DNA from: Candidatus Raymondbacteria bacterium RIFOXYA2_FULL_49_16
GTDB taxonomy: Bacteria; Fibrobacterota; OXYB2-FULL-49-7; XYB2-FULL-49-35
Length of the DNA stretch: 53,714 nt
NCBI GenBank assembly: GCA_001789205.1
Contig: MFYT01000021.1
Span: forward strand, 1-53,714
Direction: 5' to 3'
The notes beneath the pieces were generated by a model that ran no database searches, was not told the DNA's origin, and was given only the letters and a program-made list of their open reading frames with translations. The stretch's first letter is position 1, and each line of letters begins with the position of its first letter. Made by a program: the position numbers and the translations under genes. Shown one piece after another: positions 1 to 53,714 of this stretch.

Positions 1-1
1 C

Positions 2-102
2 GCAAGGTAACATCGCCGTTCAACCCGACGCCGCACCCGAACCATGTTTCTACATGGATCGGGTTTAATGCGGCGCAGGTTAACGGCGACGGCGTTGCCT
101 TG
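2..102 (+). other. attC-like integron recombination site 1
   Basis: Folds as a long imperfect hairpin with integron attC architecture. The outer boxes are AAGGTAAC (4-11) and GTTGCCTT (94-101), near inverse complements. The inner boxes are AACCCG-a-CGCCGCA (22-35) and TGCGGCG-CAGGTT (69-81); the left box carries one extra A at 28, the position of the extrahelical base in known attC L'' boxes. The centre (35-64) is itself a hairpin, ACCCGA/TCGGGT then CCATGT/ACATGG around TTCT. Its length near 100 nt fits the long attC class. Cleavage would fall within GTT at 94. A non-integron palindromic repeat is the alternative; the shared bulge at sites 1, 2 and 3 argues for attC. Confidence 0.6.
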
Positions 103-224
103 ACGTTATGCCACCGATATGGCTTGCAAAAGCTTGAAAACAATGAATATAAATGCAATTTATTTATGCGCCACGGAATGGCTGAAAAAAGCGTGAACAA
201 GCTTTTCCAATCCATGTGGCATAC

Positions 225-273
225 GCAAGGCAACAGATGTTCTCTTGCTGACGCGGGTGAAGCCGCGCAGCAA
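225..273 (+). other. attC-like site 2, degenerate
   Basis: GCAAGGCAAC (225-234) matches the left outer box of sites 1, 3 and 4. Ten bases later TTGCTG-a-CGCGG (245-256) pairs perfectly with CCGCGCAGCAA (263-273) around GTGAAG, again leaving a single unpaired A (251) after a CTG. No clear GTT-type right outer box follows, so the site is degenerate or truncated. The interval between sites 1 and 2 (about 130 nt) holds no credible gene; an open frame of 110 codons at 100-432 runs straight through the hairpin and is not called. Confidence 0.45.
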
Positions 274-402
274 AGCATATTCACCGGAACAAACGCCTCC
301 AAAGCGGGAAACGTGGGCATGGTCGGCGTTTCAATGGCAATTTTAATGCTCACAAAAAGCTTGAGAAATAATGGGTATAATATGATGGACAAATGTATAT
401 TA

Positions 403-486
403 CTTGCAGACTATTGGGGTGCCAATGAATAAAACCATCAAGAAATTGCAGTGCCCCGAATTGCCCACCGTCGTGGCGGGCGGCAA
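403..486 (-). repeat. Cassette-associated repeat, copy A (inverted)
   Basis: Read on the minus strand this stretch begins TTGCCGCC, contains GGGGCACTGC followed by AATT, and ends GGCACCC-AATAG-CTGCAAG. The same ordered blocks occur at 8627-8730 (copy C) and, more diverged, at 7236-7344 (copy B), both on the plus strand. Nothing else is recognisable between 274 and 521; no gene is supported there. Confidence 0.5.
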
Positions 487-521
487 ATACATTTAAGGTA
501 TCAATAGATTGCAAATAAATT

Positions 522-2375
522 ATGGATTTAACTTTCAAAATACATCAAACAAAAGCTGAAGAGATGGATCAATTATTAAAAGACATTATCAATTCTAACG
601 ATATCTTTAAAATTCACCTCGATCTACAAAATTATTACGTTCGTAAATCCCAATTATTAAAGGACGCTGGTAAAACTACCGAAGCGGAATTATCAAATTT
701 AGAATCGCTGTCGTTCGTTGGCGAGTTCAACCAGATACTCACAAATCCAAGAGAAAAATACGGCATTTATATTATCTGGGGTGCGCCACCTGATAATCAG
801 TCTCTTAATTGGCAGAGTACTTCTGAAGAAGGTTTTTACCATCTTTGGTGTTTGTGCAATTCTGCAACCATACCTCCAATAATCAAAATACACCATTTGA
901 CCATTTTATGGGAATGCAAAAAACTCTGGGCAGGCAAAAAACCTGAATTGCCAAAACCAATTGATGTTGCAGTTTTACTCATTAATAATTTAATAGACGT
1001 TGCCAATTGGATTAAGTCCCTCGATATTGACCCACTACTGAAGGGAATGGAATTAACCCGTTACCTAAATATTTCAGTCTTTTTAGCTTCTATTATTGGG
1101 CGAGATAACCTAATGACTAAAATTAGAACTGTTTTACAAGATAACTCAACGATTCTAATTGATACGGCCCCGCATTGGGCTCTTGCGTTAGTAGAATTAG
1201 AACTTCATTTGGCATCAAATAAAAAGGTGCGCAATGAAACCGTTGTTAGTAATGAACGGCTGACAGAAATCGAAATAGAAATTGACAGTATTTATCAAAG
1301 CCTGAAGCATAAAAATGATATAATGAATTTAAAAGAAGCAATCGATATAAAATCACGTCTTGATAAAATTATCGGTAAAGTAAGTGATGCAAAAGATATT
1401 TTTAATAGAAAAGGTGACGCATGTTCCGAATACGCAAAAAAGGCAGACTCAGGTCTTGCATCACATGTTTATTGGAAAGAAGCGGCAACTTATTATCAAT
1501 CTGCTGGAAACCAAGAAAAACTACGTATCTCATTAGAAGAAGCTAGAAAAGCTATTGAAAAAGCCGATGAAAATGGAGAATTTAAAGAAATACGGGTTGA
1601 ATTGAAAGTTGACGAGAAAGATATTAAAAAGGCGATTGAACCTTTTTTCAGAGGGATAAATAATCCGGCTGAAACATTATTCCGCATTTCCCAACGACTG
1701 TTTGCGACATCACTTGAAAAAACTACTTCTAATGTCACAGAAAAACCGACAAAATCGCTCGTTTCTCAGCTTTTTCCAACAATACCTATGGTTGATGACA
1801 GATCCCTTTCTTCCTTAGCACCAGATACGCTTGAACAGGATTTGTATGAATCAAAAAAGTCTCTGATGCATGAGATAGAAATTGCAAGCGCCCTTTATCT
1901 CGTGGAAATAATTCGAAAAACCATAGAAGATTTTGAATTATCCGAAGTTCATATACTAACCGCATTTGGGCAGAGTCCATTTATCGACAGAGAGGATATA
2001 CCTTTCCTGGAAGCTGCGGTGAATCGATTTATTCAAGAAGATTATTTGAGCTTCATTCATGTTCTTCTGCCAAGAATTGAACAAATAATAAGAAGATTAC
2101 TAAAAGCAGCTGGTGCTAAGATTACCACACTTGAAGGTGGGGCCTTGAAAGAAAAAACTCTCGGACAACTTATCCGATCTGCCTATGCTGATGATATTTT
2201 ACCAAAATCGTTCGCTCTATTTTTCCAGGCCACATTGACAGAAGAATGGGGATATAATCTTCGAAACAGAATGGCACATGGCTTATTAAAACAGGATGAG
2301 TGTTCCTTCAAGACGGCCGTGCGTGTTTTGCACATAGCGCTTGTAGTTACTGGTTTAAGATTGATTTCAAATTAA
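522..2375 (+). CDS. DUF4209-like protein with C-terminal HEPN-type motif
   Basis: A 617-residue soluble, helix-rich protein with no signal peptide or membrane segment. The N-terminal half has no motif I recognise. Residues roughly 290-360 form a charged helical, TPR-like stretch (an AATYYQSAGNQEK pattern). The last 150 residues resemble the DUF4209 family and contain RNRMAHG near residue 587. This fits the Rx4H signature of HEPN domains, many of which are RNases in abortive infection and toxin systems. No good ribosome binding site precedes the ATG at 522. Codons are AT-rich, like its neighbours in the cassette region and unlike the rest of the window. A defence role is inference from the motif and context; the start and fold are plausible but unproven. 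Confidence 0.6.
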   Translation: MDLTFKIHQTKAEEMDQLLKDIINSNDIFKIHLDLQNYYVRKSQLLKDAGKTTEAELSNLESLSFVGEFNQILTNPREKYGIYIIWGAPPDNQSLNWQSTSEEGFYHLWCLCNSATIPPIIKIHHLTILWECKKLWAGKKPELPKPIDVAVLLINNLIDVANWIKSLDIDPLLKGMELTRYLNISVFLASIIGRDNLMTKIRTVLQDNSTILIDTAPHWALALVELELHLASNKKVRNETVVSNERLTEIEIEIDSIYQSLKHKNDIMNLKEAIDIKSRLDKIIGKVSDAKDIFNRKGDACSEYAKKADSGLASHVYWKEAATYYQSAGNQEKLRISLEEARKAIEKADENGEFKEIRVELKVDEKDIKKAIEPFFRGINNPAETLFRISQRLFATSLEKTTSNVTEKPTKSLVSQLFPTIPMVDDRSLSSLAPDTLEQDLYESKKSLMHEIEIASALYLVEIIRKTIEDFELSEVHILTAFGQSPFIDREDIPFLEAAVNRFIQEDYLSFIHVLLPRIEQIIRRLLKAAGAKITTLEGGALKEKTLGQLIRSAYADDILPKSFALFFQATLTEEWGYNLRNRMAHGLLKQDECSFKTAVRVLHIALVVTGLRLISN

Positions 2376-2457
2376 CTTAATATCAAGGATAGTTTAGACA
2401 TTATATTTCGCGAAGAGCTTTATGAATTTATTTAGAAAATTACTGAAGGAGTGGCGC

Positions 2458-3093
2458 ATGGCAAATAGAGTACTGTTTTTTCTGCTTGGAATATTTATTG
2501 GGACCTCAATGCCCGCTAATATAACAGAACTTTCAAAAAATACCGTTGCTTTAAACACACTTGATGCAAAAGGCATAACAAAGAACGAAGCAGATGTTCT
2601 TACTTCAAAACTGCGGAGCGAATTAATTGCCACAGCCGGTTTTACCGTGTTAGAACGTGATAAAATGGATGAAATATTAAAGGAACAGGGATTTCAACAG
2701 ACGGGCGCATGTACCCAATCCGAATGCCTTGTTGAAATGGGACAGCTTCTCGGCGTTACGCATGTCATAGCCGGTTCCTTGGGTAAAATCGGTGAAACTT
2801 ATTCTATAAATGTTCGGCTGATTTCAGTAAAGACAGGCGCAATTGTTCGTGATGTTTCGCAAACTTACAAAGGCAGCATAGACGATGTTTTAACCAGCCA
2901 AATGAACATCGTTGCAAAAAAACTCGCTGGCATAAAGGTGGAAGAAAAGAAAAACCGAACCTGGTTATGGATTACTTTAGGCATTGTTGGGGTAGCTGGC
3001 GCAGGAACTGCTTATGCCGTTTTGAGTAAAGATGATAAACCAATTGACCAGACTCCAGATAAAACTGCCTTTGACCTTGATGTGAACTGGTAA
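2458..3093 (+). CDS. CsgG-like secreted or membrane-anchored protein
   Basis: ATG at 2458 is chosen over the in-frame ATG at 2422 because AAGGAG lies eight bases upstream and the product then begins with a clean hydrophobic signal segment. The 211-residue protein has a CsgG/LpoB-like alpha-beta domain (about residues 20-170): a VALNTLDAKG strand, a LERDKMDEILKEQ helix and a YSINVRLISVKTG strand. This domain occurs in envelope assembly proteins. A second hydrophobic segment at about 173-192 (WLWITLGIVGVAG) suggests a C-terminal anchor facing the other compartment. The stop codon is followed directly by the ribosome binding site of the next gene, so the two are co-transcribed. It may help export or sense the large lipoprotein downstream; this is inference. 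Confidence 0.65.
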   Translation: MANRVLFFLLGIFIGTSMPANITELSKNTVALNTLDAKGITKNEADVLTSKLRSELIATAGFTVLERDKMDEILKEQGFQQTGACTQSECLVEMGQLLGVTHVIAGSLGKIGETYSINVRLISVKTGAIVRDVSQTYKGSIDDVLTSQMNIVAKKLAGIKVEEKKNRTWLWITLGIVGVAGAGTAYAVLSKDDKPIDQTPDKTAFDLDVNW

Positions 3094-3105
3094 GGGAGGT
3101 TATGA

Positions 3106-6060
3106 ATGCGTAGAACATTATTTATTGCAGTAGCCCTAACGGTCGTCAGTTTTCTTTTATACTGTTCCAAGGAAAATCTCCTCGGGAACAATCAGCCTGC
3201 CGAAAGCAAGGATTCTGTCTCCATAACCACGAACATTTTGTTTAAGCAGGGTCAAATCCAGGTTTCTCCGGATAGCGTTGATAGTATCCGCTTGACTGTA
3301 ACCTATGGCAATGTGACTTTAACAAATTCTTTTTCATTTAGCGCACATCACGGAACCGTAGCACAGATTCCGGTAGACATACAATTTTCCCTGAAAATCG
3401 AAGGTTTAGACAACACAGGAACGGTTATCTATTCTGGAACACAAATATTTGATGGTTTTTCTGATGATGCTTCCGTTACCATCACGGCAAGCCAGGTCAC
3501 GTCTCGTGCTCCCTCGAACTTGAGACTCACGGCCCAGACCTCAACAATTATTCAAGTACAATGGAATGATAATTCCAGCAATGAACTCGGTTTTATCATC
3601 GAACGCAGCCAAGGCAATGATTCAAATTATACCGTAATTGATACAGGGATACCCAATCAGAAAGCTCTGGCAGATGATGCTGGCCTTCTGCCTGCAACGA
3701 TTTATTATTACCGGGTATGCGCCTTCAACGGTGCCGGAAAATCTGCCTACCTCGTCGAACAGGCCGTTCAGACACCACTTCAACAGCGGATTGACTCTAT
3801 TGCCCCCATACTTTTCGTCAGCGCTTTGCCAGAAAGCGTTTCGGTGGACAGCGTAACAGTTACCGGCAAGGCACACGATAGCAGCGGTATTTATAGCATA
3901 ACGGTAAACGGGCAAACAGCAACGTTATCCGCTGATAGCTCCTTCTCTGCTAAAATAAGGCTTAATTTGGGCAAAGACACCATCACGGTTATTGCCACAG
4001 ACAACAGTTCCCGGAAAAATGACACCACGGCAAAGCTCTACGTAATTTATGACCCCACGGCAAGCGACAATACGCCGCCGGTTGTTTCCTTTGTAAGTCC
4101 AATAAATAATGACACTGTTGGTTCCTTGTCTCTGACTCTGACTGGAACAGTCAATGACCTCGGAAGCGGGGTTGATTCAATAAAATGCCTGACAGGTGCT
4201 ACAGTTTCCCTCATAGGTATAAATTGGAGCGTCTCGGTTAATCTGCTCACCATTGGCCTGAATAAAATCACATTTATGGCATTGGATAAGCGCGGCAACA
4301 GAATTTATGACACTCTCCGTGTATTTGCCGATACTACAACCCTCGACACGGTTAAGCCTGTCATTTCTTTTGGCGGTCTAACCGCTGGATATATGTTTAC
4401 CAGCACACCCGCTCAAATAACCGTCCACATTACCGAAAATGGAAGCGGATTGGACACGGTCTATATAAACGGTGGTGTTGGCACCGTTTCAGGATCAGAC
4501 TGGACCCGGAGTGTAACGCTGACACCAGATTCAAATAGAATTCTGGTTTTGGCAAAGGATAAGGCTGGAAACAGGGGCATGGACAGTGTATTCGTCATTC
4601 TAAACCGCACGCCACAGTTTACAACGCTGAATTCAAACCTGGAAGCTATAGCTTACCTGAACCAGCAATATCGTGATACGGTTGCCGCGACCGACCCTGA
4701 CGGAGCAACTAGCCTGACATTCACGAAGCAGGCCGGACCAAGCGACATGACCGTTGGGATAACAAACGGAATAATTACCTGGACACCCATTGTAATAACA
4801 ACAATTCGATGCACCGTTATTGTTTCAGATAAGTATCAGGAAAGCGACACAATTACATGGACAATAAATGTGCTTGATACAACACCTAATATTTCGCCAT
4901 CTTTTATTCATGATTCAACAGCAATGACCGCTACTGCAACTATTGGTTCGCTGTATCGAGACACTGTTCATGCAACAGATTCTAATAACGATGCTTTAAC
5001 ATTTTCCCTTATCAGCAATATCGTTGAAATGAATTTAACAGACAGTATTATTAATTGGACACCTAAAATAAAAGATACAGGAGTTAAACCCATATTCATA
5101 AGAGTTGCTGATGGTCGTGGCGGCTACGACACCCTTTCATGGGGAATTCATGTTTTATTTAATATTGACACTATACAGTTAAGTTGGGCGCCAAATCGAA
5201 TAACAGTCAATCCTGATAGTAACCAATTATGGTTGTCTAGCTGGGCCGGAGCAGCGTTTGTTGGAATCGACTTGTTGGCGGATTCAATTATCAGCGTGGT
5301 TCCTTGTCTAAATTACCAAGATGGCCCATTGGGTGTTTGTTATAGCAATTATCAAGGGCCCAAAATCTACAGCTCATTACGAGGAAATGGAAGAGACGGG
5401 GGCAGTATGGCACTTATCGAATTAAACACAAGACCTTTTCCAATTTCAAAAGTAATCGTTAATTTAAATCCAATAGGCTGCATATCTCATCCTACAAATG
5501 GATTCATTTATACCACTCACGAAACAGCTCATAATATTACTGAATATTCAGAAGCACAGGCCAGGATAACCAGAACAATAAATGTGGGAACAGAAACCAG
5601 TGATATTAAAATAACCAAGAACGGCAACAAGGCATATGCGGTCGCTCAAAACGTGAACCAATTAAAAGTTATTTCAAGCTCTACATTTACCATTTCTAAA
5701 TCAATTACTTTGCCAGCCAAGCCGCAAAACATATTTCTTGACAATCAAGACTTGTATGGTTACGTGATATACGAAGATTCAAGGACAATAACTCAATTCA
5801 GTTTAACATCAGATCAGATTGTTGGACAACTTATCCAGGTCGGCAATTCATTAGGTTTTGGAACAACATCATCAGATGGTGAATTTGCATATGTAACCGA
5901 TTATCAAGGGAATAAAATATATAAAATCAACATTTCTTCAAAAACAATAGATGATTCATTATCCGTAGGAGTGCATCCAGCTGAAATATTATTTAACAAT
6001 AATAAATTGATTGTCGTAATAGAAGGGAACCATCAAATAATCATTACAGATAAATTCTAA
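3106..6060 (+). CDS. Large surface lipoprotein with FN3, Ig-like and propeller-like domains
   Basis: 984 residues. GGGAGG at 3094-3099 places the start at 3106; the ATG four bases earlier is out of frame and closes at once. A signal peptide ends in LLYC with Cys20 as the lipidation site. A fibronectin type III-like domain (about 135-222) contains APSNLRLTAQ and YYYRVCAFNGAG. Several Ig-like repeats of the 'DTVKPVISF' and 'GSGLDTVYING' kind follow (about 235-500), then two cadherin/dystroglycan-like repeats ending in ITWTP and INWTP (about 500-690). The last 290 residues are repeated beta strands of a YncE-like propeller. Base composition becomes clearly more AT-rich from about 4880 onward. 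An adhesive or binding surface role is likely from the domains; the ligand is unknown. Confidence 0.7.
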   Translation: MRRTLFIAVALTVVSFLLYCSKENLLGNNQPAESKDSVSITTNILFKQGQIQVSPDSVDSIRLTVTYGNVTLTNSFSFSAHHGTVAQIPVDIQFSLKIEGLDNTGTVIYSGTQIFDGFSDDASVTITASQVTSRAPSNLRLTAQTSTIIQVQWNDNSSNELGFIIERSQGNDSNYTVIDTGIPNQKALADDAGLLPATIYYYRVCAFNGAGKSAYLVEQAVQTPLQQRIDSIAPILFVSALPESVSVDSVTVTGKAHDSSGIYSITVNGQTATLSADSSFSAKIRLNLGKDTITVIATDNSSRKNDTTAKLYVIYDPTASDNTPPVVSFVSPINNDTVGSLSLTLTGTVNDLGSGVDSIKCLTGATVSLIGINWSVSVNLLTIGLNKITFMALDKRGNRIYDTLRVFADTTTLDTVKPVISFGGLTAGYMFTSTPAQITVHITENGSGLDTVYINGGVGTVSGSDWTRSVTLTPDSNRILVLAKDKAGNRGMDSVFVILNRTPQFTTLNSNLEAIAYLNQQYRDTVAATDPDGATSLTFTKQAGPSDMTVGITNGIITWTPIVITTIRCTVIVSDKYQESDTITWTINVLDTTPNISPSFIHDSTAMTATATIGSLYRDTVHATDSNNDALTFSLISNIVEMNLTDSIINWTPKIKDTGVKPIFIRVADGRGGYDTLSWGIHVLFNIDTIQLSWAPNRITVNPDSNQLWLSSWAGAAFVGIDLLADSIISVVPCLNYQDGPLGVCYSNYQGPKIYSSLRGNGRDGGSMALIELNTRPFPISKVIVNLNPIGCISHPTNGFIYTTHETAHNITEYSEAQARITRTINVGTETSDIKITKNGNKAYAVAQNVNQLKVISSSTFTISKSITLPAKPQNIFLDNQDLYGYVIYEDSRTITQFSLTSDQIVGQLIQVGNSLGFGTTSSDGEFAYVTDYQGNKIYKINISSKTIDDSLSVGVHPAEILFNNNKLIVVIEGNHQIIITDKF

Positions 6061-6293
6061 TCCAGTATAGCAGCATTGAAAATGGGCTGTACTCGCCGCT
6101 TACAACCGGATTTTCATCGGATGGTAAATAATCGGTGTTCTCAAGCAACCCTTTTGAACGGAAAAACTGAGAGTCTTAAATATATGACGGTACAACAAAT
6201 ATATGAGAAATAAAAATGGGCAAATGAACAGCTCAATAAAATGCCCACGATCGGTTGGTCAAACTCTCTAAACGCTTAAGATGTTGAGGAACC

Positions 6294-7337
6294 ATGCCTT
6301 TTCATGATAAAATTGTTTTTAGCCATTTTCACGATGAAGAATACGAAAGGAAAGCAAGTTTTTTCTCTCTCAAAAACCCAAATAAAAAAGTTAAAGTTTG
6401 TACTAAAGGGTCTGTTTCTATCACCAAATTAAGAAAGGATGATGGTGTTCCTGTAAAAAGTTATCAGAGTCTTGTACACTACATAGCTGAGTTAGGCCAT
6501 CAAAACCATGGACTTAATCTTTTTTTTCGTGGCCAATCATGTGATTTCAAAGATTCAAAAAACCAAACAAAACTTTATCCAGGGATATTTAGACCGCCAG
6601 AAAACAAAAAAGTTCTAAGCAGAAGAGAGATAACAAAACGGTTTTTAAAATTGAATGGTTTTATTCAGTATTTGCATGAATCTCCTCCTTCCCTAAATGC
6701 GCCTTTGAGCCGTCATCCAGAATATTGGTTTTCATTGCTCCAGCACTATGAAGTCCTCAAAACGCCGCTGCTTGATGTGACTCAGTCGCTTCGTGTTGCA
6801 GTAAGCTTCGCTCTTCTTGACGATAAATTTAAATATACCAGACAAGAAGGCTTTGTATTTGTTCTAGCTTTGCCATACTCAAATGGAAGCATTTCTAAAT
6901 ATGCTGACGATAATTTTGTTCTGGCACGATTGTCTAACATATGTCCACCAAATGCTCTTCGGCCCCACTTTCAAGAAGGCTATCTTGCAGGCCGCTGGCC
7001 AACTTCACACAAAAAGACAGAATATGACAATCTCGCATATCATCTGGTAGGAAAATATCGCCTACAGAATCAAAATGGAGATTTCTTTAACAAGGATTTT
7101 ATGCCTTTGCCATATGAAGCGTTATTCCCACAACTGGATGCATTCAGAGATTACCTTAATTTGATGAAAATAAAGTTTAAGGACGCTACTGACAAATTAA
7201 AGGAAATAAACCGCGATGATAGATGGGAACACAAAGCAACCACCTCCACCATCCCTGGCTCCGTCGGCAATGTCAGGAGCACTGGGAACAGGGGTGTTCT
7301 GAAAGAATCGCATGGAAAGACAAGACACTCAAACTGA
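6294..7337 (+). CDS. FRG-domain protein
   Basis: 347 residues, start supported by TGAGGA just upstream. Hallmarks of the FRG family are seen: LFFRGQS near residue 76, YPGIFR near residue 95, and QHYEVLKTPLLDVTQSLRVA around 150-170, matching the family's QHYG-x-TRLLDWT-xxxxAL pattern. FRG proteins are soluble, of unsettled biochemistry, and are common in phage-defence and abortive-infection neighbourhoods. The last 35 or so residues, from about THR-rich 'TTSTIPG' on, are encoded inside repeat copy B (7236-7344), so the native C-terminus has probably been replaced by cassette-junction sequence. An intergenic stretch of about 230 nt precedes the gene and shows only weak hairpins. A defence function is inference from family and context. 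Confidence 0.7.
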   Translation: MPFHDKIVFSHFHDEEYERKASFFSLKNPNKKVKVCTKGSVSITKLRKDDGVPVKSYQSLVHYIAELGHQNHGLNLFFRGQSCDFKDSKNQTKLYPGIFRPPENKKVLSRREITKRFLKLNGFIQYLHESPPSLNAPLSRHPEYWFSLLQHYEVLKTPLLDVTQSLRVAVSFALLDDKFKYTRQEGFVFVLALPYSNGSISKYADDNFVLARLSNICPPNALRPHFQEGYLAGRWPTSHKKTEYDNLAYHLVGKYRLQNQNGDFFNKDFMPLPYEALFPQLDAFRDYLNLMKIKFKDATDKLKEINRDDRWEHKATTSTIPGSVGNVRSTGNRGVLKESHGKTRHSN

Positions 7338-7344
7338 CCTGCAA
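7236..7344 (+). repeat. Cassette-associated repeat, copy B
   Basis: The core at 7249-7292 aligns without gaps with 8639-8682, sharing CCATCC-TGGCT-CG-CGGCAA-G-CAGG-GCACTG-GAA with only scattered mismatches. Similarity continues to CACTCAAA...CCTGCAA, matching CACCCAAA...CCTGCAA in copy C. The repeat overlaps the 3' end and stop codon of the FRG gene. The left hairpin arm seen in copy C is degenerate here. Confidence 0.6.
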
Positions 7345-7444
7345 AAGCAGCAAGGGGGCTGTGCATATGCTGTGCCCATTGTGGAAAATTTGCCCTACCA
7401 AAAACTATTTTCAAAGATGCACTAATAAAAAGGGAAGAAGGGAT

Positions 7445-8023
7445 ATGACAATAGAAATCAAAGGTAATTGGAAGAAGGGTTTGGCACTTGATTTGCATAC
7501 AGAATCGAGCACCTATCTTGGAACGGATGAAACTGGCCACGATAAATTTGATACCAAAAGAACTAAAATCGGTCAACTCGTTTACGATTTAAAGTATAGT
7601 GGTAACCAGGCCGCGGTCCCGCGAATAGTTGAAATTATTAGGGCTAATATTAAGCGCATCGATAAAATCGATGTTATTCTACCCGTTCCCCCCTCAAAAA
7701 GTCGCTCAGTTCAACCTGTACATCTGATTGCGGATGCTTTAGGTGCTGCTACTGGAATACCAGTCATTAAGAATGCCATAGTTAAGAAAAAAGAAACGCC
7801 AGAGCTAAAAAACATTAAGGACCCAGCCAAGCGTGAGGAGATTTTAAAAAATGCTTTTAGCCTTACCGGCAAATACGATTTTAAGGACAAAAAAGTTCTG
7901 TTTATTGACGACCTTTACAGGTCCGGTGCAACATTAAGGGCAATAACGAGTATTATCAAAGAGCAGGGACAAGCGGCTGATATCTTTGTCCTTACATTAA
8001 CTAAAACGAGGAGTAATCGGTAA
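7445..8023 (+). CDS. ComF-like phosphoribosyltransferase
   Basis: The ATG at 7445 follows GAAGAAGGG and gives 192 residues; a longer open frame upstream to 7223 runs through repeat B and lacks a ribosome site. The type I phosphoribosyltransferase PRPP loop is VLFIDDLYRSGATLRA near residue 155, preceded by the conserved PVPPSKSR strand-turn around 85. The N-terminal 40 residues (GLALDLHTESSTYLG) look like the ComF zinc-ribbon region but without its cysteines. The stop overlaps the start of the next gene (TAATG), so the two are translationally coupled. ComF proteins are usually linked to DNA uptake; here coupling to a SLOG-like gene inside cassette DNA suggests nucleotide-signal metabolism in a conflict system (inference). 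Confidence 0.75.
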   Translation: MTIEIKGNWKKGLALDLHTESSTYLGTDETGHDKFDTKRTKIGQLVYDLKYSGNQAAVPRIVEIIRANIKRIDKIDVILPVPPSKSRSVQPVHLIADALGAATGIPVIKNAIVKKKETPELKNIKDPAKREEILKNAFSLTGKYDFKDKKVLFIDDLYRSGATLRAITSIIKEQGQAADIFVLTLTKTRSNR

Positions 8024-8613
8024 TGAATAGAGTTTTCATTGGCGGTTCAAGGCACATCAGCCATTTAACCGATGACATAAAAAGTCGTCTGAAAAATATT
8101 GTTGAAAAACATTTACAGGTCTTGTTAGGCGATGCCAGCGGGGCAGACAAAGCTGTGCAATCGTATTTCAAGCAAGTTCACTATAACGACGTGCTTGTTT
8201 ATTGCTCTGGTAATTCCTGCCGTAACAATATCGGCAACTGGAATAAAATTAATGTTTCGGTTCCTCCCAATCTTCAGGGTTTGCAATTTTACATGGTAAA
8301 AGACTCGAAAATGGCTGAAGATTCTGATTATGGGTTTATGCTTTGGGATGGCAAGAGCTCGGGAACCTTAAGCAATGTTTTAAATCTTCTTTCACGTCAA
8401 AAACGAACTCTTCTGTATTTCTCACCGACCAAAGAATTCATAACAATTGCCAAGCTGTTTGACCTTAAACAACTTTTAATGAAATGCGACAAATCCGAAA
8501 TAGCCAAAATCGATAAGAAGATTGGCTTATACAAGACCATTGACACCTTGTCAAACCCAATACAAACAAACCTTGCGTTCTCATCGTCATCCTTGGAAAC
8601 TATAGAAATATAG
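8023..8613 (+). CDS. SLOG-superfamily (YspA/DprA-like) nucleotide-binding protein
   Basis: 196 residues starting one base into the stop codon of the phosphoribosyltransferase gene. The N-terminus MNRVFIGGSR is the glycine-rich first loop of Rossmannoid SLOG domains, followed by GDASGADKAVQ (about 37-48) and by AEDSDYGFMLWDGKSSGT (about 90-110), the acidic and second glycine-rich segments seen in YspA-type proteins. SLOG domains bind or process nucleotides and nucleotide-derived signals and include DprA and LOG cytokinin-activating enzymes. The C-terminal 60 residues are less conserved and end in a low-complexity serine run. With its partner it forms a compact two-gene cassette ending at attC-like site 3. 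Confidence 0.7.
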   Translation: MNRVFIGGSRHISHLTDDIKSRLKNIVEKHLQVLLGDASGADKAVQSYFKQVHYNDVLVYCSGNSCRNNIGNWNKINVSVPPNLQGLQFYMVKDSKMAEDSDYGFMLWDGKSSGTLSNVLNLLSRQKRTLLYFSPTKEFITIAKLFDLKQLLMKCDKSEIAKIDKKIGLYKTIDTLSNPIQTNLAFSSSSLETIEI

Positions 8614-8626
8614 GGTGGGATACATG

Positions 8627-8730
8627 TTGCCGCCTTCGCCATCCATGGCTACGGCGGCAAAGACAGGGGCACTGCGAATTCAATAAAACCATCGGATAAA
8701 GAAAGGCACCCAAATAGCCTGCAAGCCCTT
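8627..8730 (+). repeat. Cassette-associated repeat, copy C, with strong hairpin
   Basis: Starts fourteen bases after the stop of the SLOG-like gene. TTGCCGCC (8627-8634) pairs perfectly with GGCGGCAA (8653-8660), with an inner GCCAT/ATGGC stem. No U-run follows, so it is not a typical terminator. Downstream blocks GGGGCACTGC, GGCACCC and CTGCAAG recur in copies A and B. The rest of the gap to 9020 holds attC-like site 3 and AT-rich sequence that probably contains the promoter of the toxin-antitoxin genes. Confidence 0.6.
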
Positions 8731-8778
8731 TGAAAAGAACTTGACGCTATATCTGGAACAGCTTCGAAGAACACCAGC

Positions 8779-8839
8779 GCAAGGCAACATTGCCGCTCAA
8801 CCTGATGCGCCTGAGGCGCACAGGTTACCGGCGTTGTTA
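8779..8839 (+). other. attC-like integron recombination site 3
   Basis: The best compact attC-like site here, about 61 nt. The outer left box is AAGGCAAC (8781-8788) and the right box GTTGTTA (8833-8839). The inner arms AACCTG-a-TGCGCC (8799-8811) and GGCGCA-CAGGTT (8815-8826) pair perfectly around TGA except for one extra A at 8805, the expected extrahelical base. It follows the phosphoribosyltransferase-SLOG pair and would close that cassette. The upstream flank TTGACGCT...ACACCAGCGC is shared with the truncated site at 10370. Confidence 0.65.
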
Positions 8840-9020
8840 CTCGCCTGAATTGAACAAATACGGCGTCGGCGGAATACAAACCAAATTATTTCAAACCAAG
8901 CGCATTTCAGGAATAATGAGAATTAAAAATCCGCTGACAACTACATACCCACATATCATTTAATGATTGTATTATATACCATAATATGTTATATTAGTAG
9001 TATGGATCAAGAAGGTTTAA

Positions 9021-9407
9021 ATGTCCGATGAGGCGCTCAGGAAATTTTATTCGCAGTTATACTTAAAGGTTCAAGAAAAGATTTTCAGGACAGGAGAAGA
9101 ACGTGAAATCGCAGAACGAATTGTAATGGAAGAAAGGAGCAGAGGGAAACAGGTCAAAGGAACAAAATATTTAAAAATCAGGGTTCCATAAAAAAACAAA
9201 GGAAAAAGAGGAGGCGGACGGGTAATATATTACTATAGGGAAGGAAAATTTATCTTATACCTATTCATTTACGATAAATCTTATATGGAGGATCTTTCAC
9301 ATGATTTGAAAACGAAACTATCGAGGCTACTAAACGATTTATTACAAGTATTAATTGGAGCACAGAACCATGAAAACGAAAACCGAAGCCAGAACCCAAG
9401 CCTTTGA
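9021..9407 (+). pseudogene. RelE/HigB-type toxin interrupted by an in-frame stop
   Basis: One reading frame from ATG 9021 to TGA 9405-9407 (129 codons) is split by a single TAA at 9189-9191 at the start of a run of seven A. The first part ends GTKYLKIRVP and the second continues KRGGGRVIYYYREG, LFIYDKS and LSRLLNDL. Together these are the strand and KS/L-rich tail of HigB/RelE-type mRNA interferases. The frame is preserved on both sides, so the gene looks inactivated by a point nonsense change rather than a frameshift. The 3' end overlaps the downstream antitoxin start at 9370, the usual toxin-first HigBA order. The N-terminus is short for the family and a start further upstream cannot be excluded. 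A sequencing error in the A run is possible but would have to restore frame. Confidence 0.65.
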
Positions 9408-9861
9408 AAAAGAGGCGATTGATTTAATCGACAAGGAGATTGCAGAGCTTGAATCCGGAAAGAACACTATCATTTCCGGTGGCTATTACAGGGTTGAAAA
9501 ACCAATGTCAAAGGACGAGTTGATTTCTCTTCGTAAAAAACTCGGTGTTTCCCAAGTACAACTGGCCGACCTGATGCTTGTTTCTTTCCGGACGATTCAA
9601 TCCTATGAGCAGGGCATAAACAAAATACCCGGCCTCTTCGCAAGGGCACTCAGATTGGCCTGCACAAACAAGGTTTTTTACACCATCTTCGCGAACAATT
9701 TGTACAGCGAAGAAACAACAATAAATCTACACCCGGAAGTTATCCCCGAAACCGTGAAAGATGCCAAAGAGCAGATTAAGGGTGAAAGCCAGATGATTTC
9801 AAAATTCATGGACTTTTACAGGCACATTTCATCAAGCAGAAGGATGAGGAAGGCCGTATAA
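9370..9861 (+). CDS. HigA-like antitoxin / XRE-family regulator
   Basis: 163 residues from ATG 9370, preceded by GGAG at 9357-9360; the upstream TTG at 9355 is less likely. Residues about 55-110 form a Cro/C1-type helix-turn-helix (LRKKLGVSQVQLADLMLVSF, then RTIQSYEQG). The N-terminal 50 residues with GGYYRVE are a flexible toxin-binding type segment. The gene overlaps the end of the disrupted RelE/HigB-like toxin, so it is the cognate antitoxin and probable autorepressor of the pair. It appears intact although its toxin is not. Toxin-antitoxin pairs are frequent passengers of chromosomal integrons, where they stabilise the array. Confidence 0.75.
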   Translation: MKTKTEARTQAFEKEAIDLIDKEIAELESGKNTIISGGYYRVEKPMSKDELISLRKKLGVSQVQLADLMLVSFRTIQSYEQGINKIPGLFARALRLACTNKVFYTIFANNLYSEETTINLHPEVIPETVKDAKEQIKGESQMISKFMDFYRHISSSRRMRKAV

Positions 9862-9917
9862 TTCTTTGTGCTAATTTTTGGCATTATCTGCACCAGGTTA
9901 ATCTATAATCGGGATTA

Positions 9918-10208
9918 TTAATAACAATTTCCGTTATCGGCCCTTTCTTGAATGACCTTTTCCACTTCGTGGTATAGGACAGTGCGCCCGGAAAGGCCAA
10001 GACAATCGTCACTTATGGTATCTTCTGGTCCTTTTCCATAGTGTCTATCTATTGTTTTCGGAAAATTAAAATTAACAACTCCTCCAGGGGTAATCATTAT
10101 ATCAATTTGCCCTTCAAGTTGGTCAACCATGCTTTCCATGGATTTGCTGAAATCCAATTCTTTTCTGGAATCATCATCATTAGTTAATCGACCTATTTGA
10201 AGTTTCAT
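9918..10208 (-). CDS. Small acidic protein of unknown function
   Basis: 96 residues read against the direction of its neighbours. I recognise no family. It is acidic and soluble, with a predicted helix (SMESMVDQLEG), a short strand segment (IDIMITPGGVVNFNF) and no cysteines except near the end. No good ribosome binding site precedes the ATG at 10208. It lies between the toxin-antitoxin pair and the truncated attC-like site, so it may be a cassette gene inserted in reverse, as is common for promoter-bearing cassettes. Whether it is expressed is uncertain. Confidence 0.4.
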   Translation of the reverse strand: MKLQIGRLTNDDDSRKELDFSKSMESMVDQLEGQIDIMITPGGVVNFNFPKTIDRHYGKGPEDTISDDCLGLSGRTVLYHEVEKVIQERADNGNCY

Positions 10209-10343
10209 ATTGAGAGGAAAGACCCGTACTAAATTTCAAGGCCATTCTTTAATTTAGGGCGCTGCCACCTCTTTTGTTTCCCGCTTCTCATCCTCTTATT
10301 TTCGCTCACTACCGCTGGCATAAAATATCTATGGGATATCTTG

Positions 10344-10379
10344 ACGCTGGCATCACAATTGACACCAGCGCAAGGCAAC
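10344..10379 (+). other. Left end of a fourth attC-like site, truncated
   Basis: TGACGCT, then a spacer, then ACACCAGCGCAAGGCAAC is shared with the flank and left outer box of site 3 (8741-8788). Identity stops abruptly after GCAAC at 10379, and no pairing right half follows. The truncation coincides with the start of an insertion-sequence-like end. Confidence 0.5.
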
Positions 10380-10591
10380 GAGACTGTAGAAAAAGTCCCT
10401 ATTTTCGATTAAAATGAACTAAACATCCCCTTTTATCAACTGATTGTTGAGAAAGAGGAGGAATGATGGCCCGATATAAAGTTATGAGAAAACCACAAAC
10501 CAACAACGCCGTTGTGCGCCACGAACCGCTTCGATATATATTTGGTGATCCCGATACGCCACTCGGGGGCAAATTCAATCCAGGCAATTGA
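10380..10591 (+). mobile_element. Possible insertion-sequence remnant with short ORF
   Basis: GAGACTGTAGAAAAAGTCCC at 10380 resembles the terminal sequence of common insertion sequences. A well-placed GAGGAGG (10454-10460) precedes a 42-codon frame at 10463-10591 beginning MMARYK, as some transposases begin, and closing early. No matching right end is visible before the next gene. The element is best read as the decayed left end of an IS that cut the fourth attC-like site. From 10592 to 10796 I see no gene or strong structure. The IS family is not assigned. Confidence 0.35.
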
Positions 10592-10796
10592 TCACTTACC
10601 TGGGAGGTTTATGGACAGGATCGCTGGCGACAGCGTCGGAAGAATCAAAGTACGATATGTTTAAACATCTTGCCGACCAGGAGAATCTCCAACTTCATTG
10701 AAACCGCAACACTTCGCTACATTCAAACTACCGAAACGGGCCCATCTTGTGATTTCACCCAACTCGTTTAATTATTTATATTAACCCTCCAAACCC

Positions 10797-12581
10797 ATGA
10801 ATACCAGGCATGCATATTGGCCTTTTATTATGATGCTTCCGTCACTCATTGTGGCGCAGGCGCCGCACCGTTTTTCAAAACCCGTTACGGAAAAAACGCC
10901 CACTGTCTGGATAACGTCAGACACGTATAAAATCAGTCCAAAAAATGGCAATGCAATGGAAGGGCTTCTCCATGCCTACTGGGGAGAACCGCTGGACAGA
11001 ATCAGGACAAAAAACCACATCTGGGACTCGGAAAAAAACGAGATACGCCTGTCGGGAGCGCGAAAAGAAATCATTTCATTCCAGATCGTGCTGCCTAATG
11101 TGGAAAAAGCCGAACTCTCGTTCGACGCGGCAAGCGAACCGGACATGGTCCGGGCCATCGAAGTCTTCTGGGAATGGAACGTCTCCATCGACGGCGTTTT
11201 TATTCCCGATGCCCTTGTGCCGGCCGCGGGCAGCAAAGGCTGGTTCCCTCTCTCCTTTTCCGAAGACAGCATGAAAGAACGCGCTGTCAGGGTCTTGTGG
11301 GTCGACATCACCATTCCGGAACAGACAGATCCGGGTGACCATGTGCTTCCCTTCACGCTTACATTTGGCGCGACAAAACATACCATGAAGGTCCTGCTGA
11401 CCGTTTATCCTTTTACCATTCCCGACGCATCGAGCCTCATTGCCGAATGCAACAGCTACGGCGGCATTGAGACAGCTGTTCCGGGCATGCAAGCCGGTAC
11501 GCCCGAATACTGGGATTTTGTGCGCAAGGTCTTTATCCTGGCCCACGACCATAGGGGAACATTGAACATCCTTCCCTACAGCCAATCGGGTAAATGGGTG
11601 CACGACATTTTCATTGACACCGCACGCTATGACGCGTATATGGGCCCCTTTCTTTCGGGCAAAGCGTTCGAAAAGACCCTTCGCGGCCCAGTGCCGCTTA
11701 CCCACCAATATCTGCCGATCAACCTCACCTGGCCCGGCGACTGGACACTGTACAAGACAAACAAGGCCGCATATGAACAACAGGTCAAAGAGGGGGCCCA
11801 ACGTCTGCTGCGCCACCTCAAGGCAAAGGGATACAACAAGACTGAATGGCACCTTTTCATGAACAATAAGAAAAAATGGAACATTTGTCCGTGGGACATG
11901 GACGAACCCATGGACCGCGCGGACTACGACGGCCTGGCTTGGTTCGGCCACCTGTTCGACGCGATAAAAAAGATGGGGCCAAAAATCATGGTAAAGCCTG
12001 TCTACAGGATCGATATTTATAAATTCTGGCCTTCGCAGATATCGGACATCAACAAGATACTGGGACCGGTAACTGACCTCTGGAACGTTGAGCTTGGCAG
12101 CTGGGAAAAAGAGGCGCTTCTACGGTACAAAAAAGACGGTAAAAAGCTCTGGATGTATATGCCCACCAAGGGCGAAATCAACATGCCGCTTACTGACATG
12201 CGCGACTGGGCGTGGAAGTCCTATCAGCTTAAGTGCGACGGGTTCTGTTTCTGGTCAACAACATCAATGGCGCCGGGGCGCTGGGAAAAGCCCCATGCTG
12301 AAAACCGGGGATCAGACCAGCTCTTCTATTCGGGCGCGCCGTTTGGGAAAAACGAACCCTGGCCCAGCCTCAGGCTCAAGGCGCTGCGCCGGGGCATGTA
12401 CGACCACGAATATTTCACACTGCTCGAAGAAAAACAGGGCCGTAAAGCGGTCGAGAACATACTTGAAAAATGGTATTTCCCGGGCAATACCAACTGGTGG
12501 GAAACGCCTGAACGGTGGGACGCGGTGCGCGCCGAGGTCGCCCGGGCCATTGCGCAGACCATGGAAAAAACAAAGAAATAA
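10797..12581 (+). CDS. Secreted GH123-family-like glycoside hydrolase (DUF4091)
   Basis: 594 residues with an N-terminal signal peptide (hydrophobic WPFIMMLPSLIVAQA). A beta-sandwich domain (about 70-215) precedes a TIM-barrel region. WDMDEP places an Asp-Glu pair at 369-370, the acid/base and oxazoline-stabilising arrangement known for GH123 beta-N-acetylgalactosaminidases. The C-terminus has the DUF4091 signature LRLKALRRGMYDHEYF (about 525-540). The likely role is periplasmic or surface release of GalNAc from glycans or glycolipids. It heads a plus-strand operon with gatZ/kbaZ-, phosphofructokinase-, epimerase- and transporter-like genes, and the opposing agaS supports an amino-galactose substrate. 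The ribosome site upstream of 10797 is weak. Substrate specificity is inference. Confidence 0.75.
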   Translation: MNTRHAYWPFIMMLPSLIVAQAPHRFSKPVTEKTPTVWITSDTYKISPKNGNAMEGLLHAYWGEPLDRIRTKNHIWDSEKNEIRLSGARKEIISFQIVLPNVEKAELSFDAASEPDMVRAIEVFWEWNVSIDGVFIPDALVPAAGSKGWFPLSFSEDSMKERAVRVLWVDITIPEQTDPGDHVLPFTLTFGATKHTMKVLLTVYPFTIPDASSLIAECNSYGGIETAVPGMQAGTPEYWDFVRKVFILAHDHRGTLNILPYSQSGKWVHDIFIDTARYDAYMGPFLSGKAFEKTLRGPVPLTHQYLPINLTWPGDWTLYKTNKAAYEQQVKEGAQRLLRHLKAKGYNKTEWHLFMNNKKKWNICPWDMDEPMDRADYDGLAWFGHLFDAIKKMGPKIMVKPVYRIDIYKFWPSQISDINKILGPVTDLWNVELGSWEKEALLRYKKDGKKLWMYMPTKGEINMPLTDMRDWAWKSYQLKCDGFCFWSTTSMAPGRWEKPHAENRGSDQLFYSGAPFGKNEPWPSLRLKALRRGMYDHEYFTLLEEKQGRKAVENILEKWYFPGNTNWWETPERWDAVRAEVARAIAQTMEKTKK

Positions 12582-12596
12582 ACACACGGGGGCCGC

Positions 12597-13913
12597 ATGG
12601 CAGCCTTGCATTTTTTCAGGGAAATGATCTCCGCGCAAAAAGCGGGGAAGCCGCGCGGCGTCTACTCGATCTGCAGCGCAAACCGCTTTGTGGTCGCCGC
12701 GGCAATGCTTTTCTCCAAACGGAAAAACCTCTTTGTCTGCATTGAATCGACCTCGAACCAGGTGGACCAGTTCGGGGGCTACACGGGCATGACCCCGCAG
12801 TATTTCGTCAACTACATCTACGCCATTGCCGGCCAGACCGGCTTTCCGCGCGACAAAATCATTTTAGGCGGAGACCATCTGGGCCCCAATGTCTGGCAGA
12901 AGGAGACAGAGGGCCCTGCCATGGAAAAGGCAAAGGCCCTTATGCGCGACTACATTCTTGCCGGCTATACCAAAATCCACCTCGATGCCAGCATGCGCTT
13001 GGCCAGCGATCCCGAAGGCCCTTTGGCCGAAGAAGTGATCGCCCGCCGCGCCGCAGAACTCTGCGCTGTGTGCGAAGACACCTACGCGGGCCTGCACCTC
13101 GCCCAGCCAATGGCCCTTCCCCCCATTTATATAATAGGAACTGAAGTGCCCCTTCCCGGCGGCGCCCAGGAAACCGAAGACACGCTCCAGGTGACAAAAG
13201 TCGAAGACGCCCAACGCACCATTGCCGTTGCGGAAGAGGTCTTCAACGCGTTGTCCCTGCACGAGGCGTGGAAGCGGGTCGTGGGACTGGTGGTGCAGCC
13301 AGGCGTTGAATTCGGCGACCACACCGTGCATGGATACCAGCGGGAAAAGGCGCGCGCGCTCTCGCAGTTCATCCGTGAAAGAAAAACGCTTGTGTACGAG
13401 GCCCATAGCACCGATTACCAGTCCCGTAAAGGGCTTCGGGAGCTGGTGGAGGATCAGTTCTGCATCCTTAAAGTCGGACCCGCACTTACCTTTGCCATGC
13501 GCGAGGCGCTCTTCGCGCTTGCGCACATGGAAGAGGAGCTGCTGGTTTCAAAAAAAGGCGTGACACTCTCGCACCTGCAGGAGGAGCTTGAAAAAACCAT
13601 GACCTCTGATCCCGTGCACTGGAAAAAACATTACCACGGTTCCGAAGAAGATAAGAAATACTCGCGTAAATACTCGTTCTCGGACCGTTCCCGGTATTAC
13701 TGGCCCAATGCGGACCTCGAAAAGGCCGTGGGTCTTCTCATTGCAAATCTTGAAAAACACCCGGTCCCGCTCACGCTGCTCAGCCAATATATGCCTGGCC
13801 AGTACAAACGGGTGCGCAACGAGGCCTTGGCGACAAATCCTACGGCCCTGATATATGACAGAATAATGGAAGCAATAGATGATTACGCCTATGCTGTGGG
13901 CGTTTCGTACTGA
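12597..13913 (+). CDS. kbaZ: Tagatose-1,6-bisphosphate aldolase accessory subunit (GatZ/KbaZ family)
   Basis: 438 residues, full length for the family, start supported by GGGGG before 12597. Family motifs seen include GVYSICSANRFVVAAAM near 22-38, ESTSNQVDQFGGYTGMTP near 51-68, ILGGDHLGPNVW near 86-97 and KIHLDASM near 124-131. GatZ/KbaZ proteins are non-catalytic partners needed for full activity and stability of the class II aldolases GatY/KbaY, which split tagatose 1,6-bisphosphate. No GatY/KbaY gene lies in the window, so the catalytic partner must be elsewhere. It is fifteen bases downstream of the GH123-like gene and 23 bases before the kinase homologue. The kbaZ and gatZ branches cannot be separated by eye; context with AgaS favours the amino-sugar version. 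Confidence 0.8.
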   Translation: MAALHFFREMISAQKAGKPRGVYSICSANRFVVAAAMLFSKRKNLFVCIESTSNQVDQFGGYTGMTPQYFVNYIYAIAGQTGFPRDKIILGGDHLGPNVWQKETEGPAMEKAKALMRDYILAGYTKIHLDASMRLASDPEGPLAEEVIARRAAELCAVCEDTYAGLHLAQPMALPPIYIIGTEVPLPGGAQETEDTLQVTKVEDAQRTIAVAEEVFNALSLHEAWKRVVGLVVQPGVEFGDHTVHGYQREKARALSQFIRERKTLVYEAHSTDYQSRKGLRELVEDQFCILKVGPALTFAMREALFALAHMEEELLVSKKGVTLSHLQEELEKTMTSDPVHWKKHYHGSEEDKKYSRKYSFSDRSRYYWPNADLEKAVGLLIANLEKHPVPLTLLSQYMPGQYKRVRNEALATNPTALIYDRIMEAIDDYAYAVGVSY

Positions 13914-13936
13914 AACCATAAACAAAGGACAACCAC

Positions 13937-15145
13937 ATGGCCATTAAAGGAAATCTCGTGGCAGGCCAGTCCGGCGGCCCCACCAGCGTCATTAACGGCA
14001 GCCTCGCGGGCATCATTACCGAGGCGAAAAAACACAAGCAGATCGGGAAAATCTTCGGCATGAGCTTTGCCATCGAAGGATTCATGAACGAGGAGCTCAT
14101 TGACCTGGGAAAGCTTTCCCCGGCAACAGTCAAAGGGCTGCGCGACACCCCGTCCTCGGCGCTTGGGTCCTCGCGCCTCAAGCTCAAGGACGAACACTTT
14201 CCCCGCATTCTCGAGGTGCTCAAGAAATACAATATCCGTTATTTCCATATGGCAGGCGGCAATGATTCCATGGACACCATCAACCGTGTGGAAAAATACT
14301 GCCGCAGCCAAGGGTACGAGCTCTACGGTGTGGGCGTACCCAAGACCGTGGACAACGATCTCTTTGGCACTGACCATACGCCCGGTTTCCCCTCTGCCGC
14401 CCGTTTCACCGCGCTCTCGGTAATGCAGGCAGGCCTTTTGGGCAGCAATATGCAACGCGTGGACAAATACACCATCTACCAGTCCATTGGCCGCGACGCG
14501 GGTTGGCTTACCTCAGCGTCCGCGCTTGGAAAAAAAGACGAATCAGACGCACCCCATATCATCGTGATCCCAGAGCGGCCGCTGCACAGGGACAAATTCC
14601 TCGCAAAGGTCGACGAGACTGTGAAAAAACATGGGTGGGTGTCCATTGCGTGCGGCGAAGGCGTGAAATGGGAAAATGGCACGCCCGTGTCCGCGTCCAC
14701 TACAAAAGACAAATTCGGCAATGTGGAATATGGCGCAATGGGCGGATCGTCGGTTGCCATGAACCTGCACAAACTCATCAAGGAGTCGTTTGAGGGATGG
14801 CGCGGCGAATTCCAGATAACCGAGTCTTTGCCCATGTGCGCTGCTGACCGCATGACAGCCATTGACAGGAAAGAAGCGTTTGAACTGGGCACCGCGGCGG
14901 TCAAACTCGCGACCAAAGGCGTGTCAGGGGTCATGACCTGCCTAAAACGGACCAGCAACAAGCCCTACAAAACCATTATTGAGACCGTACCGCTTGCGGA
15001 CGTGGCTGTGCACGCCAAACCCATGCCCGCTGATTTTATTGAACCCGATGGTTTCATGGTCACGAAAAAATACTTCGAATACATGCAGCCTCTGGTTGGC
15101 GATTTGCCGGTCTATGCGCGCATTCCGAAAAAACTGGTGAAATAA
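13937..15145 (+). CDS. Phosphofructokinase family, PPi-type; probable tagatose-6-phosphate kinase
   Basis: 402 residues, start after AAAGGA. GQSGGPTSVING (about 10-21) is the N-terminal phosphate loop. GGND is at 107-110 and PKTVDND at 135-141, with Asp139 as catalytic base. ATP-dependent enzymes have Gly at the position equal to Asn109 and usually Gly at that of Lys136; PPi-dependent enzymes have Asp and Lys. Lys136 points to pyrophosphate use, while Asn109 is intermediate. Between GatZ/KbaZ and epimerase-like genes, and opposite agaS, the natural substrate may be tagatose 6-phosphate rather than fructose 6-phosphate (inference). Cytoplasmic. Confidence 0.75.
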   Translation: MAIKGNLVAGQSGGPTSVINGSLAGIITEAKKHKQIGKIFGMSFAIEGFMNEELIDLGKLSPATVKGLRDTPSSALGSSRLKLKDEHFPRILEVLKKYNIRYFHMAGGNDSMDTINRVEKYCRSQGYELYGVGVPKTVDNDLFGTDHTPGFPSAARFTALSVMQAGLLGSNMQRVDKYTIYQSIGRDAGWLTSASALGKKDESDAPHIIVIPERPLHRDKFLAKVDETVKKHGWVSIACGEGVKWENGTPVSASTTKDKFGNVEYGAMGGSSVAMNLHKLIKESFEGWRGEFQITESLPMCAADRMTAIDRKEAFELGTAAVKLATKGVSGVMTCLKRTSNKPYKTIIETVPLADVAVHAKPMPADFIEPDGFMVTKKYFEYMQPLVGDLPVYARIPKKLVK

Positions 15146-15155
15146 AAGGGGTCCC

Positions 15156-16118
15156 ATGGCACGCTATACTGTTGAAAAAGAAACGAAACCCGGGTTTGAC
15201 CGGTTGGTCGATTCTGTTACAAAAAGCGCTGTGTTCATAAAGAGGCTGGGGTGCGAAGTGATTGGATACGACGTTTTCGATCCCCAACGCGGCAAAACAA
15301 TTCCCATGCTCTGGAACAACAATAATGACACGCCCGTGTCTGAAAGCGCGTGGAAGAACCACGCTACTGTTCTTTTTCCTCATGTGGGCGCTGTTCATAA
15401 CAATGCAAGCGTGCTGGGCGCGCAAAAAATCACCACCCCAGGCGGCCATGGTTTTGCCCGGAAATCCGTTTTCCAGCTTGCGAAAGTCTCTGAAAGCGAT
15501 TGCGCCTCGGCAACGTACCTGCTTCAAGCAAACGATGAGACATTGAAGTATTTTCCCTTCAGGTTCAAACTCGAGATCACCTACTGCCTGAAGGACAGCC
15601 GGTTGTCCGCGACCTTTACCGTCACCAATAAGGACACGCAGGACATCTATTACCAGTTTGGCTGGCACCCGGGTTTCTCGACTGACATGGGCCTGGGCGG
15701 GAAAAAAAGCGACTGGCAGATACTTCTGCCCAAAGGCAAGTACCTCGAATATATCGTTGCCGACGCTGAGGACTCATATATGACTGGTGAGGCCAAACCT
15801 GTTTCGCTCGATGGCCCCATTGCGTGGAACGAAAAATCGCTCAACAAGACCATTGTCTTTGAAGTGACTGATACGGTCAACCGCAGGTGCCGCATCTTCA
15901 ATCCAAAGCTGAACATTGGCGTGGAAGCGGTGTATTACGATTTCCCGCACCTGGGCCTGTGGGCGGGCGTAAACCAGCCCTTTATCTGCATTGAGCCCTG
16001 GCAGGGCATGGACGACCGGCTTGAACAGGAACCATGGGACAAAAAAATCGGCATGCTCAAGGTTGCACCTGGGGTTGTTATCCGGAAAACAGCGGAGATA
16101 ATCCCGATACTTTCCTGA
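15156..16118 (+). CDS. Aldose 1-epimerase-like protein (galactose mutarotase fold)
   Basis: 320 residues, start after AAAAGGGG. The beta-sandwich mutarotase family is indicated by TTPGGHGFARKS (about 92-104), by FGWHPGFS near residue 169 carrying the second catalytic-type histidine, and by a C-terminal CIEPWQGMDDR in which the acidic residue fits the family's catalytic Glu. It would interconvert anomers of galactose, GalNAc or a phosphorylated form, feeding the phosphorylating steps. It is ten bases downstream of the kinase homologue and 24 before the transporter, so one operon. LacX-like proteins of this type often have unproved substrates. Confidence 0.7.
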   Translation: MARYTVEKETKPGFDRLVDSVTKSAVFIKRLGCEVIGYDVFDPQRGKTIPMLWNNNNDTPVSESAWKNHATVLFPHVGAVHNNASVLGAQKITTPGGHGFARKSVFQLAKVSESDCASATYLLQANDETLKYFPFRFKLEITYCLKDSRLSATFTVTNKDTQDIYYQFGWHPGFSTDMGLGGKKSDWQILLPKGKYLEYIVADAEDSYMTGEAKPVSLDGPIAWNEKSLNKTIVFEVTDTVNRRCRIFNPKLNIGVEAVYYDFPHLGLWAGVNQPFICIEPWQGMDDRLEQEPWDKKIGMLKVAPGVVIRKTAEIIPILS

Positions 16119-16142
16119 CGGAACTGGTCATAAGGACACAGC

Positions 16143-17342
16143 GTGAACGAAAGCACTATCCGCAGGCGCGTTCTTTCGATCGCGGTGGCCATAAGCATCA
16201 GTACATTCGCCTACTCAATTATCTATCCTTTCCTACCCATCTACCTGAATAAAATCCGGGGGATCTCCGAGTCAAGGACCGGACTGGCGTTCCTGGCTAT
16301 TGGCATTGGTTCGCTCATCGGCGCACCTCTGGCCGGTATCCTTTCCGACCGCCTTGGCCGGCGCAAACTGTTGATCGGCGGTCCTATTGGCCGCAGTTTC
16401 TGCTTTTTCATACTCGCTGGAATGGTCCATGTGCACGCGCCATTCTGGGCGTTCCTGCTTATGCTTTTTGCCGCAGCGCTGATGGGTACATTCTTCGACA
16501 ATGCGGCCAATGCGTATATCTCTGACCTGGTGCCTCCTGCGGAGCGTTCGACCGCCTATAGTACGACCCGGATCGGCCTTAATATCGGATGGATGACAGG
16601 CCCGGCCATTGGCGCCTTCCTCGCGCGCACGCCTTTTTCGCTGCTCTTCTGCCTCACGGCCGCCCTGTGTCTGATCACGCCGGTGATCGCGTGGCGCCTG
16701 CTCCCTGCGCTGCCAAAAAATGCGGCCGCGAAGGAGCCACGCGAACCCCTGTGGCGGATCATGAAAGCTGATAAAAAGCTATTGCGGATACTGGGGCTGG
16801 GGTTTGTTCTGTTCCTGACAGTATCTCAGTTCGTTTCCACACTCTCACTCTTTGCCACCAAAATCGTGGGCATCACCACAACCCAGCTTGGTTTTCTCTA
16901 TACCCTGAATGGCGCCATCGTAATCGTGCTGCAGATACCCCTCAACCGGCAACTCGACCGGCTGAGTATCCATCACCGAGTCGGAATCGGCGCGTTGATC
17001 TATGTTGCCGCCTTCCTCGGCATCAGCCAGAGCACATGCTGGCTCCACCTGACCGCCTGTATCGCCGTGCTGACGATCGGAGAGATCTTCATCATTACCG
17101 CATTGCTGGCCACCGTGAGCCGCCTGGCCCCGGCCGGCAAGGTGGGGCGTTATATCGGCGGCCACAGCCTCGTACAGGGATTGGGCTGGGCGCTAGGGCC
17201 CTACATCGGCCTGCACCTCTTTGAAAAGTGGCAGACCCGGCCGTTCATGCTATGGACATTCCTTAGCTTGGGCGCCTTAATCGCGGCCGCGGGATTTCTT
17301 ATGCAGCGTGGCAGGGAAAAAAATGGAAACGGGAACCCATAG
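16143..17342 (+). CDS. MFS transporter, probably sugar-specific
   Basis: 399 residues from a GTG start with AAGGA upstream. Twelve hydrophobic segments are apparent, in two halves separated by a basic loop around residue 195 (AAAKEPREPLWRIMKADKK). The major-facilitator signature GILSDRLGRRKLLIGG sits between helices 2 and 3 (about 66-81). It belongs to the drug:H+ antiporter-like/sugar-efflux part of MFS, so direction is uncertain. As the last gene of the amino-sugar operon it is the best uptake candidate for GalNAc or a product. The operon converges with the minus-strand genes 118 bp later; no clear terminator hairpin is seen in the gap. Confidence 0.75.
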   Translation: MNESTIRRRVLSIAVAISISTFAYSIIYPFLPIYLNKIRGISESRTGLAFLAIGIGSLIGAPLAGILSDRLGRRKLLIGGPIGRSFCFFILAGMVHVHAPFWAFLLMLFAAALMGTFFDNAANAYISDLVPPAERSTAYSTTRIGLNIGWMTGPAIGAFLARTPFSLLFCLTAALCLITPVIAWRLLPALPKNAAAKEPREPLWRIMKADKKLLRILGLGFVLFLTVSQFVSTLSLFATKIVGITTTQLGFLYTLNGAIVIVLQIPLNRQLDRLSIHHRVGIGALIYVAAFLGISQSTCWLHLTACIAVLTIGEIFIITALLATVSRLAPAGKVGRYIGGHSLVQGLGWALGPYIGLHLFEKWQTRPFMLWTFLSLGALIAAAGFLMQRGREKNGNGNP

Positions 17343-17460
17343 GCCGCCTCCTCTTTATACAGGCATACGCGAACCAGAAGACCAATAGCAATCCAGCATC
17401 GACAATGATTTTTTTCCTGATAGCCAGATTACAAAAGCTGAACAGCCAAGGACAATAGCA

Positions 17461-18267
17461 TTAGAAAAGGCGAAAAGCTGATATACCCGCTTGTTCTGCC
17501 ACCTGCATGAGCAGTGAAACGCCTCTGCCAACATGTTCGGGACAGTGCGCATCACTCCCGAATGAAACCGCTGAGATTCCTGCGTCTTTTAAATAGTCAA
17601 AAATATACGGCCCTGGATATGTTTCCTGCGGATACTGGAACAAGCCCGAGGTATTTATCTCAATGACGACGTTCTTCCGCTTTGCCGTTTTCACAATCGA
17701 TTCTATCCGAGACCTATAGTGTTCGTGCTTGAACGGGCCGAACACGCCGGTCGCATAGCGCTTTGCAAGGTCAAGATGGCCCAAAATGGCGCCCACGCCC
17801 CAATCGAGCATCTTTTCGACCTCGTCAAAGTAGCTGTTGTAGACGACCTCCTCTTTCTGGGTCTTCAGGAACGCAATGCCCCAATCGCCCGAGATGTTCT
17901 GGCCGTTGACATAATGGACTGATGCAATGGCATAGTCGGGGCTGACCGCGTCCAGCACCTCGGTAATGAGCGTTTTACTTTCCCAGGCGTTTTCAACCTC
18001 AATGCCCTGGGCAAAGACAAGGTCAGGGAATTCGGCCCGTGCCTGCTGGATTTCTCTGGCCACCGTTGCATGGCGCGCAATATCGCGCGCAGGGACAACG
18101 GTTGCGGTCACGCGGTCGTCCGCCCATTCCAGATGATTTGCCACGCCCAGGTGCGTAAGTCCGGCCTGCTGCGCACAAAGCGCGTACTCGCGCACGCTGC
18201 CCTGGGCGTCGTCTGAGCATTGGGTATGGAAATGGAAATCAGAAAGAATTTGTCTCATGTGCTTCAT
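17461..18267 (-). CDS. PHP-domain phosphoesterase (histidinol-phosphatase-like)
   Basis: 268 residues; ATG 18267 is preferred over GTG 18276 because GGAGGAG lies nine bases upstream. Metal-binding PHP motifs are visible: DFHFHTQCSDD at the N-terminus, NHLEWAD near residue 44, an IEVEN segment near 90, ASVHYV near 115, GHLDLAKR near 160 and GSDAHCPE near 240. PHP proteins hydrolyse small phosphate esters such as histidinol phosphate. Here it is the last gene of a minus-strand amino-sugar cluster, so a sugar phosphate is an equally good substrate guess. The ribosome site lies in the right arm of a strong hairpin (18278-18300), which may limit its translation. Confidence 0.75.
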   Translation of the reverse strand: MKHMRQILSDFHFHTQCSDDAQGSVREYALCAQQAGLTHLGVANHLEWADDRVTATVVPARDIARHATVAREIQQARAEFPDLVFAQGIEVENAWESKTLITEVLDAVSPDYAIASVHYVNGQNISGDWGIAFLKTQKEEVVYNSYFDEVEKMLDWGVGAILGHLDLAKRYATGVFGPFKHEHYRSRIESIVKTAKRKNVVIEINTSGLFQYPQETYPGPYIFDYLKDAGISAVSFGSDAHCPEHVGRGVSLLMQVAEQAGISAFRLF

Positions 18268-18277
18268 GTCCTGCACT

Positions 18278-18300
18278 CCTCCCCCTTAAAAAGGGGGAGG
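18278..18300 (-). promoter_or_regulatory. Hairpin covering the ribosome binding site of the PHP gene
   Basis: CCTCCCCCTT/AAGGGGGAGG is a perfect ten-base-pair stem with a three-base loop. On the minus strand the right arm contains the GGGGGAGG ribosome site of the gene starting at 18267. The flank GCCGGGAGGGGGAT is typical of a widely dispersed palindromic repeat seen in many genomes, so it may be an inserted repeat unit rather than a dedicated switch. Confidence 0.6.
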
Positions 18301-18312
18301 CCGGGAGGGGGA

Positions 18313-18969
18313 TCATTTTTCTAGCAGTCCATCACATATCTCGACATGCACATCCTCGAGCGATGCAGCCACCAGATGGGCATGGCCGAGTTTTTCAGCA
18401 CCATGGCTGTTTGTCACGGCAATGCATTTCATGCCCGCCCGCAACGCGGCAGTCACCCCGTGAAACGAATCTTCGATAACAATGCAGCGCTCGGGCGCAA
18501 CGCCCGAAAGGGCCGCTGCTTTAAGGAAAATATCGGGTTCGGGTTTTGCTTTTGCAACATCGTCGCCCGTGACAATGCAGGAAAAGCGGCCGTTAAGCCC
18601 CAACCCGGCCACCACAGCCTCAACATTGTCGCGGATGGCTGATGAACCCACAGCGCAGACATATCCAGCCTTGACTGATGCGCTGATAAGTTCCATGACC
18701 CCGGGAAACGGCCTGATCTTTCCCGCGATCTTGCCTCTGAAAAGTGTTTCTTTTTCAATGGTCAATGCTGCTATTTCCTCCCTGGTCATGGAGCGCTTGA
18801 AAAGCGGGGGAAAAATCTCGTCGTTGCCAAGGCCGAAGGCGTCCCAGAAAAACCGCTGGTCTATGACAAGCCCGTGTGTGTTGACAAATTCTTCCCACGC
18901 GGCGATATGAAAGGGCGCGGTATTTGCCAGCACCCCGTCCATGTCAAAAATAAGGCATTTCTTCCGCAT
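18313..18969 (-). CDS. HAD-superfamily phosphatase/mutase, beta-phosphoglucomutase-like
   Basis: 218 residues from ATG 18969. HAD motif I is FDMDGVLANT (nucleophile and acid/base Asp both present), motif II is GSS near residue 110, motif III is the AKAKPEPDIF lysine, and motif IV is VIEDSFHGV. The helical cap between motifs I and II follows the beta-phosphoglucomutase/2-deoxyglucose-6-phosphatase subgroup. It starts eleven bases after the AgaS stop and is in the same minus-strand operon. A role as sugar-phosphate phosphatase that relieves phosphosugar stress, or as a mutase, is possible. The alternative TTG start at 18990 would overlap agaS. Confidence 0.75.
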   Translation of the reverse strand: MRKKCLIFDMDGVLANTAPFHIAAWEEFVNTHGLVIDQRFFWDAFGLGNDEIFPPLFKRSMTREEIAALTIEKETLFRGKIAGKIRPFPGVMELISASVKAGYVCAVGSSAIRDNVEAVVAGLGLNGRFSCIVTGDDVAKAKPEPDIFLKAAALSGVAPERCIVIEDSFHGVTAALRAGMKCIAVTNSHGAEKLGHAHLVAASLEDVHVEICDGLLEK

Positions 18970-18979
18970 TGGCGAAGAA

Positions 18980-20209
18980 TTACCCTGCAATCACTTTAAA
19001 CTCGCCAGTGCGTTTGAACTGGTTGATATCGTAAATTTTAACTCCCTGCACCACACGGTTGATGACGCCGTCCTGGCTCGGGTTGTCGGGTTTGAGACCC
19101 AGGGCCATGGACTTGAACATGCCCAGAAGCTGCGGGGCGATAATGTCGCACGGCACCCGGTACTGGTCGTCAAGTTTCTCACCGCCAGGCAGGGTTTCAA
19201 TGTAGTCGTCGGCCAAGGCCTTGAGGTCAGCGGTCATCTGCGGACGCACCACGAAAATACAGCCCGCCTTGTTCTGCGAACGGAGCTCTTTGAGCAAGTC
19301 GAGTTCGTACCGGTAGGTATAGGGGTCCATGGACACAAACGCCATGACAAAGGTGTTCTTCTTGATGACCACCTGCGGCCCGTGGCGCAAACCGGTGAAT
19401 GAGTCGTACCTGCACATAACCCGTCCCTCGGTCATTTCCGAAAGCTTCAGATGGCCTTCACGGCCAGTGCCAAAAAGTGATCCAGACCCAAGAAACGCGC
19501 CCCGCTCCCACGGATGCTGGGCGAGTTTGTGCAATTTGTCAGCATTGGCAAGGATGTTTTCGCCCGCCTGCGCGACAATGTCGATTATCTGCCGGTACTG
19601 CGTAATCTTATCAATAAAACAAAGCCCCATGGCGCCCACGGCCATGCTGGAAAACGAACTGGTCATGACCAGGGATTTGTCATTGGTTTCGTCGGGCAGC
19701 AGGATGGCAAGTACATTGCGCGGGTCCTTTTCCGCTGCCTTTGCCAAATGGCCGTTGCGGTTGCAGGTGATGGCGATCTGCTTTGCGCCCTTGACCTGCT
19801 TTTTCACGCACTCAAATGTGCCCACGGACTCGGGTGAATTGCCGCTGCGGGCAAAGGACAGCGCCGTGTAATTGCGGCCTGGAATAAAAATGTTTTTCCA
19901 GTAGGTGACCACGTCGGTTGTGGCCCTGCAATCAACATCGACCTTCAAACCCCTGCGCAACACGCCTTCGACTGCGTGGCCTATGAATTCGCTGGTGCCT
20001 GCCCCGCACAGGACCATGCGCGTCTTGACACCACCCGGTATGCCGCATTTCTTGAGGAATCCCTTGATCTCTTTCTGCCGTGATTGCAGGATATCCACTG
20101 TCTTTTTCCAGCACATTGGCTGCTGATTGATTTCTCTTGGAGTATCGGTAAGCCCCTGGGCTTTTTTCTGTTCATCAGAAAGTGCCAAAATATCGGTAAA
20201 AACGCTCAT
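18980..20209 (-). CDS. agaS: AgaS-like galactosamine-6-phosphate deaminase/isomerase
   Basis: 409 residues from ATG 20209, set by a GGAGGA site; a longer open frame upstream has no ribosome site. It has the two SIS (sugar isomerase) domains of the AgaS family, with VLCGAGTSEF near residue 65, SFARSGNSPES near 115 and LGSGSLFGTGREGHLKLSE near 225 followed by FTGLRHGPQ. AgaS converts galactosamine 6-phosphate to tagatose 6-phosphate and ammonia in N-acetylgalactosamine catabolism. This gene ties the flanking kbaZ and kinase homologues to a GalNAc route. AgaA-type deacetylase and AgaK-type kinase or PTS genes are not in the window. Confidence 0.85.
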   Translation of the reverse strand: MSVFTDILALSDEQKKAQGLTDTPREINQQPMCWKKTVDILQSRQKEIKGFLKKCGIPGGVKTRMVLCGAGTSEFIGHAVEGVLRRGLKVDVDCRATTDVVTYWKNIFIPGRNYTALSFARSGNSPESVGTFECVKKQVKGAKQIAITCNRNGHLAKAAEKDPRNVLAILLPDETNDKSLVMTSSFSSMAVGAMGLCFIDKITQYRQIIDIVAQAGENILANADKLHKLAQHPWERGAFLGSGSLFGTGREGHLKLSEMTEGRVMCRYDSFTGLRHGPQVVIKKNTFVMAFVSMDPYTYRYELDLLKELRSQNKAGCIFVVRPQMTADLKALADDYIETLPGGEKLDDQYRVPCDIIAPQLLGMFKSMALGLKPDNPSQDGVINRVVQGVKIYDINQFKRTGEFKVIAG

Positions 20210-20228
20210 ACAATGTCCTCCGGTTTTA

Positions 20229-21377
20229 TTAGTTGAATTTTTTTGAATGAAGTTCGTACACTGCAAGGGCAAAATCGCGCACGTCCGTGACGCTGACAGA
20301 TAGCGGTTTCCCTTCGCGGTGCGCGATCTCCTCGGCTTCTGACCCGGCAATGGGGAAAAAGACCGTATTGCCGTATACCGAGGGGATGTCGTTTTTCATA
20401 TCACCCACCACAAAGGAGAGAAAATCCTCAGACTCAAAGACCTCCTTTGCATACGCGTGAAGACCGCTCTCCTTGGAATAGTTACCCTCTTTTGCCTTGG
20501 GCGAATGAAGGTCCACGCCGTGGTCCCTGTGCCACTGGGGAATGCGGCCCGTGGCCTGCGCCGCAACATGGGCAAAGGCCTTGATTTTTTCCATATCAAA
20601 ATCGGGCTGGTCCTTGTCGTCGATCCAAATGCCTATTTTGCCGTGGCCCATGGCTTTTGCCCGGACCGAAATGAGTGGATGCTGGCGGGTAAGCGCGTTA
20701 TGCAGGCCCTTCATGTTCGCGGGTGTGTTCTTGAAGATGATCAGGTTGGTCTTTTTGTTGAATTCGATCTCGGATTCCTGCCCCGCGGCAACGCTGAGCT
20801 GCTCCACGGTCGGCCGCCGGCCATATACCATGGGATGCAAAAGCAGATCGCCGTGCTGGTCGCCTTCGACAACAAGGGAACCCACACCCGCGGAAAAGTT
20901 GCCCTGGAAGGCGGCCTTCACGTTTTCCTTTACCATCAGATCAAATATTTTTGACATGAATTCAAAGCTCTCGTTTTCGTCAAAGGGATAGAGGTACGAT
21001 ATCCGGTTGTTGAGATAGTAGACCATGCCGTATTCGCAGACAATACCCACGGGAACGTCGAGCTTCTTTTCCCGGTAATACAACATGGTGGCAAGGTCCC
21101 AGCCGGTCATGAGCGATACGGATACGCCGTGCGATTGCATGAGCAGGTCGAGGGCCTCCTTGCATCCCGGATAGGGCGTAAGCGTATTGTCGGCCGTATC
21201 GACCATGGGGCCATTGACATCGAGCCCCACGACAATATTGCGTTTGAAGGAAATGGCGCCGGTTTTATCGAGACCAGCCAGCTGGTTCATAATGGAGACA
21301 ATGGATTTGGCCGGCAATGAGAATTTTTTGACTATTTCCATTGAGTCGCCGGAAAGATCGTCGATGGTAAAGGCCAT
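20229..21377 (-). CDS. HAD-IIB-like protein with altered motif I
   Basis: 382 residues from ATG 21377 with AAAGGAAG upstream. The HAD core is seen in GLDVNGPMVD (motif I, about 50), SLMTGWD (motif II, about 85) and FVVGDMKNDIPSV (motif IV, about 330). A large type-IIB-like cap lies between. In motif I the usual DxD is DxN: the general acid/base aspartate of phosphatases is replaced by asparagine. The protein may thus be a weak phosphatase, a different phosphotransferase, or a binding protein. An extra 45 N-terminal residues precede the core. It sits between the amidase and agaS genes, 19 bases before agaS, so it belongs to the amino-sugar operon. Confidence 0.65.
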   Translation of the reverse strand: MAFTIDDLSGDSMEIVKKFSLPAKSIVSIMNQLAGLDKTGAISFKRNIVVGLDVNGPMVDTADNTLTPYPGCKEALDLLMQSHGVSVSLMTGWDLATMLYYREKKLDVPVGIVCEYGMVYYLNNRISYLYPFDENESFEFMSKIFDLMVKENVKAAFQGNFSAGVGSLVVEGDQHGDLLLHPMVYGRRPTVEQLSVAAGQESEIEFNKKTNLIIFKNTPANMKGLHNALTRQHPLISVRAKAMGHGKIGIWIDDKDQPDFDMEKIKAFAHVAAQATGRIPQWHRDHGVDLHSPKAKEGNYSKESGLHAYAKEVFESEDFLSFVVGDMKNDIPSVYGNTVFFPIAGSEAEEIAHREGKPLSVSVTDVRDFALAVYELHSKKFN

Positions 21378-21412
21378 ATGAGCTTCCTTTCGTCGTTTGG
21401 AAACTGCCGCTG

Positions 21413-22387
21413 TTATATGATCTTTTCGTTGCTGATTTTGTTCCGGATAAGCCGGGTGTCCACTTCCTCGGCCTTGGCCGATATGGGCTTGTACAGACTT
21501 GGCTTGCGCGCAATAAAATGGCTGCCGCCCAGGGTGTTCTCGAGCTCTTTCCGTGAAAGATCGGCCATGATCATGTCGTCGTCCACCTTCATGGTCTCGG
21601 CTTTGATAATGCCTTCGGGATCGATAATCATGGAATTGCCCGTTCGCACTTCAGGGCCGTCAATGCCCACGCCGTTCGCGAACACGGTAAAGAGGCTGTT
21701 GTCATAAGACCGGGTGGGAAGCCATTTGGTTATCCAGGCGCGTCCCTTGGGTCCGCGGATGGCCTCGTCCATGGGAGCGGGATTGGTCTTCCGGTTGTGC
21801 CAGAATCCGAGTGGAATGCGGCCCATGCCTGCACAGGGAATGTCGAAACCGCCGGTCTGGTGCGGGGCAAAAATGATTTCAGCGCCTTTGATCTTGAGGA
21901 CCCTGGAATTCTCGGGCAGATTGTTGTCGTAACAGATGAGAATACCGCAGCGCCAGCCGTGAATTTCAAAGGTATCGAGCTTATGGCCCGCAAGGATCGC
22001 GGAATTTTCAAAAGCATGTATCTTGCGGTACTTGAAAATGACGCCCTTCTCGGGTGTGATGACCACGTAGGTGTTATACATTTCTTCGCCTTTTCCCAGC
22101 TCGAGCAGGCCGAAGAGAATGGTGATGCTGTATTTTCTGGCCTGTTTCTTGAAAAACCTGACCGAAGGCCCGGTTTTGGCGTTTTCAGCCATGGCAAGCA
22201 GTTTGTCCTTGGGCGATTGGGTGAGGTAGTGGTAGCCGTTGAGACACATCTCGGGAAAGGTGATGACATCGGCCTTCTGTTCCGCGGCCTGTTTGATGAA
22301 CGCGACCATCTTCGCTTTGTTCGCGTCCTTGTTGTTTTCTGCCATTTCAAACTGGACCGCTGCCACGCGTAAGGGATCTTTTACCAT
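21413..22387 (-). CDS. Carbon-nitrogen hydrolase (nitrilase superfamily amidase)
   Basis: 324 residues; ATG 22387 follows AAAGGA. The catalytic triad is visible: Glu in TFPEMCLNG (about 42), Lys in KYRKIHAFE (about 120) and Cys in GILICYDNN (about 155). The family hydrolyses non-peptide C-N bonds of amides, carbamoyl groups or nitriles. It is the first gene of the minus-strand amino-sugar operon and reads into the HAD-IIB-like and agaS genes. Since no GalNAc-6-phosphate deacetylase is present, removal of an N-acyl group by this enzyme is a tempting but unproved idea; nitrilase-fold enzymes are not known for that reaction. Confidence 0.8.
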   Translation of the reverse strand: MVKDPLRVAAVQFEMAENNKDANKAKMVAFIKQAAEQKADVITFPEMCLNGYHYLTQSPKDKLLAMAENAKTGPSVRFFKKQARKYSITILFGLLELGKGEEMYNTYVVITPEKGVIFKYRKIHAFENSAILAGHKLDTFEIHGWRCGILICYDNNLPENSRVLKIKGAEIIFAPHQTGGFDIPCAGMGRIPLGFWHNRKTNPAPMDEAIRGPKGRAWITKWLPTRSYDNSLFTVFANGVGIDGPEVRTGNSMIIDPEGIIKAETMKVDDDMIMADLSRKELENTLGGSHFIARKPSLYKPISAKAEEVDTRLIRNKISNEKII

Positions 22388-22582
22388 GGTTGTTCCTTTC
22401 TGGATGAAAAGCATAAATATACTATTTTCACACCCTCTAATCGAAGAACCTGCAGTAGAATTTTTTTAATGCTTGATTTCTTAGCCGACAAGGGCTATTT
22501 TATAAAAGGTGGGGTTCAACCGGACATTTTTCAGCCCAAAAGAAAAAACCGGGGGTGCATCAAACGTCAGAACAAGATTCGC

Positions 22583-22608
22583 CCTGTATATTATACCTGT
22601 ATATTATA
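22583..22608 (+). repeat. Perfect tandem 13-nt repeat in a divergent promoter region
   Basis: CCTGTATATTATA occurs twice head to tail. It lies in the 276-nt spacer between the divergent amidase operon and the gene starting at 22664, which otherwise holds no gene. The TATATTATA cores could serve as -10 elements or regulator half-sites. Confidence 0.5.
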
Positions 22609-22663
22609 AAAGAACGTACCCGAACCGGAGAATCACAATACTTAATTCAGTTCAGGGGGCATT

Positions 22664-23371
22664 ATGAAACTATGCATTGCGGCGGTACTAATTTTCAGCG
22701 CGCTTTCTTTTTCCCAGATCAATCTTGACACTGTCTGCCTTTCAACCGAAGGCGATTCCATGGTCAACACCATGCTGACCGTCCAGGACACATCGGCTTC
22801 ACAGACCAATTACATGCTTTCGATGTTTGACAGTATGTATGTGGCCGGAACCTGCGATTCCATCTCCCTGATAGCGGTCGTCGATACGGTCATCTATACC
22901 GTGCACATGAAGATCCCCATCCCTATTTTCAGCATGAAAAAGATGGATTCGTGCAGGACGAAAAACACGCTGAATCCAGCTATTCTCGCAATACTCACCG
23001 CTGGCCAGGGGGATTCACTGACCGCGATGTTTCCAGAAACAACGGATGTGTGCAGTCTTATGGTAATCAAGGTCGAAAATAGCCATGTTCCGGCCTTCGG
23101 GCAGGCGCTTGCGGCTGGCGCAACACCCAACCCTTTTAACGCGGGAGTACGTATTATATATACAGCGCCATGGCCTGACGCCACGCTTTCGCTCTATGAT
23201 ATCCAGGGACGGGTGGTCAGTTCATTTGGGCCTGTTGTCCCAGGCAAAAACAGGAGCGTGGTCTGGAACGGCAAGGACATTTTCGGAAAACAGGCCGCTG
23301 CTGGTCAGTATATTGCCGTGCTGCGGTCAGGCAGCATGTTCAAGTCCGCGGTTTTATTGAAAACAAAATAA
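22664..23371 (+). CDS. Secreted protein with C-terminal sorting (FlgD-like) domain
   Basis: 235 residues, start after AGGGGGC. Signal peptide (AAVLIFSALSFSQ) followed by a short globular part with several cysteines (Cys27, 64, 97, 128 region) that I do not recognise. The C-terminal 80 residues form a FlgD/T9SS-type beta domain: ATPNPFNAGVRIIY, ATLSLYDIQGRVV, VVWNGKD and AAGQYIAVLRSG, ending in VLLKTK. Such domains direct export or surface attachment in FCB-group bacteria. Its stop overlaps the start of the next lipoprotein gene. Function of the N-terminal part is unknown. Confidence 0.7.
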   Translation: MKLCIAAVLIFSALSFSQINLDTVCLSTEGDSMVNTMLTVQDTSASQTNYMLSMFDSMYVAGTCDSISLIAVVDTVIYTVHMKIPIPIFSMKKMDSCRTKNTLNPAILAILTAGQGDSLTAMFPETTDVCSLMVIKVENSHVPAFGQALAAGATPNPFNAGVRIIYTAPWPDATLSLYDIQGRVVSSFGPVVPGKNRSVVWNGKDIFGKQAAAGQYIAVLRSGSMFKSAVLLKTK

Positions 23372-23895
23372 TGGCCGCCATGAAAATCATCGCACCGCTG
23401 GCCATTGTTCTCTTTCTCGCTGTATTGTGCACCTGTTCCAGGGACCTGAAACACCCTGCTCCTACCCAACCGCTTGGCACATCAGGCACCGTAAATCCAG
23501 TCATTGGAACCTGGAGCGGCCCTCTTCCTGATAGCACCTATCCCTATCTTTATATGACGCTAAACGCGGATTCATCCTACCTTCTCTATGTTACGGCCCA
23601 CTCGGGCGTTGCCTTGGATACAATCTTCTGGCACCAGGGAACATGGTCACAGGTTGACACTACCGCGCGCTTCTATGGGACAACATGCAAAAAAGACTCG
23701 CTGGCCATCCTGATTTCATATCCCTGCGAACCGGTCATTGTCCTTGCCGAACATCTCCAGCCTGTTAACGACAAACCAAATCAAAAATGGGCCATCAAGA
23801 TCTCGGACATGGCAAGCATCCTGCTTGGGCTGGGCATTTCGCAGAGCACAATCAATCTGCTTATGGATGCCTCAATAGCGATTACAAAATCGTGA
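23371..23895 (+). CDS. Small lipoprotein of unknown function
   Basis: 174 residues beginning in the stop region of the preceding gene (TAATGG overlap); MKIIAPL at residue 4 is an alternative start. The signal sequence ends in LAVLCTC, a lipobox, so the product is probably membrane-anchored. The mature part has a GTWSGPLPDS...YLYMTLNADSSYLL pattern, as in small lipocalin-like beta-barrel lipoproteins, and a second GTWSQVDTT strand. Ligand unknown. It converges with the TonB-dependent receptor gene only ten bases later. Confidence 0.6.
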   Translation: MAAMKIIAPLAIVLFLAVLCTCSRDLKHPAPTQPLGTSGTVNPVIGTWSGPLPDSTYPYLYMTLNADSSYLLYVTAHSGVALDTIFWHQGTWSQVDTTARFYGTTCKKDSLAILISYPCEPVIVLAEHLQPVNDKPNQKWAIKISDMASILLGLGISQSTINLLMDASIAITKS

Positions 23896-23905
23896 TGCTC
23901 AAATT

Positions 23906-25996
23906 TTAAAAAGAAGCGCCCGCGGAAATACAGACAAGTCTTCCGGGCGCGATATTGCCCCCACTTTCCTCAAAAACAGCGTTAAGAATATTTTGCGCCG
24001 AAAACCCCGCCCAAAAACGATCTTTGCAGGTTACCTTCACGGCCCCGTCGGTTCTCCAGTAGGATGAAAGATAATACCGGACAGGCTGGCTCTCTTCCAA
24101 GTGGTTTATGATCACATCCCACTTACCCCAGTCCAAATATGTCCGTTCGCCTATATAGCCTTCTGACAGTGAACCCTCCAAGGTATAATGGTCCCATGAT
24201 ACATTGAATCTGAGCCCTGCGCTGGCTTTGTCAATGGGAATATAATCGAGGCCATAGCCAGTCTCGTTGTCAATAGACTGCGTGTTTGTGTAATTGGCAA
24301 AAAACCGGACAGGGCCCCAGAGCCTCACAAGCGCATCTGATTCCCAACCATACGAAACAGCTCTGGCAGTGTTCCGAAACGTTACTTTGACCACATTGTT
24401 CCCAAGGTCGCTAAAAAGCTTGGCCACAACAAGGTCGTCCATCCTGTTATAAAAAACGTCGTTTTCCAGCACAATTCGGTCGTCAAGAAGCTGCACAACA
24501 ACCCCGCCGTCAGCGGCCCAGACATATTCAGGCTTGAGGTCCGGGTTTGCCACAAGCGTTGTGGCCGCGTTTACCGTAAGATCGGGAAGATAGAGTTCGC
24601 TTGTGGATGGCGCACGAAAACCACGGCCAAGGGAAGTGCGAAGGCTCAGACGCTCGGAAACCTTGAAGGACGAACTTATCTTGGGAGAAATGGCCCATGA
24701 GAAATTGTATTGATAGTCGCACCGAATACCGGGGACAACGGTCAGACGGTTGAACGCGGACAATTCATCCTGAACATATACACCCGCACCGGTGAAGGTT
24801 TTTTTAACCTCGCGCGAATTGACCACAATTTCACCCGATTGCCGGTCTTTTGTTGCGCCAAAATCCGTGCGATTTAGCAGGCCTTCAAACCCAAAAGTCA
24901 CCCGGTTTGCTTCCCCTGCCTGGACAACAGTCCTGCAGTGACCCTGAAAATCTTCAGACACCGCCTGCCACTCTGTCTCTGTCCACAGCGCCTGGGCGCC
25001 ATTGAACGCAAGAATGGATTCGCCATAAAAATCGCCGCGCGTCCTTCGGTAAAAACCGCTTGCAGTCACATCAATGCCCTCTCCAGGCCTCCAGGTGAGT
25101 GAGGGTGCGGCCATGAACTTTTGGCCGGCGGTTATGACGTCTTCGGGTTGGGTAGTGTTTCGCGTTTTGCCAAAACCGAGCGAACTCTCGAAATAGCGGA
25201 CATTCAGGCCCGCTGAAAGACGCGGGGTAAGGGTATATCCGGTCTTTAAAAAAAACCGTCTGTCAGCATACCCGTTATTGTCCACGGGGAGATATACGTC
25301 GCCTGAATTCCGCCGGACAAGCGCTGAATCGCGTCCAATATAGTTAGCAATGGAACGGACTCCGCCGCTGCCCGACCAAGTAAAGGCGCTGTCCCCACCA
25401 CCCGCATAGAACGCGCCCTGCCAGTATACCATGTTGCCAAGTTCTCCAGAGACCTCAATCTGCTGTCTGCCCACAGGCGTGCGTGTGACAATATTGATGG
25501 CGCCGCCAAAGGCATTGGCACCGTAAATGCATGAGTACGGACCGCGGACAATCTCCACTCTCTCGACCGCTTCAAGGGGAATTTCGTTCAGAATAAGAAG
25601 CGGTGTTCCTGACACGTTTGTGGGTATTCCGTCAATCAGAATGAGAACGCGGGAAGCGGCAATGGACGCAGGAATACCGCGAATCTCAATGTCCGCTGGA
25701 ATGCCCTCTCCCATTCCCACCGACCTTTTCAGCACAACGCCCTTTGTGCCTACCATGAGGTCGTCGATATTGCGAGCTGGCGAGGCTTCAATATCCTTGC
25801 GGTTTATGACGGTAACCGACACCGGCGTTATGGTGTGCGGTTTTACTGCGGTGATTACAATTTCCATTTCATAGAGGTCGTCCGGAGGGGGCGCGATGGC
25901 CGCCGAATCCTGCGCTAAAATGGCTGTGGAGAAAACAACAAGCGCCAGAATGAAAAAAAAATAAAGCGTGGAGGAATGGATAGGCGGAATCACCAT
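23906..25996 (-). CDS. TonB-dependent outer-membrane receptor
   Basis: 696 residues with a signal peptide (FFFILALVVFSTAILAQ). The plug domain (about 45-165) shows VVITAVKPHTITPVSVTVI, ASPARNIDDLMVG and VERVEIVRGPYSCIYGANAF-type motifs; the remaining 530 residues are alternating amphipathic strands of a 22-stranded barrel ending in LVCISAGASF with a terminal Phe. It lacks an N-terminal signalling domain. Size and plug resemble vitamin B12/siderophore receptors (BtuB/CirA group). No periplasmic binding protein or ABC genes flank it, so the substrate is open. An upstream GATAAA/TTTATC dyad at about 26000-26017 lies just before the start. Confidence 0.85.
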   Translation of the reverse strand: MVIPPIHSSTLYFFFILALVVFSTAILAQDSAAIAPPPDDLYEMEIVITAVKPHTITPVSVTVINRKDIEASPARNIDDLMVGTKGVVLKRSVGMGEGIPADIEIRGIPASIAASRVLILIDGIPTNVSGTPLLILNEIPLEAVERVEIVRGPYSCIYGANAFGGAINIVTRTPVGRQQIEVSGELGNMVYWQGAFYAGGGDSAFTWSGSGGVRSIANYIGRDSALVRRNSGDVYLPVDNNGYADRRFFLKTGYTLTPRLSAGLNVRYFESSLGFGKTRNTTQPEDVITAGQKFMAAPSLTWRPGEGIDVTASGFYRRTRGDFYGESILAFNGAQALWTETEWQAVSEDFQGHCRTVVQAGEANRVTFGFEGLLNRTDFGATKDRQSGEIVVNSREVKKTFTGAGVYVQDELSAFNRLTVVPGIRCDYQYNFSWAISPKISSSFKVSERLSLRTSLGRGFRAPSTSELYLPDLTVNAATTLVANPDLKPEYVWAADGGVVVQLLDDRIVLENDVFYNRMDDLVVAKLFSDLGNNVVKVTFRNTARAVSYGWESDALVRLWGPVRFFANYTNTQSIDNETGYGLDYIPIDKASAGLRFNVSWDHYTLEGSLSEGYIGERTYLDWGKWDVIINHLEESQPVRYYLSSYWRTDGAVKVTCKDRFWAGFSAQNILNAVFEESGGNIAPGRLVCISAGASF

Positions 25997-26015
25997 GCCG
26001 ATAAAATAGAATTTA

Positions 26016-26126
26016 TCAGGATGGGTAGTCTATGGTAGTATGACCGAGTAAACCTCTCGCATATCCGAACAATAAAGAACCGTCCACAGTCCTGACAATT
26101 TCTCCATCAATGCGAAAAATATCCAT
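26016..26126 (-). CDS. Small ORF downstream of mazF
   Basis: 36 codons starting eight bases after the mazF stop, with AAGGG upstream. The product (MDIFRIDGEIVRTVDG...) has no recognised family. It is in the same transcription unit as mazEF. It might be a real small protein or the remnant of a larger gene. Evidence is limited to spacing and the ribosome site. Confidence 0.3.
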   Translation of the reverse strand: MDIFRIDGEIVRTVDGSLLFGYARGLLGHTTIDYPS

Positions 26127-26137
26127 TCTGGCCCTTA

Positions 26138-26473
26138 TCAATACATTATCGTATCAAGAATCGCGAGGGCCTCGTTGAGGACCGCGACCGGCGCTTTCTC
26201 TATGAACTTCGCCTTCCGTGAATTGTAATCCACAGACTTTGCCTGATCCGTCATGACAACACCAGTAAGTGCGCACGTCTCGGGCAGGCGTACATGGAAA
26301 GGAATGTTCCTGTCCGTGTTTGTAATGGGACAAACAAAGGCAAGCCCGGTCTTTTCATTAAATGCCGTGTTACTTATAACCAACGCTGGCCTACGGCCTT
26401 TCTGTTCATGACCTGCCTGCGGATCAAAAGTCAGCGCGATAAAATCACCTTTCTTGGGAATATAGCGGTGCAT
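26138..26473 (-). CDS. mazF: MazF-type mRNA interferase toxin
   Basis: 111 residues, the usual size. Family motifs: YIPKKGDFIALTFDP at the N-terminus, GHEQKGRRPALVIS (20-33) and the C-terminal VVMTDQAKSVDYNSRKAKF region. The Arg of KGRRP and the Thr-Asp segment are the catalytic positions in MazF enzymes. It cuts single-stranded mRNA at short sequences. The start codon follows the mazE stop directly (TAGATG), so translation is coupled. Both genes appear intact, unlike the RelE/HigB-like toxin elsewhere in the window. Confidence 0.9.
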   Translation of the reverse strand: MHRYIPKKGDFIALTFDPQAGHEQKGRRPALVISNTAFNEKTGLAFVCPITNTDRNIPFHVRLPETCALTGVVMTDQAKSVDYNSRKAKFIEKAPVAVLNEALAILDTIMY

Positions 26474-26722
26474 CTACCACATTTCCTTACCCTGCGGAGG
26501 GCCCCAGCCCAGTTCTCCAGGCTTGTAATCCTCCGGCATACGCAAGAGAAGATCTTTTAACCGGTATTTGCCCCTAATCCCGGATACCGGTTTGATCACT
26601 ATCTCGCCGCTCTGCGCGGAAATGTCGACCTCCTCGCCGGTAGTAATCTGGGCCTGGCGGAGAATCTGCCGAGGAAACCTGATCCCTTGGCTGTTTCCCC
26701 ATTTCTGTATCCTTGTTAACAT
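26474..26722 (-). CDS. mazE: MazE-type antitoxin
   Basis: 82 residues from ATG 26722, preceded by GGGGAGG. The N-terminal AbrB/MazE swapped-hairpin domain is clear (IQKWGNSQGIRFPRQILRQA, then GEEVDISAQSGEIVIKPV), followed by an acidic, proline-containing toxin-binding tail ending GWGPPQGKEMW. It neutralises MazF and, as a complex, represses its own promoter. The palindrome at 26740-26759 is the obvious operator. An upstream start at 26758 would run through that palindrome and is rejected. Confidence 0.9.
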   Translation of the reverse strand: MLTRIQKWGNSQGIRFPRQILRQAQITTGEEVDISAQSGEIVIKPVSGIRGKYRLKDLLLRMPEDYKPGELGWGPPQGKEMW

Positions 26723-26739
26723 CTGCGCCTCCCCTTGTA

Positions 26740-26759
26740 TGTGTATACAAGTATACACA
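26740..26759 (-). promoter_or_regulatory. Palindromic operator of mazEF
   Basis: TGTGTATAC and GTATACACA form a perfect nine-base inverted repeat around AA, 17 bases upstream of the mazE start. Position and symmetry fit MazE autoregulation. No second copy was noticed in the window. Confidence 0.7.
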
Positions 26760-26827
26760 ATTCGTTTGTTGAAATCAAGACTAAATGTGCGGCCAGAACA
26801 ACATCAAGAAATGCGTCCTGCGAGAGA

Positions 26828-27220
26828 CTATGAATTCTTATTGACCTGGAGGGGCAGGGAGCGCTGGTGGTTGCCATCCACCATAAAATCGATGGAATAC
26901 CGGCCCGCTTTCTGAAAGGCGAGCTGGCCAATGGTAATGACAAAATTGACCGGCACAGAGTCGCCCACAGGCGGCGTACGCACCATGACTTCGCCGTTGA
27001 TCGAGGGAACAATCTCCCTGCCATCTTCATCAACAATGAGTATCTTGAGCGCGTGGCTCCCGGCCTCGGAACGGGGAAAACGCATGCGCGCGGCAATGGA
27101 GCAGGCGGGGTGCATTGTGGGAAATTTCGCGGCCCAGAGCGTATCAAAAGTGCCGATGATGATCAGCTTGCCGCCGAAATCCTGCGCATGGTCGCACAAG
27201 GCGAAGATTTCAATGTCCAT
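26828..27220 (-). CDS. Conserved hypothetical protein (DUF6941-like)
   Basis: 130 residues from ATG 27220. The sequence MDIEIFALCDHAQDFGGKLIIIGTFDTLWA-type N-terminus, in which FALCDHA and GTFD are striking, recalls a conserved small family of unknown function (DUF6941). It is predicted to be an all-beta, cytoplasmic protein ending ...VDGNHQRSLPLQV, a form seen in that family. No catalytic motif is visible. It is 22 bases downstream of a lipoprotein gene read in the same direction. The family assignment is from memory of the pattern and only moderately sure. Confidence 0.6.
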   Translation of the reverse strand: MDIEIFALCDHAQDFGGKLIIIGTFDTLWAAKFPTMHPACSIAARMRFPRSEAGSHALKILIVDEDGREIVPSINGEVMVRTPPVGDSVPVNFVITIGQLAFQKAGRYSIDFMVDGNHQRSLPLQVNKNS

Positions 27221-27242
27221 AGTAATGGCCTTTATTAAATTG

Positions 27243-27842
27243 CTATTCCCCGCCCTGGCGCATGCCGCGGACAGCCCGTTTGTCCACAACCAGCTTCTTG
27301 AGGCCTTTCTGGTCGGCAAGAAGATAGGGCATGTTTTCATTGACAAGCACGACATAGGTTGAATCCTTGTATGTTTCATGTCCCATGGCCTTCCATTCCT
27401 TGTATCCTGAAGCAGGCAGCCGTTTTATTTCATTGGGGTCTTTCAGCCGTTTGTCAGGATCAAAAAAATAGGCGGTCTGCTTCTCCGGCGTTGTGGAAAG
27501 GGAAAACGTGAGACGGTCATCGGGCTCGAAGGCGACTTCAAGCTTGTCGGACCGCACGGTTACAGCGATACAGGGAGTCTTTTTTTTAAAATAAATCTGT
27601 TTTACATAGTTATCAGTCACTGTTTTAAGCGCGTGTGACGAATCGACATTTTTATCGACCTTGGTATTTTCCTGCTCAAACAAAAGACCGCCTGAAATAT
27701 ACAGTTGCAGCTTTTTGACGTCCTGGTCGGTAAGCCCGTATTCGCGGATAACTCCCGGCGTCAGCGGCACCTGGGACGAACAGCCTATAAGCGCAATTAG
27801 GGCACCAAGCGCGACAACGGGTTTTAAAGACATGTTCCGCAT
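27243..27842 (-). CDS. Lipoprotein of unknown function
   Basis: 199 residues; AGGAG six bases before ATG 27842. The signal sequence ends in LIALIGCSS with Cys21 as lipidation site. The mature protein starts with PLTPGVIREYGLTDQDVKKLQ, a helix that resembles sensors of cell-surface lipoprotein families, and then a beta-rich part (TFSLSTTPEKQTAYFFDP, and STYVVLVNENMPYLL). No enzymatic motif is recognised. It may form an operon with the DUF6941-like gene. Confidence 0.6.
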   Translation of the reverse strand: MRNMSLKPVVALGALIALIGCSSQVPLTPGVIREYGLTDQDVKKLQLYISGGLLFEQENTKVDKNVDSSHALKTVTDNYVKQIYFKKKTPCIAVTVRSDKLEVAFEPDDRLTFSLSTTPEKQTAYFFDPDKRLKDPNEIKRLPASGYKEWKAMGHETYKDSTYVVLVNENMPYLLADQKGLKKLVVDKRAVRGMRQGGE

Positions 27843-27929
27843 CTGGTGCTCCTGTTTCTTAAAAAATACCCGGTCCGCCTTGGTAGAAATATCTGTTAAT
27901 TCCCCGGTACAATCAAGAGTATGTACGTA

Positions 27930-28901
27930 TCACACCGGAGAAAACGTGGCGGTCGAGTATGTCATGGGCGCGCTGGCGTGCGCATCAATTCCCCGCAGCA
28001 TAAGCAGCGCGTGTTCCAGGACCGGAATGATGACCTCCAGATATTCCCGTACAGCTTTGACGCTGCCCGGAAGGGTAAAGAGGAGCGTCTGGCCGGAGGT
28101 CCCGGCAATGGACCGGCTTAAAAGCGCCGCAGGCAGGCGTTCTCCGTGCTTCTGGCGTATAAATTCCATGATTCCGGGAAGGGTTTTATTCAGCAGCGGA
28201 GCAACCACGTCAGGAGTGATGTCCCGCGGGCCGATACCGGTGCCGCCTGTTGTAAAAATGATATCTACTCCACTGTCAATTGCTTCTGTCAAGGTTTCCC
28301 GGAGCCCCGCGGCCTCGTCGGGAAGCACCAGGCGTGAAATCTCCAGACGCCACCGGCTCTCCTTGAACCGTGCCTCCAGCTCATCCTGCATGGCTGGTCC
28401 GCTCAGGTCCTCATAGTCGCCGCGGCTCGCGCGGTCGCTCAGGGTTAGTATGCGGATGCGCAGATGGCGGGGAACATGGACCAGCGTGCCGCCGCTGCGG
28501 ATCGTCCCGCCCCTGATGACCCGCGCAAAAATGCCTTCCTTGGGCATTACGCATTGGCCCACCTGGTGGAAAATGGCGCACCCTCCTCCATGACATTTCT
28601 TACCTATCTGCGTTATTTCCAGTTCGACCTCGCCGATGCGCAGCCGGTCCAGAAGGGAGACCGATGTAAGGTCCAGCCCCTCCGTCGTGAGGTTTTCGCC
28701 AAAAGCTCCCCAGGAAAAGACGCGGCCGGCATCGCGGCCAAAAGCCTCCACGATTTCTCTGGACAGAATGCTGATCTGGCGGTGCCATGGCCCGGCATGG
28801 GCGTCGCCGGCCACACCGTGGGCCATTACCATCGCCTCGGGTACTGGTGACTTTACCGTGCCTTTTTTTTCTGATATATTAATGGATACAACAGTCGCCA
28901 T
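27930..28901 (-). CDS. MOSC domain-MogA fusion, molybdenum cofactor synthesis
   Basis: 323 residues from ATG 28901 with GGAG upstream; a GTG at 28907 overlaps the moaC stop and is an alternative. The N-terminal half (about 1-145) is a MOSC domain (GVAGDAHAGPWHRQ, WGAFGENLTTEGLD, and the cysteine in KKCHGGGCAIF) thought to carry sulfur to molybdopterin enzymes. The C-terminal half is MogA/MoaB-like (ILTLSDRASRGDYEDLSG, and FTTGGTGIGPRDITPDV), the molybdopterin adenylyltransferase. The fusion is known in other anaerobes. It is the last gene of the long minus-strand formate/molybdenum module. Confidence 0.9.
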   Translation of the reverse strand: MATVVSINISEKKGTVKSPVPEAMVMAHGVAGDAHAGPWHRQISILSREIVEAFGRDAGRVFSWGAFGENLTTEGLDLTSVSLLDRLRIGEVELEITQIGKKCHGGGCAIFHQVGQCVMPKEGIFARVIRGGTIRSGGTLVHVPRHLRIRILTLSDRASRGDYEDLSGPAMQDELEARFKESRWRLEISRLVLPDEAAGLRETLTEAIDSGVDIIFTTGGTGIGPRDITPDVVAPLLNKTLPGIMEFIRQKHGERLPAALLSRSIAGTSGQTLLFTLPGSVKAVREYLEVIIPVLEHALLMLRGIDAHASAPMTYSTATFSPV

Positions 28902-28903
28902 AT

Positions 28904-29356
28904 TCACAACTCCGGTTCTTTTATTTTTTCCACAAGGCGTATGTCGGACAAAACCATGCTTTTATCCACAGCCTTGCACATGTCGTATACTGTCAGAAGC
29001 GCAACGCTGACCGCGGTCAACGCCTCCATTTCCACCCCGGTCTGTCCGGTGCATTTGACCTCGCTGGAAACACTGACGCCCTTCGGTTTGAGGACCGCTT
29101 CAACGCAGACCTTTGAAAGCGTCAGGGTATGGCAGAGAGGAATGAGCGACGCTGTCTGTTTCGCCGCCTGCACGCCGGCCAGTTCCGCAGTAAGGAGGAC
29201 ATTGCCTTTTTTCATGCGGCTGCGCCTGATGAGCGTCACGGTCCCGGGGCAAAGGCGGATGAAACCCGCGGCCTTGGCCGTGCGGCGGCTCGCCGGTTTG
29301 CCGCTTACGTCAACCATGCGCGGACGCTGCTTTCTGTCAAGATGCGTGAATTTCAT
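28904..29356 (-). CDS. moaC: Cyclic pyranopterin monophosphate synthase MoaC
   Basis: 150 residues from ATG 29356. Signatures: MVDVSGKPASRRTAKA near the N-terminus, GVQAAKQTASLIPLCHTL (about 63-80) and TGQTGVEMEALTAVSVALL (about 103-121), with DMCKAVDK following. MoaC works with MoaA to turn GTP into cyclic pyranopterin monophosphate, the first molybdopterin intermediate. It is six bases downstream of moaA and overlaps the next gene's start region, so they are translated together. Confidence 0.93.
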   Translation of the reverse strand: MKFTHLDRKQRPRMVDVSGKPASRRTAKAAGFIRLCPGTVTLIRRSRMKKGNVLLTAELAGVQAAKQTASLIPLCHTLTLSKVCVEAVLKPKGVSVSSEVKCTGQTGVEMEALTAVSVALLTVYDMCKAVDKSMVLSDIRLVEKIKEPEL

Positions 29357-29360
29357 ACGG

Positions 29361-30158
29361 TTATCCTCCGATCGAATAGAACTGGTTATTGCTTCTGATG
29401 CCGGACGCGGGTTTTGCCTCCACGGCTGCGGCCAGGGCGTCGGCAGCACCCATCTCACGGACACTGTAACAAATATCACTGAACAGGCAGGGGAAGACGC
29501 GACCGTCGCTTGTAACGCGAAGACGGTTGCAGGAGGCGCAATGGCCACCGTGTCCTCCGATGACCTTCCAGAACTCCCCTTTGACAGTGTCCATCTTCCT
29601 GATAAAACGGACCTCTATCCCTTTCCGGGCGCCCAGGCCGGCAACGGTTATCGCATCGGGTTCATCAGGGGTTTTATTAATAACACAATTGATTTTTACT
29701 TTCTCAAACCCCGCGTTCAGAGCTGCCTCAACCCCGGCCAGGGCCTCCTCGACCCGTCCTCCGCGCGTGATCTCCCGGTAGCGCGCAGGATCAAGGCTGT
29801 CGATGCTGATATTGACCCGGTCCACACCCGCGGCCCTAAGCGCGTCCGCGTACCGGGGCAGAAGGACGCCATTGGTTGTGATTGAGAGATCGTTAATGCC
29901 CTGTATGGCGCCGATCCGGCCCACCAGGGTCAGAATGTCCCGGCGGACCAGGGGTTCGCCGCCGGTAAGCCGCACCTTGTCTATGCCAAGGTCCACGGCG
30001 GCGCGGACAATCTCCTCGATCTCCTCAAATGAAAGGATCTCCTCATGCCGTTTCAGGGAGACGCCTTCCGCCGGCATGCAGTAAACGCAGCGGAGATTGC
30101 AGAGATCGGTCACCGACACCCGCAGATAATGGATCTTACGCTGAAAACGATCGAACAT
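29361..30158 (-). CDS. moaA: GTP 3',8-cyclase MoaA, unusually short
   Basis: 265 residues from ATG 30158 with AAGGAG upstream. The radical-SAM cluster is CNLRCVYC near residue 20, with LTGGEPLVRRD (about 55-65). The second cluster CASCNRLRVTSDGRVFPC (C-x2-C-x13-C) and the terminal Gly-Gly needed for activity are present. The protein is about 60 residues shorter than typical MoaA: the stretch between VRFIRKMDTVKGEFW and the second cluster is compressed. All known essential motifs remain, so it may still be active. It overlaps moeA by 23 bp. It supplies cofactor for the formate dehydrogenase upstream. Confidence 0.88.
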   Translation of the reverse strand: MFDRFQRKIHYLRVSVTDLCNLRCVYCMPAEGVSLKRHEEILSFEEIEEIVRAAVDLGIDKVRLTGGEPLVRRDILTLVGRIGAIQGINDLSITTNGVLLPRYADALRAAGVDRVNISIDSLDPARYREITRGGRVEEALAGVEAALNAGFEKVKINCVINKTPDEPDAITVAGLGARKGIEVRFIRKMDTVKGEFWKVIGGHGGHCASCNRLRVTSDGRVFPCLFSDICYSVREMGAADALAAAVEAKPASGIRSNNQFYSIGG

Positions 30159-31317
30159 GCACGCGCTCTCCTTTTTCAAAGCCCAGGGAACCCACGGGAA
30201 CAAATACAATGCCGTCGATTCCCGCCATGGCCCGGATGTGCGCTGACCCATGGTAGGGTACGGGCTCGACGTCACCGGGCGAGACAAAACGCACTGGGAC
30301 CGCCGCCTGCCGCTTCATGTTCTTTCGGCGCACGGGCATGGTCAGCCGGCCTTCAACGACCAGAGGGCGGTACGAATGGCCCATCAGACGGAAGAGGAAC
30401 GGTTTTACAAGAATCTCGAATATAACGTAGGTCGACACGGGGTTGCCGGGCAGACCGCAGCAGTAGACCAGGTCTTTGACGGCAAAGACCGTAGGGCGTC
30501 CCGGCTGCATGGCGACGCTGTCAAAAAGAAAGGAAAAGTCGAGTTTTTTAAGCGCCTCGGGCACCAGATCGAAGTCGCCCGTGGACACTCCGCCCGACAA
30601 AAGAATAACGTCAGATCGGGCCATTGCCTGCCGGAGGGCTGCGTCAATATCTGCTTCCGTGTCCGCAACCACACCCTGACCCGACAGGAGCGCGCCCATG
30701 GCCCGCACCTGTGCGGCGAGTTGCCAGCCATTGCTGTTGCGGATCTGTGCAGGCCCGGGTCTTTGCGAAGGCTCCACCAGTTCGTTTCCCGTGGCCAGTA
30801 TTGCCACGCGGGGGCGCATGAAAACGCGGGGGCGCACGGCGCCGACCGATGCGAGCATGGCAGCGTGGGCCGGGGTGATGCGCTCTCCCTGTGTAAAAAC
30901 CCGGTCGCCGGACAGGACGTCTTCGCCCCGGCGGCAGAGGTTGTCCGGGGTCTGTGCGTCCCTGATCCGTATGCGCATGCCATCACGCTCCACCTGCTCT
31001 TGCATGACCACGCAGTCAGCGCCCTGCGGCAGCGGCGCGCCGGTCAGGATGCGCGCGCAGGTGCCGGGGAGTACGGTTTTTTCCGGAAACACCCCGGCGG
31101 GGATGGTCTCGATGACCTCAAGTTCCCCCCTTGCCAGATCGGCCCGGCGGCAGGCATAACCGTCCATGGCGGCCTTGTCAAATGGCGGCATGTCCACATC
31201 GGAAAAAACGTCTCCAGCGAGAATTCTGCCAGCGGCGTCTTCCAGGGGCACGGTTTCTACCGGCAGGGGACGCGCCGCAGCCATCATTTTTTTATAGGCT
31301 TCGTCGAACGTAATCAT
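30136..31317 (-). CDS. moeA: Molybdopterin molybdenumtransferase MoeA
   Basis: 393 residues. MoeA hallmarks: PPFDKAAMDGYACR (about 44-57), ILTGAPLPQGADCVVMQE (about 90-107), ILATGNELVEP (about 175-185), IRNSNGWQL and LSGGVSTGDFDLVPEAL (about 240-256), and the CGLPGNPVSTYV loop. It inserts molybdate or tungstate into adenylated molybdopterin. It overlaps mobBA upstream by 4 bp (ATGA) and moaA downstream, so translation is tightly coupled. Confidence 0.93.
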   Translation of the reverse strand: MITFDEAYKKMMAAARPLPVETVPLEDAAGRILAGDVFSDVDMPPFDKAAMDGYACRRADLARGELEVIETIPAGVFPEKTVLPGTCARILTGAPLPQGADCVVMQEQVERDGMRIRIRDAQTPDNLCRRGEDVLSGDRVFTQGERITPAHAAMLASVGAVRPRVFMRPRVAILATGNELVEPSQRPGPAQIRNSNGWQLAAQVRAMGALLSGQGVVADTEADIDAALRQAMARSDVILLSGGVSTGDFDLVPEALKKLDFSFLFDSVAMQPGRPTVFAVKDLVYCCGLPGNPVSTYVIFEILVKPFLFRLMGHSYRPLVVEGRLTMPVRRKNMKRQAAVPVRFVSPGDVEPVPYHGSAHIRAMAGIDGIVFVPVGSLGFEKGERVHVRSFSA

Positions 31318-32441
31318 GGGTTCAGCGCCCTTTCGTAGTCTTCGGGAGTGTTCAGATTGCCGAACCCGCCGGTTTCCGGCAAGGGCACGACCACTGTTTT
31401 TATCTCAGGTTCATCGAACAGATCTATCATTCTGCGGCCTCCGCGGGCGATAACTGCGCGAATTACCGGGACAAGTCGGCGCGTATACACCGCCATCAAC
31501 GGTTCAAAGCGGCCTTCCGGACCCGCAGGCATGACCAGGTCCGCATGTGCAGCTTTCCGGAGCATGGATCGGATAAGCAGCACGGGCTGCAGGGGAATGT
31601 CGCATGCTGTGACAAACAGGCGGTCATAGGTGGCCGCCTGCAGGGCGGACAGAATGCCCATAAGCGGCCCTTGGTTCGGCTGTTCGTCGCGGACGACCCG
31701 CTGGCCGGCAAAAGAGTATTTCTCCGGGTCCTGTGCGGATACCAGCACATCGTCGAACAGCGGCGCGAGTTGGTCCAAGATATGGCAGAAAAGCGGCTTG
31801 CCTCTGAAAATGAGCAAGGCTTTATCGCTTCCCATTCGGCTGCTTTTACCCCCGGCAAGCACGACGGCCGAGGCGAGGGCGGGAACGCGCCATACCCCCT
31901 GTTCGAAACTACACCGTTCAGGAGAAAAGTCCCACCCCTTGCCATCAAAAACCAGAATCCTGTCAGCTTCGGCAATGACAGCCGCGCAACTTGCCTTGAT
32001 AGCTTCGGATCCGGCCGCCCTGATGACGAGAAAGGTTCCTGGTTCCAAGGCTAGACGCGCGGAATTGGACTCGCACACCACGCAGGCGCCCGTGGGAATC
32101 GCATTGATCAGCGCCGTCAACCCCTTGTCAATATGCACCTGCCGTACGCGCAGCCAGAAGACCCCGGCCGCGCCGGCAGCCTTCATTCGCGCGGTGTCCT
32201 TGTTCCCGGCATTGCAAGTCTCTTCCGTCAGGATAAAATCCCGGTCCAGCGACCCGCAGACACCGCAACCCTGTCCGCCGCGGGGACATCCTCCACCTTC
32301 ATTTTCCCGTATCACGGTTATTTTTACTCCGAAAACGAGTCGTTGCGCCGCCTGGTTCCTGATGACATGGCAGGCGAATTCCGTCTTGCCGACGTTGCGA
32401 CCCCCGGCGCCTATCATCAGAAAATGGGGGGCGTACATCAT
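31314..32441 (-). CDS. mobA: MobB-MobA fusion, molybdopterin-guanine dinucleotide synthesis
   Basis: 375 residues. The first 190 carry a MobB-like P-loop (GAGGRNVGKTEFACH), with a cysteine cluster (CPRGGQGCGVCG near 54-65) that may bind metal. From about residue 193 the MobA nucleotidyltransferase begins with AVVLAGGKSSRMGSDKALL, and continues with RDEQPNQGPLMGILSAL and TACDIPL. MobA attaches GMP to molybdopterin to give the bis-MGD cofactor used by the formate dehydrogenase upstream. It overlaps both neighbours by four bases. The N-terminal family is less certain than MobA. Confidence 0.85.
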   Translation of the reverse strand: MMYAPHFLMIGAGGRNVGKTEFACHVIRNQAAQRLVFGVKITVIRENEGGGCPRGGQGCGVCGSLDRDFILTEETCNAGNKDTARMKAAGAAGVFWLRVRQVHIDKGLTALINAIPTGACVVCESNSARLALEPGTFLVIRAAGSEAIKASCAAVIAEADRILVFDGKGWDFSPERCSFEQGVWRVPALASAVVLAGGKSSRMGSDKALLIFRGKPLFCHILDQLAPLFDDVLVSAQDPEKYSFAGQRVVRDEQPNQGPLMGILSALQAATYDRLFVTACDIPLQPVLLIRSMLRKAAHADLVMPAGPEGRFEPLMAVYTRRLVPVIRAVIARGGRRMIDLFDEPEIKTVVVPLPETGGFGNLNTPEDYERALNP

Positions 32442-33481
32442 GGCTTTTCTTCGTCAGGAATAAAACGGACGGCCGTTGACTTGAAACTGATCCATACTTT
32501 TTTTTCCAAGGTTAACCCCAGTTCCCGGAAGGAGGCAGCGGTCACCAGGGCGTGTATGGGAAGACCGACGTTTACGGTCAGCGCTATACCCCTGGGCACA
32601 GTCTCGATATCGATGATGTTCCCGTAAAAAACGTTCCGGGCGCTGCCATGCGGCTGTTCCGGTGAGACGGTTACGGAATCACTTTCAAACACAACGCACC
32701 CGTGTCCGGGAGCATGGTCGGGCGGCAGGGCTACGCGGACGCCGGAGAGCGTGAACCACCGCGTATCTCCATCCGCAACCACCTGGCCGCGGAAAAAATT
32801 CCTTATGCCCGTAAAGCCGGCAACAAACCGGGACCGGGGTTTATGAAAAACCTCTTCGGGCGTTCCTGCCTGCACAATGCGGCCATTTTCGAGGACCGCC
32901 ACGTGCGAGGCAAGGGCAAGCGCCTCCTCGTAGTCGTGCGTCACGTGGACAATGGTCAGGCCTTCGGCGTTCAAACGGCGGAGAAGCGACCTGATGAAAA
33001 TTCGTGACGGGACATCGAGCGAGGACAGGGGTTCGTCGAGAAGGAGCAGCCGGGGGTGCCGGATGAGCGCGCGCGCCAGGGCCACGCGCTGGGCTTCGCC
33101 AAGGGACAGCGTCGTCGGCTTTCTATCAAGAAGGTCTGTCGCACCAACCCGTGCGGCGATTTCCTGCACCCGATCGCGCGCTTCTCCGGAAAAGGCATAC
33201 CCGATGTTGCTGCGTACCGTCAGATGGGGAAAGAGGGCCTGGTCCTGGTACACCAGACCCAGGTGTCGCTTCTGAATCGGGATTCCGGCAAGATCTCTGC
33301 CGTCCAGCATAATGCTGCCGCGGGCGGGTGTCAGAAGTCCGGCAATGAGTTCAAGCAGGACCGTCTTGCCTGCCCCGGATTCACCAAGAAGGACAAAATA
33401 ATTACCGGCCTTCACGGTGAAATCAACCCCGGAAAGGCAAAATGCGCCAAGTTCCACCTCTACGTCCTTAACGCTGAGCAT
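32438..33481 (-). CDS. Molybdate/tungstate ABC transporter ATPase
   Basis: 347 residues from ATG 33481; a longer frame upstream lies inside the permease gene. Walker A GESGAGKT (about 35-42), signature LSLGEAQRVALARAL (about 125-139), Walker B LLLLDEPLSSLD (about 146-157) and the H-loop VHVTHDYEEA are present. A C-terminal TOBE/Mop-like domain (about 230-345) fits ModC/WtpC proteins and may bind the oxyanion for regulation. Its start overlaps the permease gene by 14 bp. Works with the permease at 33468 and the binding protein at 34275. Confidence 0.88.
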   Translation of the reverse strand: MLSVKDVEVELGAFCLSGVDFTVKAGNYFVLLGESGAGKTVLLELIAGLLTPARGSIMLDGRDLAGIPIQKRHLGLVYQDQALFPHLTVRSNIGYAFSGEARDRVQEIAARVGATDLLDRKPTTLSLGEAQRVALARALIRHPRLLLLDEPLSSLDVPSRIFIRSLLRRLNAEGLTIVHVTHDYEEALALASHVAVLENGRIVQAGTPEEVFHKPRSRFVAGFTGIRNFFRGQVVADGDTRWFTLSGVRVALPPDHAPGHGCVVFESDSVTVSPEQPHGSARNVFYGNIIDIETVPRGIALTVNVGLPIHALVTAASFRELGLTLEKKVWISFKSTAVRFIPDEEKP

Positions 33482-34265
33482 GGTATTGCCTTCCTGACAG
33501 GAGCCGGAGGATAATGAAAAACACAAGGCAGACGCCGAGAAAAACAACCGCAGCGCCCCGGGCGTACGACAACCCGAAAGAGGTGAAGCGCTCATAGATA
33601 AGAACAGGCATGACCATGGGATGGTAGGCCACGATGATGACCGCGCCAAATTCGCTGAGGCCCCGTGCGATCATCATGACAAAACCGGTCAGTATGGACC
33701 GCCGCGCAAGGGGAAGGGAAATGGTGAAAAATACGGTCCAGGGCGATGCGCCAAGAGTAAGGCCGGTCTTTTCCAGTCTTTGGGGCACCGAGGCAAAGCC
33801 TTCACGGGAGGCGTTTATCAGAAAAGGAAGGCTCACAAACGCCATTGCCAGGGCAATGCCGGCCGGATTGCCGATAAATGAAAATCCAAACGTTTCCGCC
33901 AGCCGGCCCAATGCGGACTCGCGGTTGAGGACGCTTAACAGGGCAATCCCCGCTGTCGAATGGGGAATGATCACCGGAAGATCAATGATGCCAAGGAGAA
34001 CACCTTTGCCGGGAAATTTACGCCGCGCCAGAAACCATGCGAACGGCACAGCGGCAAGGGAAAAAAGAAGAGCGGCGGCAAGGGCGGTAAGCAGGGTAAT
34101 CCGTATGCTGCGCAGGACTTCCGCGTCCGTGGCGGTCTGCGTAAGCATCCCCGGACTCACGTTCAGCGACATATGCAGAAGCGGCGCGAGGATAAACAAC
34201 AGAACAACACCCCCGCACGCCCAGAGACAAAGCGTGAAAAAATCAGGAAGTTTCAGTGGAGCCAT
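33468..34265 (-). CDS. Molybdate/tungstate ABC transporter permease
   Basis: 265 residues with six hydrophobic segments. The EAA loop that contacts the ATPase is EKTGLTLGASPWTVFFTIS-LP (about 163-183). ModB/WtpB-like features are LPVIIPHSTAGIALL near residue 95 and ARGLSEFGAVIIVAYHP near 200. It passes molybdate or tungstate across the inner membrane. It is ten bases downstream of the binding protein gene. Confidence 0.88.
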   Translation of the reverse strand: MAPLKLPDFFTLCLWACGGVVLLFILAPLLHMSLNVSPGMLTQTATDAEVLRSIRITLLTALAAALLFSLAAVPFAWFLARRKFPGKGVLLGIIDLPVIIPHSTAGIALLSVLNRESALGRLAETFGFSFIGNPAGIALAMAFVSLPFLINASREGFASVPQRLEKTGLTLGASPWTVFFTISLPLARRSILTGFVMMIARGLSEFGAVIIVAYHPMVMPVLIYERFTSFGLSYARGAAVVFLGVCLVFFIILRLLSGRQYHAQR

Positions 34266-34274
34266 TGGAGCGCC

Positions 34275-35222
34275 TCAGTGTTTCGGTTTTGCGAAAGCTT
34301 TTAACCCGTCCGGAAGTCTCGCCCATCCGTCGCAGACCGATGGGACCGCTGAGGGCTGTCCAAGTTTCTCGATCTGGGCCATGCCCTTGTCCGCGGTTAG
34401 CAGATAACGGACAAACGCCACGGCGGCCTTCGGATTGGGTGCATTCTTCGGCACGGTGACGCCGTAGACCATGGGTTCGCCTGTCTGGCGGATAGTTTCA
34501 CCAGGCTTTTTTCCAGCCAGGTCTACGCTGACACTCCGATAAAGATCCGTGAGTTCCGGGCTTTTCAGATTGACGGAGTCTGGCAGGAGAAGACGCTGGA
34601 GGCCGTGCTGTTCGGCCACGGAGCGATAAAGAAAGATGTAGTCTATCGTGTTCGACTCCAGGAGCGCCAGCAGGTCCGTCTCTTTGGGACGGATGAAACG
34701 GGTGTCTTTGTTCAGCACGGCTTCCGCGACCCCGGGCCGCGCGTAATGTTTCTCCGCAAGTTTCAGTGTCAACACCGCGCGATACCCGCACGGGTCCGCA
34801 TTCGGGTTGGCGCGTCCAAAGACCACTGCGGGGTCGAGCATAATATCAATCCAGTTGTTACGCGTAAGTTCGGCGGAGCGCCGGGAGGCCTTGTGGTAAA
34901 CAATGGCCATTTCATTGGTGGCGAACTTGATGTTCCAGTCCGCATGGTCCGGGATGAGAAGCTGGTCGATGACCGCATAATCGGCCGAAGCCATGACGTC
35001 ACAGGATCGTTTAAGATCAGTGATTTTTCGTGCGCAATCGCGGGACCCCGCCGCTTCCAGAAGAATGTCAAGACCGGGGTTGAGCTTTCCAAAATCCCCG
35101 GAAATCTGTCTGAACGGTACCGAAAGGCTGCCGGCATGAAAAATGATAAGTTTTCCGGAGAGCCTTTCCTGCGCAAAGGCATTAACGGCAAAAAGCACTA
35201 CCAGGGTCAGGAGCGTACGCAT
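34275..35222 (-). CDS. wtpA: WtpA-like tungstate/molybdate-binding protein
   Basis: 315 residues with a signal peptide (TLLTLVVLFAVNAFAQ). Binding-protein motifs are IIFHAGSLSVPF (about 25-37), EAAGSRDCARKI (about 56-67), DVMASADYAVID (about 75-86), FATNEMAIVYH and GRANPNADPCGYR (about 137-149). These match the WtpA/tungstate-binding group more than classical ModA, so the cell may prefer tungsten for the formate dehydrogenase. The gene overlaps the modE-like gene by 16 bp. Confidence 0.85.
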   Translation of the reverse strand: MRTLLTLVVLFAVNAFAQERLSGKLIIFHAGSLSVPFRQISGDFGKLNPGLDILLEAAGSRDCARKITDLKRSCDVMASADYAVIDQLLIPDHADWNIKFATNEMAIVYHKASRRSAELTRNNWIDIMLDPAVVFGRANPNADPCGYRAVLTLKLAEKHYARPGVAEAVLNKDTRFIRPKETDLLALLESNTIDYIFLYRSVAEQHGLQRLLLPDSVNLKSPELTDLYRSVSVDLAGKKPGETIRQTGEPMVYGVTVPKNAPNPKAAVAFVRYLLTADKGMAQIEKLGQPSAVPSVCDGWARLPDGLKAFAKPKH

Positions 35223-35590
35223 TTGTCAAACTCCCTTTCAATAAAAACCTCAATATGTCTCCTCCATTTTTCGAAGGCGAGCACCATCTCTTTTCCGTAT
35301 TCCGTCAGCGCGGTGCCGCCGCCGCCCCGGCCCCCGCGATTTTTTTTTATGAGGGGACGATCCAGACAGGCCTCGGCCTTCTTAAGGTCGTCCCAGGCCT
35401 TGCGGTAGCTGATCCCGAGGGCGCGTGCCGCTGACTGCAGGGAGCCATGACTTTCGATGGCGCGCAGGAGCCGTACCTTTCCGTCACCGAAGACTCCTCT
35501 GCGTGAGGGCGAGTAGGCCCACAGCCGGAAATTTGGCAGGAGACCGGGCGGGAGCCCCGGCGATTTTTTATTTTGGTTATGTTTTGCCAT
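35207..35590 (-). CDS. modE: ModE-type molybdate-responsive regulator (DNA-binding domain only)
   Basis: 127 residues. LLRAIESHGSLQSAARALGI (about 42-61), then SYRKAWDDLKKAE, is the winged helix of ModE/LysR-like proteins, and KKNRGGRGGGGTALTEYG (about 82-99) is its characteristic glycine-rich wing. The molybdate-binding TOBE domains of E. coli ModE are absent, as in the single-domain branch. It is the first gene of the transporter/cofactor operon and likely regulates it by oxyanion or cofactor status. How a protein without a TOBE domain senses metal is unclear. Confidence 0.85.
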   Translation of the reverse strand: MAKHNQNKKSPGLPPGLLPNFRLWAYSPSRRGVFGDGKVRLLRAIESHGSLQSAARALGISYRKAWDDLKKAEACLDRPLIKKNRGGRGGGGTALTEYGKEMVLAFEKWRRHIEVFIEREFDKCVRS

Positions 35591-35604
35591 GCATATCGGT
35601 GGCG

Positions 35605-35631
35605 TTAAAAAAGGCCCTTCCCGGGCCCTTT
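35605..35631 (-). terminator. Rho-independent terminator after the ferritin-like gene
   Basis: On the minus strand AAAGG-g-CCC pairs with GGGCCTTT, followed by a run of T (35607-35612 on the complementary strand). It lies directly after the stop at 35636 and before the modE-like gene, so it separates the formate dehydrogenase operon from the transporter/cofactor operon, with possible read-through. Confidence 0.65.
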
Positions 35632-35635
35632 GTTT

Positions 35636-36094
35636 TCAGAACGCTTCGGGATAGCCAATATCCACAAAAAGGGTCTCCAGCCGGTTCTTGTGCCCCAGTT
35701 CCATGTTGGCCAGGTTGTCAAAAGTGGTCTTCAGCCCGGCATCTGAACTGGCAATGGAGAGCCCTCGGTAGAATTCCATTGCCTGCTGTTCTTTTTTCAT
35801 TGCAAGAGCAAGGGCGTCCGCAGGTTTCATGGAAGTGGAAAGGCGGGGCAGTTCCGTGGCCTCCGCCACTTTCAAGTCCGCCTTCGGTGCGTCTATCTTG
35901 AACGGCATGCCAGGATCAGCCCGGAATTTCTCAAGAAGCTCCATGTGTCCCATTTCTTCACCGGCCAACTTGGAGAAGGTTTGTTTCAGGACAGGGTCTT
36001 TGGTCTTTGCCGATGCGTCGGCGTAGAACTCGTTGGCCTCGATCTCCCGGCCGATTGCCGTGGATATGACGCGGTCGAAATCCTGTTTGTCCAT
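35636..36094 (-). CDS. Ferritin-like diiron protein (rubrerythrin family)
   Basis: 152 residues from ATG 36094 with AAAGGA upstream. Two four-helix-bundle repeats carry ExxH-type metal ligands: REIEANEFY and GEEMGHMELL in the first half (about 16-55), and KKEQQAMEFY and NMELGHKNRL in the second (about 100-140). The rubredoxin-like C-terminal domain of classical rubrerythrin is missing. Such proteins detoxify peroxide or store iron in anaerobes. It is fifteen bases downstream of the formate dehydrogenase gene, suggesting protection of that oxygen-sensitive enzyme (inference). Confidence 0.8.
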   Translation of the reverse strand: MDKQDFDRVISTAIGREIEANEFYADASAKTKDPVLKQTFSKLAGEEMGHMELLEKFRADPGMPFKIDAPKADLKVAEATELPRLSTSMKPADALALAMKKEQQAMEFYRGLSIASSDAGLKTTFDNLANMELGHKNRLETLFVDIGYPEAF

Positions 36095-36108
36095 AGTTTC
36101 CTTTCTTT

Positions 36109-38790
36109 TCAGGCTTTCTCGATTTTGGCCGCGCAAACCTTGAATTCAGGAATTTTGGCGACCGGATCGACCGCGGCGATGGTCAGGCGGTTGGCCGGCG
36201 CCTCGGCGTAGTGGAAGGGAATGTAAACGGTGCCTTTTCCGATTTTATTGGTGACCGAGGCGTATGTCACGATATTGCCCCGCCGCGTTGATACCTTGAC
36301 TTTTTCGCCGTTCCTGACACCCAGGGCTGCCGCATCCGGGTCAGACAGCATGACCATGGGACCCGCCAGTTTGTTGATCCCGGCTGTCTTGCGCGTCATG
36401 GTACCGGTATGGAACTGGTAGAGCACGCGGCCTGTAGTCAGGACGAACGGGTACTCGGCGTCGGGAAGTTCGGCCGCCTCCTTGAAGGGTATGGCGGTCA
36501 TGAGTCCAAGGCCCCGCGTGAATTTTTCGCGGTGCAATACCGGTGTGCCGGGGTGTTCGATCGTGGGGCAGGGCCACTGCAACCCCATGCTGCCCAGCCG
36601 GTCGTACGTCATGCCCGCATACGAGGGGGTGAGAGTACGCATCTCTTCGAAAATGGCCTCTGAATTAGCGTACTGCCAACCCGCGCCCATGGCGTTGGCT
36701 ATGCCCTGGATAATTTCCCAGTCGCTTTTTGCTTCACCCGGAGCTTGCACTGCTTTGTTCAGCCGCTGAACCCTACGCTCGGTATTGGTAAAAGTGCCGT
36801 CTTTTTCGGCCCAGGCTGCGGCGGGAAGAACGACATGCGCGTACTTGGCCGTTTCGGTCAGGAACATGTCTTGGACCACCAGGAACCCGCACGCTTCAAG
36901 GGCTTTCTGCACATGATGCTGGTCTGGGTCGGAAATCACGGGGTTCTCGCCCATGATATACAGCGCCTTGACATTACCAGTGATGGCGCCGTCAATCATT
37001 TCGGTGATGGTGATCCCGGGTTTAACGCTGCACTTTGTACCCCAGGCCTTGTCAAACTTGGCCTGTACGGCCTCGTCGCCCACTTTCTGGTAAGCGGGGA
37101 AGACGTTCGGCAGCCCTCCCATGTCGCAGGCACCCTGCACATTGCTCTGGCCGCGCAGGGGGTTCACTCCGCCGCCGGTCTTTCCCATGTTCCCGCAAAT
37201 CATCTGCAGGTTGGCCGTGGATTTGACGTTGTCCACGCCTGTGGTGTGCTGGGTGATGCCCATGGAATAGAAAAGACCGCCGGTTCCGGCGTGCGAGAAG
37301 AGATCGGCAATGGCCGTGAGTGTGGCCGCGGGGATGCCGGAAATCTTTTCCACGGCTTCCGGGGTGTATTTTTCAACCTCGGCTTTGAGGGCATCGAACC
37401 CCTCGCAGCGGGAAGCCACGAATTCCTTGGCCTCCCATCCATTTTTCAGGATGACATGCATGATGCCGTTGAGCACGGCCACGTCGGTTCCGCAGCGCTG
37501 GCGGGCGTAGATCGTGGCGTAGTCGGCGAGGCGGATTTCCTTTGGGTCGATGACAATGAGTTTGGTCTTGCCCGACCGGACCGCCTGCTTGATGCGCGCG
37601 GCGATGACCGGATGGGCCGACGTGGTGTCGGAGCCGATGACGAGAATGACATCCGCCGCCTTGATGCCGGCGATGTCGTTGGTCATTGCGCCGCTGCCGA
37701 ATGTTGTGGCCAGACCGACCACGGTAGAGGCGTGTCAAAGCCGGGCGCAGTGGTCGATGTTGTTGGTGATGATGCGCGTGCGCATGAATTTCTGGAACAG
37801 GAAGTTTTCCTCGTTGGTCACCTTTGCGGAGGCGAGGCCAGCCACGGCGTCGGGGCCGTGCTTTTTGACCACGTCGCCGAAACGGGAGGCCACGAGCGTC
37901 AGGGCCTCGTCCCAGGATGCCTTGCGGAAGGTGCCGCCGTCCTCGCGGATGAGGGGGGCGGTGAGCCGCTCGGGGCTCTGGACAAAGTCAAAGGCATACC
38001 GGCCCTTGACGCAGAGCATCCCTTCGTTGACCGGGGAATCCTCGACGCCGGAGATGCGGACGATCCGGTTGGCCGCGCGGTCGACATGAAGCTCCTGGCG
38101 GCAGCCCACGCCGCAATAAGGGCAGACAGTTTCGACCTTTTCCAGCTGCCACGTCCGTGCTTTGCCGCGCGGGAGTTTGTCGACAATGGCGCCGGTGGGA
38201 CAGAGCTGAACACATTCGCCGCACTGGACGCAGGTGGAGCTTCCCATGGGAACGTCGTCGTCGCAGATGACCTTTGTGTCGTGGCCGCGGAAGCCGAAAT
38301 CGAGCACCTCGTTGACAACAGTAGCATTGCAGCCGGCAATGCACCTGCCGCACTGAATGCATTTGGCGTGTTCGCGGAAAACAAATTCGGCTGAATTGTC
38401 CGTCTGTTCCTTGGGTGCCAGCGTAAAGGTCGGCCGTTCAATGCCAAGGCGGTATGCGGCGTCCTGGAGCTCGCAGGCGCCGTTCTGCTCGCAGGCAAGG
38501 CAGTCGTGTCTTCCCGATGAGAGGAGCAGGTCGACCACGAGCCGCTGCGCTTTACGGACGTTTTCGGATTCGGTGTTGATTATCATCCCCTCCTTTACCG
38601 GAACGGTGCAGGAGGTCTGGAGGCCGCGAGCACCCTCAATTTCGACAATACACACACGGCATTTGCCGGCCGGGCCTGTTTTAGGATGATAACAGAGAGA
38701 GGGTATATAAACGCCGTTGTCGCGCGCGGCCTGAAGGACCGTCTGGCCCTGCCGCGCCTCGTATTCTTTTCCATTAATGGTGACTTTCAT
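36109..38790 (-). CDS. fdhA: Selenocysteine-containing NAD-linked formate dehydrogenase, catalytic subunit
   Basis: One gene of 893 residues interrupted by an in-frame UGA at 37735-37737 (codon 352), read as selenocysteine. It is in DHCARLUHAS, where active FdhF/FdhA enzymes have Sec or Cys. Start after AAGGAG. Order: plant-type [2Fe-2S] domain (Cys33, 44, 47, 61), His-Cys3 [4Fe-4S] (RHDCLAC, about 94-106), two [4Fe-4S] ferredoxin motifs (CIQCGRCIAGC and CVQCGECVQLC, about 143-195), then the Mo/W-bis-MGD domain with its own cluster (CPYCGVGC, about 222). After Sec the conserved GLATTFGSGAMTND follows. It oxidises formate or reduces CO2, exchanging electrons with the fused NuoE-NuoF subunit upstream. 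Automatic tools would call two genes of 351 and 537 residues. Selenocysteine-insertion genes are not in the window. Confidence 0.93.
37690..37737 (-). promoter_or_regulatory. Bacterial SECIS element in fdhA
   Basis: Immediately 3' of the UGA, GTGGTC and GGCCAC form a six-base stem around GGTCT (37712-37716). The GGTCT loop sits 22-26 bases from the U of UGA, the same place as in the E. coli fdhF element that binds SelB. Part of the match is forced by the conserved Gly-Leu codons. Confidence 0.7.
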
Positions 38791-38812
38791 GACTGCTCCT
38801 TGTTATGTCGGG

Positions 38813-40540
38813 TCACGGGTTCGCAGTAACCAGCGTTTCGAATTCGGCCAGGAACTTCCGTACCATGGCCCGGATGGGCATGGCAAACGCGTCTCCGGTG
38901 GGGCAGAGCGTAGAGCCGATGATGGTGTCGCACAGGTGGAGAATCCGGTCAATGTCCGCGGTCTCCCCACATCCGCTCAACAGTTTTTCGATGAGCGATT
39001 CGACGGCCACGGAACCCTCGCGGCACGGGGTGCACTGCCCGCAGGACTCGTGGGCGTAAAATTTTATAGTGCGCAGGGCGATGGGTGGCATAGCCACGGT
39101 GTCGTTCATGACAATGATGCCCCCGGAACCAAGCATGGTCCCGGCCTTCAGGCAGGCGTCATAGTCCATGTTCAACGTCTCGGCCTCGGCAGCGGTCAGA
39201 ATGGGCGTTGAAAGCCCTCCGACAATTACCGCCTTGAGATTGCCCTTTACGCCTCCGGCGGCCTGGAGAATGGTTTTCAGCGGCGTCCCGAGCGGGTATT
39301 CAAATACGCCGGGCTTGTTCACATGGCCGCTTACTCCGAACAGCTTGGGCCCCGCATTGCCGACAACGCCTATTTTTTTAAACGCCTCTGGGCCATGCTC
39401 CATTATATACGGAAGGCAGGCAAGGGTTTCGACATTGTTGACAATAGTCGGGCAGCCATACAACCCCTTGAGCGCTGGAAAGGGCGGCTTGAGCCTTGGA
39501 CAGCCGCGTTTGCCTTCAAGGGACTCGATAAGCGCTGTTTCTTCACCGCACTCATAGGAACCCTGGCCGCGGTGGACAATGATGTCAAGAACATCCAGCA
39601 GTCCCGCAGTTCTGGCCTCATGGATGGCGTCTTCAAGAATCCCGGCGATCCAGCGGAACTCACCCCGGATGTAGATAAAGGCCTTCTTCGCGTTGATCGC
39701 GCGCGCGGCAATGGCTATTCCCTCAACAAGAAGATGGGGGTCGTATTCCATAATCTGACGGTCTTTGAACGTCCCTGGTTCGCCCTCGTCCGCATTGCAG
39801 ATAAGATACACCGGGGCCGCATTGTCCTGGGGTAGGAAGCCCCATTTCATGCCTGCGGGAAATCCGGCGCCCCCGCGACCGCGAACAATCGCGTGTTTGA
39901 CCGCATCAAGTATTTCCACTGGTTTCAGCGCCTTTGCCTTTTCAAGCCCCGCATAACCGCCTCTTTTCCGGTATTGGACAATTGAGCGGTTTGATATGTC
40001 GCCGCGGTTTTTTAAAAGGACTTTGCACTCGGACCCAAAATGGGACTCGTTCCTGGCTTCCGGCAGAATTCCTTTCTTGAGCGATTCCAGGAGCGCATCG
40101 GTTTTCTCAATGGTCATGTTTTCGTAATAAACGTCATTGACCTGAATGACCGGGCAGGTGCCGCACGAACCAAGGTCCTCCACTTCTGAAAGGGTAAACA
40201 GGCCATCGGGCGTGGTTTCACCAGCCCGGATACCCAGCATGTCCTCACAATGGGTGAGGATTGCCTGGCCGCCCATAAGGGTCGCGGGAATATTGGTGTC
40301 GACCTGAATATGGTACCTGCCGACCTTTGCGGTATTGTATAATGTGTAATAACTGGCAACACCATAAGCTTTGCCGAGCGTAACGCCGAGAAGGCCCGCC
40401 ACTGCCGCAATATCTTCTTTGGAAAGATGGTTGCCGTTCTCGCGTTGAACCATGTCCAGCGCAGGCAGAAGCGCTGACCTTTGGTCCGGATATCCGCCCG
40501 CGGTTTTCTTAAGTTTTTCGATGAGAGGCGCAGAGACCAT
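38813..40540 (-). CDS. Fused NuoE-NuoF diaphorase subunit with degenerate NuoE cluster site
   Basis: 575 residues. Residues 1-155 are a NuoE/HydC thioredoxin-like domain fused to a NuoF/HoxF domain. NuoF features: GRGGAGFPAGMKWGF (about 212, NADH site), CNADEGEPGTFKDRQIM (about 240, FMN site), GQGSYECGEETALIES (about 320), and the [4Fe-4S] motif SCGQCTPCREG with a distal Cys in STLCPTGDAF. In the NuoE part only one of four [2Fe-2S] ligands remains: the positions are Asp81, Ala86, Asp122 and Cys126, against C-x4-C and C-x3-C. It passes electrons between the formate dehydrogenase downstream and NAD(H) through FMN and the [4Fe-4S] cluster. It lies 22 bases before fdhA. Confidence 0.9.
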   Translation of the reverse strand: MVSAPLIEKLKKTAGGYPDQRSALLPALDMVQRENGNHLSKEDIAAVAGLLGVTLGKAYGVASYYTLYNTAKVGRYHIQVDTNIPATLMGGQAILTHCEDMLGIRAGETTPDGLFTLSEVEDLGSCGTCPVIQVNDVYYENMTIEKTDALLESLKKGILPEARNESHFGSECKVLLKNRGDISNRSIVQYRKRGGYAGLEKAKALKPVEILDAVKHAIVRGRGGAGFPAGMKWGFLPQDNAAPVYLICNADEGEPGTFKDRQIMEYDPHLLVEGIAIAARAINAKKAFIYIRGEFRWIAGILEDAIHEARTAGLLDVLDIIVHRGQGSYECGEETALIESLEGKRGCPRLKPPFPALKGLYGCPTIVNNVETLACLPYIMEHGPEAFKKIGVVGNAGPKLFGVSGHVNKPGVFEYPLGTPLKTILQAAGGVKGNLKAVIVGGLSTPILTAAEAETLNMDYDACLKAGTMLGSGGIIVMNDTVAMPPIALRTIKFYAHESCGQCTPCREGSVAVESLIEKLLSGCGETADIDRILHLCDTIIGSTLCPTGDAFAMPIRAMVRKFLAEFETLVTANP

Positions 40541-40556
40541 AATGCCCTTTCTTGAT

Positions 40557-40922
40557 TTATACTAGACACTTCTCGATAGCGGAGAACAGTGTCTCCGGTT
40601 TTACGGGTTTTTCAAACATGCCCTTGACCGCGTCGTATTTCAAGGGCAGGTCTTCCGGATGACGGATCCCGGTCAGGAGGATGATGGGAATGGTACGCGT
40701 TGCAGGGTCCGCCGCCAGCCTGGCGACCACATCAAGGCCTTCGCTGTCATAGGTCATCATGACGTCGAGAAGGATAAGGTCAGGAGGAGAGTCCTTGACC
40801 GCGGAGAAGCCCAGGCTTCCGTTTATAAAAGAGGAGGTCTGGAAACCCCTGGACTGCAGCACCGTTGTGATTGCTTCGGTATAATCCGCATCGTCATCAA
40901 TAATATAAATTGTCTTTGCCAT
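40557..40922 (-). CDS. Single-domain response regulator (CheY-like)
   Basis: 121 residues, start after GGAGGAG. Acidic pair in YIIDDDADY, phosphoacceptor Asp in LILLDVMM (about 52), Thr in ILLTGIR and Lys in MFEKPVKP (about 105) are all present. There is no output domain. It lies 16 bases before the NuoE-NuoF gene in the formate operon with no kinase gene nearby, an unusual position for a lone receiver. It may control the activity of the transporter or enzyme complex by protein contact (inference). Confidence 0.85.
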   Translation of the reverse strand: MAKTIYIIDDDADYTEAITTVLQSRGFQTSSFINGSLGFSAVKDSPPDLILLDVMMTYDSEGLDVVARLAADPATRTIPIILLTGIRHPEDLPLKYDAVKGMFEKPVKPETLFSAIEKCLV

Positions 40923-40969
40923 ATCTCCTCCTGCCCGCGCCCGTATGGGCGGCCGATGGTTTCTGTCTT

Positions 40970-42295
40970 CTACTTGCCGGCCGAAAAACTCTTGTTGCTT
41001 GCCGCAAGCGTCAACAGGAGTCCGATGGCAAGCAAGGTTCCTCCAAAACCAAATGAGTAAAAGGCCGCCTGTGCGCCCATTTTATCTTTGATGATTGCCA
41101 CGACCTGGGGGCCGACGATTCCGGCCATTGACCACGCGGTCAAAATGGCACCGTACACCATGGGCATCATTTTAGCGCCGAAGACCGTGGTGACAAAAGA
41201 GGGCATGGTGCCGAAGCCGCCGCCGTAGCAGAGCAGAACATAGCAGACGACAATGGAAAAGATCCAGGGATTCTGGGTGAACATCAGGATGGCAAAAGCG
41301 CCGATCTGGGTCGCGAGCATGATGCGGAAGACCTGCACGCGGCCGATTTTATCAGACGTGCCACCCCAGAAAAACCTGCCCAGACCGTTGAAGAGCGAAC
41401 TCACCGCTATCAGCGTCCCGCCGAGTGCGGCCAGCGCGGCAACATCAAGACCGGGGTTGGAAATTTTCACCAGGTCCTGAAGCATGGGTGACTGAAAACC
41501 GATAATGGAGATTCCAGCCGCGATGTTGCAGAAAAAGATAAGCCACATCACGAAAAATCGGCCGCTGAATACGTATTGGCTGAACGTGCCGCTCTGTTCA
41601 TCCACAGAGACCGCCGGCTTTGCCCCAGCCGCCACCGGTGCCGTAGGCGCCGAGGGCATTTTGACCGTGTACCCAGGAGGGGGATTGCGCAGGAAGGAGC
41701 CCACAATCATGGTCAGTACCATAAAAATACCTCCCAGCCAGGCAAAGACAGGCACCAGGTTTCCATTGGGGAACGCCTCATTCTTGAACGCGGCCAGGAG
41801 TAGGGGCGCGAAAAATTTGCTCATAAGCAGGGCGCCCAGACCGAAACCCATGACAACCATGCCGGTGATAAAACCTTTTTTATCCGGGAACCATTTGGCC
41901 GCGGTTGCCACCGGAGTGACATATCCCAGGCCAAGGCCGCAGCCGCCAATGACGCCGTATCCTATATATAACAGCGGCAATGAACTCATTTTAAGTGCAA
42001 GGGCGCCAATCAGATATCCCAGGCCGAAAAGAAACCCACCGGCCATGGCCAACTTTTTTGGGCCGTATTTCGGAAGGTTGATCCCGCCCCATGCGGCGGA
42101 AAGTCCAAGGAAGCAGATGGCAAGGCTGAACGCCCAGGCAGCCTGGGAATTCGTCCATCCATAGGTCATGATCAACGGTTTCTGAAAAAAACTCCACGCA
42201 TACACTGTGCCCAGGCAGAGCTGGAGCAGGGTTCCCATGATGGCGATAAGCCACCTGTTGGGCAGTTTCTCAGCGGTCATTGCCTCATTACTCAT
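40970..42295 (-). CDS. OFA-family MFS transporter (oxalate/formate antiporter-like)
   Basis: 441 residues, twelve hydrophobic segments, start after GGAGG. Family features: LLQLCLGTVYAWSFFQKPL (helix 1), a GLGLGYVTPVATAAKWFPDKKG segment near residue 125-146 whose K-W-F-P is typical of the OxlT group, and a central charged loop near 225. In the same operon as formate dehydrogenase, it likely imports or exports formate or a related acid, perhaps by exchange. The substrate is inference; OFA members carry diverse monocarboxylates. Confidence 0.8.
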   Translation of the reverse strand: MSNEAMTAEKLPNRWLIAIMGTLLQLCLGTVYAWSFFQKPLIMTYGWTNSQAAWAFSLAICFLGLSAAWGGINLPKYGPKKLAMAGGFLFGLGYLIGALALKMSSLPLLYIGYGVIGGCGLGLGYVTPVATAAKWFPDKKGFITGMVVMGFGLGALLMSKFFAPLLLAAFKNEAFPNGNLVPVFAWLGGIFMVLTMIVGSFLRNPPPGYTVKMPSAPTAPVAAGAKPAVSVDEQSGTFSQYVFSGRFFVMWLIFFCNIAAGISIIGFQSPMLQDLVKISNPGLDVAALAALGGTLIAVSSLFNGLGRFFWGGTSDKIGRVQVFRIMLATQIGAFAILMFTQNPWIFSIVVCYVLLCYGGGFGTMPSFVTTVFGAKMMPMVYGAILTAWSMAGIVGPQVVAIIKDKMGAQAAFYSFGFGGTLLAIGLLLTLAASNKSFSAGK

Positions 42296-42371
42296 CTTTG
42301 TTTCCTCCGGTTATTAAATTATTTAAAATATAAAACAGGCTTACCATGTATCCCATTCCAGCGGCCGGTTT

Positions 42372-43016
42372 TTACCGGTCCCCGATAAAATAGGTGAGAT
42401 GTTCCAATTCCTGCTCTAAATTGACATTATAGACAAGGACCTTCCTTTCATCGTAATGCAAAAAACAGGGGGCAAAATTTAACACTCCTTTAATACCCGC
42501 CACTATCAATTCATCGAGTACCTGCTGCGCGGCAATTTCGGGGACAACGAGAATGGCGACTTTTATTTTGTTTGTCCGAACATATTCCTTGAGTCTCCCC
42601 ATGGGCAACACGGGAAAGCTGTCTCTTTTATTACACTTTGTCGGGTCGACGTCAAAGGCGGCCGAAATGGAGAACCCTTCTTTTTTAAACCCGCGGTATT
42701 TCATCAGGGCGCTTCCCAGGTTCCCCTTGCCGATCAGTATGACTTGCCGGTTTTCATCAGTATTCTTGTTCAATATGTGTCTGATATTGTCTAAAAGGGT
42801 GTCGATGAGATACCCGCTCCGTTTTTTACCTGTCAATTTCAATAACGAAAAATCTTTCCTTACCTGAGTGCCGGTGATACCGACGGATTCCGCGATGGTC
42901 TTGGAATAAATTCGAGAGCATCCGAGTTCCTTGTGGCGGCAGAAGACGTTCTTATATTGTACTAATCGCCTGATACGGCTCTTGCTGACCGCGGCGCCAA
43001 TCCTTTTTCTTTGCAT
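42372..43016 (-). CDS. rex: Redox-sensing transcriptional repressor Rex
   Basis: 214 residues, standard length. N-terminal winged helix (IYSKTIAESVGITGTQVRKDFS, about 36-57) and C-terminal Rossmann NAD(H) domain with VILIGKGNLGSALMKY (about 90-105); VLNFAPCFLHYDE is the typical late motif. Rex binds DNA when NAD+/NADH is high and releases it on NADH. It stands directly upstream of the OFA transporter and NAD-linked formate dehydrogenase genes, its logical targets. No convincing Rex box was found in the gaps here. Confidence 0.9.
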   Translation of the reverse strand: MQRKRIGAAVSKSRIRRLVQYKNVFCRHKELGCSRIYSKTIAESVGITGTQVRKDFSLLKLTGKKRSGYLIDTLLDNIRHILNKNTDENRQVILIGKGNLGSALMKYRGFKKEGFSISAAFDVDPTKCNKRDSFPVLPMGRLKEYVRTNKIKVAILVVPEIAAQQVLDELIVAGIKGVLNFAPCFLHYDERKVLVYNVNLEQELEHLTYFIGDR

Positions 43017-43330
43017 CTATACATTAACCGTAATTATGCCGTTTGCGGTATACATTTCAACGACGTCCATTCTTTAATGTGAAAAAAGATACATATTCCT
43101 TGCACCGATAGCAATAGTATTTTCTCAACTCACAACTGCGGATGCATGGTTCCCCTGCCGGGAAACTCATGGCACCATGCACTCGCTTTCCTTGGCCGGA
43201 AACATTTCGCTGCTCGTATAGCTTTGCTGTGTTAGACCAATGGTTAAAGAGAATCTTTTTAAAAACGAGAAATAAAACGATCAACTCGCCTATCAATACA
43301 TACCATAAGAAAATCCTGGGAAAATATGGA
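43017..43330. other. Gap without a supported gene
   Basis: Between rex and the acetyltransferase gene. A minus-strand frame (43057-43170 from its internal ATG) would give a 37-residue peptide with four cysteines (C-ELRKYYC-YRC pattern), but it lacks a ribosome binding site. No strong hairpin or promoter is seen apart from AT-rich sequence near 43240-43270. Confidence 0.4.
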
Positions 43331-43783
43331 TCAACGCAGGGTCTTAATGTACTCCACAAGCGTGCCGCTGTTACGGTATTGTCCGCGCTTCATGAGCTTG
43401 TGCATGCCAGTGTTCCAGTTATAGACCAGGGCAACAACCCTGGTAATGCCTCTTTTCCTGCATATCTGTTCATACGCCGCTACCAGCCGTGTGCCTATTT
43501 TGTTTCTTCTCTCTTTAGCTGAAACCACCAGGTTTGCAAAGTAGCTGAACCGCGACTCTCGGTAGAATTCAGCGTCCAGGGCCCCGGCCACCCCTTGCCC
43601 ATTTTCCGCGACAATAAGAAGATCGTCCTTTGACCGTATCAGGCGTTTGAATCGCGCACGCGTGTGCAATCCCACGAAATCACTCACCGCCCGTTCCTTG
43701 CGGTACAGCGAAAGAAGGGCATTGATATCGCTGTCCCGGCCTTTGCGAATGCGTACAGCTTGCTTTAATTCCGATGATTTCAT
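43331..43783 (-). CDS. GNAT-family N-acetyltransferase
   Basis: 150 residues. Core GNAT elements: VRIRKGRDSDINALLSLY at the N-terminus, a central FANLVVSAKERRNKIGTRLV segment (about 87-106) carrying the acetyl-CoA phosphate loop (Q/R-x-x-G/A type, here RRNKIG), and MHKLMKRGQYRN near the C-terminus. Substrate unknown; related proteins acetylate small amines or protein N-termini. It is divergent from the peptide-binding lipoprotein gene, with 87 bp between starts. Confidence 0.78.
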   Translation of the reverse strand: MKSSELKQAVRIRKGRDSDINALLSLYRKERAVSDFVGLHTRARFKRLIRSKDDLLIVAENGQGVAGALDAEFYRESRFSYFANLVVSAKERRNKIGTRLVAAYEQICRKRGITRVVALVYNWNTGMHKLMKRGQYRNSGTLVEYIKTLR

Positions 43784-43832
43784 GGCACATAATATACAAT
43801 TTCGTGAAATAGTGAAGCGATTGTTTACCTCT

Positions 43833-43870
43833 TTGCCCTCACCTGCCAGAAAATTGTATAATTCTATATA
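43833..43870 (+). promoter_or_regulatory. Promoter giving a possibly leaderless transcript
   Basis: TTGCCC (43833-43838) and TATAAT (43857-43862) are separated by 18 bases. The ATG of the downstream gene begins nine bases after the -10, at the expected transcription start, and no ribosome binding site precedes it. Confidence 0.45.
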
Positions 43871-45634
43871 ATGCGTATTTTAAAATTCTTCCTGTTTATT
43901 GCAGCAATTACCTGCACCATGCTTTTCTTTGCGTGCAGTTCCCAGCCTTCGGCTGAAAAACAGCTGCGCGAAAAAGAGCGTCGTAAAACCGCCATTTTCG
44001 ACATTGCCAGCGCACGCATTGTCAATCCACTGATGTGGAATCCCCTTATGATCACGGCCCGTCTCGATCAGGGCCTTCACCAGGCAATGATGGAACCGCT
44101 CTTCATCCTCAATTATCAGACCAATGCCATAGAACCATGGCTGGGCCTGGAAATGATCTCCAATACCGCAATGGACATCTGGACGCTCAAACTGCGGCCC
44201 GGGATTGAATGGAGCGACGGCCACCCGTTCACGGTCGATGATATTATCTTTACCACAGACCTTCTTGTCCGCAACGCGCCCATGTTCAGGTATTCGGCAC
44301 AACTGGCCAAATATGTGAAACGCATGCGTAAAATCGACAGCCTGAACATGGTTTTCGAACTGAAAGCGCCCAACCCCCGGTTTCAACTCGACCACTGGAT
44401 CATCAGGATGTGGGGTAGCTGCTCAGTGGTTCCCAAACATATTTTCAAGGACAAAGATCCGCTTACCTTTTCGTTCTACGACCCCCAGAAGGGATGGCCC
44501 GTATTCACCGGACCGTATGTATTGAAAAACGCCACGCAGACCGAATTTAATTTCATCCGGAACAACAACTGGTGGGGGGCAAAAACCGGCTTTAAGCCCC
44601 TGCCCAGGCCCGAATATCTCAAATTCGTGTGGTATGGGCCCGAGGAAACAAGGACTGCGGCCATGGCTGCCAGCAATCTTGACGCCATCATGGACATCTC
44701 GCTTGGCGCCTTCCTTGCGCTCAAACGCCGTAACCCTAACATCATTGCATGGTACGATCACTCTCCCTATGCAACACTCGACCCCTGCCCGCGCAGCCTT
44801 GAATTCAACTGCGCGGTGGAGCCGTGGAACGATAAGGACATGCGATGGGCGGTGAACTGGGCCATTGACCGCGCCATTGTCATCAGCATTGCGTACGAAG
44901 GGACATCCGTGCCATCAACGTGCATGTTCCCTCTCTATCCGCCGCTCATGCATTATATGGAGATGTCGAAAAAATTCGCGGCAAACAATGATGCGCCTCT
45001 TGATGCGTACAACCCCGGCATGACGCGTTCTATATTCGAATCCAAAGGATACCATTTGAACAAAAACGGATACTACGAAAAGGACGGCAAGGAACTGGGG
45101 TTTACCATCACCACCATGGAGAGCGAGATTGAGCACCAGCGCACGGCCCAGATCATTGTGGAACAGCTCCAGGCTGCCGGTATTGATGCGACCACCAGGG
45201 TTGAGGCGACTGGCACATGGATGGACAACTACTATTATGGTAATTTTGAAGCGCGCATAGGCTGGGAATCGTGCGCGTCAGCCAATGAACCATGGGCAAC
45301 CATGGACATGTTCAACGAGCGATGGGTTGTGCCGCTTGGCAAAAGAGGTAATTTAAACTGCTACCGATGGTCAAACGTGGAATACAGCAGGCTGGTGGAT
45401 AGCATCGGCGTTTTACCGCTGGGCGATCCCCGCATCGATTCCCTCTACGCGCAGGCCATGAAAATCTGGTACCATGAACTTCCGGTGGTGCCTATTGCGC
45501 AGGCAAAAAAACTCATCCCCTTCTGCACCACATACTGGAAAGGCTGGCCAACCGCGGACAATCCGTACATACAGCCATTTACCTGGTGGCAATCGACACA
45601 GGTTATTTTACACAAACTAGAACCCGTTGAATAA
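43871..45634 (+). CDS. Peptide/solute-binding lipoprotein (ABC family 5)
   Basis: 587 residues. Signal peptide with lipobox LFFACSS (Cys22). The family-5 solute-binding fold (DppA/OppA) is shown by TWTLKLRPGIEWSDGHPF-like text (about 93-117), VDDIIFTTDLL, GPYVLKN (about 213) and DMRWAVNWAIDRAI (about 320-333). These proteins bind oligopeptides, nickel or oligosaccharides in the periplasm. No permease or ATPase gene is in the window, so it is an orphan; it may serve a distant transporter or act as a sensor partner. It converges with the sigma54 activator gene 21 bases later. Confidence 0.82.
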   Translation: MRILKFFLFIAAITCTMLFFACSSQPSAEKQLREKERRKTAIFDIASARIVNPLMWNPLMITARLDQGLHQAMMEPLFILNYQTNAIEPWLGLEMISNTAMDIWTLKLRPGIEWSDGHPFTVDDIIFTTDLLVRNAPMFRYSAQLAKYVKRMRKIDSLNMVFELKAPNPRFQLDHWIIRMWGSCSVVPKHIFKDKDPLTFSFYDPQKGWPVFTGPYVLKNATQTEFNFIRNNNWWGAKTGFKPLPRPEYLKFVWYGPEETRTAAMAASNLDAIMDISLGAFLALKRRNPNIIAWYDHSPYATLDPCPRSLEFNCAVEPWNDKDMRWAVNWAIDRAIVISIAYEGTSVPSTCMFPLYPPLMHYMEMSKKFAANNDAPLDAYNPGMTRSIFESKGYHLNKNGYYEKDGKELGFTITTMESEIEHQRTAQIIVEQLQAAGIDATTRVEATGTWMDNYYYGNFEARIGWESCASANEPWATMDMFNERWVVPLGKRGNLNCYRWSNVEYSRLVDSIGVLPLGDPRIDSLYAQAMKIWYHELPVVPIAQAKKLIPFCTTYWKGWPTADNPYIQPFTWWQSTQVILHKLEPVE

Positions 45635-45654
45635 GACGCATCCCATGGGACGCG

Positions 45655-48210
45655 CTATCCGTTGGCCTGTCCCATTTTGGCGGAGCGCATATCTTCCGAT
45701 GATTTAAAATAAACGCGGCGGCCTCTGTATTCCTTTACCACGCTGCCGTTCTTGCAGAGTTCATCCAGGTATTTCCTGGCCGTATTGGCGGCGCTCCTCA
45801 TCTTTACTTTAAAATCATTAAAGGTAAAGATATTATCGCTAAAAGATTCGAGCGCTTTCCGTATTTCCACCTGCCGGGAAACGCCCAGACCGTATATGGC
45901 CAGATACCGTTTGATGGTATTGTACGAACAGCCGAAATATGCCGCCAGTTTATGGGGTTTGCCGTAAAACCTGTCATACGCCTCCGAGAACACCCTCTTG
46001 TCGCTGAACGATCTGTTCCCGGGCCTATCGTCAACCGTATCTACGCCTGGTTCGCGCCCCCTTTGCGTACCGCTGGTTTCGGTTCCTGCTGTTTCGAATA
46101 ATTTATTCTTCATATATTCGGGAAAATGCGCGGCGGTTATCGTCTGTTCGCGGTGGATGACCAGCGCGTTTTCTATGGCGTTTTTCAGTTCGCGGACATT
46201 GCCCGGCCAATTGTAGTGCAGCAGCGCGGGAAACACATCGTTGGCAATGTTCGGTATTGGAATATCATTCTGCCGGGCAATGGTGATGATGAGATTATCA
46301 ATAATCGGATACATGTCCATGAGCCGCTCGCGTAGCGGCGGAATATTGATGTGGACCACCTTGATACGGTAGTATAAATCCGCCCTGAACCTTCCCCTTC
46401 TGACCTCTTCCTCCAGGTTGACGTTCGTGGCCGCAATAATACGGACATCAGACTGAAGGGTTTTCTTGCCCCCAAGCCGCTCGAATTGCCGGTCCTGTAG
46501 AAAACGGAGCAGTTTCATCTGCACTTCAAGCGACAGATTGCCAATTTCATCAAGGAACAAGGTGCCGTTATCAGCCTGCTCGAACTTGCCTGGTTTCATA
46601 TGGTCAGCGCCTGTGAACGCTCCGCGCTCATGGCCGAAAAGCTCGCTCTCAATGAGGGTCACTGGCAGAGAAGCGCAGTCAAGTTTTATCATGGGCCCTT
46701 TCCGCCCGCTCTCAGCGTGTACGGCAGTAGCGGCCACATCCTTGCCTGTTCCGGTCTCGCCGGTTATAAGCACCGAGACATTGGTCTTTGCAACCGCCTG
46801 AATGCTGTTGATTACAGCCTCAATGGCCGGTGAAGCGCCGAAGAGTCCGTGAAAGCCTTTTTCAGAATTCGCAAGACGCATAAGCGCCCGGTCACGGTCT
46901 TTTTTGTATGATAACAGCCGCTCCTCCACTCGCGTCAGTTCGTTGAGCTCTCGCATGAGAAGGAAATTCCCGATTTTATCAAGATGCTGGCCTGGGAATA
47001 TCTGCATTTCATAATAATGCTGTTCATCGTTTTTAAACCTGACTGGTTTACGGTATTCCCTCATTCGGTCATAATTAAAAGCGCTGTCCCGTATGGATAT
47101 TCTAACCAAAGAGAACTGTTCATTGGCATTGGCGATAAACCCGAACCTGTTCAGCCTGGCAAAATCGCTGTAAAAAGGTATCTCATCGATATAGCGTATG
47201 ATCTCTTTTTCATTGACCGTTACGGAAATTACCGGACCCGTCTTGATAACGGCAACTGTGTGCACTTGTTCTGACAGTTCAACAGCGCTGACCGGGTTGG
47301 AATTCCGTTTTAGTATCGCTTTGTTCTCAGTGAAGTGGAGTAGATACCCGTTTTCGTCCGGGGTAAGCAGTGGTTCGTCAATGCCGCAGAAAAACACGCC
47401 TCCGCCATTGCTGGAGATGCGATATTCAACCTTGAAATCCTTGGTGAAAAAATCAAAGGTGGTGTTTGAAACAAGGAAATAGCCCTCCATGTATTCAGGG
47501 GCCTCAAGGGCAACGTTTAAATCACGGATGTTCCAGGACGCATGACGCGTATCGAAAAGCCGTGAAAACCCATCGCGTGAGGAATCGAAGAACAGCTCCC
47601 ACTCCGGGACGTTTTTTTCGGACTGCGCGCGCACATACATGAGGAATTCCTGCCGCGCCTGTTCCCATGCCTTGAAATCACCGGCCACCAGGCATTCCTT
47701 CAGGTTTACGCCGCGAAATTTTATTTTCCCGAAGATCTGGAGAAGTTTCTTGTAAAACCGGTCTCCAAACTCCTCGATACGGTACTGGTCGTCCATTATC
47801 GCGAACAATTCCTTGACGTAGAACAATAATATCCGCTCAATAGTGTATGGGAGCGCTATCGCCGAGTACATAAAAAAACCGTCAAAATCACCAAGACGAT
47901 CTATCTGAACATGAACGCCTTCTCTCGATGGCCTAATGTTGCTCGTGAAGACGGCTAATGTATTTTCTGATATTCGCGGATTTGGAATGATGCGGCACCG
48001 GATCTTTGTGGCAATGGTGTTTTCTGAAATGATCTCCAATAAAGTCCTGAACTCTTTTCCTTGTATATCCTTCAATTCATAGCCGCTTATATTGGTAAAA
48101 TCCCTGGATATCCAAACAATTTTCCCCTCTCTATCCGTGGAAAAAGAAGCTATGGGAGCATTGTTTAATATGGTGATTGCCGTGCTTTTTTCGAATTGTG
48201 AAAAATTCAT
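45655..48210 (-). CDS. Sigma54-dependent activator with PAS and beta-sandwich sensor domains
   Basis: 851 residues. N-terminal PAS domain (about 12-115; GKIVWISRDFTNISGYE). A second region of about 120-195 is probably PAS-like. From about 203 to 375 there is a beta-rich segment (WNIRDLNVAL, FFTKDFKVEYRISSNGGGVFF, FNYDRMREY boundary) that resembles a LamG/concanavalin-like sandwich. A coiled coil (about 410-450) leads to the AAA+ domain (about 455-690) with GETGTGKDV, GAFTGA and GTLFLDEIGN intact. The C-terminus has a helix-turn-helix (LAAYFGCSYNTIKRYLAIYG) and a further winged-helix-like part instead of a simple Fis domain. No membrane segment, so it senses in the cytoplasm. Targets unknown; the palindromes at 48254-48284 may be autoregulatory. 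Confidence 0.85.
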   Translation of the reverse strand: MNFSQFEKSTAITILNNAPIASFSTDREGKIVWISRDFTNISGYELKDIQGKEFRTLLEIISENTIATKIRCRIIPNPRISENTLAVFTSNIRPSREGVHVQIDRLGDFDGFFMYSAIALPYTIERILLFYVKELFAIMDDQYRIEEFGDRFYKKLLQIFGKIKFRGVNLKECLVAGDFKAWEQARQEFLMYVRAQSEKNVPEWELFFDSSRDGFSRLFDTRHASWNIRDLNVALEAPEYMEGYFLVSNTTFDFFTKDFKVEYRISSNGGGVFFCGIDEPLLTPDENGYLLHFTENKAILKRNSNPVSAVELSEQVHTVAVIKTGPVISVTVNEKEIIRYIDEIPFYSDFARLNRFGFIANANEQFSLVRISIRDSAFNYDRMREYRKPVRFKNDEQHYYEMQIFPGQHLDKIGNFLLMRELNELTRVEERLLSYKKDRDRALMRLANSEKGFHGLFGASPAIEAVINSIQAVAKTNVSVLITGETGTGKDVAATAVHAESGRKGPMIKLDCASLPVTLIESELFGHERGAFTGADHMKPGKFEQADNGTLFLDEIGNLSLEVQMKLLRFLQDRQFERLGGKKTLQSDVRIIAATNVNLEEEVRRGRFRADLYYRIKVVHINIPPLRERLMDMYPIIDNLIITIARQNDIPIPNIANDVFPALLHYNWPGNVRELKNAIENALVIHREQTITAAHFPEYMKNKLFETAGTETSGTQRGREPGVDTVDDRPGNRSFSDKRVFSEAYDRFYGKPHKLAAYFGCSYNTIKRYLAIYGLGVSRQVEIRKALESFSDNIFTFNDFKVKMRSAANTARKYLDELCKNGSVVKEYRGRRVYFKSSEDMRSAKMGQANG

Positions 48211-48253
48211 TTATTTTAGTCCTTTCCTGAAATTTTAATAATACTTCTCATTA

Positions 48254-48284
48254 TTCAATATAATATATTGAACATCAATTGATG
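48254..48284. promoter_or_regulatory. Adjacent palindromes in a divergent promoter region
   Basis: TTCAATATA-A-TATATTGAA is a perfect nine-base dyad (48254-48272), followed without gap by CATCAATTGATG (48273-48284), a perfect twelve-base palindrome. They lie between the divergent sigma54 activator gene (start 48210) and the small coiled-coil/LRR operon, as expected of an operator. Confidence 0.55.
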
Positions 48285-48380
48285 CTATGGCCTTTTTGGG
48301 TTTGCCCTGTATCTCGCCTATCTCATTTGTTTTCAACCAATAATCTATATGGCGTACTGTTTGCATTATTATTTAGAAAA

Positions 48381-48572
48381 ATGGAAAACAAAATGAATGC
48401 TACAAATCTGAATCAATTGTTTGAAGAATATAAGAAAGTATACGACCAGATAAATTATCCGATAGAAAAAGAATTGTTTATCGCTAAACAAAGAAAGCTG
48501 GAAGAGCTGAGCGAGAAAATTAAATATATGCAATTAAAACAAAAAATAAAGTATTCAAACAATCTTTATTAA
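48381..48572 (+). CDS. Small charged helical protein, coupled to the LRR gene
   Basis: 63 residues from ATG 48381, with a second ATG at 48393; neither has a strong ribosome site. The protein is one or two long amphipathic helices rich in Lys and Glu (LFEEYKKVYDQINYPIEKEL, KLEELSEKIKYMQLK), suited to a coiled coil. Its stop codon abuts the AAGGAG of the LRR gene, so translation of the two is likely coupled. No family recognised. It could be a small regulator or chaperone for the secreted protein. Confidence 0.5.
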   Translation: MENKMNATNLNQLFEEYKKVYDQINYPIEKELFIAKQRKLEELSEKIKYMQLKQKIKYSNNLY

Positions 48573-48584
48573 GGAGTGAGACGT

Positions 48585-50783
48585 ATGAGAATATTATTGA
48601 TCCTACTCATCGCATCATCGTGCCTGTTCGCCCAGAACTATGCGGCTGATTCGCTCATCGTCAGGGCAGTACTGGACTCAAATGGCTGGACCGCATTCTC
48701 CGTTAGCGATGTCTCGCAGGCGCAGGACAACAGGATTGTGTCCCTGGACCTCAAGGGGTACTGGTTCAACCGGTATCAGTACATCAGCCCCGGTGTGTAT
48801 ACAAAAATACCGTACTTTTTGGCAATTCAGAAACTACCATCTTTTATCGCCAGTTTAACCGAGCTGCAGACGCTCAACCTGAACGGCAACCAGCTGACCT
48901 CGTTGCCAAATGAAATCGTGAACCTGGCCAACCTGAGAAATCTATATCTTAATAATACGCACCTTTATCCTCTCGATACGTCAGCTGCGTATTATGGTGA
49001 CACCGCGGTCTTCAGGGCCTTTTCCAGGGAAGGGAAAATCAGCAACTTCGTGGTCCGGCCAGATAACTATATGACCAATTGCCTGAAAACCCTGCCCGAT
49101 TCCATGGGGAAACTGACCAACCTGATCGCGCTCCATCTTAACAATAACATGCTCTCAAACCTTCCTTCTACGCTTGGAAACATAAGCGGCCTGCAGGAAC
49201 TGTTATTAAATGCCAATAGTTTTTCAGAATTCCCCGCCATTATACCGGGGTTCACCAATCTCCGGAAGCTCTGCCTTGGTAATAATTATATACCTGCTGT
49301 GCCTTCTACAATAAACAATCTTGCGCAATTGGACTCACTTGACCTGAAAAACAATGTCTTGACATCAATACCAATTACCATTGGAGATTTGGACAGCCTC
49401 AGATATCTCTACCTGAATAATAACCAGTTGTCAAGCCTCCCCGACGCAATAGGTAATTTAAGCAAACTACAGCTGCTTTCATTGACGCAAAACGTCCTGA
49501 TTGCCCTGCCTGCAACAATCGGCGGTTTGACAAATCTGCAATATCTATATGTGGATTATAACCAGCTTGCTGAAATTCCCGCTTCCATTGGCGCTTGCAC
49601 TCAAATACGGCGTCTCTATGCTGCCTACAATCGTCTTACGGGTATTCCTGATGGCATAGGCAATCTTGGCTATCTCTTCGATGCGCAGTTTCAATTTAAC
49701 CGGATAGAATCCGTACCAGCGGCCATTGGAACCATGGGCAACCATGTAACATACCACAATCCAATATGGCTGCACCTCAACCATAATCTGCTGACCACGG
49801 TGCCAGGGACCATAGGAAATATAAGAGAACTATATGCGCTGAAGCTCCACAACAACCGTCTGACAAGCGTTCCAGGCGCTATCGCAAAACCGAGCTCTTT
49901 GCGGATACTCGAGCTGCAACACAATGAGCTTACAAGCCTTCCTGATTCACTCGCCATCCGCACTTATTATTTCTATTTTAAGGTGTTCAACAACAAACTT
50001 ACCAGTCTTCCAAATTTCAGCCATAACGGTTTTTATGAATTATACGCTTATAATAACCAGATCACCGGTCTTCCCGACTCTTTTGGCACCTGCACAATTT
50101 ATGATTTGCGGTTAGCCAATAATAAATTCGCGAGCCTTCCGCAATCGTTCGGTACTATCCAGAACCTGAACATATTGTATCTGGAAGATAACCAGCTTAC
50201 CGGCCTTCCTGAATCATTTTGCAATCTTAGCAGTTTAAAGTACGCCTATTTAAGCAGGAACCAGATTGCCAGCCTTCCGGATTCCTTTGGCACTCTTACC
50301 GCGCTCAGCTGGTTCAAGATTGACAGCAATCAACTGACAGCGCTTCCAGGTTCAATTACCAGGCGACCGTTGAATTCCGCTATTTCCAGTTTTGCGCAAA
50401 ACAAATTATGCAGTGTGCCCTCAGACATTGGTACCTGGCTTGACGCAAGAGACCCTGATTGGGCTTCCACGCAGGACTGCGGCGGGGTTACGGGAATGGA
50501 AAACAATAGTGATCAAAAACCGGTCTTTTCCCTTGCGAAAAACATGCCCAACCCGTTCAATCCTTCAACAGCGATCAGCTATACGCTGCCGTCCGCCTGC
50601 CACGTGATTCTTGAAATATACGCTGTCAATGGGGCGCTTGCGGCCACGCTGTTTAATGGTAATGCAATGGCTGGTACGCATACGGCTGTCTGGAACGCGG
50701 ATGGAATGAGTTCAGGAATATACTATTACAAGCTCAGTGCCGGGAAATTCACGGCAACAAAAAAATGTCTGCTGGTTAAATAA
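48585..50783 (+). CDS. Secreted leucine-rich-repeat protein with C-terminal sorting domain
   Basis: 732 residues from ATG 48585 (AAGGAG upstream). Signal peptide ILLILLIASSCLFAQ. About twenty leucine-rich repeats follow (LQTLNLNGNQLTSLPNEI type, residues about 95-620), of the bacterial SDS22/ribonuclease-inhibitor-like class with LxxLPxxIG cores. The last 80 residues are a FlgD/T9SS-like sorting domain (MPNPFNPSTAISYTLP, YYYKLSAGKFTATKKCLLVK at the end). It is likely exposed on the surface or released, binding protein or glycan ligands. It is followed 28 bp later by the esterase gene, which carries the same type of C-terminus. Confidence 0.85.
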   Translation: MRILLILLIASSCLFAQNYAADSLIVRAVLDSNGWTAFSVSDVSQAQDNRIVSLDLKGYWFNRYQYISPGVYTKIPYFLAIQKLPSFIASLTELQTLNLNGNQLTSLPNEIVNLANLRNLYLNNTHLYPLDTSAAYYGDTAVFRAFSREGKISNFVVRPDNYMTNCLKTLPDSMGKLTNLIALHLNNNMLSNLPSTLGNISGLQELLLNANSFSEFPAIIPGFTNLRKLCLGNNYIPAVPSTINNLAQLDSLDLKNNVLTSIPITIGDLDSLRYLYLNNNQLSSLPDAIGNLSKLQLLSLTQNVLIALPATIGGLTNLQYLYVDYNQLAEIPASIGACTQIRRLYAAYNRLTGIPDGIGNLGYLFDAQFQFNRIESVPAAIGTMGNHVTYHNPIWLHLNHNLLTTVPGTIGNIRELYALKLHNNRLTSVPGAIAKPSSLRILELQHNELTSLPDSLAIRTYYFYFKVFNNKLTSLPNFSHNGFYELYAYNNQITGLPDSFGTCTIYDLRLANNKFASLPQSFGTIQNLNILYLEDNQLTGLPESFCNLSSLKYAYLSRNQIASLPDSFGTLTALSWFKIDSNQLTALPGSITRRPLNSAISSFAQNKLCSVPSDIGTWLDARDPDWASTQDCGGVTGMENNSDQKPVFSLAKNMPNPFNPSTAISYTLPSACHVILEIYAVNGALAATLFNGNAMAGTHTAVWNADGMSSGIYYYKLSAGKFTATKKCLLVK

Positions 50784-50811
50784 TCTTCACGTTCAATAAG
50801 GAGGATATGGT

Positions 50812-52560
50812 ATGAGACTCACTACAACACTTGCAGGATATCTGATCACAACAGCCCTTTTTATAGCGGCATTTTCAGTCAATTGTACGGCTGCCGCAAG
50901 CTGGGTGCCGTCCAGTCTTGTCGCGCGGTTGAGTGCTGCTCCAGCGTCAGCAACCGACGATTCCATCAAGAATGTCCTGATACCAGGCTACGAGGTCCAG
51001 ATAGACAATCTTGATACAAGCATTACTTTTATTAAACGTCATGTCGCTCAGCTCCGCGACAACGTCTGCCTGCTTTACCAGCAATACAACAGGAGTTATT
51101 CATATGGCCGGCGCGGAGGGTTTGAAGCTGTACTGGCTGATATGGGTTTTTATCTGCCACGGCTCGAAAGCAAAGTAAACCCGGATTTAGACCTGCGGTG
51201 TAATACGATGAAAAAAGCGTATTGGGGAGGCGACGGGGTTTATGCTTACACAGTAATGATTCCACGGGGATATACAAGCGCAAAAGCCTTTCCTGTGACT
51301 GGTGCAAACCAGATGCAGCCGGAATTTATTGACGATTTCAGAAGGGTTGTGACCAACACTGAATACATTGCAATAATGGGCACGGACACAAGGGCGATAA
51401 TCGACTTGGCAAATGATCTTCATATTGATCCTTTTCGAACGTATGTGACTGGCTTTTCCCAAGGCGGCCATATTTCCATGAGTTCAGCATGGTGCTATCC
51501 TGACCGATTTGCCGCTTGCGTCCCTTCGTCTCCAGATCTTCGCCTGCCCAATCAAGCTTTTTACTTCTATAATGTCAGGGGCCTAAAAAATGTCCCGGTC
51601 CGCATATGCCAGGGAACCATGGACGATTATATTGACGGTACATTACAGGTGTACGAAGTCATGCAGGAAGCTGGCTGTCCTGTTGAATTCATGCAGTTTT
51701 ATGGCGGACATGCCGCAACCCTGTTCCAGAATCCGGACAAATTTCCCATGATTTCAACTTTTTTTGATCAGCATGTGCTTAATCCTTATCCAAAGACGGT
51801 CTATCATGTCGTAGAAGGTGGTAAGAGTTCCTATACAAGGGCGTTCTGGGTGGACGGAAAACTTGCCTATATCCACCCCGGCGGCGTCGAAACAACAGGA
51901 TTCAATCCCTGGTACCAAATATCCGCGGACAAGATAACGAACACAATTTCCATTGATTCCGCAAACGCGGTCTTCACCGCGTTCGATTTTTATCTTAACG
52001 ACAGCCTCGTTGACATGGCCAGTCCTGTTAATGTTGTAAAAAACGGCGTGTCTCTTTTTTACAGCCCGGTCCCCAGTGACGGAAAGGTCTCGGTAATAAT
52101 CGCTACTGAGTATACTATTCCCGCAACAGCGACAACAAAGGCCTCGGTAATTACCGCCCAGCAATTGAGCAGCGGGGTCACCAGGAACCAGTGGCAAACA
52201 CTGGATTCGATCAGGTGCCTTGTTTTCAACGATTGCAGCGATACGGTTCCTTCAACCGCAACACAAAAGGCGGTAAAGCCATTGTCCAACAATGCTGGTA
52301 TTACTGTAAACCCGAATCCATTCAATCCCAGGACCAGCATCACGGTCAATGCAACGTCAAATGATGGCCTGTGTACGGTCTTGAAGATATATACTATTAC
52401 CGGCAAAATAGTGAAGGACTTTTCTTCTCTTCCCCTTTCATCGCGGCGCTCCGTTTTCTCAGTGAACTGGGACGCGTCGGTCCAGCCATCAGGTATTTAT
52501 ATTGTAAAGGCTGTCGTGGGCGGCAAAGTATTGACAAGACAGATAACGCTGCTCAAATAG
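50812..52560 (+). CDS. Secreted alpha/beta-hydrolase (polyhydroxybutyrate depolymerase/feruloyl esterase-like) with sorting domain
   Basis: 582 residues, start after GGAGGA. Signal peptide (TTLAGYLITTALFIAAFS). The hydrolase domain (about 115-320) has YTVMIPRGYTSAK, nucleophile elbow TGFSQGGHISM (Ser about 215), an Asp in GTMDDY (about 270) and a His in GGHAA (about 298), a complete triad for LpqC/PHB-depolymerase-type esterases. A beta-rich linker with SYTRAFWVDGKLAYIHPGG follows, then a C-terminal sorting domain starting VNPNPFNPRTSITV and ending RQITLLK. Likely acts on polymer-linked esters outside the cell. Conserved type, substrate unknown. Confidence 0.78.
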   Translation: MRLTTTLAGYLITTALFIAAFSVNCTAAASWVPSSLVARLSAAPASATDDSIKNVLIPGYEVQIDNLDTSITFIKRHVAQLRDNVCLLYQQYNRSYSYGRRGGFEAVLADMGFYLPRLESKVNPDLDLRCNTMKKAYWGGDGVYAYTVMIPRGYTSAKAFPVTGANQMQPEFIDDFRRVVTNTEYIAIMGTDTRAIIDLANDLHIDPFRTYVTGFSQGGHISMSSAWCYPDRFAACVPSSPDLRLPNQAFYFYNVRGLKNVPVRICQGTMDDYIDGTLQVYEVMQEAGCPVEFMQFYGGHAATLFQNPDKFPMISTFFDQHVLNPYPKTVYHVVEGGKSSYTRAFWVDGKLAYIHPGGVETTGFNPWYQISADKITNTISIDSANAVFTAFDFYLNDSLVDMASPVNVVKNGVSLFYSPVPSDGKVSVIIATEYTIPATATTKASVITAQQLSSGVTRNQWQTLDSIRCLVFNDCSDTVPSTATQKAVKPLSNNAGITVNPNPFNPRTSITVNATSNDGLCTVLKIYTITGKIVKDFSSLPLSSRRSVFSVNWDASVQPSGIYIVKAVVGGKVLTRQITLLK

Positions 52561-52562
52561 CC

Positions 52563-53621
52563 CTAGCAGTTTTTCTCAATAAACATGGGCAAGTATTGCG
52601 CCTTTGGATAGGACTTTGAACTATCGAGCAGGGTCTTTACGGCGATTTCACCCATCTTTTTTGCGTCCCACTTGCAGAACCATACTGGTTTTCGATTGAC
52701 CATTTCAGGGCCTTCTCCAAGGGAAAAAACAACAAAATCCATACGCGTGGTCTGAATTCTCGGATTGTTTTTTAAGAAGGTTTTTACCTCCGAGAAAGGT
52801 ATCCCTGTACCAAAAACGAACCCTGTAAAATCATGGTATTTCTCAAACAATTCCTCGATTCCGCGCATTTCCTGCTGTTCGCTTATAGCGCCTTCGGAAA
52901 GAAGCGTTTCCTTATGCACCCGGACATTTTGAATGCTTTTGCATTCCTGGGAAAAACCCAGCCACCTCATTTTTCCTGCCGGGTCCTCATCATTAATAAA
53001 AGGCGAGACATTGTTGATAAACAATATATTACGATGCCCAATATCATATAATTTCTTAAAGGCCAATGCGCCGCCTTGGACATTATTAGGATTAATGGAC
53101 GGTTTCCTACACGCCACATCGAGCATATCGATATGTACAACAGGGATATTCAGGCTTTCTATCTCCTTACGCAGGTCCTTGCGGTAAAACTCCAAGGTAA
53201 TCATCATGTTAATTTCGAGCGAGTTGATCTCTTTCACCAAATCGTGAATGGTTTTCCCGCCGCAAAGAATGGGGTGTGTTTTTCCCCCTAAATCTCTCAT
53301 ATATTTGTATATAGAGCGATGCATTTGGTCGTATTGAGGTGTTGTAAACGGCGCGCTTCCAAGAAACGCCAGCAAGGGTTTCCTTTTTTCGGAAGCCTTG
53401 AACTTTATCGGTTCAGTATACGTCCGCACAAAAGTTCCTTTGGATGGTATTCCACGAAGAATACCTTCACGTTCCAGCAATGTGATGGCATGGCGCAGTG
53501 TTGTAAATGAGCATGCGTACAATTTCAGGAGGTCCTTTGTATGCGGTATTTTGCTGTTCGGAGGATATGTTCCCGCTACAATATCGTTTTTTATTGCATC
53601 GTATACTGTAACGTATTTCAT
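52563..53621 (-). CDS. GntR-LacI-type transcriptional regulator
   Basis: 352 residues from ATG 53621; an upstream start at 53657 is less likely. N-terminal GntR winged helix (YVTVYDAIKNDIVAGTYPPN, TTLRHAITLLEREGILRG; about 1-70) and C-terminal periplasmic-binding-protein-like effector domain (about 85-350; PVVHIDMLD, GHRNILFINN, FTGFVFG). This fusion is typical of AraR/sugar regulators. It converges with the esterase gene at two bases and would sense a sugar-derived ligand. The dyad at 53669-53687 upstream is a probable autoregulatory site. Confidence 0.82.
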   Translation of the reverse strand: MKYVTVYDAIKNDIVAGTYPPNSKIPHTKDLLKLYACSFTTLRHAITLLEREGILRGIPSKGTFVRTYTEPIKFKASEKRKPLLAFLGSAPFTTPQYDQMHRSIYKYMRDLGGKTHPILCGGKTIHDLVKEINSLEINMMITLEFYRKDLRKEIESLNIPVVHIDMLDVACRKPSINPNNVQGGALAFKKLYDIGHRNILFINNVSPFINDEDPAGKMRWLGFSQECKSIQNVRVHKETLLSEGAISEQQEMRGIEELFEKYHDFTGFVFGTGIPFSEVKTFLKNNPRIQTTRMDFVVFSLGEGPEMVNRKPVWFCKWDAKKMGEIAVKTLLDSSKSYPKAQYLPMFIEKNC

Positions 53622-53668
53622 GCAAAAAATATGTAAAATCCCTGCATGCCTGGTCAATTGAAATAAAT

Positions 53669-53687
53669 TTGTTCAGGATATGAACAA
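53669..53687 (-). promoter_or_regulatory. Operator-like dyad upstream of the GntR-LacI-type gene
   Basis: TTGTTCA and TGAACAA form a perfect seven-base inverted repeat with five bases between, about 48 bases upstream of the start. Position fits autoregulation. Confidence 0.5.
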
Positions 53688-53714
53688 TTCTCAATATAAT
53701 AAATGCACGGGGGG

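What the first reader, a model, noticed from the sequence alone, without database searches (positions are those of the whole stretch)
7445..8613. Two-gene phosphoribosyltransferase plus SLOG cassette
A ComF-like PRPP-motif enzyme lacking the usual zinc-ribbon cysteines is translationally coupled (TAATG) to a YspA/DprA-like SLOG protein and closed by an attC-like site. SLOG proteins are predicted to sense or make nucleotide signals in conflict systems, so this could be a compact, uncharacterised nucleotide-signal defence or stress module.
Basis: partly seen in the sequence, partly recalled or inferred. Interest (0 to 1): 0.72.

Follow-up and report, generated by a model that had tools for sequence, protein, structure and literature searches.

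The report
Compact PRTase–SLOG toxin–antitoxin pair
Two overlapping genes on a foreign, cassette-like stretch of a Fibrobacterota genome look like a miniature form of the known ShosTA/PsyrTA toxin–antitoxin systems, in which a phosphoribosyl-transferring enzyme poisons the cell unless a DprA-like partner protein restrains it; the same pair turns up on plasmids, proviruses and chromosomes of many bacterial phyla, yet the defence-gene library used here recognises only its toxin half.

Summary
A 192-aa phosphoribosyltransferase (PRTase, 7445-8023) overlaps by one base (TAATG) a 196-aa SLOG protein (8023-8613), and a real attC-like site follows (8774-8847). The pair is not sporadic. Of 80 homologous SLOG loci from more than ten phyla, 65 have a PRTase next door, usually with a 4-base overlap; all 51 full-length plasmid PRTases found have the SLOG beside them. 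By sequence the PRTase matches the PRTase part of PsyrT and ShosT. By predicted fold the SLOG's best PDB match is ShosA, and ShosT is among the PRTase's best. Breakage is lopsided: 21 of 76 intact SLOGs have a broken or missing PRTase, but no intact plasmid PRTase lacks its SLOG. This is what a toxin (PRTase) and antitoxin (SLOG) would show. The locus sits in a ~10-kb low-GC, attC-bearing stretch with two candidate defence genes (DUF4209, FRG). I read it as a compact variant of the known PRTase + DprA/SLOG toxin–antitoxin/phage-defence kind, unrecognised on its antitoxin side by PADLOC. It is not a new nucleotide-signal system; neither toxicity nor phage defence was tested.

The parts
7445..8023 (+). 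PRTase (putative toxin), 192 aa; PRPP loop VLFIDDLYRSGAT at residues 151-163, PPi-loop-like LPVPPS at 79-84, family-specific N-terminal GNWxxGxALDxHTxxS motif in place of the ComFC zinc ribbon
8021..8025 (+). TAATG: PRTase stop and SLOG start overlap by one base (translational coupling; in 44 of 55 intact homologous pairs the overlap is 4 bases)
8023..8613 (+). SLOG protein (putative antitoxin), 196 aa; motifs GGSR (7-10), GDASGAD (36-42), RNN (67-69), WDGKSSGT (108-115) collinear with the DprA/PsyrA motifs VGAR, SGFAKGVD, GGGTW
8774..8847 (+). attC-like recombination site: conserved arms GCAAGGCAACATTGCCGCTCAACCTGA ... CAGGTTACCGGCGTTGTT, hairpin with an extrahelical base
1..103 (+). second attC-like site, same orientation, cut by the contig start; marks the other end of the cassette-like stretch (too long, 8.7 kb, for one ordinary cassette)
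6294..7337 (+). neighbour: FRG-domain protein (PF08867), matches PADLOC candidate defence family PDC-S15; not part of the conserved pair
522..2375 (+). neighbour: DUF4209 protein, matches PADLOC candidate defence family PDC-S39; not part of the conserved pair
9370..9861 (+). neighbour: XRE/HigA-like HTH protein preceded (about 9022-9350) by what reads by eye like a frame-broken RelE/HigB-type toxin; a separate toxin-antitoxin remnant, not the pair's own regulator

Best explanation
The pair is a compact toxin-antitoxin module of the PRTase + DprA/SLOG kind (ShosTA, PsyrTA, RqlHI), carried on horizontally acquired DNA and probably serving phage defence and/or its own maintenance. Shown here: the two genes form a conserved overlapping unit; the PRTase keeps its PRPP-binding residues; the SLOG has a ShosA/DprA-like predicted fold; the PRTase is lost or broken while the SLOG survives, and the reverse was not seen. 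Inferred from named relatives: the PRTase is the toxin, consuming PRPP and disturbing the nucleotide pool with DNA damage and filamentation when unrestrained (as for ShosT and the RqlH PRTase domain); the SLOG restrains it, either by binding it (as RqlI binds RqlH) or by counteracting its effect on DNA (as proposed for ShosA). Translational coupling keeps antitoxin matched to toxin. Release during infection, perhaps when phage DNA intermediates or shut-off of host transcription withdraw the SLOG, would stop the infected cell; this step is the least certain.
For: PRTase: PADLOC PsyrT 6.8e-19 (only its C-terminal PRTase part, 529-686) and ShosT 5.6e-10; all 52 homologues match PsyrT and 48 match ShosT; fold matches include ShosT 8zvb/8zvd/8zvc. 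SLOG: best PDB fold match is ShosA 8zva, E 2.9e-4, prob 1.00, then DprA and YpsA. Same gene order and overlap as true PsyrTA loci in the same phylum (RecQ-PRTase then DprA-like protein, PsyrA model 8e-74). Pairing: 65/80 genome loci, 22 of 24 viral-contig loci with a PRTase hit beside the SLOG, one of them partial, all 51 full-length plasmid PRTases. Asymmetry: 76 non-edge loci with intact SLOG have 55 intact, 13 broken and 8 absent PRTases; no intact plasmid PRTase lacks the SLOG (0/51; Fisher p about 1e-5, or 0.01 if only about 18 independent plasmid lineages are assumed); two plasmid PRTases without a SLOG are themselves broken by a frameshift or an IS. Two plasmid SLOGs end in a PF21716 addiction-module antidote HTH (E 6e-21, 8e-23), the layout reported for RqlI; about a dozen further SLOGs have a tail of like length. 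Mobile setting: 40% GC island in a 53% GC window, attC sites, many conjugative plasmids. Literature: PMC9122126, PMC4670107, PMC12593503.
Against: No toxicity, neutralisation or phage data for this subfamily. A PsyrT/ShosT match alone is weak proof: a fragment of the genome's own ordinary ComF also scores 2.9e-11. The SLOG has no PADLOC hit at all and is not detectably related by sequence profile to ShosA/PsyrA; the link is fold and motif order. The fold match is remote (TM-score about 0.5, 14% identity). The PRTase forms its own grouping apart from RecQ-PRTases, in a quick tree with low backbone support. The two sides of the asymmetry test come from different collections and plasmid copies are not independent.
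Confidence: 0.75

Rival explanations
1. Nucleotide-signal module: the PRTase makes a nucleotide-like signal on infection and the SLOG senses it, or the SLOG makes the signal.
For: SLOG domains bind nucleotide signals in Thoeris and TRPM2, and the BcThsA SLOG domain is among the fold matches (rank 11, E 2.9e-3); residues invariant in 51 SLOGs lie by the model's secondary structure at the strand ends/loops where SLOG ligands bind.
Against: No third gene that would act as effector or signal degrader was seen to recur in the neighbourhoods read; ShosA and DprA are better fold matches than ThsA; PRTase-broken, SLOG-intact loci are hard to explain if the SLOG needs the PRTase's product; antitoxin-type HTH fused to some SLOGs.
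Confidence: 0.1
2. Enzymatic antitoxin (a sub-case of the toxin-antitoxin reading): the SLOG neutralises the PRTase not by binding it but by destroying or sequestering its toxic nucleotide product (LOG-family SLOGs are phosphoribohydrolases, the chemical reverse of a PRTase).
For: About twenty SLOG residues are 100% conserved across many phyla (G8 S9 G36 D37 A38 G40 D42 Q46 R67 N69 G71 W73 D94 G104 W108 D109 S112 G114 K127), more than a plain binding partner seems to need.
Against: The LOG catalytic glutamate (GTxxE) is Asn; DprA-type SLOGs bind DNA, not mononucleotides; RqlI binds RqlH directly.
Confidence: 0.15
3. Housekeeping or competence function: a ComFC-like and a DprA-like protein working together in DNA uptake or nucleotide salvage.
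For: ComFC and DprA are the classical homologues; top PRTase fold hit is H. pylori ComF.
Against: Zinc ribbon absent and separate grouping from the CxxC ComFs; the genome has its own ComF (G000:C18); patchy distribution (of 168 phylum genomes only the window's and three others carry the pair, one of those with a PRTase fragment), plasmid and provirus carriage, broken copies.
Confidence: 0.03

Closest known systems
ShosTA (PRTase toxin ShosT + DprA-like antitoxin ShosA; phage defence in E. coli; PDB 8zva-8zvd)
   Same: Two-gene PRTase + SLOG-fold pair; PRTase matches the ShosT model (5.6e-10; 48/52 homologues) and ShosT structures; SLOG's best fold match in the PDB is ShosA; carried on mobile DNA.
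   Different: ShosT chains in the PDB are 393-424 aa and ShosA 308 aa against 192 and 196 aa here; ShosA is a full DprA-like protein, here only a short YspA/DprA-like SLOG core with no ShosA/PsyrA profile match.
PsyrTA / RqlHI (RecQ helicase-PRTase toxin + DprA-like antitoxin with C-terminal HTH)
   Same: Gene order and overlap; PRTase matches PsyrT 6.8e-19; some homologous SLOGs carry a C-terminal HTH as RqlI does; RqlH toxicity resides in its PRTase domain and needs the PRPP-site aspartate (PMC4670107).
   Different: No helicase part; SLOG not full DprA; separate PRTase grouping.
ComFC (competence phosphoribosyltransferase)
   Same: PRTase fold, LKY and PRPP motifs; NCBIfam TIGR00201 match 6e-14, far below its cut-off.
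   Different: No zinc ribbon, distinct N-terminal motif, regularly paired with a SLOG, on mobile DNA.
YspA/YAcAr, YpsA and LOG-type SLOG proteins
   Same: SLOG fold, GS and GDAxGAD motifs; weak YAcAr matches in 5/51 homologues.
   Different: Motif 3 GTxxN rather than the LOG catalytic GTxxE; linked to a PRTase.

Membership tests
ShosTA | PRTase toxin recognised by the ShosT model | tested here: met
   PADLOC ShosT 5.6e-10 for the window, 48/52 homologues; but a fragment of ordinary ComF also scores 1.2e-10
ShosTA | DprA-like antitoxin recognised by the ShosA model | tested here: not met
   no ShosA/PsyrA hit for the window SLOG or relatives; positive control: Fibrobacter DprA-like proteins L057/L060 hit PsyrA/ShosA at 1e-11 to 1e-75; fold match to ShosA only
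ShosTA | toxicity of the PRTase neutralised by the SLOG; phage protection | not testable with these tools
   needs expression and phage assays
PsyrTA / RqlHI | RecQ-like helicase fused to the PRTase | tested here: not met
   192-aa PRTase only; helicase-bearing homologues exist in the phylum as a separate group
PsyrTA / RqlHI | PRTase gene followed by overlapping SLOG/DprA gene | tested here: met
   window TAATG; 44/55 intact homologous pairs overlap by 4 nt; same in Fibrobacter PsyrTA
PRTase + SLOG toxin-antitoxin kind (superset) | conserved operon, PRPP-site residues kept, partner with SLOG fold, antitoxin outlives toxin in decayed loci | tested here: met
ComFC | N-terminal zinc ribbon (CxxC pairs) | tested here: not met
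   no Cys in the window PRTase; CxxC in 7/52 of the short family; present in the ComFC-type homologues
LOG phosphoribohydrolase | PGGxGTxxE catalytic motif | tested here: not met
   GTLSN, N118 in 98%
Integron gene cassette | attC site downstream of the gene, repeated with variable centre | tested here: met
   10 sites at E<=0.01 genome-wide, array spacing 1.2-1.4 kb
Integron gene cassette | IntI integrase in the genome | tested here: not met
   no match over the TIGR02249 cut-off (best 121 of 265 bits); assembly is fragmented, so a CALIN (attC cluster without integrase) is the safe label

The most novel reading that the evidence does not exclude
A widespread toxin-antitoxin family in which the short SLOG antitoxin works chemically or as a ligand sensor: it binds or removes the abnormal nucleotide made by the PRTase, and infection releases the toxin by changing that ligand, rather than by simple protein-protein inhibition. 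The evidence (about twenty invariant residues at the SLOG ligand edge, absence of the DprA extensions) does not exclude it.
Probability: 0.15. Interest if true: 0.7.

Novelty: new variant of a known kind. Interest (0 to 1): 0.44.

Why it matters
PRTase + DprA toxin–antitoxin systems are recognised phage-defence modules whose chemistry is only now being worked out. This compact family strips the kind to a bare PRTase and a bare SLOG domain (about 190 aa each), occurs in more than ten phyla and on clinical Klebsiella, Enterobacter and E. coli plasmids and in gonococcus, and its antitoxin half is invisible to the PADLOC models, so surveys with that library will miss it. It gives a minimal pair for asking what ShosT-like PRTases make from PRPP and how a SLOG domain alone restrains them.

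Tried and rejected
Long ORF start at 7223 (266 aa) rejected by homologue alignment. Sequence-profile link from the SLOG to PsyrA (hhalign against a single sequence) and to any PDB sequence failed; only fold and motif order link them. PsyrT/ShosT model scores alone judged not decisive after the ComF fragment control. Search of the phage collection with the SLOG found nothing, and the single-sequence viral scan found nothing, but the alignment scan found 24 viral-contig loci. A PRTase-side viral scan could not be run (alignment not conserved enough), nor could PRTase-side genome searches centred on other phyla, so the PRTase side of the asymmetry test rests on plasmids. The downstream HTH gene at 9370 was considered as the pair's regulator and rejected: it follows the remains of its own RelE/HigB-like toxin. 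Rfam gave no attC or other family above threshold. The careful tree did not finish; the quick tree was used.

Full report
What is there. A 192-aa PRTase gene (7445-8023) and a 196-aa SLOG gene (8023-8613) overlap as TAATG. The PRTase has Pfam PF00156 at the edge of its cut-off, a good ribosome-binding stretch, a complete PRPP loop and no cysteines. The SLOG protein has no Pfam, NCBIfam or PADLOC family of note.

What the PRTase is. PADLOC places it with the PRTase part of PsyrT (6.8e-19) and with ShosT (5.6e-10), and this holds for 52 and 48 of 52 homologues. Caution: a fragment of the genome's ordinary ComF also matches these models at about 1e-11, so the models alone do not separate toxin from ComF. 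A quick tree does: the window protein lies among short, SLOG-paired PRTases (nearest Pelotomaculum L085, 59% identity), apart from RecQ-PRTases and from CxxC-bearing ComFCs. Residues kept in at least 98% of 52 members include H18, S22, G26, K50, R87, K122, D155, D156, G161 and T186. AlphaFold2 gives a confident PRTase fold (pLDDT 94.7); the best PDB matches are H. pylori ComF, PurR and ShosT.

What the SLOG is. AlphaFold2 pLDDT 93.3. Best PDB match: ShosA of E. coli APEC O1 (8zva, E 2.9e-4), then DprA, YpsA and the ThsA SLOG domain. Its motifs line up with those of PsyrA from Fibrobacter (GGSR with VGAR, GDASGAD with SGFAKGVD, KSSGT with GGGTW), though profile comparison does not reach significance. 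Two plasmid relatives, annotated as addiction module antidote protein, end in a PF21716 HTH domain; about a dozen of the 80 genome SLOGs are 261 aa or longer. Two Chitinispirillaceae/Fibrobacter relatives carry a different ~220-aa extension.

Co-occurrence. From 80 SLOG loci across many phyla (Fibrobacterota, Bacillota, Pseudomonadota, Acidobacteriota, Chloroflexota, Planctomycetota, Nitrospirota, Lentisphaerota and others), 65 have a PRTase within 200 nt upstream; of 55 intact pairs, 44 overlap by 4 nt and 6 by 1 nt. On plasmids, 60 records hold the PRTase (E <= 1e-12): 51 full-length, all with the SLOG beside them (50 from the overlap, one). In viral contigs 22 of 24 SLOG loci have the PRTase beside them, one of these partial.

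Toxin or partner enzyme? Among 76 loci with an intact SLOG and enough upstream DNA, 13 have a frameshifted, nonsense-broken or truncated PRTase and 8 have none; two of those eight still show the last residues of a PRTase (L140, L161). On plasmids, seven Agrobacterium/Allorhizobium records have a broken PRTase and intact SLOG, and the two PRTases without SLOG (X. perforans, C. braakii) are broken themselves, the latter by an IS. No full-length plasmid PRTase lacks the SLOG: 0/51 against 21/76, Fisher p about 1e-5, or 0.01 if only about 18 independent plasmid lineages are assumed. This is the pattern of a toxin that cannot be kept without its antitoxin. The two samples come from different collections and were found with different queries, so I treat the test as strong support and not proof.

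Setting. The first 10.4 kb of the window is 40% GC against 53% for the rest. attC-like sites lie at 1-103 and 8774-8847, with conserved arms, variable centres and hairpin folding; about ten exist genome-wide, mostly near contig ends, three in a row on C101, where the cassettes include a RhuM family protein and genes that read like HipBA and an AbiE-type pair (by eye). No integron integrase passes the cut-off. The neighbours include DUF4209 (PDC-S39) and FRG (PDC-S15) candidate defence genes. The 8.7 kb between the two window sites is too long for one ordinary cassette, so calling the pair 'a cassette' is an inference.

How it most likely works. By analogy with relatives whose function was tested: the RqlH PRTase domain is genotoxic, needs its PRPP-site aspartate, and is restrained by RqlI, which binds it (PMC4670107); ShosT is described as a phosphoribosyltransferase/pyrophosphatase that disturbs purine pools and causes DNA duplications and filamentation, countered by DNA-binding ShosA, with T7 Gp0.7 as trigger (PMC12593503 citing Pu et al. 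2025); a DprA + PRTase pair from a P2 hotspot protects against T7 and lambda (PMC9122126). The window pair should therefore be a PRPP-using toxin held in check by its SLOG. Whether the SLOG binds the toxin, acts on DNA or acts on the product is open.

Verdict. A compact variant of a known toxin–antitoxin/phage-defence kind; not a member of ShosTA or PsyrTA as those are modelled (no ShosA/PsyrA match, no helicase), but it very likely works like them.

Noticed in passing
L038 (Neisseria gonorrhoeae NZ_CP119142.1, record 43319-51810 reversed): pair 3435-4549, carA-like 70-1269, carB-like 4556-7771: In gonococcus the PRTase-SLOG pair sits between the carA and carB genes, its SLOG stop 6 nt before carB; an odd place, inside the carbamoyl-phosphate (pyrimidine) locus.
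   Followed up: no
L036 5001-5846, L037 4001-4867, L126, L131, L132, L135, L143, L147, L156, L159: SLOG proteins of about 275-304 aa; in the two scanned (L036, L037) the tail is a PF21716 antitoxin HTH domain: SLOG-HTH fusion antitoxins.
   Followed up: partly
L009 826-2067 (-), L010 826-2058 (-): Two Fibrobacterota relatives have SLOG proteins of about 410 aa with an uncharacterised ~220-aa C-terminal extension; no confident Pfam family in the one scanned (L009).
   Followed up: no
G000 contigs C101, C23, C33, C107, C1, C21: About ten attC-like sites in a Fibrobacterota genome, several at contig ends, without a recognisable IntI: an attC cluster whose assembly broke at the repeats; C101 cassettes look like toxin-antitoxin genes (RhuM, HipBA-like, possible AbiE-type pair).
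   Followed up: partly
window 9022-9350: Broken RelE/HigB-like toxin reading frame (by eye) directly before an intact HigA-like HTH gene (9370-9861): another toxin-dead, antitoxin-kept remnant.
   Followed up: no
L057-L060, L066: Complete PsyrTA loci (RecQ-PRTase + DprA-like) in several Fibrobacter genomes.
   Followed up: partly
L032 847-2004: A protein with an alpha/beta-hydrolase-like N-terminal part fused to a SLOG domain of the same family in a Fibrobacteraceae genome (G077); short SLOGs of this family also seem to occur without a PRTase (L012-L030).
   Followed up: no
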